Positions 1 to 64,000 of a stretch of 64,000 nucleotides of DNA are shown here, in pieces. This DNA is from Zygnema cylindricum (lineage: Eukaryota; Streptophyta; Zygnematophyceae; Zygnematales; Zygnemataceae). Within the stretch, counting starts at the first letter, position 1, and each line of letters starts with the position of its first letter. A model generated the notes under the pieces. It did no database searches. It was not told the origin of the DNA and worked only from the letters and a program-made list of their open reading frames with translations. The stretch lies in contig JBBHKE010002381.1 of assembly GCA_037447655.1 (NCBI GenBank), forward strand, positions 1 through 64,000, given 5' to 3'. A program made the position numbers and the translations under genes.

Positions 1-868
1 TGAGCACTCTATACTTGTTACTGTGCTGCTATGCTGCGTTGATCTCACATTACAGCTGCGCTGCTCTAATATCATAGCTGCGCTGATAGATCATAGAAGT
101 CATAGCAGTCATAGCAGTCATAGCAATCACAGCAGAGTCATAGCAGCTATAGCAGTCTGCGCAAGAAAAGTGTTCTGAATATTAGTCAGTTTGTGTGAAG
201 ATAAATTGACGAGGACATGATTTAGTGAGTATGTAACTCCAAAGGGAGTACACAGATTTGGTGCACTTCAGGCACACGTGTTGGTCCGTGAGGAAGTCAA
301 GATTGGTTGCTCCGGACGAAGAAGTACAGTTTCATTTGGGGACCAGATTTGCACGTGGAGGTTCGTTTTCGTTGAGGAAAGAATACATGGACGGTGATAG
401 AATCCGCCGTCAATTTTTGGAAGAGAACTATTGACTGCGTCGTCATTTGAACAGACAAACCTTGACCGCGCACTATTTAATTTTAGCGGTTGTCTGCTCT
501 TAGATCGTTGTAAATTTTTTTGTACGGCTGACGTCGAAGTTTTGTTTAATGAATATTAGTGTACCGATTTACCACGGTAAATGCGGTATGGCGTGATCAG
601 CTGTAGGTTCACTTGTATATTTAGGACTTAGATTATTTTTAGGAATTTGGATTTTTGTGTATAAAAAACTGCGAAGCATTTCTGAATGTTTTGAATTGTA
701 AGATCATTGTGATCTTTTGGCAGAACCTTGTGATATTCTGCATGTTGTTTCTTTGGTGTATATTCTATATTGTGGCAAATTTGCAGATCTAGGGTGTGTC
801 TGATTTGCTTGGGGCTTGATTGTGAAGCTGGTCGTTTGTGGGATTTCGTGAGAGTTTCCTCTTTGCAT
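1..868 (+). repeat. Cop-B LTR, plus strand, cut by window edge
   Basis: This stretch is the reverse complement of 6270-7140 with very few differences, and that region is the 5' LTR of Cop-B copy 1. Its left end lies outside the window. Positions 93-152 hold a short tandem repeat of CATAGCAGT. The exact 3' boundary of the LTR is uncertain because no recognisable primer site follows; the gag ATG at 880 sets an upper limit. Confidence 0.8.
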
Positions 869-879
869 ATTTGATTGTC

Positions 880-945
880 ATGGCAACTGCCGGTGCTTCT
901 TCATCTTCTTCAGTGGCACCAGTTGTCTCAAATAACATCTTTTAG
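880..945 (+). pseudogene. Cop-B gag N-terminal stub
   Basis: The stub begins MATAGASSSSS, the same start as Cop-B copies 1 (from 6250) and 2 (from about 30351), and reaches a stop after about 21 codons where Gypsy-type sequence takes over. It is the first part of a gag nucleocapsid gene just downstream of a Cop-B LTR. No further Cop-B coding sequence follows on this strand, so the element is truncated or rearranged. Confidence 0.7.
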
Positions 946-1730
946 GCCCACGGAATAAGGACTTCTAAACTTACATAGTCTTTTGGACCATCCTTCTTCG
1001 GATATCTTGGGTGAAATTTCCCCTTCAGTCCGATCGTCTCTCACCTCATTATCTTCTTTATCATCAGTCTCTTCCACACTTTTGGATGAAAAATCCGACC
1101 ACGATTCCCTTGACTGGTCTGATTCTAATTCATTATTTTTTTGTTTCCCACAAATTATAAATCCATTATTAGCCCAAATCATTCTATTAGTGGAAATGGC
1201 TTCCACATCCAAGGGAGGGAGAGTGAAGCTGTCCAAAAATTTGTAGGACAGTCGCCGAGTCAGTCTAAGATGTTTATTTAGAGTCACCTGACTCAAACCT
1301 ACGGTTTTAAGTTCACTTTCGACCAAGCCGCCCAGCATGCCGTGGAATACAAAATGCAAAATTGTTGGTGGGAAGCCCATGACCATCCTAAAGCGGTCCT
1401 GAAAAAACCTATCGTTCTATCCATGAAAAAATCCTCGTCCTAACAATCGACCACCTAAAATCCCGGACATGGGAACCCTACATGTTGCTCCCGGAAATCA
1501 ATTATGTTTCCGATGTGGGAAGACGCGGCATGATGCCCGAATGTGTCTAGACAAAACTGCTACCTGTACACATTGCAAGCAAACAGGACATTATGTCCAA
1601 CGTTGTCATATAAATAACCCAAAATTTTCTTATCCGAACCAAATCAACAGTGGTGGCATTCTCGCTCAATCGGCAAGACCAGTTCAACCGGTTAAAGAAT
1701 CGGAGAAGAACACCACTCCACTTAAGGTAT
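944..1730 (+). pseudogene. Gyp-C-like gag fragment with two zinc knuckles
   Basis: This is a decayed, internally deleted copy of the gag region found at 43140-44560. It starts at the position equivalent to the Gyp-C start codon, but ATG has become AGG. A Ser-rich segment (983-1246) matches the first Gyp-C frame. After a deletion, sequence resembling the capsid part (SHLTQTYG, then NCWWEAHDH) is followed by two CCHC knuckles at about 1512-1610, CFRCGKTRHDARMC and CTHCKQTGHYVQRC, expected to bind element RNA. The fragment stops abruptly at 1730 where an inverted Cop-B LTR begins. Stops and frame changes rule out function. Confidence 0.8.
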
Positions 1731-1937
1731 GACTCTGCTGTGACTGCTATGACTTCTATGATCTGTCAGCGCAGCTGTGATATTAGAGTAGCGCAGCAAG
1801 GATGTTAGATCAGCGCAGCATAGTAGCATAGCAACAAGTATAGAGTGCTCAAGGTTTCCAGCTACGATGTTAGACTTAGCGCAGCATGGCAGTATAGCAA
1901 CAAGATATAGAGATGACTCAAGGTTTTCAAAACAACA
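1728..1937 (-). repeat. Truncated 3' LTR of Cop-B copy 1
   Basis: Read on the minus strand it begins TGTTGTTTTG at 1937 and matches the first 210 bp of the 5' LTR ending at 7215. It breaks off at 1728 inside the CATAGCAGT-rich part, where a Gypsy gag fragment begins. Confidence 0.85.
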
Positions 1938-1952
1938 CTCCCCTAAACCTTT
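1938..1952 (-). other. Cop-B copy 1 polypurine tract
   Basis: The minus strand reads AAGGTTTAGGGGAG directly before the TGTTG start of the 3' LTR. This is the expected place and composition for the plus-strand DNA primer. Confidence 0.7.
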
Positions 1953-1960
1953 AGACTCTC

Positions 1961-3586
1961 TCAGCCACTGAGTCCACATTCCTCCCTATAAAACTTCAAC
2001 TTAGGTGCAGGTAAAGGCTTAGTCATCATATCTACTACCATCTTCTCATCCGGAAGATAATTGAGCTTTAAAATTTTGTCCATCACCTTCTCTCTTACAA
2101 AATCCAGCTTGATGTCTATGTGCCTGCTTTTGAAATGATGACTCTGGTTGGATGTAATCGCAATAGCTGCTTGGTTGTCACACCACACTATTTGAGGTCT
2201 GAATTGCATAAAATGAAGTTCTTGAAGGAGAGGCTTCACCCATAGTAACTCCTTAACAGCTGAGCTTGCTGCCATATATTTGTTCTCCATTGTAGACTGA
2301 GTTGTTACCTTTTGAATTTTGCTACTCCAACAACATGTTCCACTTCTAATCTTCAAAATGCATCCGGTTGTGGAACGGCGACTTGGCATGTCTCCGTAGC
2401 TAGCATCGCTCCATGTCTGAATTTTGACTTCATCTCCACCGAGAGCAAGTCGAAGATTTTGTGTCCGTGCAAGGTATCAAAGAACCCTCTTTGCTGCCTC
2501 CCAATCCGATTTCCTCAGATTTTGTAAACTTCGACTCAACACACCAACTGTTGCCGCAATATCCGGTCTCTTGCAGTTCATGAAGTAGATGAGGCTCCCA
2601 ACAATATGTCGGTAAAGAATGGTGGCCATAAAATTTGCCTCCTTTGAATCCAAGATGTCATCAACGATGACTCCCCCATTGGTCTCCATGCATTCCACTC
2701 TTTGCTTAAATTCCATGGGAGTGGCACTTCCCTTTGCCTCTGCCATGCCAAACTTTTCAAGCACATTCCCTATCGCTTCCCGCTGTGTTACGTGGATTGT
2801 TCTCCAATCTCTATCCCTTTCTACTTGAATTCCAAGAATGTACTTTGCCTCACCTAAATCCTTCATCTTAAATCTTGAATTCAAGGGTGCCTTGATTTTG
2901 TTAATCTCATTTAATGACTTGCTTAACAACATCAAATCATCTACATATACAACAATGTAAATGATCCCATCTTCCCCTTTCATAACATAAACTGAGTGAT
3001 CTGAGCTTATCCTAACGAATCGAAGATCAGTTAGACACTCATCTAGTTTCAGATTCCACTGACGTGGAGCCTACTTCAGACCGTACAAGGATTTCAACAA
3101 TTTACAGACCAAATTATCTTTTCCGGTCTCTTCATACATTTCAGGCTGCTTCATATAAATTACTTCCTCTAGATCTCTATGGAAGAAAGCTGTCTTAACA
3201 TCCATTTTATGTAATTCCATATCCTCAATGGCCGCTAAGGACAACAATATTCTAACGGTTGGAAATCGGACAACCGGAGAGAAAGTCTCTTCATAGTCAA
3301 TTCGCTCTTTGTGACTATAGCCTTTAGCAACAACTCTAGCTTTATATCTTTCAATAGAGTTATCCGGATTCAACTTTACTTTAAAGACCCACTTAGAACC
3401 GATGGCCTTTCGATTTAGCGGAAGCTCCACAAGCTCCCAGGTTTGAGCCTCCATTATCGATCGCATTTCATCGTTGACTGCGGAGATCCATTGATCCTTT
3501 ACCGGAGCTGAAAAAGCATCATGTATTGTGACTGGTTCCATCATGCAGGTAGACAATAGAGCAGTCTCGCAGCTTTGCAACTTCAC
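1961..3586 (-). pseudogene. Cop-B copy 1 reverse transcriptase and RNase H
   Basis: These pieces encode the RT and RNase H that copy element RNA into DNA. The RT N-terminal part (3071-3586) shows WELVELPLNRKAIGSKWVFK and MDVKTAFFH, with a stop after KSLYGLK where family members continue QAPRQW. The middle piece (2477-2983) has the active-site motif YVDD in IYIVVYVDDLMLLSK. The RNase H piece (1961-2389) retains CDNQAAIAI and ends DMMTKPLPAPK, the usual Copia C-terminus; the usual MEAEY has become MENKY. It lies directly after the integrase linker and before the polypurine tract. At least two breaks separate the pieces. Confidence 0.9.
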
Positions 3587-5553
3587 AGCGTTGCTGCAGC
3601 CTTGCAGCTTCGCAGTTTCGGAGTTTCGCAGTTTTCACATGGTTCCAACGTGCTTACATAAAATAGAGCAGCTTCGCATTTTCGCAGTTTGCTGCTTTGC
3701 CTTCTTCCCCTCGGAAATAATGAGGCTAGAATTATTAGATCTGTAGGTTGCCACGGAGGAGGAGGTGGTGGAGGAGGAGGTGGAGTATCCTCCACACGTG
3801 GATCAGCCGAAGTGTCCAAAGAGTGACTAAGTGAAGTGAGAGGAATACTTTCAAAAATAACATATTCCTTGATTTTGGAATCTTTTTCAAAATCTGTCAT
3901 TACCCAAACAATCTACCGATGGACTCTCTTCCTTAAATTGATTATTTTTAGCATTCTGAAAAGTATTCCTATCCATATTCAATATTCTACAGCCCACGAA
4001 TTCATCATCATATCCGATAAATATTCCGGGAATCGATTTCGGACTAAGCTTAGAAATAAAGAGATTATCCAAAAAAAACATTTAATCCCAAAAACCCGGA
4101 AGTGACTAACATTTGGTTTTCTTCCGGTCCATACTTCATAGCGTGTTTTCCCTTTCACTGCTCTAGTCTTTATTCTATTCCTAATACACTACGCACACGA
4201 GAAAGCCTTACCCCAAAATTTGAAATCTATTCCCTTATCTAGCAACACAGATTTTGCACTTTCTGTTAGAGTTCGGTTGAGTCTTTCAAATACTCCATTT
4301 TATTCCGGAGTATAAGGAATTGTAAATTGCCGAGAATTGCCATTGTCTTTTAAATATTCAGAGAATGCATGAGAAATATATTCCCCTCCGTTGTCAAACC
4401 GAAAGGAAAGAATCGGTTTCCCATGAAGCTTTCCGGCCCATACCTGATAATGTTTGAAGTGAGTGAGCACTTCACTCTTTTCTTTCATAAAGTAAACCTT
4501 GCTATATCTTAAGAAGTTATCCGTTAAAGTGACCAAAAACCGGTTGCCACTGAGTGAAGGAACTTTTGACGGTCCCCACACATTCGAATGAATAGTTTGT
4601 AGCAAATCCGTGGCTCGGTTATCCGCTGTCTGAGGTAGTGGTAGCTTATGAAGCTTTCCCAAAGCACATCCATCACATACATGGGAATCTGTTTGTCCTA
4701 ATTTAACACCATCTATCATGTTTTGCTTTACCATTTTATCAAGTCTTTCATGATGAACATGACCGAGCCTCTTATGCCACAAAACATTTTCCTAAAAGAC
4801 AGTAGAGTATGCAAAGTCAATTGCATAAGCCAAGTCCATCCAGTACAACAAGTTTGGGCCTCTAGTTCCTACCAAAGCTACCCTCCCATCTTTGCTTACT
4901 ACCTTTTTCCCATTCTTTTGTAAAATTTCAAAACCTTTCATTTCCGCCACCGAAGTGGAAAACAATTTTTTCATAAACTTTGGGATATAGAGAACATCAT
5001 GCAAGGTACTTTCTACAATCTGACCATTGATATCGCATGCTAAATCCACGCTTCCCTTTGCCGTAGCCTCCATACCGCTGTCTTCCGCGTAATAAATCTG
5101 ACAAGTGGGAATTGGAGTAAGCGTCTTGAAGTAAGCTTCGTTGCTGCTCATGTGGGAGGAGCATCCGGAGTCCATAATCCATCCGTACTCTCGAGGTCCC
5201 TCCATGAGATCTTTTGCAAGAGCAAAGAACTTATCATCATCCGATTGCGTAAATTTGACCGCATTTTCCTTTCCTTTCGGCCGTTCATCTTGTGACGTCT
5301 CATCAAATCGAAGGAACGCCTCATTTTTCACCGGTAGTATTGATGTCGTCACTTTTGATGGTGAGTCCTCTGACCTCACCCTCCATCCCGCACGATAAAT
5401 TCCTGTTTCACACGCTTTTATAAATGCTGGACATAGCCGGAAAACATGACCTTGACCAAAGCAATAGACACACCTATCATATTGTTTAATAATTCGGATT
5501 GGGGGTAAAGTTTCTATTTCCAGAAAATCCAGCCGGCTTATATGTCTGTGCAT
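3587..5553 (-). pseudogene. Cop-B copy 1 zinc knuckle, protease and integrase
   Basis: In order, a zinc knuckle CVYCFGQGHVFRLC (near 5470), an aspartic protease motif WIMDSGCSSHM (D near 5172), the integrase zinc domain LWHKRLGHVHHERL...CDGCALGK (4782 downward), and the integrase core ending near 4300 at a premature stop. The first catalytic Asp is Asn here (IHSNVWGP), although copy 2 retains GAT at that site; the second is retained in FDNGGEY. Distal integrase (3890-4290) and a linker with a run of ten prolines near 3750-3780 follow with stops. The linker ends in a tandem repeat of a CTTCGCAGT-like unit (about 3550-3690). The integrase would insert element DNA into chromosomes, but this copy is dead. 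Confidence 0.88.
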
Positions 5554-6250
5554 TGTAAGCTACCACTGATTGACCACCATTTACTGGTATTTGAGTTGCC
5601 TCTTCGTTTAAGATATAAGCCTGCGCTATAACTATATTCCATTTACTCTTCTCTAACCTTCTTAGCTGCTCCGCTGCTCGCGCTACAACTATATTCCATT
5701 TACTCTTCTCTAACCTTGTTAGCTGCTCCGCTACTCCTCTATATTCATTAGGAAGCCCTCTCATTAGAATCATAGCTTGATGATAAGGGGAAAACTCATT
5801 CCGGAACATGCATTCTCCAACAATAGAAGCTTCAAGCCATTACAATATGAGTTCATGTCACCCGAGTATACTTATAGTCCAATTTTTTTCCACCAGTTAC
5901 AACCTCATTCTGCTCACTAGCTAAGACATAAGATTCACTCAAAGCCGTCCATATTTTAGATGCCGTAAAGATATTGACATATGTCATGTTCAGATCTTTT
6001 GACAAAAGTAACTTCAGAAAAAATGCATCTTCATTTTTCTTTCCAAAATCCAGATCCGTATCCGTATCTGGAAGGATACCAAAAATCACATCATATAATT
6101 TCACTTGTTTCAAGTAAGACTTAGTCAAATCAGCCCAATAAAGATACTTTTGCCCATTAAACACCGCGATCTGTGAGGGAGGGCCCTAACCTATTGATTT
6201 GAGAAAACTGGTGCCACTGAAGAAGATGAAGAAGCACCGGCAGTTGCCAT
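5486..6250 (-). pseudogene. Cop-B copy 1 gag
   Basis: The capsid-like region begins MATAGASSSSS at 6250 and continues in pieces (5853-6164, 5486-5809). It includes KYLYWADLTKSYLKQVKLYD, typical of the N-terminal part of Copia gag, and a later LMRGLPNEYRG stretch. A direct duplication of about 60 bp (about 5627-5745) repeats LEKSKWNIV with small changes and is absent from copy 2. Gag would form the virus-like particle. Frame breaks around 5810-5850 and after 6164 mark it as a pseudogene. Confidence 0.82.
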
Positions 6251-6267
6251 GACAATCAATTATGCAA

Positions 6268-7215
6268 AGAGGAAACTCTCACGAAATCCCACAAACGACC
6301 AGCTTCACAATCAAGCCCCAAGCAAATCAGACACACCCTAGATCTGCAAATTTGCCACAATATAGAATATACACCAAAGAAGCAACATGCAGAATATCAC
6401 AAGGTTCTGCCAAAAGATCACAATGATCTTACAATTCAAAACATTCAGAAATGCTTCGCAGTTTTTCATACACAAAAATCCTAATTCCTAAAAATAATGT
6501 AAGTCCTAAATATACAAGTGAACCTACAGCTGATCACGCCATACCGCATTTACCGTGGTAAATCGGTACACTAATATTCATTAAACAAAACTTCGACGTC
6601 AGCCGTACAAAAAAATTTACAACGATCTAAGAGCAGACAACCGCTAAAATTAAATAGTGCGCGGTCAAGGTTTGTCTGTTCAAATGACGACGCAGTCAAT
6701 AGTTCTCTTCCAAAAATTGACGGCGGATTCTATCACCGTCCATGTATTCTTTCCTCAACGAAAACGAACCTCCACGTGCAAATCTGGTCCCCAAATGAAA
6801 CTGTACTTCTTCGTCCGGAGCAACCAATCTTGACTTCCTCACGGACCAACACGTGTGCCTGAAGTGCACCAAATCTGTGAACTCTTTTTGGAGTTACATA
6901 CTCACTAAATCATGTCCTCGTCAATTTATCTTCACACAAACTGACTAATATTCAGAACACTTTTCTTGCGCAGACTGCTATAACTGCTATGACTCTACTG
7001 TGATTGCTATGACTGCTATGACTGCTATGACTTCTATGATCTATCAGCGCAGCTATGATATTAGAGCAGCGCAGCTGTAATGTGAGATCAACGCAGCATA
7101 GCAGCACAGTAACAAGTATAGAGTGCTCAAGGTTTCCAGCAGCAATGTTAGACTTAGCGCAGCATGGCAATATAGCAACAAGATAAAGAGAGGACTTAAG
7201 GGTTTCAAAACAACA
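6268..7215 (-). repeat. 5' LTR of Cop-B copy 1
   Basis: On the minus strand it starts TGTTGTTTTG at 7215, matching the truncated 3' LTR at 1937, the LTR at 30380-31294 and the LTR at 1-868. The inner edge near 6268 is approximate because no primer site was recognised between it and the gag ATG at 6250. Confidence 0.85.
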
Positions 7216-8480
7216 AAAGAGGTCGACTATCGAGTAGTTCCGAAAAGATAATCGAGATTAACCTAATTGGTTGGCATAAAAATGAAAAAACCAAACTACT
7301 ACCAGATACTTAAATTGATCCATACGTGATGTTTCAAATGCCAGGCCCAACCACTCACTTATCTAGTGGGCCAATCAATCTCTAACAAGGCCTCGATGGC
7401 CAGATCTATCAGGAAGCCGTATTACCGACACCTTCCACCCTGCAAACAAGGGGGCAAGGCCGAAGGGCCAGATCTATAAAGGCAAATAACTGACTATCCA
7501 AGCACTCACAAGTGCAGATCTGAAGCAGCACAATCCACAAAAGGCTACCAAATGCCACCAACGGCAAGATCTAAAGAAGAAACCGCACAACGGGCAAAGC
7601 AAAACTCAGCCAAGGCCACTCACGGTCAGATAGCAAGCAGGGAAAGCTGGGAAAATGCAATGCTCAATACAAGTGGATTAACCCAAATCCACTCCAGCCA
7701 CGATCCTTCTATACGATCAATCGACTACCAAAGCATGCGCATGCACCCGCAAGGCATTGTAATACTTACATAACACTCTTAACAATCTGGTGATTGCCAA
7801 TGGTGAACCGCGGTTGTTAGCTACAACCGAAGTTTTGCAGAGCTCTCAAGAACAGATTCGCTCCACAAACTCCACTTTTTAGTGAGGTAGGTCCCAATAT
7901 GAGAAAACAATGCCCCTTATACAAGCAAAGAGAGAAAGAAATAAAAACCAAATACTTAAGTTAGTGTCGTATATTATTGGCCGAAAATTGGCCGATAAGA
8001 TTATAACGCCAACCAACAAGCAAGTGGTAATTGAAAAATTTTAAAGCTAATTATAGATTTTTGTAGAAATTTATCTATAAATACATATTTTTGTTTATTT
8101 TTTTTGAATAATTTTTTTTTAATATAAGAAAACTGAAATTGAAATATAAAACACAAGAGAGAAAGCAAAAGAGACAATTTTCAAGTGCAAGAAATACTAA
8201 GTCGATGGATGGCCACTAGGCCCCACGGTCTATTTATATTCCTTGCAAGAGTTATCTTATCGAGGATAATCGGAATTTATACTTAAATAAAACAAATCAA
8301 AACATAAACAACCGAGAAAGACAAACAAAAACTGAAAATGACAATATGCCCAACACTTATGAGGTTTGAGATAACCAAACTCAAAAGATGCGCATAGGCC
8401 AAATAGAAATAAATACACAATCACAAGAAATAAAAAAAACAAAACGATAATCCCACTATGCAACTTCCACACTAATTAAA
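7216..8480 (-). other. Decayed leader resembling the Gyp-C 5' leader
   Basis: No gene is supported here. The reverse complement of about 7370-7800 shares order and wording with 42600-43080 of Gyp-C: repeated AGATCTG blocks, a 'ggccctttggccttgcccc' stretch, 'ttgcagggtagaggt' and a 'ccttgcgggt' motif. The AT-rich part (8040-8160) is reminiscent of 41500-41900. I read it as a diverged untranslated leader of a Gypsy relative. Dot-plot confirmation would be needed. Confidence 0.4.
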
Positions 8481-8883
8481 GCTCAGCCACAGCCAGGAAA
8501 AGAAGTTTGTGTCGTGAGAACGCGGTCGAAATCCACTCAAAATGACGAAAAAAGTGGCGGGAAACTGTGTAGGTCTTGGCCGAAGCCGTATAGATTATTA
8601 TATAAGGTTTTACAAGATATTGATAATGTAATAGAAACTAGATGCTTCACGCAAAGGCAGAAAATTGCCTCTAAGCTGTCTGGACAATTTACAAATAAAA
8701 AGATGGCTGCAGAAATATCCTCAATGCTGAAAACAAATAATTTATGCACTTAAAAATTGTGTGCAGGAAATAATCTAAAATGAACTAAGTAACAAAACCT
8801 ACGCCTAGCAAAAACAAGCCAATAAGAGTAGAGCGTGCTATGAAAGTATTTGCGTCCAGTTTCGGATTCAGCTAATATGAGGC
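8481..8883. other. Unassigned spacer
   Basis: An open frame of 79 codons (8514-8753, plus) has no motif I recognise, and no repeat family of this window matches. I see no supported gene or site. Confidence 0.3.
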
Positions 8884-9897
8884 TGAAACTCTGAGACCTC
8901 CATAAGTCATCAGAGTGGACAGCTTCCAAGAAGCCTCTGAGATAACCCTGACCCCTTTGTGTTTCAGCAAGAACAACTGCCACCCTGGCATACAATAACT
9001 TTATCCACCTTCACCCCTGAAAGGCAAGACTCCCATGAGTCGATAGCAAAAAGAATCTCTGAATTTGCTCCCCTGAGAAGTAAGTTATGAAGGGTCAAAG
9101 TTGACATTTTGTACAGAAGCTCTCTAGGAGAGAGGATCCTATCTCCTAATTTTTCTAAGTCCTATCTCTCTCACAGACTCTATCTACTGATGAACGGAAC
9201 CAATGAGATACACTTCCGTACACAAAAGTACAGCTGCCGGTGTACTTTGTGTACGAACTCTTTACGACATGGCCCAAATGTCGACACGTGGTATATCCGG
9301 ATTTGCTCCCTTAATCCTCAGAGATGTCGCGATCCAATGTCATTCCGCCACGTGTCATCCGATGTGGCGATGACCAAAAACCGCCGAAATGTTCTTCCAC
9401 GATCTCGGCGCTAATTCCGGCCGTCCGATTAAATTCACATTTAATCGTAGCTGTAATAAATACATGTGCGATATTCGTTTTGCTAAAGAAATAAATGCGC
9501 GGTATTGGTTTCTTATCCATACCGAAATCCGTACTTTTACATTATCGGATCTATGTATCCCGTAAACAATTACAGTTTAATGAATTATCCTACCTTGTAA
9601 TGTTTAATTAATTATCAAACCATATAGTACGTAACACTAGTTAAAGACTTAACGGCTAAAGCTACCGGTTACCGGCTACTTGCCGTCCGGCAGGTACCAA
9701 GATCAAATCCTGTGGCCGCCACATATCTTTTTAGTAAATAAACCCCTAACTAATATATATTTCCCGTAAACCTCTAGATAGCCTAGGTAGCCATAGCTCT
9801 AGCTTCCTCTCCAATTTCTCAGTGACTGCGACAAGTTTGAGAGTTGGAGAGAGAAGTTAGAGGTAGACTGCCTCGGCTTCTTTCTATATTTCTATTT
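8884..9897 (-). repeat. Inverted Cop-A LTR left of Cop-A copy 1
   Basis: The reverse complement aligns with the Cop-A LTR at 15067-16112, including the terminal TTTCA end (plus TGAAACTCTGAG at 8884). No primer-site sequence follows that end, so this is a solo or 3' LTR. The first roughly 40 bp of the LTR are missing at 9897, where the plus-strand LTR of copy 1 begins in mid-sequence. The two halves form a large imperfect palindrome centred near 9800. Confidence 0.85.
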
Positions 9898-10714
9898 GTA
9901 CCTACCGGCCGGCAGACAGGAAGTAGCCGGTAGCCTTAGCCGTTAAGTCTAGCAGTAGTGTTACATACCATATAGTTTGATAATTATTTAATTACGTATA
10001 CGTACGATAAATCATTTAACTGTTATGGATTACGGGATACATAGATCCAGAAGTATATAATGTACGAATTACGGTACGGACAAAAATCAATACCGCGCAT
10101 TTGTTTCGTAAGTGAAACAAATACCGCGCATGTATTTATTACGGTTACGATTAAATCCGAATTTAATCAGACGGCCGGGATTAGCGCCGAGATCGCGGAG
10201 GAAGATTTCGGCGGTTTGTGGCCATCGCCACATCGGATGACGCGTGGCGAAATTCCGTTGGATTGTGGAATCTCCGGAGATTACGGCACCGAATCCGGAT
10301 TTGACATGTGTCGACATTTTTGGCCATGTCGTACAATGTCCGTACCTAAAGTACACCGGCAGCTGTACTTTTGCGTACGGAACTCAATTCTGATTGGTTC
10401 CGTACACCAGTAGATAGAGTCTGTGAGAGAGATAGGACTTAGAAAAATTAGAAGATAGGACCCCCTCTCCCAGAGAGCTTCTCTACAAAAGGTCAACTTT
10501 GACCCTCCATAACTTACTGCTCAGGGGAGCAAATTCAGAGATTCTTTTTGCTATCAACTCAGGGGAGTCTTGCCTTCACAGGGGTGCAGGTGGTCAGGGT
10601 TTTGGTCTGCCAGGGTGGCAGTTATTTTTGCTGAAACACAAAGGGGTCAGGATTATCCTAGAGGCTTCTTGGAAGCTGTCTACTCTGAGGACTTATGGAG
10701 GTCTCAGAGTTTCA
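9896..10714 (+). repeat. 5' LTR of Cop-A copy 1, missing its start
   Basis: It matches 15294-16112 of the 3' LTR at about 98 % by eye and ends ...GAGTTTCA at 10714. It joins the inverted LTR at 9897 across a TTG microhomology. The ATG of gag-pol lies 20 bp before its end. Confidence 0.9.
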
Positions 10715-13700
10715 GGTTATGGGCCCACCCTCTAGGGTACCAATCTTTAATGGAACTGGCTTCATATACTGGGAAAGTATGATGATAGGAGCTCTATGCG
10801 AAAAAAGGTTTTGGGGGATAGTGAGTGGACGGTTGGGGCGTCCATCAAGTCTTGGAATTCCTCCAGGGTTTGGAGGAACCAGATTCACCAGGAAAGAGGA
10901 CCCACCTTCAACGGAGGAAACAAAGGAAGGAGAGGTGGTGGACAAAGGAAAGGAGAAGGAGACGACCACACCAATAGCAACTGGTTCGACATTCATGTCA
11001 CCTATTCCGAGGAATGAGGAGAATGATACTGAAACCTGGGATTTCAACAATATGGCGGCAAAGCACTTCATCCTACGCCATCTCACTCAAGGACTTGCAT
11101 GTCCTCATTTGCAGGTAGAAAGAGCATCCGATCTTTGGATGGCTCTCATAGAGATGTACCGATGTGGTACAATTCAGCAACAACAGTTGGCTGATCAGAA
11201 AGTTAAGGAGTATGTATACAAAGGGGGAAATATGTTGGATTTTTGCAATGAGCTTGCTACACTCTTCATGGAGCTAGAGAGTGCGGGAAAAGATTTTAAT
11301 GAAAAAGAAAAAGTTAACTGTTTACTGATGAAGTTACCTGATGAGTTCGTGAACATAGTTTACCGTGTGCAAGACTTGCCTGACTCAAGGTGGATATGGA
11401 ACTCAGTGGTAGGGATGATTCTCGTTCAAGAGAATACAATTGAGATCCGAAGGGGAGGAAAGAGTGGCCAAGCCTTGGCAACATCGACTGATTGGAGGAA
11501 CAGGGATTCCCGAAAACCGGTCGGAAACTATGGGGGTAGGGAGCAGAAAAAACAGGCCAATGAGTTCGAACCAAGGGCTCCCAAAGGTCTATGTCATTTT
11601 TGTAAGAAACCGGGGCACTATATGGCAGAGTGCACTAAGCTAACCGAGCTTCGGTTAAAGGAGGGGCAGACCGGTGGTACCCCGAGAGGAAAGAAAAAGG
11701 CCCTTGTCACACAGGTACTTGAGGCTGAATCCGAGGACGAGGACGATGAGCTCCTTTTGGATGAGGAGTTGGAGGCGAAAAATGAGGTCAAAATTCCACG
11801 AAGGCAGAAATGTGCTTACGGTGGATTGAAAGGTGAAGCAGGCTGGATTGTAGATTCAGGTGCCTCCATGCACATGTGTAAGGATAGACACCTGTTCACA
11901 AAGATAAGAAAGATTCCCACCGTAGAGATAGAGTACGGGGATGGGAGGATAGTCACCACTACTCTTGTAGGATCGGTAGATCTAAAAGTGTTAGTAGAAG
12001 GAAAGACATCCATATTAACATTCTCCGATGTATTGTTTATTCCGGAGCTGAACAAAAATCTTATCTCTACATCAGTATTAGATGATAAGGGTTTTTTTAC
12101 TAGCACTAGGGAAGGAGTCTTTACTGCTAGTTTTGAGGATAATGTCTATTTCATTGCTGAGAAAGGTAGCCATGGGATGTTTAGGCTGATCTTAAGTAAT
12201 GAAAAGAAGAAACTTTATTATGCTGGTGTTCATGATATTATGATGTGGCATAAGAGGCTTGGGCATGTGAATCTAGATAAGTTAAGAGAGATGAAAAAGA
12301 TGGGAGTGGTGGAAGGGATTCAGTTCAGTGAGAGTGATGATATAAGTGATTGTAGTGGATGTGCTCAAGGTAAAGCACACAGATTACCCTTTCCTAAGTC
12401 AGCCACCTATAAGGGAGAAAAAATTCTAGATCTAGTACACACAGATATTTGGGGACCGGCTAAAGTGCCCTCACCGGGGGGGAAGAGATTTATGATGACT
12501 ATAACTGATGATTGGTCTCGGTATTCCCGGGTATATTTTTTGAAAAACAAGTCCGAAGCTGAGGATTGTTTTAGACTATATAAAGCATGGAGCGAAAAAC
12601 TCCATGAAACTCCAATCAAGAGAGTAAGGAGTGACAATGGTGGAGAGTATACTTCTAACCAGTTTGAGGATTTTCTGAGGGAAGATGGGGTTCAACACCA
12701 AAAGACAGTCCCAGAAAATCCGGAACAGAATGGGGTAGCCGAAAGGTTAAATAGAACACTAAGTGATAGTGCTAGAAGTATGTTGTCAGATAAAAAGATA
12801 GGAAAAAGGTTTTGGGCAGAAGCAATGAACTGTGCTAATTACCTCAAGAATAGAGTTCTTACTTCAGCTATAAAAGATCAAACACCTTATAAGAGATGGA
12901 CAGACCGGAAACCAGACATATCTCACTTAAAGGTTTTCGGCAGTCAAGTGTTCAGTCTAGATACTGATCGGTCCAATTGGAAGCTAGATCCTAAAGGAAA
13001 ACCAGGATACTTATTAGGATATAATGAAGATGTTAAAGGATATAGAGTCTATGATCTAAAAAGGGAAGATATAATCTTAGTAAAGCATCTAGTAGTTATG
13101 GATGAAGGAAATTCTGTGGATCCCTTCAAATATACGAAGTCAGTAAAAATCAGATTTGAGTCAGAAAATTCCGATGACTTTGAGCTTCCTAACTATCCAG
13201 GTTTTAGAGAAGATGACATTCTTGCAGGAAAAAATCAGACCGAAAAGGACTCGGCTGTGGAAACTCCAGTGACAACTCTACTCGAAGCGGAAGACGTGGT
13301 GGAAATTGATTCGGAATCAAGGGATAGGGGAGAAGCCGAGTTTGTTCGAAAGAATCCACGAGAACCATCTATTCCGGCCTCAGATTTTGAGGGGGGGAGG
13401 AGAAGTAGCAAAAGACTGCAAGAAAAACAGGTTAATAACAAGGTAACTAAACTATCTCATCAAGATGAACCTCAAACTTATGGAGAGGCGATGACTTGTC
13501 CAGAAAGAAACCGGTGGAAGACAACCATCAATGAGGAGATGGCTTCAATCATGGCAGCCGATACTTGGGAGCTGGTGGACTGTCCACCTAACCGAAAACT
13601 AATCGGTTGTAAGTGGGTTTTCAAATTAAAACTGAACCCAGATAACACAATCGAGCGCTACAAGGCCAGATTAGTGGCAAAGGGATTTACACAAAAGGAA

Positions 13701-15053
13701 GGAATTGACTACGAGGAAACCTTTGCCCCGGTGGTCAGATTTCCCTCCGTCCGCATACTTCTCAGTTTAGCAGCGGCGGAAGACATGGAAGTGCATCAGA
13801 TGGACATCAAGACAGCCTTTTTGCATGGAGAATTGGAAGAGGAGATCTTCATGCGACAACCCGAAGGTTTTGTGGAGGAAGGAGAGGAGAGTAAGGTATG
13901 CCGGCTGATTAAATCTCTTTATGGTTTGAAACAGGCACCTCGACAATGGAATAAGAAGCTTGATGAGTTTCTTACCGGTCTGGGATATATTCGGATCAGC
14001 TCAGATCACTCAATCTATGTTCTTGAAGATGAGGAAGGTTTGATATTTATTGCAATTTATGTTGATGATTTGCTTGTATTAAGTAAATCAATGGAAAAAA
14101 TTAACAAACTGAAAACCGATCTTAAGGGGAGATTTGAAATGAAGGATATGGGAGAAGCAAGATATATTTTGGGAATTCAAGTAGAGAGAGACCGAAAAAG
14201 GAAAATTATAAAATTGACTCAAAAGGAAGCAATAGGGAACATGCTTGAAAAATTTCAAATGAATAAAGCTAATAGTTGTACAACTCCAATGGAGTTGAAG
14301 AAGGGAAGTGAGGGGAGTGAGGACGAAAGAGTCATAGACTTAGACGAGGAATTATCTCCTAAAGAACAGAAGTTCATGCAGACTATTCCTTACAGGCAAG
14401 TAGTGGGAAGTCTAATCTATTTTATGAATTGTACCCGGCCGGATTTAGCTGCAGCTGTAGGAGTGCTGAGTAGAAGTCTAAATGCTCCCACTAAGAAGGA
14501 TTGGGAGGCAGCTAAGAGAGTCCTTAGATATTTTGTAGGAACTAGGGATCTATGGTTGCATTTGGGTGGGGAGAATACTGACATCACTACTTGGAGTGAT
14601 GCCAGTTATGGTGATGCTCCGATGAGGAGATGCACTTTTGGATATGTATTATATGTGGGTGATGGGGCTTGCTGTTGGAGTAGCAAACAGCAAAAGGTTA
14701 TTGCTCAGTCCACCATGGAGGCTGAGTATATGGCCTCTTGCTCTGCTGTAAAAGAATTGATGTGGGTCAAGTCTTTGCTTGGTGAGCTTGGTTACCTTAA
14801 GAGTGGTGTGCAGAAAATATTTTGTGATAATCAGGCAGCAATCGCTATTTCTGCCAATCCTAAACATCATTTTAAAGCCAAACACATGGACATCAGACTC
14901 AGCTTTGTTAGAGAGAAAGTAGAAAACAAAATAATCAGTTTAGAGTACAGACCAGATAGTGAGATGGTAGCAGATATGATGACCAAACCTGTGCCTTCCC
15001 CTAAGCTAATTTTTTGCAGGGAGAAGTGTGGTCTGAAATTAAAGATTGACTAG
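10695..15053 (+). CDS. Cop-A gag-pol polyprotein, intact
   Basis: One 1452-residue frame encodes the whole Copia polyprotein. Gag (about 1-290) is followed by a zinc knuckle CHFCKKPGHYMAEC (about 299-312), the protease VDSGAS (Asp387), the integrase zinc domain (His519, His524, Cys553, Cys556), the integrase core triad Asp584, Asp647, Glu683, the RT with TAFLHGELEEEIFMRQP and YVDD at 1122-1125, and RNase H (Asp1302, Glu1342 in MEAEYMAS, Asp1378 in CDNQAA). All catalytic residues I looked for are present. The start codon is inside the 5' LTR and codons 7-12 overlap the primer site. A second in-frame ATG at codon 9, within the primer site, is an alternative start. A polyprotein cut by its own protease is the norm in this family. 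Single-frame layout means gag and pol are made in equal amounts unless another control exists. Confidence 0.93.
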   Translation: MEVSEFQVMGPPSRVPIFNGTGFIYWESMMIGALCEKRFWGIVSGRLGRPSSLGIPPGFGGTRFTRKEDPPSTEETKEGEVVDKGKEKETTTPIATGSTFMSPIPRNEENDTETWDFNNMAAKHFILRHLTQGLACPHLQVERASDLWMALIEMYRCGTIQQQQLADQKVKEYVYKGGNMLDFCNELATLFMELESAGKDFNEKEKVNCLLMKLPDEFVNIVYRVQDLPDSRWIWNSVVGMILVQENTIEIRRGGKSGQALATSTDWRNRDSRKPVGNYGGREQKKQANEFEPRAPKGLCHFCKKPGHYMAECTKLTELRLKEGQTGGTPRGKKKALVTQVLEAESEDEDDELLLDEELEAKNEVKIPRRQKCAYGGLKGEAGWIVDSGASMHMCKDRHLFTKIRKIPTVEIEYGDGRIVTTTLVGSVDLKVLVEGKTSILTFSDVLFIPELNKNLISTSVLDDKGFFTSTREGVFTASFEDNVYFIAEKGSHGMFRLILSNEKKKLYYAGVHDIMMWHKRLGHVNLDKLREMKKMGVVEGIQFSESDDISDCSGCAQGKAHRLPFPKSATYKGEKILDLVHTDIWGPAKVPSPGGKRFMMTITDDWSRYSRVYFLKNKSEAEDCFRLYKAWSEKLHETPIKRVRSDNGGEYTSNQFEDFLREDGVQHQKTVPENPEQNGVAERLNRTLSDSARSMLSDKKIGKRFWAEAMNCANYLKNRVLTSAIKDQTPYKRWTDRKPDISHLKVFGSQVFSLDTDRSNWKLDPKGKPGYLLGYNEDVKGYRVYDLKREDIILVKHLVVMDEGNSVDPFKYTKSVKIRFESENSDDFELPNYPGFREDDILAGKNQTEKDSAVETPVTTLLEAEDVVEIDSESRDRGEAEFVRKNPREPSIPASDFEGGRRSSKRLQEKQVNNKVTKLSHQDEPQTYGEAMTCPERNRWKTTINEEMASIMAADTWELVDCPPNRKLIGCKWVFKLKLNPDNTIERYKARLVAKGFTQKEGIDYEETFAPVVRFPSVRILLSLAAAEDMEVHQMDIKTAFLHGELEEEIFMRQPEGFVEEGEESKVCRLIKSLYGLKQAPRQWNKKLDEFLTGLGYIRISSDHSIYVLEDEEGLIFIAIYVDDLLVLSKSMEKINKLKTDLKGRFEMKDMGEARYILGIQVERDRKRKIIKLTQKEAIGNMLEKFQMNKANSCTTPMELKKGSEGSEDERVIDLDEELSPKEQKFMQTIPYRQVVGSLIYFMNCTRPDLAAAVGVLSRSLNAPTKKDWEAAKRVLRYFVGTRDLWLHLGGENTDITTWSDASYGDAPMRRCTFGYVLYVGDGACCWSSKQQKVIAQSTMEAEYMASCSAVKELMWVKSLLGELGYLKSGVQKIFCDNQAAIAISANPKHHFKAKHMDIRLSFVREKVENKIISLEYRPDSEMVADMMTKPVPSPKLIFCREKCGLKLKID
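10715..10729 (+). other. Primer site complementary to tRNA-iMet anticodon arm
   Basis: GGTTATGGGCCCACC abuts the LTR end. It is the exact complement of the anticodon arm of plant initiator tRNA-Met (GGUGGGCCCAUAACC, recalled from the known tRNA). Drosophila copia likewise primes from an internal cut fragment of this tRNA. The same 15 bases follow the LTR in two other Cop-A copies here. Confidence 0.85.
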
Positions 15054-15066
15054 AAAATAAGGGGAG
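15054..15066 (+). other. Cop-A copy 1 polypurine tract
   Basis: AAAATAAGGGGAG lies between the gag-pol stop and the TGTAG start of the 3' LTR, the standard site for priming plus-strand DNA synthesis. Cop-A copy 2 carries the same tract. Confidence 0.8.
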
Positions 15067-16112
15067 TGTAGAAACTAATGGTTTTATTAGTATTTTCTAG
15101 GTCTGAAAAGAAATATAGAAGCCGAGGCAGTCTATCTCTAACTTCTCTCTCCAACTCTCAAACTTGTCGCAGTCACTGAGAAGATGGAGAGGAAGCTAGA
15201 GCCATGGCTACCTTGGCTATCCTGAGGTTTACGGGAATTTTATATTAGGGTTTATTTATTTAAAAGGTATGTGCCGGCGGCAGGATTTGATCCTTGTACC
15301 TACCGGCCGGCAGACAGGAAGTAGCCGGTAGCCTTAGCCGTTAAGTCTAGCAGTAGTGTTACATACCATATAGTTTGATAATTATTTAATTACGTATACG
15401 TACGATAAATCATTTAACTGTTATGGATTACGGGATACATAGATCCAGAAGTATATAATGTACGAATTACGGTACGGACAAAAATCAATACCGCGCATTT
15501 GTTTCGTAAGTGAAACAAATATCGCGTATGTATTTATTACGGTTACGATTAAATCCGAATTTAATCGGACGGTCGGGATTAGCGCCGAGATCGCGGAGGA
15601 AGATTTCGGCGGTTTGTGGCCATCGCCACATCGGATGACGCGTGGCAAAATTCCGTTGGATTGTGGAATCTCCGGAGATTACGGCACCGAATCTGGATTT
15701 GACATGTGTCGACCCTTTTGGCCATGTCGTACAATGTCCGTACCTAAAGTACACCGGCAGCTGTACTTTTGCGTACGGAACTCAATTCTGATTGGTTCCG
15801 TACACCAGTAGATAGAGTCTGTGAGAGAGATAGGACTTAGAAAAATTAGAAGATAGGACCCCCTCTCCCAGAGAGCTTCTGTACAAAAGGTCAACTTTGA
15901 CCCTCCATAACTTACTGCTCAGGGGAGCAAATTCAGAGATTCTTTTTGCTATCGACTCAGGGGAGTCTTGCCTTCACAGGGGTGCAGGTGGTCAAGGTTT
16001 TTGTCTGCCAGGGTGGCAGTTATTTTTGCTGAAACACAAAGGGGTCAAGATTATCCTAGAGGCTTCTTGGAAGCTGTCTACTCTGAGGACTTATGGAGGT
16101 CTCAGAGTTTCA
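15067..16112 (+). repeat. 3' LTR of Cop-A copy 1, complete
   Basis: The repeat of 1046 bp starts TGTAGAAAC and ends TTTCA, giving canonical TG...CA ends. It begins directly after the polypurine tract. Its last 20 bases carry the ATGGAGGTCTCAGAG start codon context used by the 5' copy. Confidence 0.92.
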
Positions 16113-16409
16113 TTAAAGACTTAACGGCTAAGGCTACCGGTTACCGACTGCTTAACGTCCGGCAGGTACCAGTATCAAATCCTGTGGCCGGCACATATCT
16201 TTCTAGTAAATAAACCCCTAACTAATACATATTTCTTGTAAACCTCAGGATAGCCTAGGTAGCCATGGCTCTAGCTTCCTCTCCAATTTCTCAGTGACTA
16301 CGACAAGTTTGAGAGTTGGAGAGAGAAGTTAGAGGTACACTGCCTCGGCTTCTTTCTATATTTCTATTTAGACCTAGAAAATACTTTAAACGGACCATTA
16401 ATTTCTACA
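16113..16409 (-). repeat. Cop-A LTR 5' fragment, inverted
   Basis: The minus strand starts TGTAGAAATTAATGG at 16409 and covers about the first 297 bp of a Cop-A LTR. Sequence equivalent to 16113-16375 is also present at 9650-9897, so both flanks of copy 1 share this inverted segment. Confidence 0.85.
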
Positions 16410-16462
16410 ATGTTGATTTCCAAGAAATCCGGGATTCGGCATGTCCCACACTTAGGAAAATT

Positions 16463-16533
16463 GAGCCGGCCAAGGTTCGAACCTAGGACCTTTCACTTCA
16501 ACTGTGAACGCACTACCACTGTGCCACCAGCTC
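16463..16533 (-). tRNA. tRNA-like cloverleaf inside TRIM-T LTR
   Basis: The minus strand folds as a complete tRNA of 71 nt: acceptor GAGCTGG/CCGGCTC with one G-U pair, D stem GCAC/GTGC, anticodon stem TTCAC/GTGAA with a 7-nt loop AGTTGAA, 5-nt variable region, and T stem CTAGG/CTTGG around TTCGAAC. A box TGGCACAGTGG (16516-16526) and B box GGTTCGAACC (16474-16483) fit RNA polymerase III promoters. Position 33 is G, not the universal U, so a working decoding tRNA is doubtful. I treat it as an LTR-borne tRNA-derived promoter. The other LTR holds a more decayed copy (about 16750-16817). Confidence 0.6.
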
Positions 16534-16680
16534 GATGTAGAGACTGGTGGGTCCGCACCTATATCTTACAGGCGGTTCGATTATGGATATTCCATATTCT
16601 ACCCTGTATTGGACCGGCTTCACGTGCCAATCGAACACCCCCCCTCACGGGGAAGCCGGTCAATTCATCCGATATCCCGC

Positions 16681-16694
16681 TGGCTCCGATACCA
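16681..16694 (-). other. TRIM-T primer binding site
   Basis: The minus strand reads TGGTATCGGAGCCA directly after the LTR. It differs by one base from the common plant tRNA-Met primer site TGGTATCAGAGC, and the same variant is used by the Cop-D relative at 24758. Confidence 0.8.
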
Positions 16695-16921
16695 TGTTGA
16701 TTTCCAAGAAATTCGGGATTCGGCATGTCCCACACTTGGGAAAATTGAGCCGGCCAAGGTTCGAACATGGGACCTTTCACTTCAGCAGCCAACGCACTAC
16801 CACTGTGCCACCAGCTTGATGTAGAGACAGGCGGATCCATACCTATATCTTAAAGGCGGTTCGAGTATGGATATTCCATATTATACCCTGTATTGGACCG
16901 GCTTCACGCGCCAATCCAATA

Positions 16922-17507
16922 GAGGCCGAAATCCTATGCCCTACGTTACAGAATCTATAACCTACGGATTAAAACCCTTCTTATCTACGTGTGAACGCGT
17001 GAACCTCCAAATGGTTCACGACTTAAAATGGTCCAATCGCGTCACGGTGTCAGAACTGCCACTCGATTTTTCTCTCACTCGCGTCAACGGTCCAGATGTC
17101 ATAATTCATAAATTGCATATTTTTGCGTCAACGGTTGAGATGTTCTTTCGCGTGAAATGGTTAAATTCGTCGTCGGCCGAAATTTCGAGAGATGCAGGTA
17201 CAATAGATTATTTGTATAGGCGTGAATTCAAAAATAGGTCGTTCGCAGATAATCCGAGAAATGAAAGTATGTACGGTGGAACCGTAGGTACGGTCCAACT
17301 CGTTGTTGCGGCAATTATGGAAAATGTAAGTCGTACTGTACAAGTTGTCGTCGGCGCGAATTACGGGAGATATAAGTCGTACGGTCCAACTCGTCGTTGG
17401 CAGAAGTTATGGGAAGTGTACGTACGGACTTGTGAAACCCAAATTACACCCAAATACAAATTAGTGTGGCAGCTGTCCTTCGTAATCCCTAAATATAAAC
17501 ATCTAAA
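16922..17507. other. Unassigned spacer
   Basis: No gene or element was recognised. Around 17270-17420 a unit containing 'gtacggtccaactcgt' is loosely repeated. Open frames here have no motif I know. Confidence 0.3.
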
Positions 17508-18458
17508 ATGGCCGACGAGATGCGGCATGACAAAAAAAAGAAAAAAAAGTCAAACAAACATTTCTTTACATTTCTCCCCACCCTCCCCTCCCCCCTATAC
17601 CCATACAAACCCAAATCGATACTTGAACCTCTCTCCTTCCCCTCTTCCACCCCCACCCCTATTGTATTCTTTCCCCTTTACCAAACTTCAACACTTCAAC
17701 CCTCCCCCAAATTTTCTTTTGGAATCCACTTCTTACCTCTCTCCCTTCTTCTTACTATCTTTTACCCCCTGCTACCCTTAATACAACTATTTCAACCATC
17801 TTCCCTTCCACGCCCTTCTTTTTGGTCACTTCCTCTATATCCCCATTTCTCTCCGGGTTCTCTCCCACCCTACCCATGGTTCCGTCCTACTACCATTTCC
17901 ACCATCTATTTCCCATGGTTTCCTTTCCTCCTTCCCTTTTCCCTCTTCCTCCCCCTCTATCACGTCCCATGCCTCTCCCTCTCATTCAATGACCATGTTC
18001 GGCCGTGCATTCTCGACTCTTCTCCCTCGTTCACCTCCTCCACCTAAACCTAGCACACAAGCCTCAACACGAATAGAATGTACCGGGTGTCATAACCATT
18101 TTGTGGCTCGTGTCGGTATTGCCCGACATACAAAGAGTTGTCAACATTTTTTTGCCCTAGGTGACCCTTCCTCTAGTACTCTTTCTTGCACAACACTCCC
18201 GTTGGGACCTACGAGCAAAGATTGAGCATTTGTACGCTATTTAGACGTGCTCAAAGCTTATGATTTGCCCCCCACCCCGTTCGCGAATATACAAGTGGAT
18301 TTTGATAGCTGTTCGGATTATCGTACAAAACGCCCTCCACCTTCTCTTGTCCCGTATTTGTTCGGATCCTGCGGATGTTGGACCTTGGCACCTCCTTTTC
18401 AAGTTCTTACTTTGGGTTCTAGTCTTATATAGCCGTGGGGGGGGTGGCGAGGCCTGAG
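17508..18458 (+). pseudogene. LINE-L remnant, 5' part with zinc finger
   Basis: A pyrimidine-rich stretch (17560-17990) gives Pro/Ser-rich translation in every forward frame and probably corresponds to the leader or N-terminus. It is followed by a C-X2-C-X12-H-X5-C finger, ECTGCHNHFVARVGIARHTKSC without its first residue, near 18078. Zinc fingers at the N-terminus of the RT protein are usual in this non-LTR group and may contact target DNA or RNA. The frame breaks near 18225, and a Cop-A-type LTR interrupts at 18459. The next LINE segment resumes after that LTR. Confidence 0.55.
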
Positions 18459-19577
18459 TGTTGATATTTGAGCATTTTCTAGGTATTTATAGAAAAAGAG
18501 CAAAGGCAGTCTGTCCTTGACTCCCTTCTCCAAGCCCACACACTTGTTGTAGTCACTGAAGGCTTGATGGGGAGCTAGAGCCATGGCTGCCTAAGATCAC
18601 TAGAGAAGACAGGGTGGAGTAGGTGTATTTACCAAAAGGTACTTGACGGACCCAAGAATTGATCCTCGTACCTACCGTCCGTCAAATAACCGTAGTCGTT
18701 AGCACGAACCGTTAAGTCTAGAACTAACAATACGATATATAGGGTTTGATAAACATATAAATTGTTACACGCAGATTAATTCGTTCAACAGAGAATAGAT
18801 ACTTAGTGCATAGACACAGTTTAATTGAGGACGGAGTACGGTACTGGGACGGAACGAATATTGCGCATTTGTTTTGATATCGAAACAAATACCGCGCACC
18901 AATTTTCGACGACTTAAATTGAATGTCGGTTTAAATCGGACGGTCGCGGAATAGGTTTTTGGCATTTTCCGGTCACCGCCACGTCAATTGACACGTGGTA
19001 GGATAACATTGGATTGCGACATCTCCGGGGATAAGAGGAACTAATCCGGATATGCCATGTGTCGACCTTTTGGCCATATCGTACGATGGCCGTACAAAAG
19101 GTACACCAGCATCTATACCTTTATGTACGTTATACTATTTCTATTGGTTCGTACCTCAGCACTAGGAGGCTTAGAGAGGGGTTTTGGGACTTAGAATAAT
19201 TATGGTAGGTAGTTGCCTCTCCCAAAGAGCACCTTGTATAAATGGCAAACTTTGGCCAGCCATAACTATCAATTTACTTGACCATTTTCAGTGATTATTT
19301 TTGCTCCAGACTCACGGGAATCTAGGCTACACAGAGTTGTAGTTGGTCAGAGTTTTTGTCTTCCAGGGTGGCTGCATTTCTAAGGGAAAGTCAAAGTGGG
19401 TGAATGTGTCCAAATCTCATATTCTAACTTTGCATTCTGTGGTGGAACTGAGCACACAGAAAGTGTTTTTTCACAGGGGCGAATCTATATTGGGGTTTTG
19501 ACTGTCAAGGGGTCAGTCATTTGGGTTTATATAGAGTTAGAAGTCGGCGCTATCTAGATTAGCTTCTTTGGATCTCA
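18459..19577 (+). repeat. Cop-A-type LTR in LINE-L, plus
   Basis: It starts TGTTGATATTTG and follows the Cop-A LTR plan: CTTGTTGTAGTCACTGAAGG, a 'gagccatggctgcc' block, ACGGACC inverted motifs, then a TATAAAT box. It matches the reverse complement of 31705-32876 but ends at CTTTGGATCTCA, about 38 bp short of that copy. No internal region follows, so it is a solo LTR. No target duplication was found. Confidence 0.8.
19237..19243 (+). promoter_or_regulatory. LTR TATA box
   Basis: TATAAAT follows the conserved 'cctctcccaaagagc' block of the LTR. The same box is at 26163-26169 in another Cop-A LTR. It is the likely core promoter for transcription from the LTR. Confidence 0.5.
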
Positions 19578-20902
19578 CTTTACCAAGGGCCAATGAGGCC
19601 CCAGAGGCTCACTTGAGAAAGTATGGCTCGATGTCACGATTCCCTTGAGGTGATTGGCGAGCCCTTCATGCGAGCATGAGGATCGAGTTGAGTGCTTCTT
19701 TCACACCACATCGTACATATTAGACTTTAGATGTGCCATCATCATATCGTCGTGCGTTTCATTTCGGACGAGTTGGTGAGCTCTCTCGAGCGGTTCAGGC
19801 CCTCCAACCATTTACTCATGCTCCTCGGTCTGTTGAGATTCTCCGAGCTCTTCATCCGCTAAGTCTTACTTCTGAATCCTCCTATATTCACACCTTTAAG
19901 CGAACATGTTGTTTTCTTTTGGATCGAGACTCTTTAATTAAAGCCCTTACTACTTCTCCACATCTTTCAGCATGGGGTCCTTCGTGCACTGTGTATGAGT
20001 TATTTCGCGACGTTTTACCTCTGGAATCTGGTGCTTAGGGCTTTGACATGTTTTTTCAAGTATGCTCCCTATATCTCGCCTAGCACTCTCCCTTCTCGTA
20101 TTTGCGATCTTCTCACAGCCTCCCGCCTCGTAGCAATCACCAAACCCAATGGAGGAATCCTTCCTATTGCTGTGGGCGAGGTATTGTACTGATTGGTTGC
20201 CCGTGCAATCTGCGTCCAACTCTAGCTCGCATTCCATGATTATTTCTCTACTAATCAGTTCGTAGTGGCAACCCGGGGGGGTTTTCAAGTCGTGGTCCAT
20301 GGGATCCGGGCTTTGTTAGATGCCAATTATTGGTTATTCCTCCAGGTGGATGTTTTGTACGCCTTTAATACAGTGGATCGGAATGCCATTTTTTTGGACC
20401 TTATGGTTGCACCTTCCACGATTGTCCAGATGTTTCCTTTTGTGAGAGTTATTTATTCTTTGAGCAGTAGCCTCTCTGGTTACACTTTCCTCTTGGACTT
20501 CCACTTGTCAGGGTGATCCACTTTGGGGGGCTTTGTTTGCCTTATCCCATTACCATGCCCTCTGAGCTTCCACAGCTGCTTACCCTTCTTGCCTCTTCCC
20601 TTCAGTTGCGGATGATACACACATTATTGGTCCTTCGGACCAAGTTATACCTGCCTTTAACTTTTTCAAGGCTCGCTTGGGAAAACTCAATCTTTCAGTC
20701 CAGCCCTTCAAGTGTGTTGTTTGGTCCCCACGTCCTATTCCTCCTCCTTTCACTCCCCCTCCAAAGGCATTCGTGTGTTGGGTCGCACGCTTGGTTCCGA
20801 TCCATACGTCACTAAATTCCTCGATTCCGTTCTTCAGACAGATTTGTCCCACATGGACGACCTTGAAATTCTATGGGCTCCATTGCCACACAGAATTCGC
20901 AG
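19578..20902 (+). pseudogene. LINE-L reverse transcriptase, central part
   Basis: Frame-shifted pieces encode a non-LTR RT. From left to right: the helper region FGRVGELSRAVQALQ (19733 on), ASRLVAITKPNGGILPIAVG (20128-20190), VATRGGFQVVVHGIRALLDA (20265 on), motif A QVDVLYAFNTVDR (about 20345-20382), and motif C as ADDTHIIGPSD (about 20600-20635, another frame). LGKLNLSVQPFKCVVWSP follows. This layout is that of a LINE-type RT widespread in algae and early land plants. The piece ends at 20902 in PLPHRIRR, which reads on directly as PSSP at 23419 once the inserted LTRs are removed. Confidence 0.75.
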
Positions 20903-23418
20903 GTCCAAAGGAAGCTAATCTAGATAGTGCCGACTCCAACTTGATATAAACCCAAATGATTGACCCCTTGACAATTAGAACCCCATTAAATCTTCACCCC
21001 TGTGAAGTAAGACTTTCTGTGTGCTCAGTTCCACCACAGAATGCAAAGTTAGAATATGAGATTTGGACACATTCCCCCACTTTGACTTTCCCTTATAAAT
21101 GCAGCCACCCAGGCAGGCAAAAACTCTCACCGACTACACCCCTGTATAGCCTGGCCTCCCCTGAGTCCGCAGCAACAAAAATCACTGAAATTGGTCAGCT
21201 GAGTTGATAGTTATGGCTGGCCAAAGTTTGCCATTTATACAAGGTGCTCTCTGGGAGAGTCAGCTACCTACCCGAAATATTCTAAGTCCTAAACCCCTCT
21301 CTAAACCCTCTAGTTCTGAGGTACGGACCAATCACATTACTGTATAGTACATAAAGGTACAGATGCCGATGTACCTTCTATACGGTCATCGTACGACATG
21401 GCCAAAAAAGTCAACAAATGTCCTATCCGGATTTGCTCTTATAATCTCCGGAATTCCTGCCTTCAAATCTTATCTCTCCACGTGGCGACAGGTCATGCCG
21501 CGTCATAAAAATGGTACCGTACAAGAAAGTACAAGTGCCGGAGTACTTTCTGTACGTACATTGTACGATGTCGCCATAGTGCGACATTTGTGACTCGCAG
21601 ATTTGTTTTCTGCCGTTTCAAAAATTCCGTAATCCCGTACGATGTTGCCACGTGTCATCCGGAGTGGCGGCGTCTGCAAACTGCCAAATTTTCCTTTCCG
21701 TGATGTTGGCGCTAACCACGGCCGTCCGATTTACATCGTAATTAAAACGAACCGTCGAAATAAATGTCCGTACTATTTATTTTGTCCGGTACTAAAAGTA
21801 CAACTGTTTCTATGCCCTATATACCGTAACCCAGTTAAATGGAAAATCCTACCTATAACTATTTAGATATCTATCAAACCCTATACGTACTAGCACTAGT
21901 CCTAGACTAAATGGACAAAGCTAACGGCTACTGGACGATTGACGGACAGTAGGTACCAGGATCAATTCCTGGGTCCGTCAAATACCATTTTGGTAAACAT
22001 ACCTATTATCTATTCCTGTCTCTCTGGAGAGCTTTAGGCAGCCATGGCTCTAGCTCCCTCTCCAGCCTTCAGTGACTACAACAAGTGTGGGGGCTTAGAG
22101 AAGGAGGTTAGAGGCAGACTGCCTCTGCTACTTTTCTATCCTAAAAAGACCTAGAAAATACCCAAATGTGTGCCGACTTCAAGTTGATTAAAAACCCAAA
22201 TGATTGACCCCTTGACAATCAGAACCCCATTAAAGCTTCACCCCTGTGAAGTAAGACTTTCTGTGTGCTCAGTTCCACCACAGAATGCAAAGTTAGAATA
22301 TGAGATTTGGACACATTCCCCCACTTTGACTTTCCCTTAGAAATGCAGCCACCCAGGCAGGCAAAAACTCTGACCGACTACACCCCTGTATAGCCTGGAC
22401 TCCCCTGAGTCCGCAGCAACAAAAATCACTGAAATTGGTCAACTGAGTTGATAGTTATGGCTGGCCAAAGTTTGCCATTTATACAAGGTGCTCTCTGGGA
22501 GAGTCAGCTACCTACCCGAAATATTCTAAGTCCTAAACCCCTCTCTAAACCCTCTAGTACTGAGGTACGGACCAATCACATTACTGTATAGTACATAAAG
22601 GTACAGATGCCGGTGTACCTTCTATACGGTCATCGTACGACATGGCCAAAAAAGTCAACAAATGTCCTATCCGGATTTGCTCTTATAATCTCCGGAATTC
22701 CTGCCTTCAAATCTTATCTCTCCACGTGGCGACAGGTCATGCCGCGTCATAAAAATGGTACCGTACAAGAAAGTACAAGTGCCGGAGTACTTTCTGTACG
22801 TACATTGTACGATGTCGCCATAGTGCGACATTTGTGACTCGCAGATTTGTTTTCTGCCGTTTCAAAAATTCCGTAATCCCGTACGATGTTGCCACGTGTC
22901 ATCCGGAGTGGCGGCGTCTGCAAACTGCCAAATTTTCCTTTCCGTGATGTTGGCGCTAACCACGGCCGTCCGATTTACATCGTAATTAAAACGAACCGTC
23001 GAAATAAATGTCCGTACTATTTATTTTGTCCGGTACTAAAAGTACAACTGTTTCTATGCCCTATATACCGTAACCCAGTTAAATGGAAAATCCTACCTAT
23101 AACTATTTAGATATTTATCAAACCCTATACGTACTAGCACTAGTCCTAGACTAAATGGACAAAGCTAACGGCTACTGGACGATTGACGGACGGTAGGTAC
23201 CAGGATCAATTCCTGGGTCCGTCAAATACCATTTTGGTAAACATACCTATTATCTATTCCTGTCTCTCTGGAGAGCTTTAGGCAGCCATGGCTCTAGCTC
23301 CCTCTCCAGCCTTCAGTGACTACAACAAGTGTGGGGGCTTAGAGAAGGAGGTTAGAGGCAGACTGCCTCTACTACTTTTCTATCCTAAAAAGACCTAGAA
23401 AATACCCAAATGTCAACA
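20903..23418 (-). repeat. Two Cop-A-type LTRs in tandem, inverted
   Basis: The 1244-bp segment beginning near 20925 recurs almost unchanged from 22169, ending TGTCAACA at 23418 (minus TGTTGACA start). The LTR matches the reverse complement of 18459-19577. No internal element sequence separates the copies. All open frames here repeat in both copies and are not genes. Confidence 0.85.
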
Positions 23419-24201
23419 GACCTTCCTCACCTTTCTGATCCCGAGGTGGCCTTTGCTCTTCTTACACAGTGTTTCACCCACGGGCCCTCCTAACTTACTC
23501 GCACTTCCCCTCCCACCCCATCTTTTGTGTCCTCGATTTTTGCATTCGATGATGGCCATATGGATGTCCTCCACCCTTTGTTGGGTCGTGGAGCTTTTGA
23601 TCGCGAGTTTAGGCTTGCGACACTCATCCAAGACTCTTTTCCTGTCTCGACTGGCGGTTTGGGTTTACTTTCGACAACGCGCTTTGCTACAGCCGCCTAT
23701 TTGGGAAGTTGATTCCTTGTTGCTTCTAGTATTGTCTCTCGTTTTCTGGTTAAAGACACTCTTATTCTTGTGGCCGTGGTTCCCTGTGTTTCAAATGGTG
23801 AGCTCTCCTTCCAACGGTCCCTTTTGGATGCATCACATTCTCTTAATCCGGTTGCTATTGAGGACATGCCGATTTTTTCTACTTTTTTTAGACATCATTC
23901 GCGCGTGTTCAAGAATTCATTACTGATCGAGTTGTCGCCGTTATTTAATCCGAGCTTCTCGAGGCGCTCAGATTTTTCGCGTGCACGCTTCTTGTTTTGT
24001 GCCTGACCTTGCTTTGGAGCTTGGCTATTGGTTGTCCCTATCTTATCCACTCTTTGTTTCACCCGGGCACTGTTCATGACGGCCCTTAGGTTACGGTTTG
24101 GCCTCCCTCACCCACCTTTGCTTAGCTCACTTGTTTGCTCCTGTGGCCACATTCTCACGCCCGACGGGGTCCATTCGCTTCGTTGCTCCCACGGGGGCGA
24201 G
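23419..24201 (+). pseudogene. LINE-L C-terminal part with Cys/His motif
   Basis: This continues the LINE protein after the inserted LTRs. Recognisable parts are GGLGLLSTTRFATAAYLGS (23650-23710), VSRFLVKDTLILVAV in another frame, and the C-terminal Cys/His motif CSCGHILTPDGVHSLRC...HGGE (24138-24201) typical of this LINE group and thought to bind nucleic acid. Several frame changes make it a pseudogene. The reading is cut at HGGE by the start of a Cop-D-type LTR at 24202. Confidence 0.75.
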
Positions 24202-24755
24202 TGTTACGATTCATTGAAAGAATCGTACGTTCGCGTAATCAGTTCGATTTAGCAAGTACACTTTTTTGAATGAATCGCCAACGTACTATTTCGTGAAAGT
24301 ACTAGTATGTTTGTTTCGCGAAATATATTGTTGTTTTGTTTCGCGTCTAGATTGTCGTACATCTAATTTAGTACAATAGTACTTCTAGCTTTGTCTAGTA
24401 CTTTCGTCTTAGCTTGTCGTTTTGCTATGTTTCAGCCCTTAGTGAAATTTAGAGTATTCTAGCTTAATCTGCGGACAAGTGGCAGATTTCTGGAGGCTTC
24501 TTGGCGGCGCACGCTCACACGTGTCACGCCATTGCTGGTATTGTATATAAGGGACACCATGACTATGTGTTAATTAATCAATGAGAAATTGGAGGATTTT
24601 ATGGAGTAATAGAAGAGATAGAGAAGCAAATTTGTAATTTCGGATTTTTATTAATATGAGAAATTTCCGAAATGTTTCTTCAATGTTGATGTAATGTTTC
24701 ATATTCTACTATAAGTGTTTGTTAGTGAGCTCAGAATTTATTATTGATCCTTTCA
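24202..24755 (+). repeat. 5' LTR of Cop-D relative
   Basis: The LTR of 554 bp begins TGTTACGATT and ends CCTTTCA, followed two bases later by a tRNA-Met primer site. It was inserted into LINE-L. The 3' partner is missing because the element is cut at 25331. Confidence 0.75.
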
Positions 24756-24757
24756 TT

Positions 24758-24769
24758 TGGTATCGGAGC
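24758..24769 (+). other. tRNA-Met primer binding site
   Basis: TGGTATCGGAGC is an 11/12 match to the classical plant initiator tRNA-Met primer site TGGTATCAGAGC. It lies two bases after the LTR end. Confidence 0.85.
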
Positions 24770-24791
24770 GGGTAGAGCTCCATTGTAGTTT

Positions 24792-25331
24792 ATGGGAAGG
24801 AACAAAAAGAAGTCCCCTTTCACTCCCTCCTCTTGAGCTACCCCTATTTCGAACTTTTGGGAAAATTTGCCGATTCCGAGGATCCTCCTAAAGAAGAGAA
24901 AGAGTTCAGTTTTACCGGAGCCGCATTTGAGTCATCATTCCCCATGGATTCGGTTGACCAAAATAGAGGTGTCGGTGGCTCGATGTCCGAAAATCAAATG
25001 CGAGAGTATTTGGAGAATTTCATGCGTCGGATTGATGAGAAATTCTTGGCCGTGGATAGGAGGTTCGATGAATTAACTCACGGTGAGCCGGATCCCGATC
25101 CGGATGGAAGAGATTCTGATGATAGTGATGAGGAGGCTAAGAAAGTGAGAGATAAGAGGGGGAAACTTAAGCTTGATGACGATTCCGATTTAGAAGAAGA
25201 TAGTCAAGGAGGAGTGGAAATGTTTCAGATGCCTGGAAAGACCGTCGTATTCAATGGATCGAATTACCCTTCGTGGAAGAAATATATTCGAGCTCAATTG
25301 ATTTTGAGAGGCCTTTGGAAAATAAAGGGAG
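24792..25331 (+). pseudogene. Cop-D relative gag, N-terminal part
   Basis: The reading starts MGRNKKKS, as Cop-D starts MGGKKKK, but meets a stop at 24834; the rest is in another frame (24833-25331). It contains an acidic stretch DGRDSDDSDEEAKKVRDKRG and then VVFNGSNYPSWKKYIRAQLI, matching VIFDGSNYAIWKKNMRG of Cop-D, the start of the Copia gag fold. The gene is cut off at RGLWKI by a Cop-A LTR. Gag would form the particle shell. Confidence 0.75.
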
Positions 25332-26383
25332 TGTTGAAATAAGTAGTTTTTAGTATATTTTCTAGGTCTAAATTAATTAGCAGAAAACATGCAAAGAAAA
25401 TGTAGGCAGCCTGCCTCCATCTCTTCTCTCTCTCGCCCCCATACTTGTTGTAGTCACTGAAGGAGAGAGAGAGAGAGCAATGGAGCCATGGCTGCCTCAA
25501 CTCCATAGGAAGGACTAAAGAGTGACTTAAGTCACTCTCAACAAAAGGTTGAGTCCGGCAAGACTCGAACCCCCGACCGGCAGAGCGCGGCGTAGCTGTT
25601 AGCTCTAACCAGTCTGTCGTAGAAGTCCGTTAGGAGATATAGGGTTTGATTAATATTTAAACTATTGTGTTGTACTAGATTCATTTAACTGAAACTCTTT
25701 ACGCCACGCACGGATACAGTTCTACAAAGTACGAAGTACTGTACTCGTTTGAAATGGATATCGCGCATTTTGTTTCGACAACGAAACAAATATCGCGCAA
25801 GTATTTATTACGGCCGAGATTGAAGTTCGCGTCAAATCTAACGGCGCACATCATCGCCAAAATCCCGGAATGGTCATTTTGGCATTTAGTGACGTGGCAT
25901 GACCTCGCGCCACGTGGGAAGACATCATTCGGTCGCGGGAATTCCGAGGAACGTACGGACGAGTGGAAAGTGGACACGCGTCCACTTAATGGCCTTGTCG
26001 TACAAAGGCCGTACAGAAAGTAGATCGGCAGTAGTACTTTCTAGTACTATACAGTTTTGTGATTGGTTCGTACAGGCAGTAGATAGGAGCTGTGAGAGGG
26101 AATTAGGAAAAACTAGGACTTAGGAAAATTTAGGTAGATAGTCCTCTCTCTCTGAGAGTTTGTATAAATTGGCATCTTTGCCACCCTATAACTTATCGGC
26201 AGGTTGGCCGTTTTCAGTGACTCTTTTTGCTACGGACTCACGGGAGTCCAAGCTGCACAGGGGTGCACTCAAATTGTCAGTTTGCCTTCTTGGGCAGAAT
26301 TGGTCGTGGCTTAAAGTGGGTTAGTTAAACACTATCTAGAGGCTTCCTGTATTCTATAGTCCAATGGAGGACACAGAATTGCA
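25332..26383 (+). repeat. Cop-A LTR, plus, solo or detached
   Basis: It starts TGTTGAAATAAG and ends CACAGAATTGCA, the same ends as the LTRs of Cop-A copy 2. On its left is a cut Cop-D gag and on its right a cut Cop-B RNase H, with no primer site, so it marks a rearrangement junction. No target duplication is seen. Confidence 0.85.
26163..26169 (+). promoter_or_regulatory. Cop-A LTR TATA box
   Basis: TATAAAT follows 'ctctctctctgagagtttg'. Equivalent boxes sit at the same place in other Cop-A LTRs (19237; inverted at about 34177 and 39526). The likely start of element RNA is a few tens of bases downstream. Confidence 0.5.
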
Positions 26384-27667
26384 CATTGTAGACTGAGCTG
26401 TTACCTTTTGAAGCTTGCTGCTCCAGCAGCATGTTCCAGTTCCAATCTTCAAAATGAATCCAGTGGTGGAACGGCGGCTTGGCATGTTTCCATAGCTAGC
26501 ATCGCTCCATGTCTGAATTTTGACTTCATCTCCACCGAGAGCAAGTCTAAGATTCCGTGTTCCTGCAAGGTACTGAAGAACCCTCTTTGCGGCCTCCCAA
26601 TCTGTTTTTCTTGGATTCTGCAAACTTCGACTCAAAGCGCCAACTGCTGCCGCAATATCCGGCCTTGTGCAGTTCATGAAGTAAATTAGGCTACCAACAA
26701 TCTGTCGGTATGGAATGGTGGCCATAAAATCTGCCTCCCTTGACTCGAAGGTATCGTCAAAAATGATTCCTCCATCGGTCTCCATGCCTTCCACTTTCTG
26801 CTTAAATTCCATGGGAGTGGCACTTCCGTTTGCCTCAGCCATGCCAAACTTTTCAAGCACATTTCCTATCGCTTCACGCTGCGTTAGATGGATTGTTCTC
26901 CTATCTCTATCCCTTTCTACTTGAATTCCAAAAATATACTTTGCCTCACCTAAGTCCTTCATCTCAAATCTTGAATTCAAGGCTGCCTTTATTTTGTTAA
27001 TTTCATTTAATGACTTGCTTAACAGCAGCAAATCATCTACATATACCGCAATGTACATAATCCCATCTTTCCCTTCCATAACATAGACTGAGTGATCTGA
27101 GCTAATCCTAACGAATCCTAGACTGGTTAGAAACTCATCTAGTTTTAGGTTCCACTGACGTGGAGCCTGCTTCAAACCATACAAGGAATTCAACAGTTTA
27201 CAGACCAGATTTTCTTTTCCATTCTCTTCATACCTTTCAGGCTGCTTCATATAAATTACTTCCTCTAAATCTTCATGCAAGAAAGCTGACTTAACATCCA
27301 TTTGATGTAGTTCCATATTCTCAATGGCCACTAAAGATAACAAAATTCTAACAGTTGGAAACCGCACAACCAGAGAGAAAGTCTCTTTATAGTCAAGTCC
27401 CTCCTTCTGACTATAGCCTTTAGCAACAAGCCTAGCCTTATATCTTTCAATAGAGTTATCTGGATTCAACTTTACTTTAAAGACCCACTTACAGCCGATG
27501 GCTTTTCGATCTGGTGGAAGCTCCACAAGCTCCCAAGTTTGAGCCTCTATTATGGATCGCATTTCATCGTTAGCCGCAGCGATCCATTGATCTTTTTCCG
27601 GAGTTGAAAAGGCTTCTTGTATTGTGACCGGTTCCACCATGCTGCAGATAATAGAGCAGTTTCGCAA
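26384..27667 (-). pseudogene. Cop-B copy 2 reverse transcriptase and partial RNase H
   Basis: A long uninterrupted stretch encodes RT and the first part of RNase H. Visible are [56 protein letters not shown], the active site YVDD in MYIAVYVDDLLLLSKS, and NCTRPDIAAAVG. RNase H begins with WSDASYGNMPSRRSTTG and ends abruptly after KVTAQSTM, losing the later acidic residues. The residues that follow come from the adjoining LTR. The RT domain itself looks complete, but without the RNase H end and 3' LTR the element is dead. Confidence 0.9.
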
Positions 27668-28577
27668 TTTCGCAATTTCGCAACGTCGCAGCTTTGTAGC
27701 TTCGCAGCATCGCAGCTTCCCAATTTCGTAGCGTCACAGCTTTGCAGCTTCGCAGTTTCGCAGCGTCGCAGTTTTCAGTCAGATCCACTGAATCGACAGA
27801 AAATAGCGTAGCTTCGTAGTTTCGCAGCCTGCTGCTTTGCCTTTTTCCCCTCGGAAAATCTGAGGCTGGAATTGTTGGATCCGTAGGTAGCCGCCGAGGA
27901 GGAGGTGGTGGAGGAGGAGGAGGATTCTCCACAAGCGGACTAGCCGGAAGGTGCAAAGTGGGACTAGAAGAAGCGAGAGGAACACTTTCAAAAATAACAT
28001 ATTCTTTGATTTTGGAATCTTTTTCAAAATATGTCAGACCAAAAACATCTACCAATCTGCTCTCTTCCTTAACATGAATATTTCTAGCAGTCTGAAGAGT
28101 ATTCCTATCCTTATTAAATACTATATAGCCCACGGATTCATCATCATAACCCACAAAAATTCCTGGAATCGATTTCGGACTAAGCTTAGAAATAGGGAGA
28201 TTATCCAAAATAAAACATTTACTCCCAAAAACCCTGAAGTGACTAACATTCGGTTTTCTTCAAATCCCCACTTCATATGGTGTTTTCCCTTTTACTGGTC
28301 TAGTCTCTATTCTATTTCTAATATACAACGCACACGAGAAAGCTTCACCCCAAAATTTGAAATCTGTTCCCTTATCTAGTAACATAGATTTTGCACTTTC
28401 TGTTAGAGTCCAGTTGAGTCTTTCGAATACTCTATTCTGTTCCGGAGTATAAGGAACTGTAAATTGCCGAGAAATGCCATTGTGTTTTAAATATTCAGAA
28501 TATGTATGAGAAATATATTCCCCTCCGTTGTCGGACCGAAGGGAAAGGATTGGTTTCCCATGAAATTTTTGGCCCAT
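27570..28577 (-). pseudogene. Cop-B copy 2 distal integrase and linker
   Basis: The first piece (28260-28577) has SLRSDNGGEYISH with the second catalytic Asp, then TPEQNRVFERLNWTLTESAK, where the third catalytic Glu is kept in FERLN. The second piece (27570-28208) is the integrase C-terminal region (SKLSPKSIPGIFVGYDDESVGY) followed by a linker with nine prolines in a row and a tandemly repeated segment, about 27650-27830, reading as variants of AATLRNCEAAKLRS. The linker leads straight into RT. One stop separates the pieces. Confidence 0.85.
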
Positions 28578-29700
28578 ACCCGAAAATGCTTGAAGTGAGT
28601 GAGCACTTCACTCTTTTCTTTCATAAAGTAAACTTTGCTATATCTTGAGAACTCATCCGTAAAAGTGACCAAAAACCGGTTGCCACTGAGTGAAGGAACT
28701 TTTGATGGCCCCCACACATCGAATGAATAATTTGCAGCAAATCCGTTGCCCGGTTATCAGCTGTCTGAGGTAGTGGCAGCTTATAAAGTTTTCCCAAAGC
28801 ACAACCATCACATATATGGGAATTTGTTTCTCCTAATTTAACACCATCTATCATATTTTGCTTTACCATTTTATCAAGCCTTTCATGATGAACATGACCG
28901 AGCCTCTTATGCCACAAAACATTTTCCGAAAGGACACTAGAGTATGCAAAGTCAATTTCATTAGCCAAGTCCATCCGGTACAACAAGTTTGGGCCTCTAG
29001 TTCCTACCAAAGCTACCTTCCCATCTTTGCTTACTACCTTTTTCCCATTCTTTTGTAAAATTTCAAAACCTTTAATTTCTGCTACCGAAGTGGAAAACAA
29101 ATTTTTTGTAAACTTTGGGATATAGAGAACATCATGCAAGGTTCTCTTTACAATCTGACCATTGATGTCACATGCTAACTCCACGCTTCCCTTTGCCGTA
29201 GCCTCCACACCGCTGTCATCCGCGTAATAAATCCGACGAGTGGGAATTGGAGTAAGCGTTTTGAAGTAAGCCCGGTTGCCGCACATGTGGGAGGAGCATC
29301 CGGAGTCCATAATCCATCCGTTCTCTCGAGGTCCCTCCATGAGATCTTTTGCAAGAGCAAAGAACTCGTCATCATCGGATTGCGGAAATCTGACCACATC
29401 TTCTTTTCCTTCCGGTCGTTCATCTTGTGACGTCTCATCAAATGCAAGGAACGCCGCATTTTTAATCGGCAGTTTTGATGTCGGAAATTTTGGTGATGAA
29501 TCCTCTGATCGCACCCTCCATCCCGCACGATAAATTCTTGTTTCACACGCTTTTATAAATGCCGGACACAGCCAGAAAACATGACCTTGACCAAAGCAAT
29601 AGACACACCTATCATATTGCCTATAATTCGAATTGGGGGGGAAATTTCTGTTTCCAGAAAAACCAGCCGGCTTATATGTCTGTGCATTGTAAGCAACCAC
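28487..29700 (-). pseudogene. Cop-B copy 2 zinc knuckle, protease and integrase start
   Basis: One frame (28621-29700) holds the knuckle CVYCFGQGHVFWLC, the protease MDSGCSSHM (Asp near residue 132), and the integrase zinc domain LWHKRLGHVHHERLD with CDGCALGKLYKLPLP. At about 28728 one base is missing compared with copy 1, shifting the frame at the first integrase motif; the GAT codon for the first catalytic Asp is still present there. The core continues as WGPSKVPSLSGNRFLV and FSRYSKVYFMKEKSE in the next frame. Confidence 0.88.
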
Positions 29701-29729
29701 TGATTGACCACCATTTAATGCTATTTGAG

Positions 29730-30363
29730 TTGCCTCTTCGTCTAGGATGTAAGCCTGAGCTACTGCTATATTCTATTTACTCTTCTATAACCGTCTTAGC
29801 TGCTCCGCTGCTCCTCTATATTCAGTAAAAAGCCCTCTCATTAGAATCATAGCTTGATGATAAGGAGGAAAACTCCCCCCGGAACATGCATTCTCCGATA
29901 ATAGAAGTTTCAAGCCATTACAATATGAATTCATGTCACCCCCAGTATATTTATAGTCCCAAAATTTTCCAGTAGTAACAACCTCATTCTGCTCACTAGC
30001 TAAGACATAAGATTCACTCAAGGCCTTCCATATTTCAGATGCCGTAAAGATATTGATATATGTCATGCCGTAGAGATATTGATATATGTCATGTTAAGAT
30101 CTTCTGACAAAAGTAACTTCAACACATGCAATGCATCTTCATTTTTCTTTCCAAACTCCGGATCCGTATCGTCAAGAATACCAGAAATCACATCATATAA
30201 TTTCACTTGTTTCAAATATGACTTAGTCAAATCCGCCCAGTAAAGATACTTTTGCCCATTAAACACCAGGATCCGAGAGGGAGGGCACGTGACCTGTTGA
30301 TTTGAGGCAACTGGTGCCTTTGAAGAAGATGAAGAAGCACCGGCAGTTGCCATGATAATCAAT
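29730..30363 (-). pseudogene. Cop-B copy 2 gag
   Basis: Gag starts near 30351 with MATAGASSSSSKAPVASNQQ and includes YLYWADLTKSYLKQVKLYDV and LLLSEDLNMTYINI. A 30-33 bp direct duplication at about 30040-30095 repeats MTYINI(F/S)TA and shifts the frame, which resumes in the piece 29785-30066 (ASEIWKALSESYVLASEQNE). It would form the particle shell. Stops near 29785 separate it from the zinc-knuckle frame. Confidence 0.82.
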
Positions 30364-30379
30364 GTGCAAAGAGGAAACT

Positions 30380-31294
30380 CTCACGAAATCCCACAAACAA
30401 CCAACTTCACAATGAAGCCCCAAGCAAACCAGACACACCCTAGGTCTGCAAATTTGCCACAATATAAAATATACACCAAAGACACCACATGCAGAATTTC
30501 ACAAAGTTGTGCCAAAATATCACAATGATCTTATAATTCAAACACACCCAAAAACTGCTTCGTAGTTTTTCCTACTCAACAATCCTGCTTTTCCTAAAGT
30601 AATCTAAGTCCTATATATACAAGTGAGCCTACAGTTGATCACACCGTACTAAAACTAGCGTGGTCAATTGGTACACTACTTCTTCATTAACAAAATCCCA
30701 CAGTCGAATGCACATAATTTTTTACACTAATCAGACAGCCGCTAGAAATGAAATAGTGCGCGGTTAAAGTTCGTCCGCTAAAATGACGCTACAGTCAATA
30801 CTTCTCTTCAAAAATGACGGCGGACTTCGTCCGCTTTCCACGTATTCTTTCATCACCGAAGATGAACCTCCACTTGTAACTTTGGTCCCCAAATGTAACT
30901 AAACCTTTTCTTCTAGAAGAACCAAACTTGATTTTCTCACGGACCGACACGTGTGCCTGAAGTGCACCGAATCTGTGTACTCCCTTTCGAGTTACATACT
31001 CACTAAATCATGTCCCCGTCAATTTATCTTCACACAAACTGACTCATATTCACAACACCTTTCTTGCACAGACTGCTATAGCAGCTATGACTATGCTACG
31101 ACTGCTATGACTGCTATGACTGTCACCGCAGCTGTGATATTAGATCAGCGCAGCTGCGATGTTAGATCAGAGCAGCATATCAGCACAGGATTAAGTGTAG
31201 AGTGCTCAAGGTTTCTAGCTGCCATGTCAGACTTAGCGAAGCATGGCAACATAGCAGCACGATATAGAGAGAACTCAAGGTTTCCAAAACAACA
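30380..31294 (-). repeat. 5' LTR of Cop-B copy 2
   Basis: The minus strand begins TGTTGTTTTGG at 31294 and aligns with the Cop-B LTRs at 1-868 and 6268-7215, with more differences than those two show to each other. The inner edge is approximate. Confidence 0.82.
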
Positions 31295-31724
31295 ATAGCT
31301 ATGGACTTAGACACGTTTCTAAGTATGAGATGCTTTGCTATAGTGTTTTTGTATTCCCATATTTTTCTGTCATTTTCTTCAGTTTTAATCCCTACAAATA
31401 GAACCATAGTCGAGAGCTTAGCTCCCCTCACAATCGTTGTTCCTTTTCCCTTCTCCCATTTTTCCCCATCCACAAGACGGTTTTTCCCGTCACCTTCCGT
31501 TGCATCTGAACTTCGGTTGATATTCTGGGCAGCCTCAGATGATTCTCTATAGTAAGCTCCTCCAAAGCTGGTGGTGGACATCTCACTTGTCCCGAAACAA
31601 TTCCCCATAAGTGCTTCTCGAAAAGCAATCCCTCCATAGTAAACTCCCAATAAGTGAAGTCTGTTCCATCGAACATAGGCACCCTAGATGGTGGGCCCAT
31701 AACCTGAAACTCTGAGACCTCCAT
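31295..31724 (-). pseudogene. Cop-A copy 3 gag, 5' end only
   Basis: The frame begins MEVSEFQVMGPPSRVP, the same start as Cop-A copy 1, with the ATG inside the LTR and codons 7-12 across the primer site. It runs on with TYWEFTMEGLLFEKHLWGIV and then loses the frame near 31430. Further gag-like sequence (KIWEYKNTIAKHLILRNVSK) reaches 31300, where Cop-B copy 2 was inserted. Gag would be the particle protein. The remainder of this copy is not in the window. Confidence 0.82.
31690..31704 (-). other. Half-tRNA primer site, Cop-A copy 3
   Basis: The minus strand has the same GGTTATGGGCCCACC found in copies 1 and 2, directly after the LTR end at 31705. Confidence 0.85.
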
Positions 31725-32876
31725 TGTCCCTCAGAGTAAGCAGATCCAAAGAAGCTAATCTAGATAGTGCCGACTCTTAACTTGATATAAACCCAAATGA
31801 CTGACCCCTTGACAATCAGAACCCAAATATAGATTCACCCCTGTGAAATAAGACTTTCTGTGTGGTCAGTGCCACCACAGAATGCAAAGTTAGAATATGA
31901 AATTTGGACACATTCACCCACTTTGACTTTCCCTTTGAAATGCAGTCACCCTGGTAGACAAAAACTCTGACCGACTACACCTCTGTGTATCTTGCACTCC
32001 CCTGAGTCCGCAACAAAAAGAATCACTAAAAATGGTCAAGTAAATAGATAGTTATGGGTGCCCAAAGTTAGCCATTTATACAAGATGCTCTCTGGGAGAG
32101 GCGACTACCTACTCAAAATATTATAAGTCCTATTCTCACTCTAAGACCCTATCTACTGACGTACGACACCAATCACTTCACTGTACCGTACAGATAAGTA
32201 TAGGTGCCAGTGTACTTTTTGTACGACAATCGTACGATATGGCTGAAATGTCATATATCTATTTGTTCCCGTAATCTCCGGTGTCGCCGCAATCCAATGT
32301 TGACGTGCCATGTGTCATCCTATGTGGCGATGACTGCAAACCGCCAAAAGTACATATCCCGCGATCGCGGCGCCTATCGTGGCCGTCCGATCAAATCCGA
32401 CTATATTTTTAGCCGTTGAAAATAGACGCGCAGTATTTGTTTCGCGGTTGAACCTAATGCGCGATATCCGTTTTAATAAAAAAAATTGTACTCCGTACTA
32501 TCCATAACTGTATCTATGTAATACGTATATATTTCTAGTTAAATGAACTAGTCTACGTGTAACTATCTAAATAATTATCAAACCCCAAACGTTGTAATAC
32601 CAGCTCTAGTCTAAATGGATAAAGTCACCGGCTAACGGTGAATTGACGGACGATAGGTACCAGGATAAATTCCTGTGTCCGTCAAATACCTTTTGGTAAG
32701 TCTTACTAATTTACCCCCTCTCTTCTCTAGAGAGCTTAGGCAGTCATGGCTCTAGCTCCCTATCCAGCCTTCAGTGACTACAACAAGTGTGGGGGCTTGG
32801 AGAGGGGAGTTAGAGGCAGACTGCCTCTGCCTTTTTCTATCCTATTACAGACTTAGAAAATACACAAATATCAACA
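31705..32876 (-). repeat. 5' LTR of Cop-A copy 3
   Basis: The minus strand runs from TGTTGATATTTG at 32876 to TCAGAGTTTCA at 31705 (1172 bp) with TG...CA ends and the primer site abutting. It belongs to the LTR subtype seen at 18459-19577 and 20903-23418, but has about 38 bp more at its 3' end. Confidence 0.88.
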
Positions 32877-33851
32877 GTTCCACCCATCTTGATGCGCCTT
32901 TTGCCTTTTAATCTATGTAATTTGACCACTAACTTTGGTCGGCCCTTCCGCCGTTAGTTAGACACTGTGAATGTCGCCTTTGATTGACCCCCATTCTTAT
33001 CCCTTTAGGCTTTAGATTCCATTATGCCTCCCAATATCCATATTATTTTAGGCGTCACTTTTGCCCTCGAATCCCATTTTCCCTCATCAAATTTTCTCAT
33101 TGCCCCTTCTGAGATCTAAATTCCGATTGAATTTCAAGACTCCCCAAGCTCCCCCCTCTTATCTTATGGTGCTGCATTGTTGTACCTCATCTATTTGAGG
33201 TCACATTTTTTTTACTTTGACCTTGTCATTGGGTGGGCCCGTTGTCGACTCATTCGACTTCCTAAAATCGTATGGGTGGTTTCACTCGTTTCAAATATGT
33301 AATACTTAGTGTAACTAATGAACTCAACCTTACGGGGCAAAAAACGCAAAAACCTTGTCCAAATTGAGTTACCTTGTGTGTGTTGAGTTCGCAAAATTTC
33401 ATTTTGTAAAGATCTAAAGTCAAAGAATACGATGCTTGACACAACCAGAATTTGATAGTTCCTTGCTCGAAAAGGCAGGGGTTAGACCACAATTCTTTTT
33501 ATTGCACTTTCACTTTGTTTATAATTTCAAATCATAAGCGCTACATCCATCACATATACCTTATGGTCTTTGATTAACCTCCTCGTTATCCACATCACCA
33601 TCTAGATATCCCTCACTCGTATTGAGATCTAGTTCCTCAACGGTTTGTGATTTCCTCTTCTAATTTTACTATGAGATATGTTGCTCAACTTATAGGAATG
33701 GACCACTGAACAACTTTTGGATGCGATCTTTGGAGATGGGAGCAACTTCACTCTTCTCCCCAACCTCTGGGTTAAGTGGATCGGTAGGGAGGGACACTTC
33801 ATGTTTGACCCTTCCCAAAATTGAAGCATTTCTAACAAGGATCCCGTGAAG
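32877..33851. other. Unassigned sequence, left flank of Gyp-C
   Basis: No gene was recognised. The plus strand near 33690-33850 reads, with one stop, FGDGSNFTLLPNLWVKWIGR and KDPVKYL. Beyond Gyp-C, 47485-47560 could continue this reading (KFDDTMDPMEV), suggesting a decayed coding region split by the insertion. Its identity is unknown. Confidence 0.3.
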
Positions 33852-33855
33852 TATT

Positions 33856-33957
33856 TGTCATGCCGCATCGTGTCGGCGGCTCGCTCGCACGTTATCATGC
33901 ACGCACGCGCGGTATTCTGCACGCACGCACAGTATTTCACACGCACGCGCAGTATTT
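33856..33957 (+). repeat. Gyp-C repeat A1, first part
   Basis: It starts TGTCATGCCGCATCG and matches 46059 onward (TGTCATGCAGCATCG). It is cut at 33957 by the Cop-A insertion; the TATTT at 33953-33957 is the left copy of that element's target duplication. Confidence 0.85.
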
Positions 33958-34962
33958 TGCAATTCTGTGTCCTCCATTGGACTACAGAATACAGGAAGCC
34001 TCTAGATAGTATTTAACTAACCCACTTTAAGCCACGACCACTTCTGCCAAGAAGGCAAACTGAGAATTTGACTGCATCCCTGTGTAGCCTGGACTCCCCT
34101 GAGTCCGTAGCAAAAAGAATCACTGAAAAAGGCCAACCAGGCGATAAGTTATGAGCCGGCAAAAAAATGCCAATTTATACAAAGCTCTCTTAGAGAGAGG
34201 TGTCTGTCTACCAAATATTTCCTAAGTCCTAAATCCCTCTCACAACCCCTATCTACTAAAGTACGAACCAATCGTATTACTGTAAAGTACAGAAAGGTAC
34301 TATGGCCGATGTACTTTCTGTACGGCCGGTGTACGACAAGGCTCTTGAGTGGACGCGTGTCATTTTTCCACTTGTCCGTATTTCCTCCGGAATTCCCGCG
34401 ACCGAATGTCATCCTTCCACGCGGCGCCACGTCATGCCACGTCCATAAAATCCAAAGTGACCATTCCGCGATCTCGGCGACGACGTGCGCCGTCGGATTA
34501 AATGCGACATTAAATGTCGACCGTTCAAAGTGTCTGTTTCATTTGTTTCGTGCGAAATGACGTTCGCACTAAACCTTAACAAGTTCTATGTTCGTTTCGT
34601 TTCATATTCTAGTTAGATCATTTCGGTACTATACAATAGTTTATATATGAATGAAACCCTATATCATCTAACGAACTTCTACGACAGACTGGATAGAGCT
34701 AACGGCTATGCCGTGCTCTACCGGTCGGGGGTTTGAGTCCTGCCGGACTCAACCTTTTGTTGAGAGTGACTTAAGTCACTCTTTAGTCCTTCTTATGGCG
34801 CTGAGGCAGCCATGGCTCCATCGCTCTCTCTCTCCTTCAGTGACTACAACAAGTATGGGGAAAAGAGAGAAGAGATGGAGGCAGGCTGCCATCATATCTT
34901 ATATATGTTTCCGCTAATTTATTTTAAACTAGAAAATACAAAAAAAACTACTTATTTCAACA
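33958..34962 (-). repeat. 3' LTR of Cop-A copy 2
   Basis: The minus strand begins TGTTGAAATAAG at 34962, after the polypurine tract, and ends GAATTGCA at 33958, giving TG...CA ends. Length 1005 bp. Confidence 0.92.
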
Positions 34963-34975
34963 CTCCCCTTATTTT
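34963..34975 (-). other. Cop-A copy 2 polypurine tract
   Basis: The minus strand reads AAAATAAGGGGAG just before the LTR start, identical to copy 1. Confidence 0.8.
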
Positions 34976-37900
34976 CTAGTCTATCTTTAATTTTTCTTTT
35001 AATCCACATTTTTCCCTGCAGTATTTTAATTTTGGCGAGGGTACAGGTTTGGTCATCATGTCCGCTACCATTTCCTCATCAGATCTATATACAAGATTCA
35101 CTATTTTATTCTCAACTTTTTCTCTTACAAAACTTAATCTTATGTCCATATGTTTAGCTTTAAAATGATGTTTTGGATTTGCTGCAATTGCTATGGCCGC
35201 TTGATTATCACAAAACACTTCATGCACTCCCTCCTTCATATACCGAAGTTCTTGCAGCAAGGACTTGACCCACATCAACTCTTTCACAGCAGAACAAGAG
35301 GCCATGTACTCAGCCTCCATGGTGGACTGTGCAACCACCTTTTGTTGCTTACTGCTCCAACAGCATGCACCTTCCCCAACATACAACACATACCCAGAAG
35401 TGCATCGTCTCATAGGTGCGTCCCCATAACTGGCATCACTCCAAGTAGTGATGTCAGTGTGCTCTCCTCCCAAATGCAACCATAACTCTCTGGTTCCAAC
35501 CAGATATCTCATGACTCTCTAGGCTGCCTCCCAATCCCTCTTCGTAGGATCATTCAGACTCCTACTGAGTACTCCAACTGCTGCCGCTATGTCCGGCCTG
35601 GTACAATTCATAAAATAGATTAAACTTCCTACGACCTGTCTATAAGGGATAGTCTTCATAAACTCTCTCTCTTCAATACTCATTTGATCATCTAAGATAA
35701 TTACTCCTCCTTCTACACTCCCATCACTTACTTTTTTCAAGTCCATGGGAGTGGTACAACTGTTAGCATTTTCCATCTGGAATTTCTCAAGCATATTACC
35801 TATTGCTTCTTTCTGAGTAAGTCTGATAATCTTCTTCCCCCTATCTCTCTCCATCTGAATCCCCAAAATATATTTTGCCTCCCCTAAATCCTTCATATCA
35901 AATCTGCTTCTAAGTTCTGTTTTTAACTTATTGATCTTTTCCAAGGATTTACTCAACACAAGCAGATCATCCACATAAATTGCAATAAAAATGACACCAT
36001 TCTCATAATCAAACATATAGATAGAATGGTCAGAGCTTATACGGATATATCCCAGACTGGTAAGAAACTCATCTAGTTTCTTGTTCCACTGTCGGGGAGC
36101 CTGCTTTAGTCCATATAAGGACTTTATGAGCCTGCAGACTTTGCTCTCTTCTCCTTCCTCCACGAACCCCTCGGGTTGTCTCATGAAAATTTCTTCCTCA
36201 AACTCACCATTAAGAAACGCAGTCTTAATGTCCATCTGATGGATTTCCATGTCTTCCGCTGCTGCCAGGCTGAGGAGAATCCTTACTCATGGGAACCGAA
36301 CAACTGGAGCAAAGGTCTCCTCATAGTCAATCCCTTCCTTTTGGGTGAACCCCTTCGCTACCAATCGAGCCTTATATCTTTCAATGGTATTATCTGGGTT
36401 CAGTTTTAGTTTAAATACCCATTTACACCCAATAGGTTTTCTGTCTGGAGGACAATCTGCTAATTCCTAGGTATTTGCTTCCATGATAGAAGCCATCTCA
36501 TCATTTATAGCTCTAATCCATCTTTCTTTCTCTGGACTATTCACTGCCTCCGAGTAAGACTGAGGCTCATCAGGGTGAGATAGCTTAGTTACCTTATGAG
36601 CGACTTGTTTTTCCTGTAATCTTTTGCTGCTCCTTCTTCCTCCCTCAAACTCTAAAGCAAGAATGGATGGAAGTCTTGGATTTCTTCTCACTGTTTCATC
36701 GGCTCCCCTGTCCATGGAAACCGGTTCTTGTCCCGCTTCTTCTATCTCCTCGAAGTCTATAGGAGTATGTGAGGTTTCCGGTGAGTCTCCTGTATCTTGG
36801 ATCTCCCCTGAATCTGTAATCACGGTGTCACCCATATCCCTTTCGGGAACGACCGAGTTCTCCTCACTTTCAGACTCAAATCTGATCCTAATCTTCTTTG
36901 TATATTTGAGTGGGTCAAATGACTTCCCTTCATCCATGACAACTAAGTGTTTGACCAGAATAATATCTTTCTTTGCCAAGTCATATTCTCTATATCCCTT
37001 AACATCCTCATCATATCCCACAAAGTATCCAGGTTTTCCCTTAGCATCTAGTTTCCAGTTTTTCCTATCCGTGTCAAGACTGTAAACTTGGCTACCAAAT
37101 ACTTTAAGGTGTGAGATATCTGGTTTCCTTCCAACCCATCTCTCATAAGGTGTGACTCCCTTTACAGCTGAGGTGAGGACTCTATTCTTAATATAGTTGG
37201 CACAGTTCATTGCCTCTGCCCAAAATCTCTTTCCTATTTTCTTGTCTGCCAACATACTGCATGCACTATCTCCTAGTGTTCTATTCAACCTCTCAGTTAC
37301 CCCATTTTGTTCCGGGTTATATGGTACAGTTTTCTGGTGTTGCACTCCCTCATCTCTCAGATATTCCTCAAACTGGTTAGAGGTATATTCCCCCCCATTA
37401 TCACTCCTTATCCTCTTAATAAGGGTTTCATGCAACTTCTCACTCCAAGCTTTATATTCTTTGAAGTAAGTGGATGCTTCAGACTTATTTTTCAGAAAGT
37501 AGACTCTAGAGTATCTAGACTAATCATCAGTTATTGTCATCATAAACCTCTTTCCTCCAATCGAAGGTACTTTTGCAGGTCCCCAAATATCTGTGTGGAC
37601 CAAATCTAACACTTTCTCACCTCTATATGTGGCGGCTTTGGGAAAGGGAAGTCTATGAGCCTTACCTTGAGCACAACCACTACAATCATCCATTATTTCA
37701 TTATCCCCAAACTGAATGCCATCTACTATCCCAAGCTTTTTCATTTCCCTTAACCTATCAAAATGTACATGCCCCAAACGCTTATGCCAAATCATCACCT
37801 TAGGAACACCAACATAGTAAGCATTCTTCTTTTCTTTACTCAAGTTAAGCCTAAACATTCCTTGGCTACCCTTATCTGCTGTGAAGTAAACTTCATTCCC

Positions 37901-39325
37901 ATACTTAGCAGTAAAGACTCCCTTTCTAGTGAAGGTATCAAACTCTCTGTCATCTAACACAGACGTAGAGACAAGATTTTAACTCAGCTGAGGAATGTAA
38001 AGTACATCTGAGAATGTAAGTATAGAGGTCTTACCCTCCACTAAGACTTTCAGATCTACTGATCCCACTAGATCTGTAGTAACCACTCTCCCATCCCCAT
38101 ACTCTATCTCTACAGTAGGAATCTTTCGTAGCTTAGTGAAGAGTTCTTTATCACGACACATATGCATGGATGCACCTGAGTCGATGATCCATCCTTCCTG
38201 TGGAGCTTCCCGAATTGCTCCAAGGGCACACTTATGCCTCCGAGGGATCTCCTTCTCCTCCAGACTCTCGTCAAGAAGAAGCTCCCCATCCTCGTCAGAT
38301 GACTCATCCTCGATTTCTCCTGACACTTTTGTAACCACAAGTGATTTTTTCTTCCTTCCGAAAGAACCCCCTCCACGGTTTTCTTGGAGCCTCAGCTCTG
38401 ACAACTTGACACAATCTGCAATAAAGTGTCCCGGCTTTTTGCAATAATGACAAAGACCCTTTGGGGGCCTCTGTCCCCCAGAATTATCTCTTTCCCCTCT
38501 ATAAGGTTTCTTCGGATCCTTCCCCCATCGGTCCCCTCCTGCTGCTAGAGCTTGAATGCTCTTTCCTCCTCTCCTAATCTCCATTGTGTTTTCCTGCACA
38601 AGTATCATCCTGACTACTGTGTTCCATTTCCATGAACTATCAGGCATTCCCTGTACTCGGTACACTATGTTTTCGAACTCATCTGGTAATTTCATGATAA
38701 GGGTGTTAACTTTCATTTTCATTGTACCTGTCCACCCGGCACTTTCCATTTCCATGTACAAACAAGAAAGATCATTACAGTAATCTAACATCTTTCCTCT
38801 TTTGTAAGTGTAACTCAATAGTTTTTGCTCAGCCAACTGGAGCTCCTGAATAGTTCCAGCTCTATAAATCTCCACCAAACTCTCCCACAATTCCTTTGCC
38901 TTGTAAATGTGAAGATGAGGAGTGGCCAAACCTTGAGTGAGGTGCCTCAAAATGAAGTTCTTGGCAGCCATGTTTACATCCTCCCACATTTGAGTATCGT
39001 TCTCCACGGTCTTCACGGTCGCCGTTCCCGATACTGTGGCAATAGGAGTGAGGGGTGTCTCCTTCCCTTTCTCCTTTTCGGACACACTGCTGTCCCCATC
39101 ATCTGCCTCCTCCGCTGAGGCACCCGTTGTTGCAGAAAACCTTACTCCCCCAAATCCTGGTGGAGTTCCCGAAGGTGGACGTTTCACTTGTCCACTGACG
39201 ATACCCTTGTATCGTTTTTCACACAAAGCTCCCATCATCATGGCTTCCCAATAGATGAACCCAGATCCATTGAAGGTGGGCACCCTAGAGGGTGGGCCCA
39301 TAACCTGCAATTCTGTGTCCTCCAT
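34976..39325 (-). pseudogene. Cop-A copy 2 gag-pol, one frame with nonsense codons
   Basis: The whole polyprotein lies in a single frame, as in copy 1, starting MEDTELQVMGPPSRVP with the ATG in the LTR. Zinc knuckle CHYCKKPGHFIADC, protease IIDSGASMHM, integrase zinc domain IWHKRLGHVHFDRL, second catalytic Asp in RSDNGGEYTS, RT YVDD, and RNase H MEAEYMASCS with CDNQAAIAI are all visible. Five in-frame stops break it, near 37979, 37520, 36467, 36283 and 35519. Two of them (37520, 36467) are TGG to TAG changes. No frameshift is needed to read from end to end, so loss of function was by point mutation. It matches copy 1 through most of its length apart from a variable, acidic integrase-RT linker. 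Confidence 0.93.
39291..39305 (-). other. Half-tRNA primer site, Cop-A copy 2
   Basis: The minus strand GGTTATGGGCCCACC lies directly after the LTR end at 39306, identical to copies 1 and 3. Confidence 0.88.
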
Positions 39326-40314
39326 TGGACTACAGAATACAGGAAGCCTCTAGATAGTATTTAACTAACCCACTTTAAGCCACGACCACTTCTGCCCAAG
39401 AAGGCAAACTGAGAATTTGACTGCACCCCTGTGTAGCCTGGACTCCCCTGAGTCCGTAGCAAAAAGAATCACTGAAAAAGGCCAACCAGGCGATAAGTTA
39501 TGAGCCGGCAAAAAAATGCCAATTTATACAAAGCTCTCTTAGAGAGAGGTGTCTGTCTACCAAATATTTCCTAAGTCCTAAATCCCTCTCACAACCCCTA
39601 TCTACTAAAGTACGAACCAATCGTATTACTGTAAAGTACAGAAAGGTACTATGGCCGATGTACTTTCTGTACGGCCGGTGTACGACAAGGCTCTTGAGTG
39701 GACGCGTGTCATTTTTCCACTTGTCCGTACTTCCTCCGGAATTCCCGCGACCGAATGTCATCCTTCCACGCGGCGCCACGTCATGCCACGTCCATAAAAT
39801 CCAAAGTGACCATTCCGCGATCTTGGCGACGACGTGCGCCGTCGGATTAAATCCGACATTAAATGTCGACCGTAAAAAGTGTATGTTTCATTTGTTTCGT
39901 GCGAAATGACGTTTCGCACTAAACCTTAACAAGTTCTATGTTCGTTTCGTTTCATATTCCAGTTAGATCATTTCGGTACTATATAACAGTTTATATATGA
40001 ATGAAACCCTATATAATCTAACAGACTTCTACGACAGACAGGTTAGAGCTAACGGCTACGCCGCGCTCTACCGGTCGGGGGTTCGAGTCCTGCCGGACTC
40101 AACCTTTTGTTGAGAGTGACTTAAGTCACTCTTTAGTCCTTCCTATGGAGCTGAGGCAGCCATGGCTCCATCGCTCTCTCTCTCTTTCAGTGACTACAAC
40201 AAGTATGGGGGAGAGAGAGAAGAGATGGAGGCAGGCTGCCATCATTTCTTATATATGTTTCCGCTAATTTATTTTAAACTAGAAAATACAAAAAAAAAAC
40301 TACTTATTTCAACA
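39306..40314 (-). repeat. 5' LTR of Cop-A copy 2
   Basis: 1009 bp with TG...CA ends on the minus strand. It closely matches 33958-34962 and the separate LTR at 25332-26383. It contains the gag start codon 20 bp before its end. Confidence 0.92.
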
Positions 40315-40319
40315 TATTT

Positions 40320-41450
40320 CTCACACACGCGCGGTATTCTGCACGCACGCGCGGTATTTTGTATGCACGCGCAGTTTAAGGCACGCGCGCGCGGTTTTAT
40401 GCATGCACGCGCGGTTTGATGCATGCACGCACGATTTTCGCACGCATATATAAGTTTCGTTCTCACGTGCGATTTAATTCCGATTCATATTTTTAGGTTT
40501 CATTGAGTAGTACTAGTTTCGTGCGATATGTTTTATTTCGTGCGTAGGTACACGATTTTCGAAGTTGGACCCGAAACATCGTTTGGGCGACGTGACGCGA
40601 TTTCAAGTATTTCGTGCTAGACCTTTTATTTTGTGCGATATGGTTCGTTTCGTGCGGTATGTTTCGTTTCGTGCGTATGCACGCGATTTTAGGAGTATCG
40701 ATGTGAAGTATCTTTTGGAGGCGTATCGCGATTTCCGGGCGACGCTTCGATACATATATTTATTTAAGTCGCGAACCCATGTAGGTTCGCGCGCATGTAG
40801 TTACGGAGGGATTTTACCCTCGGACAGTGGATTTTGTCAAGCGTACGGCAGACGATATTGGCCGCCTATTGGCCAACATCTTTAGTAGTTTCATGCATGT
40901 AAAGTAGACTAGACGTAGGCTAATTTTGCTTAGGCCTAGCGTAGCTCTTACTTAGCCTAATTCTCAGACTTAGAGAATTTAGCTTTTGGACAAGAATTTT
41001 CTCTTGGCAGCGGAGCTTTTCTCTTGCTCTCTCTCTCACCGATTGCTCAAGTTTCTTCCTTTCTTTTGCTAGCTAGCTGTAGAGGCTAGATAGTTTACGT
41101 ACATTCTTCCTTGTAATTCTGCCCACGCTTTTAATCCACGCGGCTCAAAGCCAAGTCCGGAAGGTTTCCCTCCAACTTGTGTCATTTTTGGGAAGTGGTG
41201 GATTGGAGTTCGTGTGGAGAAGCATCCGGATCCGGCTGCCCTTCCCACGGACAGCTGGACGGTTTGGGTGTTTGTTTTTGTGTTGTTTGAATTTTTGGTT
41301 GGGAATGGAAGGGTGAATTTTGGCCGAATTTTGAGTTTTCCTTATTTTTGGTTGGAATTATTTATTTTGCTTCGTTGCTTTCGTACGAGATAACTCTAAT
41401 AAAGAATACGTTGAAGACCCAAGAGCCTAGTGGCTACCTTGTGGCTTAGT
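40320..41450 (+). repeat. Gyp-C repeat A1, main part
   Basis: It continues A1 after the nested element and aligns with 46160-47291. It begins with a minisatellite of GCACGCGCGGTATT-like units (40320-40445) and ends GTGGCTTAGT at 41450. At 40981-40997 it holds AGCTTTTGGACAAGAAT, the exact reverse complement of the bases just after the repeat. Confidence 0.88.
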
Positions 41451-41467
41451 ATTCTTGTCCAAAAGCT
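41451..41467 (+). promoter_or_regulatory. Candidate self-primer site of Gyp-C
   Basis: ATTCTTGTCCAAAAGCT lies directly after repeat A1, where a primer site belongs. It is not like any tRNA end I know, but is a perfect 17-nt complement of 40981-40997 inside A1. Tf1/sushi-type Gypsy elements prime from their own folded RNA 5' end in this way. The role here is inferred. Confidence 0.5.
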
Positions 41468-43139
41468 CCACTTTTTAAAATCACATTTTCTAAAAGTCTA
41501 TTTTTTTAATATTAAATTATTAAAAATATAAATTTTATTTCATTAAAAAAATATTACTTTTCAAATTCAGTTTTTATTCTTGTGTTTGTCTTCCCATTTT
41601 CCTGCCTATTTACCTTTCATTTTCAGTTTTACTTCTCAGTTTTGTGTGATAAAATAAAGCTAAAGAAAAAAAAATATAAAAATTTCATTTTTTTCAATAT
41701 AAAATCTATCTTTTCATTTCTAGATTTTCTTCCACCTTTTATTTGAGTTGGTTTTTTTTTCCTTTCGATCTAGCTTTATTTTACTACAAGCTTCATTCTA
41801 CTTTCTCTCTATATTTGCTTTCGCTTTCAGTTTTGCCTTGGGAAAATATAATATAAAAATAATTTAATTTATATATTTTATTTTATAAAAAAAATAAAAA
41901 CATTTTGTTTTGGTTTTTTGTTTTCTTCTTTCGTGCTTTCAATTCTTGTCTTCTATCTTGCTTTCACTCTATTTCTGGTCTGCAGATTTAGGTCTGATTT
42001 TGTGTCAGATTTTTAGGGTTTTTCTGCGAAATTAGGGTTTGGCCGCAGATTTAGGGTTTTGGCCGCAGATTTAGGGTTTGGGCGGATTTAGGGTTTATTT
42101 TTTGGAATTCTTAACCCTAGGTCAGCATATTACCATCCCTTGGTCGCAGATTTTTGATTTTTGCAGCGTGGTATTAGGGTTTGAGAAACCTTTTTGCCCA
42201 ATTCTACCTTATTTTGTGTTTTATTTGAACTTTCCTGAATATTTCTTATCTTTCTTTCCTTTAGTGCAACTTCCTTTGCTGTCTAGTTGATGTTTGGTTT
42301 GTGGTGGATTTTATATTCTCTTTCTTTATCCTTTGACAAATCTAATCATTCATAAAACCTAGCAAAGTAAAAATATATATTCATATATATTAGAATTGCA
42401 CGAATTATAACATATAATTATCATTGCTTTATAGTTGGGTATAGCGTGGCATAGCGCTGATACGCATACCCTAACAGGATACTAATTGCATGGGTGTTTA
42501 GTGGTGATCTTGGGTACGATTAATCGGAACCGAGGCGGATCACATTCCTAAGGACTCTGCAAAATCCGACTTGCTTCAACCAAGTCTGGTTCACTTTTAG
42601 TACTCACCAGAGTATTAAAAGTGTTTGTAAGTATCCCGATGCCTTGCGGGTACAGGTTCGTCACGATATAGTGTGGACACTCGTGTAGAGGGATCGGTGT
42701 GGATTGGTTCTATTACGAACCTTTCTTTTTGAGCATTTGCATTTTCCTTGCTTTCCTTGCATGCTATCTGGCCGTGAGTGGCCTTGAGTTTCCCTGTGAC
42801 TATCTGGATTGGATGACTATCTGGATTGGATTTATTTTTATAGATCTTGCCGTGGGTGGCACTGTTTAGACAATTTTCTGTCTGTGCCGCTGTAGATCTG
42901 CACCGAAAGGTGCTTGGATAGTTCTGTGTTTGTTTTTATAGATCTGGCCCTTTGGCCTTGCCCCATTGTTTGCAGGGTAGAGGTTTTGGTATTTCGGCTT
43001 TTTGCTAGATCTGACCACCGGGTCTTGATAGAGATTTCGGGTGTTAGCTTGTCTTGTGTGGTTTGGCCTTCCATTTGACGCACCTCGATAAGGCCGTTCC
43101 GTTCTTTCCTAGTCGTAATCGCGGGTTTTCCCTTCGTTT
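41468..43139 (+). other. Gyp-C untranslated leader
   Basis: No gene is supported. The leader is AT-rich to about 41950, then has 'gcagatttagggttt' repeats (42000-42092), and then AGATCTG-containing blocks (42830-43030) that also appear, diverged and inverted, at 7370-7800. A long leader before gag is common in Gypsy elements and can hold packaging signals. Confidence 0.55.
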
Positions 43140-43685
43140 ATGCCCACGGATTGGGATAACTTACGTTATCAATCCGGATCTACCCGCGGCGGGACAGTTT
43201 TCCGTCCACCGCAGTTAGATCTTTCTAGTTTCTCCGAGTCTACGGACGCACCAGTTTCGGTTGCAGCCCCTAGATCTCCGTCAGTCCGGTTAGTATTGAC
43301 CACAGTCTCATCATTATCCTCAGTTTCCTCTAGGTCATACCTAGATAGAACCGAAAGAGACTTTTCAGAGGATACCTTTTCCGATCCTCTCACATTTCCG
43401 TTTTCGGTCGGTCCATTTTTGGAACCACTAGTGCATTATTCCTTTGACGACATGGCTTCCTCTTCAGATGGGGGCATGGGGAAAATGCAATTTTGCTTTT
43501 CAGGGATGAAGGATACCATGTCTTTATCCCATTTCCGTATGCTCTATAATACCGAAATGCGTGATTTGGCATTTAGCTATCAAGATCGATTTGATCTTCG
43601 TGTGCATTTTCTCTTCTTGGTCGGTACCTTAGAGGTTCGACCCTTACATTATATTCCCGCAAGTATGATGCGATACTCGCGATGA
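43140..43685 (+). CDS. Gyp-C first gag frame, Ser/Thr-rich N-terminus
   Basis: A 181-residue frame beginning MPTDWDNLRYQSGSTRGG. It is Ser/Thr-rich up to about residue 75, then has SFDDMASSSDGGMGKMQFCF. A broken relative occurs at 944-1250, so the region is conserved in the family. It ends at a stop that overlaps the next start as ATGA (43682-43685), so the two frames could be coupled by reinitiation, or a one-base change may have split one ancestral gag. No known domain is recognised. It probably contributes the N-terminal part of gag. Confidence 0.6.
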   Translation: MPTDWDNLRYQSGSTRGGTVFRPPQLDLSSFSESTDAPVSVAAPRSPSVRLVLTTVSSLSSVSSRSYLDRTERDFSEDTFSDPLTFPFSVGPFLEPLVHYSFDDMASSSDGGMGKMQFCFSGMKDTMSLSHFRMLYNTEMRDLAFSYQDRFDLRVHFLFLVGTLEVRPLHYIPASMMRYSR

Positions 43686-45850
43686 CAGAATTTTCCCCTC
43701 CTTTTGCTGGTACACCCAAGGTCATAGGTCAAGCGGATGTTCCATACCAGGCCGCTTTTCCCGAGGTCTTAGATGCCAAAGGTGTTGTCCTAATTCCCGC
43801 AGTCCCGGAAATTCCTCGCCAATACGCTGTGGCCGCTCGTGCTGCTTTCCCAGCACGACCACGGATGATAATTCCATTACGGGATCCACTATCTGTTATG
43901 GTCGATTTCTTAGAAGCCGAGTATCGGATGCAAAACCCCGATCAGGTGAAAGAATTGATGAATTTCACGCGTAAACCAGGAGAAACTGCCCCTGCTTTAC
44001 GTGCTCGCATGGAGACTTTACGAGAAGCTTTACCGGACCTAATGTCTGATGCGGAAGCTGTTCAAAAATTTGTTGGACAGTTTCCAGATCAATCGAAACG
44101 TTTTATACAAAGTCATCTCACTCAGACTTACGGTCTGAAATTTACATTTGATCAAGCCGCTCAATACGCGGTAGAATATGAGATGCAATCATGTTGGTGG
44201 GAAGCTCATGATCGTTCGGAAGTCGCTTCCCCACTTTCTCCTCCGAGGAACCCGTGGCCTTCTAATAGGGCTCCAAAGACGCCGGCCATGGGAAATCCAC
44301 CATTTAATTCCGGAGACCGATTGTGTTTCCGATGTGGAAACACGGGGCACGATGCTCGCATGTGCCCGGATAAGTCGGCCACATGCACCCATTGCAACCA
44401 GAAGGGACATTATGTCCACCGTTGCCACGTTAAGGATCCTAATTTTTCCTATCAGAATCAGATTCAGAACGGTGGAATTCCCGCCGGTTCTGCCAAGCCG
44501 GTCACTCCTCCTACCAAGACAGAGAAAGAGGCGACTCCCCCTAAGATCTCTCGAAGAGAGAGGGAAAAGGCCGAGTTACAAGTTATGATGGCCGCCATGA
44601 TGAAGGAGCAATTCGTTGCCTTCATGGCCGAAATGAAACCCCAGTTCACGGGGATGGCAAGGACAGTCGTCCACACGCCATCGTTGGTTGGTCGAATCCT
44701 CCGGGATTCCACGGTCCAACAACGGGCAGCCACTTTCGATAAGGGATCCCCTGATCATAATCGGGACGGTAAATTACAGAATTCCCGTATTCCACTTTCT
44801 TTCGAGAAAAAATCTCTCTCTCCTCTGCCAGACACAGCTTCCTCCATTGTGGCTGAAGCTCTCACCATTCTGGATAGTACTATACATAAGGCACATCGAG
44901 TCAAAGAACGGCTAAGCATCCTGTATGCCATGATTGATGAAGCCCTCGGGGCCTCTCCCTTTCCTAATGAGGTCCCCAAAGCCTCTCCCGTTGTTGATGA
45001 GTTCGCTGCAGGCGCCGCTTTGAGAGCGTTGCAACTGAACTGTAGTCTTTCCGTTATTCAGCTGGTTACCGCGGATGAGCGCCGTGACCTTGATCCTCAC
45101 ATCAGTTTCCTGGACAATTCTCGAATGTCCTTCTCCATTAATGTTGTTTCTCCTTCTCTCCCTCTCATGGACACTGGAGCCAAACCCGTGATCCTTGGAT
45201 CAGGATTTGCGCTCAAGCTTGGTCTGACAGCAGACAAGCTCAAAGCCACGTCTACTCGGCTTCTTACTTCAGCCGGTACCACGGAGTCGGTGCTTGGAAT
45301 TACCAAGGACCCGCTTGTCTTTCGGTTTCACAACGGAACCGAGAGTGAGTCCGTAGAAGTTTCTGTCCGAGCATTGGTCACCAAATCAAAAGACTACGAA
45401 TGCTTAGTGGGACAGGATGTTATCTTCCGAATCGGTGGAGGAGTAGATATGCATGATCAGACCTTCTCTTACCGTCCCTCTAATTTTCGAGGTCGCAAAA
45501 TCTGCCTCCCTCTTGTCTCTGCTCGCAAGCCGTTGCCCACTATGGCACATTTGGCTTCCGCTCTCCCTGCATTTTCCAGTATCGAACTTCGGAAAGACAA
45601 TGGCGACTCGTTTTTCTCGAAAAGGATCCATACCGTCGATACCGAGGTCTTTCCACACATTCTCAATGTGGTGGATAGCGATACTAATGGGATGTTGAGT
45701 TTAAAGAGTGTTTATGCATGTACAAGTGGTGATCAAGGGTTCCACATGGAGTGCCTCTCTTCTCCATTATCTTTCAACCCGGCTGACCATTGCTACCTCC
45801 GTATCGGTTCTAAGCCCTCAGCTTTGTTGACCAGCTCCCCCACAGGCTAA
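43682..45850 (+). CDS. Gyp-C gag-protease with PHD-derived tail
   Basis: An uninterrupted 722-residue frame. Residues about 40-190 form the gag core (FLEAEYRMQNPDQVKELMNF, SHLTQTYGLKFTFDQAAQYA). Two CCHC knuckles follow, CFRCGNTGHDARMC at 215-228 and CTHCNQKGHYVHRC at 235-248. A retropepsin domain has LPLMDTGAKPVILG with catalytic Asp497, ending at GRKICLPLVS. The sequence then jumps straight to what in Gyp-E is the end of integrase (HTVDTEVFPHILNVVDSDTN) and part of a PHD finger (GFHMECLSSPL). RT, RNase H and integrase core are absent, yet the frame is kept. It could supply particles and protease, but depends on a partner for copying and insertion. Confidence 0.85.
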   Translation: MTEFSPPFAGTPKVIGQADVPYQAAFPEVLDAKGVVLIPAVPEIPRQYAVAARAAFPARPRMIIPLRDPLSVMVDFLEAEYRMQNPDQVKELMNFTRKPGETAPALRARMETLREALPDLMSDAEAVQKFVGQFPDQSKRFIQSHLTQTYGLKFTFDQAAQYAVEYEMQSCWWEAHDRSEVASPLSPPRNPWPSNRAPKTPAMGNPPFNSGDRLCFRCGNTGHDARMCPDKSATCTHCNQKGHYVHRCHVKDPNFSYQNQIQNGGIPAGSAKPVTPPTKTEKEATPPKISRREREKAELQVMMAAMMKEQFVAFMAEMKPQFTGMARTVVHTPSLVGRILRDSTVQQRAATFDKGSPDHNRDGKLQNSRIPLSFEKKSLSPLPDTASSIVAEALTILDSTIHKAHRVKERLSILYAMIDEALGASPFPNEVPKASPVVDEFAAGAALRALQLNCSLSVIQLVTADERRDLDPHISFLDNSRMSFSINVVSPSLPLMDTGAKPVILGSGFALKLGLTADKLKATSTRLLTSAGTTESVLGITKDPLVFRFHNGTESESVEVSVRALVTKSKDYECLVGQDVIFRIGGGVDMHDQTFSYRPSNFRGRKICLPLVSARKPLPTMAHLASALPAFSSIELRKDNGDSFFSKRIHTVDTEVFPHILNVVDSDTNGMLSLKSVYACTSGDQGFHMECLSSPLSFNPADHCYLRIGSKPSALLTSSPTG

Positions 45851-45865
45851 GGAGCTGGGGGGGGG
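45851..45865 (+). other. Gyp-C polypurine (poly-G) tract
   Basis: GGAGCTGGGGGGGGG follows the stop codon and directly precedes repeat B1. Gyp-E has the same GGAGCTGGGGG tract at 56596-56613. It is the likely plus-strand primer. Confidence 0.75.
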
Positions 45866-46056
45866 AATTATTGGGTTCACTTCACTCTAGGGGAGTGTTC
45901 TTTCCCTTCTTTCTTGGGTCATTTTCACCTTTGTTTTTTCTCATGGTGTATATATTTTTCCGACTTTTCATATTTATTTCCGTTGTTGTGTATGTTTGTG
46001 AGCATGACTTTGCCGGTTGTGATGCATGTTTGCTTGCTTGCTTCTCATGCACGACA
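45866..46056 (+). repeat. Gyp-C repeat B1
   Basis: 191 bp from AATTATTGGGTTCAC to CATGCACGACA. It is roughly 95 % identical by eye to B2 (47294-47484). It is joined to A2 by GC, forming the palindrome GACAGCTGTC. Confidence 0.85.
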
Positions 46057-46058
46057 GC

Positions 46059-47291
46059 TGTCATGCAGCATCGTGTCGGCGGCTCGCTCGCACGTTATCA
46101 TGCACGCACGCGCGGTATTCTGCACGTACGCGCAGTATTTCTAATGCACGCGCAGTATTTCTCACTCACGCGCGGTATTCTGCACGCACGCGCGGTATTT
46201 TGTATGCACGCGCAGTTTAAGGCACGCGCGCGCGGTTTTATGCATGCACGTGCGGTTTGATGCATGCACGCACGATTTTCGCACGCATATATAAGTTTCG
46301 TTCTCACGTGCGATTTAATTCCGATTCATATTTTTAGGTTTCATTGAGTAGTACTAATTTCGTGCGATATGTTTTATTTCGTGCGTAGGTACACGATTTT
46401 CGAAGTTGGACCCGAAACATCGTTTGGGCGACGTGACGCGATTTCAAGTATTTCGTGCTAGACCTTTTATTTCGTGCGATATGGTTCGTTTCGTGCGGTA
46501 TGTTTCGTTTCGTGCGTATGCACGCGATTTTGGGAGTATCGACGTGAAGTATCTTTTGGAGGCGTATCGCGATTTCCGAGCGACGCTTCGATACATATAT
46601 TTATTTAAGTCGCGAACCCATGTAGGTTCGCGCGCATGTAGTTACGGAGGGTTTTTACCCTCGGACAGTGGATTTTGTCAAGCGTACGGCAGACGATGTT
46701 GGCCGCCTATTGGCCAACATCTTTAGTAGTTTCATGCATGTAAAGTAGACTAGACGTAGGCTAATTTTGCGTAGGCCTAGCGTAGCTCTTACTTAGCCTA
46801 ATTCTCAGACTTAGAGAATTTAGCTTTAGGACAAGAATTTTCTCTTGGCAGCGGAGCTTTTCTCTTGCTCTCTCTCTCACCGATTGCTCAAGTTTCTTCC
46901 TTTCTTTTGCTAGCTAGCTGTAGAGGCTAGATAGTTTACGTACATTCTTCCTTGTAATTCTGCCCACGCTTTTAATCCACGCGGCTCAAAGCCAAGTCCG
47001 GAAGGTTTCCCTCCAACTTGTGTCATTTTTGGGAAGTGGTGGATTGGAGTTCGTGTGGAGAAGCATCCGGATCCGGCTTCCCTTCCCACGGACAGCTGGA
47101 CGGTTTGGGTGTTTGTTTTTTTGTTGTTTGTATTTTCGGTTGGGAATGGAAGGGTGAATTTTGGCCGAATTTTGAGTTTTCCTTGTTTTTGGTTGGAATT
47201 ATTTATTTTGCTTCGTTGCTTTCGTACGAGATAACTCTTGTAAAGAATACGTTGAAGACCCAAGAGCCTAGTGGCTACCTTGTGGCTTAGT
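46059..47291 (+). repeat. Gyp-C repeat A2
   Basis: 1233 bp, the right-hand copy of A1, from TGTCATGCAGC to GGCTTAGT. It holds the GCACGCGCGG minisatellite (46085-46280) and CATATATTTATTTAAG, a possible TATA region (about 46592-46607). Confidence 0.88.
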
Positions 47292-47293
47292 AT

Positions 47294-47484
47294 AATTATT
47301 CTGTTCACTTCACTCTAGTGGAGTATTCTTTCCCTTCTTTCTTTGGTCATTTTCACCTTTGTTTCTTCTCATGGTGTATATATTTTTCCGACTTTTCATA
47401 TTTATTTCCGTTGTTGTGTATGTTTGTGAGCATGACTTTGCTGGTTGTGATGCATGTTTGCTTGCTTGCTTCTCATGCATGACA
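47294..47484 (+). repeat. Gyp-C repeat B2
   Basis: 191 bp matching B1 and ending GCATGACA at 47484, followed by TATTTG. This TATTT matches the bases at the left end of the element (33852-33856). Confidence 0.85.
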
Positions 47485-47740
47485 TATTTGATAAATTCGA
47501 CGATACAATGGATCCGATGGAGGTGTAATCGACGGAAAAAGTGCCCGAAATGATTTCATCTTCGCTCCTCCCGTGGCGGCCACACTAACAACTCTAAACA
47601 ATCAAAAGAGCACACAAGATCTTATATCAACCGATTGATCAATATCAATCACATAAAGCACTTAAACAACCAAATCAACAAAATAATCACCAACAAAAGA
47701 ATTGGGGTAGTCTGGTGAAATTCCATAATATTGTAGAATA
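47485..47740. other. Unassigned right flank of Gyp-C
   Basis: No element or gene was recognised. The first 75 bp may continue the decayed reading left of 33852. Confidence 0.3.
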
Positions 47741-48540
47741 TGTTAGGATTGGAATGTGGGATTTTTGTCAATGTTGGTTTGTTTTTAGTATGGGTCAATT
47801 TTGTTGCGCGTCACGTCGTGCATTTTGTTTCGTTTCATTTGTTATTTTGGTTTCGTTTGATTAAGTGTGAACGGTTTGGTCTATTTAGTTTGTGTACAGG
47901 ACTTTTAGTACACTTTAAATCGTTATTAGCCTTATGTACGCTATATCAGTACCCCAAAATTTTGACATTGATACCTTAAATATAATTAATTACACTGTTT
48001 AAGGACGTGGAACATAATCTGTCACGTCTCCTGGTACTAAATTAGAATGAATGACGCTAATTTTTTCTTTACACTAATAATTTCTATACCCTAATAACGA
48101 TTCAAGATGTAGTTTCGGTTCGTACGTAGTACTTCTAGCAATTTCGTTTCGTGTAGGTTACGTTTTACTTTAAGTACCGTACTTTTACACATTTCGTTTG
48201 GAGTAGTTTCAATTTGCGCCGTACTTTATTTTGCGTCCAAGTACATGCGACGCTTCTAGAATTAGATTTCTAGATGTAATCTAGCGACTAGGTTAAAAGG
48301 TCAGCTAGTGAGGGATTGGTTACCACTAAGGAACAACTAAGGAGAAATTGATGTAGAACTAATGCATGAGAATTAATGTGAGTTTCCTCTTCTGAATTAT
48401 GTAATGTTTGTATCTAATGTTCTTGAGAAATCAATGTTTGTAATGCGAGTTGGTTGATATTTGATTTGAGTTAAATACGCTTCCGCATTGTGTAATTTGT
48501 CAATTTTCTCCACATTCCGATTGTGTTATCGATCCCTTCA
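47741..48540 (+). repeat. 5' LTR of Cop-D
   Basis: 800 bp from TGTTAGGATT to GATCCCTTCA with TG...CA ends. It provides the empty-site reference for both insertions in the 3' LTR. Confidence 0.88.
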
Positions 48541-48541
48541 A

Positions 48542-48553
48542 TAGGTGTCAGAG
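48542..48553 (+). other. Cop-D primer binding site
   Basis: TAGGTGTCAGAGCC follows the LTR, a 10/12 match to the tRNA-Met site TGGTATCAGAGC. Confidence 0.7.
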
Positions 48554-48591
48554 CCAGGTTAGCTCCATATTGAGGATCGGGTGAGTTAGGC

Positions 48592-49995
48592 ATGGGAGGG
48601 AAGAAAAAGAAGAACACACCCTCTCCATCCGGACCAAGGATGCCTATAGGGACCTCGAGAACTTCGCCGACTCCCGAGCCATCTCTTCGGGATCTGAGCG
48701 AACAAAAATTCAGTTTCGGAGAAGGAATTGCGCCAAAGTCCGAGGAGTCAATGCCAGCTAGACCCTTCGGATTGGATCAATCTAAAGAGAAGGAAAGTTA
48801 TGACATTCGGTTAGAAAGAGACACTTATATAGAATGGCAAAAATTTATGAATGAAAAGGTGAAAAAGGAAAATGCTTTGGTGAAAGAGGAATTGGAGGGC
48901 AGCTGTAGCTCTAGTTCTAGTAGCAGCTCAAATAATTCGGATGATGATGGAAAATGAAAGAAAAAGAAAAAGATAGATGAGGATTTTGATTTTGATAGTG
49001 AGTTGGAAGGAAAAGAAGATTTTCGAATGGGAAGCAAGCCGGTTATCTTCGACGGATCAAACTATGCTATTTGGAAGAAGAACATGAGAGGGGGTCTCAT
49101 TTTGAAGAAGTTATGGAAGATCGTCAACGGCAAAGAAAAAATGCCAAAAGATCCCAAGGCGCAAAATTTGTGGAGATTGAAAAATATGGCGGTCGTGAAT
49201 GGGTTGATTCAAAGTTGTACCGGATCGGTCCATGGTTATTTTCTTATTCATGATACCGCACATAAATGTTGGCAAGTGTTAGAAAATCTTTTTGAGAAAG
49301 GAGTCAAAGTTAAGGCAAATTATGTTTTAAATGATATCATTTAGTTTAAGTTTAAGCATAATAAGTCAATAGATGATGTAGTCAAAAGATTTTATATTTT
49401 GTTGGAGCAATTGAGTAGTCTTGGTCAAATTGTACCCGAAAATGAAAAGTTACAAGTGTTCTTAGAGGGATTACCCGAAAGATATTCTACGTCTAGTGAA
49501 ATAATTCAATCTAAAAAGAAGGCTACACTTAAGTATGCGGTGATTTATTTGGAGTCCATTGAGAAGTATAGAGAGAGTGTAGGTAGAGGTTTTGAAAGTA
49601 GTGGAATCAATAATGTAAATACCTCGGATTCCCCGAATCTTAATTTGTTCCGAGGAAGAGGGGGCATTAAAGGAAATTTTAGAGGAAGAGGTAGAGGAAG
49701 CAGTCAAAATGTTGGATTTAGTAGATGTCAATTCAATAAATCTAACACCACTAACGTGACTTGTTTCAACTGTGATAAGATTGGACATTTTGCAGCCGAG
49801 TGCCCGGATAAGGAAAAGAGATGCAATATTTGCCATAAGTGGGGACATTTGAGCTCTCATTGTTTCCAACGAGAAGGCAAAAATTCTTACTTTTATAACG
49901 ATCGAAGAAATGGAAGAGGACGTGGCCGAGGACGCGGACGCGGTCGTGGTCAATTAAGAGGATCCGGTTATCAAGGAAGCTTTACAAAAATTTGA
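48592..49995 (+). pseudogene. Cop-D gag
   Basis: Gag reads in one frame from MGGKKKKNTPSPSGPRMP to an Arg-Gly tail, with two in-frame stops (about 48955 and 49342). It has an acidic Ser-rich stretch, then VIFDGSNYAIWKKNMRGGLI, LFEKGVKVKANYVLNDII, and LEGLPERYSTSSEII, the usual Copia gag fold. Two CCHC knuckles follow, CFNCDKIGHFAAEC and CNICHKWGHLSSHC. The tail RGRGRGRGRGRG is RGG-like and probably RNA-binding. The pol frame starts with an overlapping shift near 49990, which may be natural or a mutation. Confidence 0.88.
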
Positions 49996-49999
49996 AAAA

Positions 50000-51740
50000 G
50001 ACATTGAGGAGCAATATTACAATTTGACTATTTTATTGGACGAGAAAACCGGAGCAATTTTGAATTCGGCTTCTAATAATCATTGTGTAAAATATTGGAT
50101 TATTGATACCGACGGAACACATCATGTGTGTACAGATTTAAGTTTATTTTCGGATACAAGGAAGCTTACGGTTCCAAGGAATGTCACTGTTGCGAGTGAA
50201 CATGTGATTCCGGTGGACATGGTTGGAACGGTCCGAATTGATTTACCTATGAGAGATAAATTTGGAAATGTTAGAGTGCATAAATCTAAGTTGAATGATG
50301 CTTTGTTTATTCCTAATGGAGTGGTGAATTTGGTTAGTGTTCCTCAAATTGAAAAGGCCGTAGGTAGAGTCATTTCTTTGGAGGATTTTATAATCATGAT
50401 TAAAAGTAAGGAAGGAATCCAAACTGGGGAAGGATTTGTGTCGGATAATTTGGTTAGTAAGCTGATTTGGAAACGACTGGTTAAAGAAGAACCTTCTATA
50501 CTTTCTGTGGAGACAGAGAAAGGCGACCTTAGCATTTGGCATCATCGGTTATGCCACACTTCGGAGGGAAACATTAAAAGGATGATAAAGAATTCTTCGG
50601 TGAGAGGTTTGGAATTGGCGACTGGAAAAAAGCTGAATGGATGTAATGGTTGTAGCAAAGGGAAGCAAATGAGAAAACCCCATCCTGTCAAAAATGTACA
50701 ATTTCGAGCGAGTCAACCTTTGGAACTTATTCATGTAGATTAACATGGACCTATTAAGCCGAGGAGTCTTGGGGGAAATAGATATATTTTTGTGATTGTT
50801 GATGATTTTTCCCGAAAGTGTTGGGTGTATCTTTTGAAAAGGAGATTCGAGGCTTTCGATTATTTTAAAATGTTTGTTGTGATGTTTGAAAGGGAAACGC
50901 ACAGGCAATTGAAAGCCATGAGGTTGGATAATGGTGGAGAATTTATCGCATTTAAGGAGTTTTGTGAGGAGCGAGGAATCAAGCAACAATTTACTGCCAC
51001 TTATTCACCCGAATCTAATGGAGTGGCCGATATAAAAAAACAGGACGTTGCAAGAAATGGTGCGTGCAATGCTTCATAGCACGAAGCACAATGTTTTGCT
51101 TTGGGGAGAAGCAATTGTAACAGCAACCTATGTGTGTAATCGAAGATTAACTTCGATTTCTGGCCAAAAGACGCCTCAAGAACTTTGGAGTGGACGTGTT
51201 CCGTCCGTACGACATTTAAGAATTTGGGAATGTCAAGCAACCGTATAAATTGACCGAAACAAACGCACCTGCAAGTTTAGTCCACGAAGTTGGAGTGGAT
51301 TTTTTGTTGGATATAGTGCGAATTTGAATCACTATCGAATCTTCAATCCTGTGACGCGAAACGTAGTGGAGTCACGGAAGGTTGACTTCCACGAAAATTT
51401 AAAGGCGGCCATAGAATATTCGAACGGCAAGGAGCAAAGCTTAGATTTTGAAGAAGAAAACAGTTTGGAGGAGTTCGAAGTGGCAAATTGGATTTTGAAG
51501 AAGAAAACAGTTTGGAGGAGTTCGTAGTGGCAAATTCGTCGGATGAGGAAGACGATCACTATGAGACTCCAAAACGGAAACCGAAATTTGGTAAAGTTTC
51601 AAATTCAGACAATTTTGATTTGATATCCAATTTGAGTGATGATAAGTTTGAGAGTTCAAAGTTATCTTTGAAAAGTCAAATTAGTGAAAAGAGTCTGCGA
51701 TCAATTTCTGAGAAGAGTGAAAATAATGTAACGGAATAAG
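50000..51740 (+). pseudogene. Cop-D protease and integrase
   Basis: The first piece (50024-50743) has a protease-like WIIDTDGTHHVC, where DSGAT is usual, so the active site is altered. The integrase zinc domain follows, IWHHRLCHTSEGNIKRM with CNGCSKGKQMRKPHP. The core begins LELIHVD, then a stop. The next piece (50792-51079) carries RLDNGGEF with the second catalytic Asp, but GVADIKKQD replaces GVAERKNRT, losing the catalytic Glu. Distal integrase (51048-51248) is frame-shifted. An acidic linker contains a 46-bp tandem duplication (about 51438-51530). Confidence 0.85.
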
Positions 51741-51929
51741 AAGTGGTTGTTAGGAGGAGTTATCGAGAGAATTAAGGGAAAAGCACCTGAGAGATTAATT
51801 CTTCAAATAAAGCTAGTGATAAATCTGAGAGATTAATTCTTCAAATAAAGCTAGTGATAAATCTCATATTTCACTTCAGAGGCTAAGTTAAATGAATTCT
51901 TTTTATAGCAATCACTGCAAGAGAGTGTA

Positions 51930-53350
51930 AGTGGTTACCCAAAATCTTATACGGAAGCTAAATTATGATTGGGAGTCTAAGTGGAAAGATGCATTTGACA
52001 AGGAATACAAATCTATTGTTGAGAATGAGACTTTTGAGGAAGTATAATTGCCCGAGGGAAAGAAGGCCATAGATTCTAAGTGGGTATTTATAACAAAAAC
52101 TGGTGCTTTTGGTGAATTAATTAAGTATAAAGCAAGATTAGTTTGTAAGGGATTTTAGCAAAAAGAGGGAGTGGATTATACGGAGACCTATGCTCCTGTG
52201 GTCAAATTTGATTTTTTGAGGATGATCATCGCATTGGAGACAGCATGGAAGAAGCACATCCATCAAATAGACGTGGAGACCGCCTTCCTCAATGGAGATC
52301 TCGAAGAAGAGGTTTACATGAAGATTCCGGAAGGAGTACCATCCAAACCTGGTTTAGTGTGGATATTAAAGAAATCCTTGTATGGGTTAAAGCAAGCACC
52401 AAGGACATGGTATTTACGCTTACATAAGGTTTTCATTGATTTTGGATTTGTAAGAACAATTTCAGATTCTCGTGTATATGTGAAAGAAAATGGAATGGAG
52501 TGGATCTAATTATTTTTAGTGTCTATATGGATGATTTCATTATGGTGTCAGATAGTTTAGAGAAAATTAAGGAATTAAAGTCATAATTGAATAAGCACTT
52601 TAAGGGGACCGATTTAGGTGAAGCAAAATATTTATTGGGCATCGAGGTGATTAGGAGTAAATCCGGATGTATTAAATTCATTCAATAACAATATTTTAAA
52701 GAAGTTCTTACTCGGTTTTTTTTGTTTGGTTCTAAGCCTTTTAGCACACCTCTTGACCCGAAATTACAGCTTAGAAAGTTTGATGATGAGGAAATTGTTA
52801 ATGTCCCTTATAAAGAGGAAATTAGATGCCTAATGTATTTGATGTAGTGACAAGACCAGATATTTCTGCAGCTGTTTCAATTGTAAATGTGATATTTCAA
52901 TTGTAAATGGGTACAGTCAAGCTCCAAAAAAGCAACATTGGGAATCAGTCAAGCGGATTTTCATGTATTTGGAAGGAACATTGGACATTGGATTGGTTTA
53001 TCGAAGTGGAGACGATTTGGATTGCTTCAGATATTGCGATGCTGACAGGGGAGGAGACTCTGACACGGGAAAGTCTGCCTCTGGTTATGCTTTCGTATTA
53101 AGTGGAGCGGCAATCTCATGGAGCTCCAAGTTACAACCTACGATGGCGTTAAGTTTAACTAAAGCGGAGTACATAGCGGCTTGTCATGCAGCGAAAGCTT
53201 CAATTTGGATTAAAGACGTGTAGAGTGAATTGGGAAGTTTTGTGAAGTGCATGAGGATTTAGAGTGAATTGGGAAGTTTTGTGAAGTGCATGAGGATTTA
53301 TTCAGACAGTATAAGTAGTATAGCTTAAGTGAAGCATCCGGTGTTTCATA
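51930..53350 (+). pseudogene. Cop-D reverse transcriptase and RNase H
   Basis: RT is visible as KAIDSKWVFITK (about 52065), DYTETYAPVVKFDFLRMIIA, IDVETAFLNGDLEEEVYMKI, SLYGLKQAPRTWYLRL (52171-52509), then an active site YMDD in VYMDDFIMVSDS in another frame. RNase H (52963-53223) has YCDADRGGDSDTGKSASGYA and SLTKAEYIAACHAAK, followed by a stop. Tandem duplications occur at about 52872-52910 and 53222-53297. Many frame changes show it is long dead. Confidence 0.88.
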
Positions 53351-53549
53351 AAAGGACCAAACATATTAGAATTCAGTGGCACTTTGTAAGATTTGGTGAA
53401 GGATAAAGAGTTAGAATTTACATTAGTTCCTACTTTGTAGGAGGCAGCAGATATGTTAACTAAAGTTGCAATGCATGATGTCTTTGTTAGAGGGAGACCT
53501 AAGTTAGGATTACTTTGAGTCTGGTCAGTAGTTAGTATAAATCCTCACA

Positions 53550-53562
53550 TTGAGAGGGGGAA
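53550..53562 (+). other. Cop-D polypurine tract
   Basis: TTGAGAGGGGGAA directly precedes the TGCTAGGATT start of the 3' LTR. Confidence 0.75.
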
Positions 53563-53803
53563 TGCTAGGATTATAATGTGGGATTTTTGTCAATGTTGGA
53601 TCGTTTTTAGTGTGGGTCTCTTTGTCGCCTGTCACGTCGCGCATTTTGTTTCGTTTCATTTGTACTTTTGGTTGCGTTTGATTAAATGTGAACGGTTTGG
53701 TCTATTTAGTTTGTGTACGGGACTTCTAATACTTTCGGTTCGTACATAGTACTTCTAGCAGTTTCGTTTCGTGTAGGTTACGTTTTACTTTAACTACTGT
53801 ACT

Positions 53804-54100
53804 GAACCTTGCGATTTTCGCGCTACGAACAAAGTGTGGAACTTTTACTCTCGACGTCCACACTCGTTTCGTTTTACGGCGTGCCGCGCCGCACGGACGT
53901 CATGTGTATAAAAATATTTAGGGTTTTTTTCTCATTCGTGTTTTTTTTATTAAAAAAAAACACAATCAATAACCCTATGACCCTAAAATCGCAAGGTACC
54001 TGGGCAGTACTTTGCGAAGTGTGGGAGTAACTCGTGTTTTGAACCTGTGTCTTTATGTCCACACAAACCACACCGCGGGCCAAAATGTGAGAAACCTAGT
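53804..54100. mobile_element. 297-bp insertion with internal inverted repeats
   Basis: It is absent from the 5' LTR and flanked by CTGTACT (53797-53803 and 54101-54107). Inside, ACCTTGCGATTTT (from 53807) pairs with AAAATCGCAAGGT (ending near 53998), and the centre is a palindrome of T and A runs near 53939-53964. It has no coding capacity. It may be a foldback or MITE-like element of unknown family. Confidence 0.6.
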
Positions 54101-54188
54101 CTGTACTTCTATACGTTTGGTTTCGAGTAGTTTCAATTTGCGTCGTACTCTATTTTGCATCCAAGTACATGCGACGCTTGTAGAATTA

Positions 54189-54966
54189 TGGTATGTCCCC
54201 ATGTGCATAAGTAAGGGTTTTTTTCTGTCGTTTTCTTGTAAAAATTATCGCCGTACTGCCGAAGTTCTAACCGTACGAAGGAATCGCAAATTTGTAGAGT
54301 ACAATTTGCGTCATCCTCGAACTTAGGATGTACGAAAATTTGTCGTCTTGTGTTTTTCGACTGACTTCGACAACAAAAAACGTCATCTTCAACCTTATTT
54401 TTAAAACACATGCGCGATGTGTTTTAAAACTAGGGATTTGATATAAACAAATAGGAACACATATTCGCACGTGCCGTAATTTTCGAAAATTTTCACACGA
54501 TTTCCAAAGACAATCGAAAGTACGCAAGTCACTATGTTTTGTCTGTTTGCATTCAATACGTCAAAGAAAAATACACAATTTGTTTTGTTTTGTCCGTTTT
54601 TGTCCAGTACGGATGTTTTTTTTGTAAGGGTCTTGAAATTCCGATGCCATTTCATGTGGAGCGGATAGGAGACGCAAAGGCAAAGCGCCTCGTCTTCAAC
54701 CATGAAACTACACAGGCTGGAATACGATACGTCTACAATGTCACGGTAAGATATGCGACGTCACAAGCAATTCCAAAAAATGACGTCTGACAACACAAAT
54801 TGTAGACGTTGACAATCGTCACAGGTATTGTCGACGTATACAATCGTCACAAACAAAAATTACGATTACGTTCTTACACATAGGGACACTTGAAAAACGG
54901 GTCCGCCGGATCCGCGCTAAAATACAAAGTAAGTTCGTTAAGTTACAAGTACATGGGGACATGTCG
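54189..54966. mobile_element. 778-bp MITE-like element, TTA duplication
   Basis: The ends share an inverted ATGTCCCCATGT core, and TTA is duplicated at 54186-54188 and 54967-54969. The 5' LTR of Cop-D shows the empty site GAATTAGATTTC near 48258-48270. A TTA/TWA duplication is typical of PIF/Harbinger DNA transposons. No transposase is encoded. Confidence 0.7.
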
Positions 54967-55168
54967 TTAGATTTCTAGATGTAATCTGGCGACTAAGTTA
55001 AAATGCCAGCTAGTGAGGGATTGGTTACCATTAAGGAACAACTAAGGAGAAATTGAAGTAGAAGTAATGTATGAGAATTAATATGAGTTTCCTCTTCTTA
55101 ATTATGTAATGTCTCTATCTAATGTTCATGAGAAATCAATGTTTCTAATGTGAGCAAGTTGATGTTTA

Positions 55169-55410
55169 TTGTGCATGACAGTACCACCGTGAATGGCATG
55201 CATCACATCTCGCGTGGGTCGTCGAAAAACACCTGAAAATGAATGACCATTACATATGTACAGTATTTGTGACCACAATCGGAGGACAAAGCATATGTAA
55301 TGCAAGAAATAATAAATGAATCAGCCAGGAAAGAAACAAATTATTCAAAACACATGGACTTAGCAAGGAAAAAAAAAGACAAAATAAGATCAGGTAATAA
55401 GGATGGAATT
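55169..55410 (-). repeat. Gyp-E repeat B2'
   Basis: It matches B1' (56352-56595) at about 94 % by eye. On the minus strand it starts AATTCCATCCTTA and ends GTCATGCACAA, where Cop-D LTR sequence begins. Confidence 0.8.
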
Positions 55411-56349
55411 TGCGACAATACCCTATATGCTCTGAAGTCTTTTAATATTCCCTACAGGAGTCCAACCAGCGGACCAGAAACCTTCCCTAACCGGTTGAAG
55501 GAGCCGAGATAGCCGGTATTCCCACAAAGCCGGACAGGATTGGAACTAGACCGCCAAGTCAGCTTTGACAGTAAGAAAACACCAAATCCGCACACCACAA
55601 TTCGTGCACCACGACAAGTAGAACACAGTCTGGAGGGAAACCTTGCAGGTTGGCTTGCGCCGGTAGATTAGGTTAGGTCTTAATACAAAGAAAACGAGAA
55701 GCTCACAGACAATTACTAGCATGAAACTATGGGTCTAAAGAAGGAAAAACCTTTACTCAAAAACTAGCCTGTCACTAAATATTTAGGTGAAACCCTAACA
55801 GTAGAGTTCGACAAATCCCGAGAAAAATGCTTGTCAGTGAACGACAACCTTCCAATGTTGATTTCCCGTACTTAATTTGCAAAAGTTACCATCTCGCCGA
55901 TTGGCATTTATCCTATGTTTTCACTAATCTGTACGGCTACCCTAATTCCTACATGTTTCTCAGCAGGCAGGTTTCTATGTAAAAACGCTGCCAGTTTCAA
56001 GAGACGACTGCTGCGTGGCTGCCTCAGACTGCCTTACACCTACACCTCGAGGATGAAAACCCTCCGTAAGCTAAGCAAAAATGATGCATGAACCTCTAAG
56101 GGTTCATGACTTCTGACACCTGTCAGGAGGTTTGTAGCTGTTTGAATTCCTGACATCTGATGCCGTACCGTGGTCCAGTTCCAAGCTGATTTCACATTGT
56201 GTTCTCGTAGTTCCATACGAGAGTATATTTCGACCTTTGTCCCGTACGAATCTCTAGTTGTACTCTCGGGTATGTACCTGTCACGTCACTGAAACTTCAA
56301 TTAGTACACGATTTAATCACAATACCCGCTGACGTCTTACGATATGATA
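55411..56349 (-). repeat. Gyp-E repeat A2'
   Basis: 939 bp between B1' and B2'. The minus strand starts TATCATATCG after GACAGC, comparable with TGTCATGC after GACAGC in Gyp-C. Its A1 partner is not in the window because the 5' end is lost. Confidence 0.7.
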
Positions 56350-56351
56350 GC

Positions 56352-56595
56352 TGTCGTGCATGACAGTACCACCGTGAATGGCATGCATCACATCCCGCGT
56401 GGGTCGTCGAAAAACACCAGAAAATGAATGACCATTACATATGTATAGTATTTGTGACCACAATCAGAGGACAAAGCATATATACTGCAAGAAATAATAA
56501 ATGAATCTCCCTGGAAAGAAACAAATTATTCGAAACACATGGACTTAGTAAGGAAAAGAAAGACAAAACAAGATCAGGTAAGTAAGGATGGAATT
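56352..56595 (-). repeat. Gyp-E repeat B1'
   Basis: It directly follows the poly-G tract and ends CATGCACGACA, as Gyp-C B1 does. The sequence itself is otherwise different from Gyp-C B1. Confidence 0.8.
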
Positions 56596-56613
56596 CCCCC
56601 CCCCCCCCAGCTC
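56596..56613 (-). other. Gyp-E polypurine (poly-G) tract
   Basis: GGAGCTGGGGG with 13 G follows the stop of the last frame, as in Gyp-C. Confidence 0.75.
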
Positions 56614-56614
56614 C

Positions 56615-57469
56615 TTAGCCTGCGGGGGAGATGGTAAGGACAGCCGGTAGGTCGTGACACCCGTGGCAAAACCATTGTTCAGCCGGGATAGTGTGCAGAG
56701 GTGGAACCAAACTCTCCATATAGAACCCCAAATTGCAATAATCGCAGAGAAGCATTAGTGTTTCTCCATCAGATCGCCGACACAACTGACACTCAGTGGC
56801 CTCAGTAATCAGCATCCGCCACGGGTCCTTGCTGTGGGAAAGGTCGAGTAGATAGAAAGGAGCACAATTTTTCGAATGCTCCCGCAAAGTTCGCGTGTCG
56901 GCCCCTTGTAAGCTTAATAATCCATTGGCGTCGATTTTGGTTATCCTCAAAATATGAGCCAAAACATCGGTGTCGAGTGTGTCAAAATTTTGCCGCCGCA
57001 AATAAACATTACCCCCCACCCGGAAGGGTTTTTGTTTTTGCCGGTAGCTGCCACTGCGAGTCATCGCAAACTGTAAGGAGTCGCGATATTGGGCAATCTG
57101 CAAGTTTTCAAAGGCAATGGGCATTTCTCTAGCAAAAAGCAACGCTCGGTTAGTTAGTTCTTCCAAAAACAGAGAATCAGACATAAGAGGTAAAGGTAAG
57201 CTCGCGGCTTTCTGTACATTCCTACCTAGTAGTGGTTTTCGACCAAACAAGACATAATAGGGGCTGAAATTTGCCAAGCTGGCCTGTACAAACATGCGAT
57301 AACCCATGACAATATATCCCAATGATTCATCCCACACTGTAATCCGTTTTTTTAAGCAATGTTTACGCAAAGCACGCTTAAAGGTTTGTAAAGCTCTCTC
57401 CGCCAAACCGTCTGCTTGAGGATGATCTCGGCTCGTCCGCCCGTGATCGATAAACGCCTCATCCAACAT
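56615..57469 (-). pseudogene. Gyp-E integrase C-terminal half with PHD finger
   Basis: A 284-residue frame. It starts in the integrase core: DHPQADGLAERALQTFKRAL holds the catalytic Glu. The integrase C-terminal part follows (YVLFGRKPLLGRN, PFRVGGNVYLRRQNFDTL, HILRITKIDANGLLSLQ). Residues 226-271 form a PHD finger: CQLC, CDYC, then GFYMESLVPPL and WFCHGC. In PHD fingers, which commonly read histone tails, GFHMECL is expected; here His is Tyr and Cys is Ser, but the Gyp-C copy retains GFHMECL. The finger takes the place where chromoviruses carry a chromodomain, so a role in choosing chromatin targets is inferred. Confidence 0.82.
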
Positions 57470-58140
57470 CTCTTAAAATTCGCTCCGAAACTTGGTTCCT
57501 TGGTCTGTAAGTACTTTTGCGGGGGCTCCATATCGGAGGAGCACGTGCTCTTTAAAAGTTGCGGTGGTAAGTTTGGCAGTTTTCTGCGAGAGTGCCACAA
57601 CTTTCACTCATTTACTGAAATTCTCTATCATTATCATGATGTATTGTTTGCCCCTTCGAGAAATGGGAAAGGGACATGCAAGATCACACGACCACCTGTA
57701 AAAGAGACCCTGAATAGGCAAGGGCTGAAGGGAGGTCTGTCGGTTAGAAAATGAAGTTCGTAGCCGGTCACATGTGTTGCATTCTTGCAACACAGCCGCC
57801 ACATCAGCCTGCATGCCGGACCACCAATACTGTGCCTGTACCAAACTCAAAGTCTGTTTGGTGCCATAGTGTCTAAGGTCAGTTTGAATTTGGTTGATAA
57901 GTGATAGTCGTTCCGTCGGCCGTGGGACATGCCGGTGACTTCCATCTGAGAGAAGACGAATAAGTGAGCCCCCCATCCATAAGTAATTTTGGGCTCTCTT
58001 ACAAACACGCTCCTCTTCCATTGGTAGGATGCCCGTCGAAAAGACTGAGTAGATTGAAAAAGAATTATATCACTGTCTCGCCATGGATTGTGTTCCGTTT
58101 TGTGGTTTGTCGGTGTTGCAAAACACTAAATCAAATGTGC
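57470..58140 (-). pseudogene. Gyp-E integrase zinc domain and first core half
   Basis: The piece 57608-58021 has an HHCC zinc domain, with His residues in LRHYGTKQTLSLV and Cys in LQECNTCDRLR. YRWSCDLACPFPISRRGKQY follows with the first catalytic Asp. In the next frame KVLTDQGTKFRSEF (about 57480-57520) holds the second. All three catalytic residues are thus visible across the pieces, but a frameshift near 57600 and a stop near 57470 separate them. The enzyme would insert element DNA. Confidence 0.85.
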
Positions 58141-59049
58141 TCCGGCTGATAAGGAGGCAACTGATTCATCATCAAAATCTTGTCGTACACCGTTATCATT
58201 AGAGTGGGGCAAAGGGTTCCTTGAGAGGCCGTCGGTATTCAAATTGAGGAGCCCGGGTCGATGGATTATTTCCATGTCATATTCCTGTAAAATAAGAGCC
58301 CAACGGGCTAATTTGCCGAATAACTTGTCATTGGTCATAAGCCAATGCAATGCTTGATGGTCAGTAAGAAGCGTAAAAGGTTTGCCATAAAGATAATGTC
58401 GGAAATGCACAATACCCCAAACTGTGGCAAGGCATTCTCCCTCGTAACTACTGTAATTTGATCCCGCTTGATTATTGCTTCTACTGGCGTAAGCCACCAC
58501 ATATTCCTCACCTGTAAGTTCGCGTTGAGTTAGGATAGCGGCAATACCGGGCTTACCAAAGTTAGTCTGTAGACAAAACGGTAATTTATGATTTGGGGGA
58601 CGGAGGATGGGAGCGGTAGACAGTGCGTCCTTTAATCCTTGAAATGCCTCGATCTGAGAGGGTCCCCACGTGAACGGAACTGATTTCTTCAATAGTTCAT
58701 TTAATGGGGATGCAACTGTGCTGAAACTGGCGACAAACCGCTGATAATAATTGGCTAACCCTAGAAATGCACGCAGGCTAGTCAAATCAGTTGGAGCCAG
58801 TAGTTTACTAATTTCTTCCACTTTGACTTCTAGCGGAGTAATTCCCTCAAATGAGATAAAGGGCCCAAGGTATGGAACCCATTCGGCCCCAAATGTACAT
58901 TTGGCAGGATGACATTTAAGTCCTACCTTTTTTAATTCCATCAACACCCACTCTATATGCACTGCATGTTCCTCTATAGAGGCTGAAGCGATGATTAGAT
59001 CGTCAATATAGCAACGGGCAAACTTACATCCCCCCAAGACTGAGTCCAC
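58126..59049 (-). pseudogene. Gyp-E RT C-terminal part and RNase H
   Basis: A 307-residue open piece. It begins in the RT palm: CYIDDLIIASASIEEH has the active site YIDD. LRAFLGLANYYQRFVASFS and PLNELLKKSVPFTWG are the usual Gypsy RT connection. RNase H follows with QTNFGKPGIAAILTQ, where the first Asp has become Asn, SSYEGECLATVWGI with the Glu, and LLTDHQALHWL with the second Asp. It ends with HRPGLLNLNTDGLSRNPLP. Separated by one stop from the upstream RT piece. Confidence 0.9.
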
Positions 59050-59055
59050 AACTTT

Positions 59056-59985
59056 TTAGAACTCTGCCGGTGCATTTTTCAGTCCGAAAGGCATAACCGC
59101 CCATTCCCAACGTCCGTCACTACCCCAAAATTCAGTTTTGTGTCGATCTTTTTCTTCTACTTCGATTTGATTAAATCCCTGTCGCAGATCTAAGATGCTA
59201 AAATAGTTAGCTCCGCCCACGTGATCAAAAATGTCCTCGGCCAACGACATTGGATGTCGGTCCTGGATTGTACGTGAATTCAGTTCTCAATAGTCCCCAC
59301 ACATGTGACGTTCTGTAAAATCCCCCTCTGAGTCTTTTTTACAGGGCATGACAGTGGGCACCGTGAAGGTGGAATTAGACCTATAAATCAAACCTGCCTC
59401 TTCTAACTCTGCGCATCGTTTGGTTACAGATTCCCATTCAGTATCGGATAGGCGATGCTTGGGCTTAAATATAGGTCTGTCATCTTCCAAGTCAATAGAC
59501 ATTTTGTAAGTGGTGTGTCGACCTAAGTCTTTCATGGAGAAAGGAAATGCGTCTACGTTTCGGTTTATGACTTCATTTAACAGTTCGTGTTCAATTTCTG
59601 TCAGTCCAGTTCCGAATTTCCATGTCGGTTTTTCAGGCGTGTTAATGGTCATAGCTTCTATGGCTTGTGCAAGTGCCAACTGTTCATCTGCTATCAAGGA
59701 GTGACCCAACTCATATTCGACAGGAAGTTGATGCAAACAATTTACTGCGTGATGCCAACGTCTAGACGGAAATGCAGCTGTCCAGTGTGGTGATGCCCGT
59801 ACTAGTACCTGAGATCGAGCGGCCTTGTATGCTGGGATAGACCAACTCATTTGACTAGGTTCCAAAAAATCATAAACAGTGTGATCTGTGTCACACTTAG
59901 CGGGAAAAGGAAAAAGATCGAGCTGAAAAGTTGTACCCCAAAGAGAAGGTGAGGATTTGGATGCTGTATCTTTAAATGGAGTATG
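59056..59985 (-). pseudogene. Gyp-E RT N-terminal part
   Basis: Two pieces. The first (59287 to about 59985) has PTWKFGTGLTEIEHELLNEV, YKMSIDLEDDRPIFKPKHRL, and ELEEAGLIYRSNSTFTVPTV, ending RHMCGDY, typical of the start of Gypsy RT. The second (59056-59250) carries ANYFSILDLRQGFNQIEVEE with the first catalytic Asp, and WAVMPFGLKNAPAEF. One stop lies between them. The join to the methyltransferase is at a run of Cs near 59990, which shifts the frame. Confidence 0.88.
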
Positions 59986-59997
59986 CCCCCCCCCCAG

Positions 59998-60990
59998 CTG
60001 ATTGAGAAGGATTGATCTGTGCGTATAGGCCAGCTGCAAACCCCATGCCAAAGACGAATGACAATGATTGGGGGTCCATGACTCGACCAAGTAAGATGCA
60101 GCGGTGCCGCTCGGTGAGTCCCAGAGTAGCAGTGGTGCCTGAGATGAAATGTAAAAGATGTTCTTGTTCTGCGGCAGTAGGTTGTTATAAGCTGCCTGTA
60201 TGAGTATTCTGAAGCATGCCCGGTCCATTTTGTGAGTATGCGTGAGAATGTGGATATGCAACTAGTGTAGGTTGTGCACGTAATGGTTGGCCCGGGATCT
60301 TAAGACCAAATGCAAGAGGATAGTCTGTCTGTATACATTTCTGGACCTTATGAAATGGAAGAAGTGCATCCTGAATGGAATGGTTAGGTGGTCGGACTGC
60401 GAGGTTAGCTTCTCGGAGCTGACCCATGTCCACCAGGTTAGTCCACTTGGAACGAACCCGGTAGGCCAACGAACTGTGGCGTGCGGCATCGATAAATAAC
60501 GGTGGTCCAATCAACGATTCAATGCGTTTGTAATCTGCGAGAACCGTGGGTTGGGGATCGTTATAAGCTGCGATATTTTCTAGGATGTATCCGAAAGGAC
60601 GATCCAGTTTTTAGAAAAAGTGGATCAGACAAACCACCTTGAAAAATCGCGTAGTACACGGATCTGCGAGACTTAAACCTTTCTCGACCCTAGACATACC
60701 CTGACATTCCCATCCGGCAAAAAAGAGATCAATTGGTTCTAATTCCATTAAATGATGATTTCCTATTAGCCGGATATCTTGTGGCAACGCCGAATGCATA
60801 TCGTGAAACGCAGACTGGGGTAAGAGATGAGGATAATGTTCGTGCAAGACCTGACAGTGGTGCAACAGAGCGCGTCTAGCCAAGGGGTCAATATCTACGG
60901 AATAGTAATGCTTTATCAGAAGACCGTTTCGAAGGCAAGAAAGAAGTGAAGTCCTTGTTCCTGCAAAAAGGTCTAAGATAACAAGACCGT
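59998..60990 (-). pseudogene. Cytosine-5 DNA methyltransferase domain inside Gyp-E
   Basis: The domain transfers a methyl group from S-adenosylmethionine to cytosine in DNA. Motifs are in the standard order. Motif I is LVILDLFAGTRTS (near 60982). Motif II is YYSVDIDP. Motif IV is LFFAGWECQGMSR with the catalytic Cys (residue 239 of the piece 60611-61420); its usual Pro before Cys is Glu. A stop at 60611 follows. Motif VI is ILENIAAY, and motif VIII is YRVRSKWTNL preceded by LFIDAARHSS, an arrangement recalling DNMT3 (IDAKEVSAAHRARYFWGNL). After another stop near 60185, EQEHLLHFISGTT and ERHRCILLGR resemble motifs IX-X. It lies between protease and RT in the polyprotein frame. Two stops inactivate this copy. 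Gyp-C lacks it. Confidence 0.85.
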
Positions 60991-62011
60991 TTTGGTGAGG
61001 TTGTAAATTTACCGATGTCCATTTAATGGGCAAGAACCCGAAAAAATCTATCGTAATGGAGGGAGGATCTGGAATACTAGATAAAGGAATTGGTATAGTA
61101 AATTTATATAGTCGGTCAAAATTTGAAGAGTCAATGGTAAATCCGGGTGTACTAAATAATTCTGGTAAACTCGGGGAATCTGGTGAGATTTCATCCACTG
61201 TTAGAGATTCAAAGATGTCTGCACCTATGCCAATTGCGGCATAGGCTGGCAAGACTAGCGCCGAATGGGCCGTGGTAGGCATGGGTTGCAGGGCCAAGAT
61301 AAGGGGTAAGCAAATTTTACGTTCCGGAAAGTTGTTAGGTCTGTACGAAAATTTTTGATCGTGCATATCAACCCCCCCCCCCCCCTTACGCTGAAAATTA
61401 CATCTTGGCCGACAAGGCATTCATAATCACTACACTTGGTGACCAAGACGTGGGCATATATTTCTACGAAATCTGTCTCTGACTGACTCTAAAACTGGAA
61501 ACAGACTGGTTCCTTTGTAATTCCGAGGACCGATCCTGTGGTACCTGCGAAAGTCAACAGACGTGTGGTAGTGGGTTCTAGCTTTTCTGTTGCAAGACCT
61601 ATTTTGATTGCAAAATCTGAACCGAGGATAATTGGCTTTACGCCTATATCCATGAGAGGAAGTGCCGGAGCAAACCCATTCACTGTGAACACGCCCAATT
61701 TGTTATATAGAAAACTGATGGAGGAGTGAGGCTAGAACGCCCTTCAAAAGTAATAGCTCGAAGGGATAGAGCATGACGATGGTTTGTAATGACTGTAACG
61801 CAACCGCTGAAGGAGTAAGATCTACATGTTTTTCGTTGATATCCAACTCCGGGAGCATGGTGGACAGGATTGACAAACGTTTTTTGACCTTATAAGTGTC
61901 TTGTATGCTCCTCTTTAGGATTGTTAATGCTTCAGCGGTGATGCTAGATGCCGTATCTAGAATCGGTGAGCGGGGTTCTTTAGCAAATGATAGTGGGATA
62001 CGTGTGTTGAT
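60991..62011 (-). pseudogene. Gyp-E protease and end of gag
   Basis: The sequence matches residues about 360-620 of the Gyp-C protein. From the cut edge at 62011 it reads TRIPLSFAKEPRSPI and DTASSITAEALTIL, then the retropepsin LPLMDIGVKPIILGSDFA (61489-61698), where the DTG active site is DIG. DYECLVGQDVIF follows after a frame change. A run of 14 Cs at about 61372-61385 breaks the frame before VDMHDQKFSYRPNNF, which resumes in 60611-61420. The protease would cut the polyprotein. The rest of gag and the 5' repeat are lost. Confidence 0.82.
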
Positions 62012-62602
62012 TGTAGAAATTAATGGTTCATTTAAAGTATTTTCTAGGCCTAAAGAGAAATATAGAAAGAAACCGAGGCAGTCTACCTCTAACTTCTCTC
62101 TCCAACTCTCAAACTTGTCGCAGTCACTGAGAAATTGGAGAGGGAGCTAGAGCCATGGCTACCTAAGCTATCCAGTGGTTTACGGGAAATATATATTAGT
62201 TAGGGGTTTATTTACTAAAAAGGTATGTGCCGGCCACAGGATTTTATCCTGGTACCTACCGGACGGCAGACAGCCCGTAGCCGGTAGCCTTAGTTGTTAA
62301 GTCTTTAAGTAGTGGTACGTACCATATGGTTTGATATTTAATTAAACATTATCAGGTAGGATAATTCATTTAACTATAACTGTTTACGGGATATATAGAT
62401 CCAGTAATGTAAAAGTACGGATTACGGTACGGATAAAAAACCAATACCGCGCATTTATTTATTACGGCTACGATTAAATGTGAATTTAATCAGACGACCA
62501 GAATTAACGCCGAGATCGCGGAAGAGGATTTTAGCGGTTTTTGGTCATCGCCACATCGAATGACACGTGGCGGAATGACATTGGATTGCGAAATCTCCGA
62601 GG
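62012..62602 (+). repeat. Cop-A copy 4 LTR, partial
   Basis: It starts TGTAGAAATTAATGG like the LTR at 15067 and follows it to about its middle (AAATCTCCGAGGATTTGAG), where it is fused to internal gag sequence. The LTR end, primer site and gag start have been deleted. Confidence 0.85.
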
Positions 62603-64000
62603 ATTTGAGGGGCAGGCCGGTGGTACCCCGAGAGGAAAGAAAAAGGCCTTTGTGACACAGGTACATGAGGAGGAATCCGAGGACGAGGACGGTGAGCTCC
62701 TTTTAGACGAGGAGTTGGAGGCGAAAAATGAGGTCGAAATTTTACGAAGGCAGAAATGTGCTTACGGTGGATTTAAAGGTGAAGCAGGCTAGATTGTAGA
62801 TTCACGTGCCTCCATGCACATGTGTAAGGATAGGCACCTGTTCACTAAGATAAGAAAGATTCCGACCGTAGAAATAGAGTACGAGGATGGGAGGATAGTC
62901 ACCACTACTCTTGTAGGATCGGTAGATTTGAAAGTGTTAGTAGAAGGAAAGATATCCATAGTAACATTCCCCGATGTATTGTTTATTCCGGAGCTGAACA
63001 AAAACCTCATCTCTACATCTGTATTAGATGATAAGGGTTTTTTTACTAGCACTACGGAATGAGTCTTTACTGCTAGTTTTTAGGAGGATGTCTATTTCAT
63101 TGCTGAGAAAGGTAGCCATAGGATGTTTAGGCTGGTTTTAAGTAATGAAACAAAAAAACTTTATTATGCTGGTGTTCATGATATTACAATGTGGCATAAG
63201 AGACTTGGGCATGTGAATCTAGACAAGTTAAGAGAGATGAAAAAGATGGGAGTGGTGGAAGGGATTAAGTTTAGTGAGAGTGATAATATAAGTGATTGTA
63301 GTTGATGTGCTCAAGGTAAAACACACAGATTACCCTTTCCTAAAACAACCACCTATAAGGGAGAACAAATTCTAGATCTAGTACACACAGATATTTGGGG
63401 ACCGTCTAAAGTGCCCTCACCGGGGGGGAAGAGATTTATGATGACTATCACTGATGATTGGTCTCCGTATTCCCGGGTGCATTTTATGAAAAACAAGTTA
63501 GAAGCTCAGGATTGTTTTAGACAATATAAAGCATGGAGTGAAAAACTCCATGAAACTCCAATCAAGAGAGTAAGGAGTGACAATGGTGGGGAGTATACTT
63601 CTAACCAGTTTGAAGATTTTCTGAGGGAAGATGGAGTCGAACACCAAAAGACAGTTCCAGAAAACTCGGAACAGAATGGGGTAGCTGAAAGGTTAAATAG
63701 AACACTAAGTGATAGTGCTAGAAGTATGTTGTCAGAAAAAAAAATAGGAAATAGGTTTTGGGCAGAAGCAATGAACTGTGCTAATTACCTCAAAAATAGA
63801 GTTCTTACATCAGCTATAAAAGATCAAACACCTTAGAGAGATAGGCAGGCCAGAGACCAGAAACCAGACATATCTCACTTAAAGGTTTTCGGCAGTCAAG
63901 TATTCAGTCTAGATACAGATCGGTCCAATTGGAAGCTAGATCCTAAAGGAAAACCGGGATATTATTAGGATATGATGAGGATGTTAAAGGATATAGAGTT
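62603..64000 (+). pseudogene. Cop-A copy 4 gag end to integrase, broken
   Basis: The reading matches Cop-A copy 1 from residue about 325 (GQAGGTPRGKKKAFVTQV) to the integrase C-terminal part at the window end. The protease has a stop in place of Trp and VDSRAS for VDSGAS, so it is inactive. The integrase zinc domain (MWHKRLGHVNLDKL) and core (VHTDIWGP, RVRSDNGGEYTS, GVAERLNRT) keep all three catalytic residues. Stops occur near 62791, 63060, 63081, 63303 and 63835. The 3' part lies beyond the window. Confidence 0.9.

Follow-up and report, generated by a model that had tools for sequence, protein, structure and literature searches.

Several retrotransposons with a cytosine-5 methyltransferase have been described. 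KnitGypsy-Dnmt3 of Klebsormidium nitens was described by de Mendoza et al. 2018 (PMC5890265), and within the literature searched KnitGypsy was found only in that paper. In the excerpted text of PMC5890265, KnitGypsy-Dnmt3 gave no methylation in yeast, a result graded inconclusive by its authors, and SymbioDIRS-Dnmt3 domains methylated CG in yeast. Methylase-encoding Ty3/Gypsy and DIRS retrotransposons are treated as already known from green algae and charophytes in the excerpted text of PMC6338049, and streptophyte methylase-bearing elements are classed as Copia in that of PMC12344493.

The window analysed here is a stretch of 64,000 nucleotides, contig C1798 of a 352.8 Mb assembly that probably comes from a green alga. 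Its positions 55171-62008, on the minus strand, are the remains of one Gypsy-type element, in the order gag end, protease region, linker, cytosine-5 methyltransferase, RT/RNase H, integrase, PHD finger and repeats B1-A2-B2. The features were as follows.

61847..62008, minus strand: gag end, truncated by a Copia element (tblastn with the sibling's gag-pro ORF, E 1e-12)
61300..61743, minus strand: protease region (tblastn with the sibling's gag-pro ORF, E 2e-38)
61609-61662, minus strand: protease core LMDIGVKPIILGSDFA, within the protease region 61300..61743
61328..61384, minus strand: linker GGGGVDMHDQKFSYRPNNF, in a frame that differs from that of the protease core
60017..61030, minus strand: DNMT3-like cytosine-5 methyltransferase domain with two TAA stops (88% identical to P0138, an intact copy in the source genome)
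60947..60985, minus strand, frame 0: motif I LVILDLFAGTRTS
60692..60721, minus strand, frame 0: motif IV FAGWECQGMS, Glu before the catalytic Cys
60611..60613, minus strand: TAA stop inside the domain
60566..60592, minus strand, frame 0: motif VI GYILENIAA
60434..60490, minus strand, frame 0: motif VIII DAARHSSLAYRVRSKWTNL
60185..60187, minus strand: second TAA stop
60047..60169, minus strand: motif IX-X region EQEHLL...LLGRVMDPQSLSFVFG, aligned to the same region of DNMT3A via the family profile
59569..59628, minus strand: N-terminal RT flank PTWKFGTGLTEIEHELLNEV
58129..59055, minus strand: RT end and RNase H (PF00078, E 3.6e-8; PF17917, E 1.9e-32)
57608..58069, minus strand: integrase zinc-binding part, H2C2 (PF17921, E 7.9e-12)
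57356..57472, minus strand: integrase core stretch (homology to the L010 and P0122 integrases)
56657..56791, minus strand: C-terminal PHD finger (PF00628, E 1.1e-6)
56356..56595, minus strand: repeat B1 (93.8% to 55171-55410)
55411-56355, minus strand: repeat A2, between B2 and B1 (by layout, as in contig C1344)
55171..55410, minus strand: repeat B2 (93.8% to B1, 56356-56595)

The methyltransferase domain and its relatives

The window element was confirmed as a decayed Gypsy-type copy with a DNMT3-like domain within Pol, between protease and RT. Motifs I, IV, VI, VIII and IX-X lie in unrearranged linear order in one frame (minus frame 0); the IX-X region, previously only a candidate, was present in the frame of the other motifs, albeit behind the second stop. 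Taken alone, the window copy matched weakly (E 0.085 for PF00145, short of the cut-off), and phmmer of this copy against PDB returned no DNMT. A search with its unbroken piece gave two proteins, P0001 (E 8e-30; 49% identity, query coverage 48%) and P0002, both with G-W-E-C-Q-G. Of 7835 candidates, the profile search recovered 526 as relatives (120 of them listed), and P0138, the intact copy at locus L010 (contig C1344), matched PF00145 with E 9.4e-13. The structural alignment with DNMT3 had about 23% identity and a DNMT3 fold was predicted. Chance motif matches were ruled out by the profile relatives, the 88% identity to P0138, and the DNMT3 sequence and fold matches. The existence, DNMT3-like character and broken state of the domain, all proposed in a preliminary description of this DNA, were thus borne out by the motifs and relatives, by DNMT3 as best sequence and fold match, and by the two TAA stops.

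That description had also placed the domain inside the element and joined it in frame to the protease. In L010 the methyltransferase and the remaining Pol parts are read in a single frame; a host neighbour gene was therefore ruled out and the placement between protease and RT held. The in-frame joining was found in L010 and in a sibling element of the window (ORF 43595-45850), where the protease core and the VDMHDQ... segment share one frame, but not in the window copy, where the core is in frame 1 and the segment in frame 0. The frame changes upstream of the methyltransferase at a poly-C/G run near 61374-61386, and a second time, before the RT frame, at a poly-C run at about 59988. The protease region of the window copy had no Pfam match and its integrase core no rve match. 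A Copia match starts at 62009 and cuts the element at 62008.

Other parts of the window hold further elements. Positions 33856-47484 are the sibling, a non-autonomous element with split repeats that encodes a gag-protease ORF and a PHD-end remnant, in which no methyltransferase, RT or integrase was seen; it is itself interrupted by a Copia element at 33958-40314. A 1454-aa Copia gag-pol frame runs uninterrupted at 10689-15053, and much of the window is occupied by related Copia copies and repeats. A stop-broken gag fragment of the same Gypsy family (60-80% identity to the sibling's gag) lies at 1219-1729.

A search aimed at longer proteins scored 7992 candidates and retrieved 19. In P0122 (2358 aa), Pfam placed protease at 663-711, DNA_methylase at 953-1137, RVT_1 at 1443-1596, RNase H at 1660-1789, H2C2 at 1925-1977, rve at 1996-2090 and PHD at 2300-2344, which is the order of the window. 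Protease and methyltransferase were joined in P0123 (both above cut-off) and P0058 (protease below cut-off). In P0004 and P0018 the methyltransferase continues into sequence judged by eye to be Gypsy-RT-like, for which there was no Pfam RT match. The labels are Closterium sp. NIES-53 for P0132, Haematococcus lacustris for P0133 and Chlamydomonas eustigma for P0135; P0132 had 34-54% identity to the Gypsy copies compared and 23-30% to the Copia of the window. Pattern searches of viral_contigs and genome_contigs gave matches, among which no relative was confirmed.

A second position of the domain, in the order RT, RNase H, methyltransferase, H2C2, rve and PHD, was found by Pfam in P0124, P0125, P0126, P0128 and P0130, with the methylase match of P0130 and the rve match of P0125 below cut-off; P0129 was put in this group by the place of motif IV and P0127 by alignment. 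These rows form one clade in both the DNMT tree (100/100) and the RT tree (100/98), and the chlorophyte-labelled P0133 and P0135 fall in it by their placement in the 41-row DNMT tree. At the C-terminal ends of P0125 and P0129, which also carry the cytosine methyltransferase in the same polyprotein, weak PF02086 matches (N6-adenine methyltransferase, E 0.003-0.004) stayed below cut-off. P0124 has a G-patch domain at residues 1184-1223, between methyltransferase and integrase.

Copies and split repeats in the source genome

The preliminary description had called for intact copies, and one was found. L010 has one unbroken 2395-aa frame that matches, in order, the P0122 N-terminal (gag), PRO, DNMT, RT, RH, IN and PHD parts. 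With P0138 as query, at least 119 matches of 64-100% identity were obtained in the source genome, a lower bound in that 119 of 1872 first-look candidates were scored; by a count by eye, 22/119 were free of stops across the matched stretch. A second lineage has G-W-P-C-Q-G as motif IV, and its order was DNMT, RT, RH, IN and PHD in L013 and L014, while the frame of L019 stops after RH. P0139, of this PCQ lineage, as query gave at least 115 places (116 matches, two being pieces of one place), none of which, by eye, was shared with the P0138 list. The G-W-P-C-Q-G DNA pattern had 201 exact matches in the genome, and the reversed control had 0. Where the motif expression matched, 9 places of the ECQ lineage read E-C-Q and 7 of the other lineage read P-C-Q, with L005/L009 counted as one place and L006/L014 as one place; in L004, of the ECQ lineage, the expression gave no match.

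The Ty3/Gypsy order of protease, RT, RNase H and DDE integrase was seen in P0122 by Pfam and in L010 by BLAST against P0122 pieces, and no tyrosine recombinase was among the Pfam matches of the Pol proteins P0122 and P0124-P0130, which carry rve. The element on C1344 has repeats A1 (85514-86444), B1 (94737-94978), A2 (94981-95911) and B2 (95912-96154). Since A1 is 100% identical to A2 along 931 bp and B1 is 99.6% identical to B2, this copy is a very recent insertion. It starts with TGTC, ends with GACA and is flanked on both sides by TTGG, a 4-bp TSD. The sibling has the same layout and TGTC..GACA ends, with TATT as TSD. DIRS-like A-coding-B-A-B repeats are thus present in both, and the two elements examined combine DIRS-type split repeats with ends of the integrase type. 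A complete LTR at both ends is absent from the C1344 copy, which has A only on the left and B-A-B on the right. At its B1-GC-A2 junction (C1344:94957-95020) the element end is followed by GC and the element start, which looks like the junction of a circle with joined ends that has become fixed within the element.

Active site, selection and possible function

Motif IV had been taken earlier as the mark of a dead copy. In the 137 relatives on which the active-site counts rest (the other 406 of the profile search stand outside the count), the Cys position was preceded by Glu in 131, by Gly in 3, by Lys in 2 and by Asp in 1, and the catalytic Cys was retained in 132. Because Glu precedes Cys in 131/137 relatives and the L010 frame is unbroken, E-C-Q is a family trait rather than decay; decay as its origin was ruled out and the earlier reading was abandoned. 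The motif VI Glu was retained in 113 of the 127 relatives with letters there (missing in 14, Lys in 12), and motif VIII RxR and WTN were retained in the own-genome copies read. In the DNMT3A alignment, Glu occupies the position of Pro in the PC motif. Pro-Cys, a DNMT3 hallmark, is present in the PCQ lineage and absent in the ECQ lineage, where Glu-Cys replaces it, and the domain was therefore named DNMT3-like. In this enzyme class the catalytic Cys is almost always preceded by Pro. Glu in its place may impair the enzyme; a conserved Glu beside the catalytic Cys, with the active site otherwise mostly kept, is a natural experiment on the chemistry of the class.

We consider it most likely, at about even chances, that the domain of the intact sister copies of this decayed element is active and would methylate the element's own fresh cDNA before integration; this choice is based on the position of the domain and on the precedent in the excerpted text of PMC5890265. 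The methyltransferase domain would travel with RT in the particle and, beside the nascent cDNA, would add 5-methylcytosine, and the copy would thus reach the nucleus pre-marked like resident DNA. The PHD finger at the integrase end may read histone tails and help in site choice. The Pro-to-Glu change would tune catalysis without abolishing it, since Cys, the motif VI Glu-Asn (in most relatives) and RxR/WTN are kept. Chromosomal copies would later appear CG- and CHG-methylated, probably by the host.

The same residues bear on a rather unlikely alternative, in which the domain no longer methylates and is kept for nucleic-acid or partner binding, as a DNMT3L-like structural part that holds cDNA or recruits factors. 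DNMT3L is without several catalytic motifs, unlike the domain here, which keeps motif I, as well as Cys (132/137), the motif VI Glu (113/127) and, in the own-genome copies read, RxR and WTN, and which has a sister lineage with ordinary P-C-Q in the same genome. Glu for Pro in 131/137 relatives speaks for binding, and the loss of the motif VI Glu in 14/127 would count against cDNA methylation. The inactivity of KnitGypsy-Dnmt3, the closest known enzyme, in the yeast test (inconclusive to its authors in the excerpted text) favours binding and would likewise weaken cDNA methylation as the main reading.

It was judged very unlikely that the enzyme methylates RNA (element RNA or the tRNA primer) instead of DNA, in the manner of DNMT2 on tRNA. 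An altered motif IV could accompany another substrate, and de Mendoza et al. raise RNA methylation for Symbiodinium LINE enzymes (excerpted text of PMC5890265), but the closest match in both sequence and fold is DNMT3 rather than DNMT2 (P0138 against DNMT3A, E 8.7e-11; against DNMT2, E 0.2).

Selection was estimated from 10 distinct places with the domain unbroken over at least 90%. Of the 45 DNMT pairs, 8 were usable, 35 were saturated at silent sites and 2 were too close. The median dN/dS was 0.22 (range 0.13-0.41; 8/45 pairs), and from these 8 usable pairs of unbroken copies the domain is under purifying selection. Raw pN/pS was 0.19 for DNMT (13 ECQ pairs); the corresponding values were 0.049 over 25 RT pairs and 0.24 over 34 protease pairs, so by this measure the methyltransferase domain was less constrained than RT. 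The lower constraint fits a binding role and, with the 35/45 saturated pairs and the restriction to sequences with a largely unbroken domain, counts against cDNA methylation.

For the window copy, derived changes were scored at the 5093 sites on which L010 and L018 agree; there were 423 of them. C>T changes numbered 49/472 at CG, 59/491 at CHG and 85/1448 at CHH in the window copy, 16/429, 17/444 and 20/1361 in L018, and 7/408, 4/409 and 18/1378 in L010; Fisher tests gave p 0.0012 and 2.3e-5 for the window copy, 0.009 and 0.006 for L018, and 0.48 and 0.80 for L010. Because C>T is in excess at CG and CHG in the window copy and L018 and not in L010, the older copies look methylated at these sites and the young copy does not, all compared copies being DNMT-bearing. 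A chromomethylase-like exon, probably of a host gene, was seen at L007 (G000:C514:126680-126928; PDB 4fsx, which we take to be maize chromomethylase, E 8.8e-28). A host chromomethylase could explain the CHG footprint better than a DNMT3-type enzyme, which counts against cDNA methylation as the main reading. It also speaks against an action of the enzyme in trans, on the host or on copies in the chromosomes, by which the family would be silenced and copy number or competing elements kept in check; we judge this improbable. Such action would suit the large number of copies in the genome and the C-to-T changes that older copies have accumulated at CG and CHG; the youngest copy is without the footprint, though age alone accounts for that, and the comparison covers DNMT-bearing copies alone.

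A DNMT tree of 28 rows, with DNMT3A as root, unites the ECQ rows in one clade (90/84, not starred); among the rows dropped from the larger, 41-row version are the window copy and the long rows P0132, P0137 and P0135. In that larger tree two long branches, P0132 and DNMT3A, come together. A different picture comes from the RT tree with Ty3 as root (the best PDB match of the A7 profile, E 6.3e-90), in which the PCQ lineage falls among ECQ lineages. A tentative and somewhat doubtful proposal is that Green-lineage Gypsy elements keep a re-tuned Glu-Cys-Gln DNMT3 for marking cDNA, coexisting with a Pro-Cys sister lineage, and that the domain moved within Pol. If true, the family would have evolved its own methyl-marking system apart from that of the host. 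Transposable elements are normally the targets of cytosine methylation, and here more than 200 places of a single genome encode a writer-type domain, intact or broken. Why a transposon would write a silencing mark becomes directly testable in the source genome, since both lineages occur there side by side, one copy combines an unbroken frame with identical repeats, and older copies carry a C-to-T footprint at CG/CHG.

Comparison with known systems

With DNMT3A and DNMT3B, the best sequence and fold match, the domain has the motif order I-X in common; unlike them, the ECQ lineage has Glu for Pro in motif IV. No PWWP or ADD was among the Pfam matches of the 17 proteins scanned (E up to 0.01). 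Plant DRM, a DNMT3 kin, was a weak profile match (4onj, E 1.9e-4), and its methyltransferase domain is described as rearranged in the excerpted text of PMC5890265, whereas here I, IV, VI, VIII and IX-X are linear. SymbioDIRS-Dnmt3 of Symbiodinium, as described in the same text, shares a Dnmt3-type domain in Pol, in the same frame as RT, and split repeats; it is a DIRS element with a tyrosine recombinase, whereas the intact relatives here carry a DDE integrase (rve).

KnitGypsy-Dnmt3, in the excerpted text of PMC5890265, has in common with the source-genome elements an LTR-Gypsy Pol with an intronless, unrearranged Dnmt3-type domain, a DIRS-like repeat layout with Gypsy domains (Fig. 4 legend) and purifying selection on the domain. 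Because Gypsy Pol, Dnmt3-type domain and DIRS-like repeats are shared, common descent is at least as likely as separate capture, and the separate capture suggested by the preliminary description was not borne out. As far as that description goes, the element is a Gypsy-Dnmt3 retrotransposon like KnitGypsy-Dnmt3, found in another genome of larger size (352.8 Mb here versus 104 Mb for K. nitens NIES-2285 in the excerpted text of PMC9915684). Set beside that description, the source-genome elements have E-C-Q in one lineage and P-C-Q in another, a C-terminal PHD finger, a 4-bp TSD with TGTC..GACA ends, and at least 119 and at least 115 places. Beyond KnitGypsy-Dnmt3 as described in the excerpted text of PMC5890265, they thus add a fixed active-site change and further structural variety.
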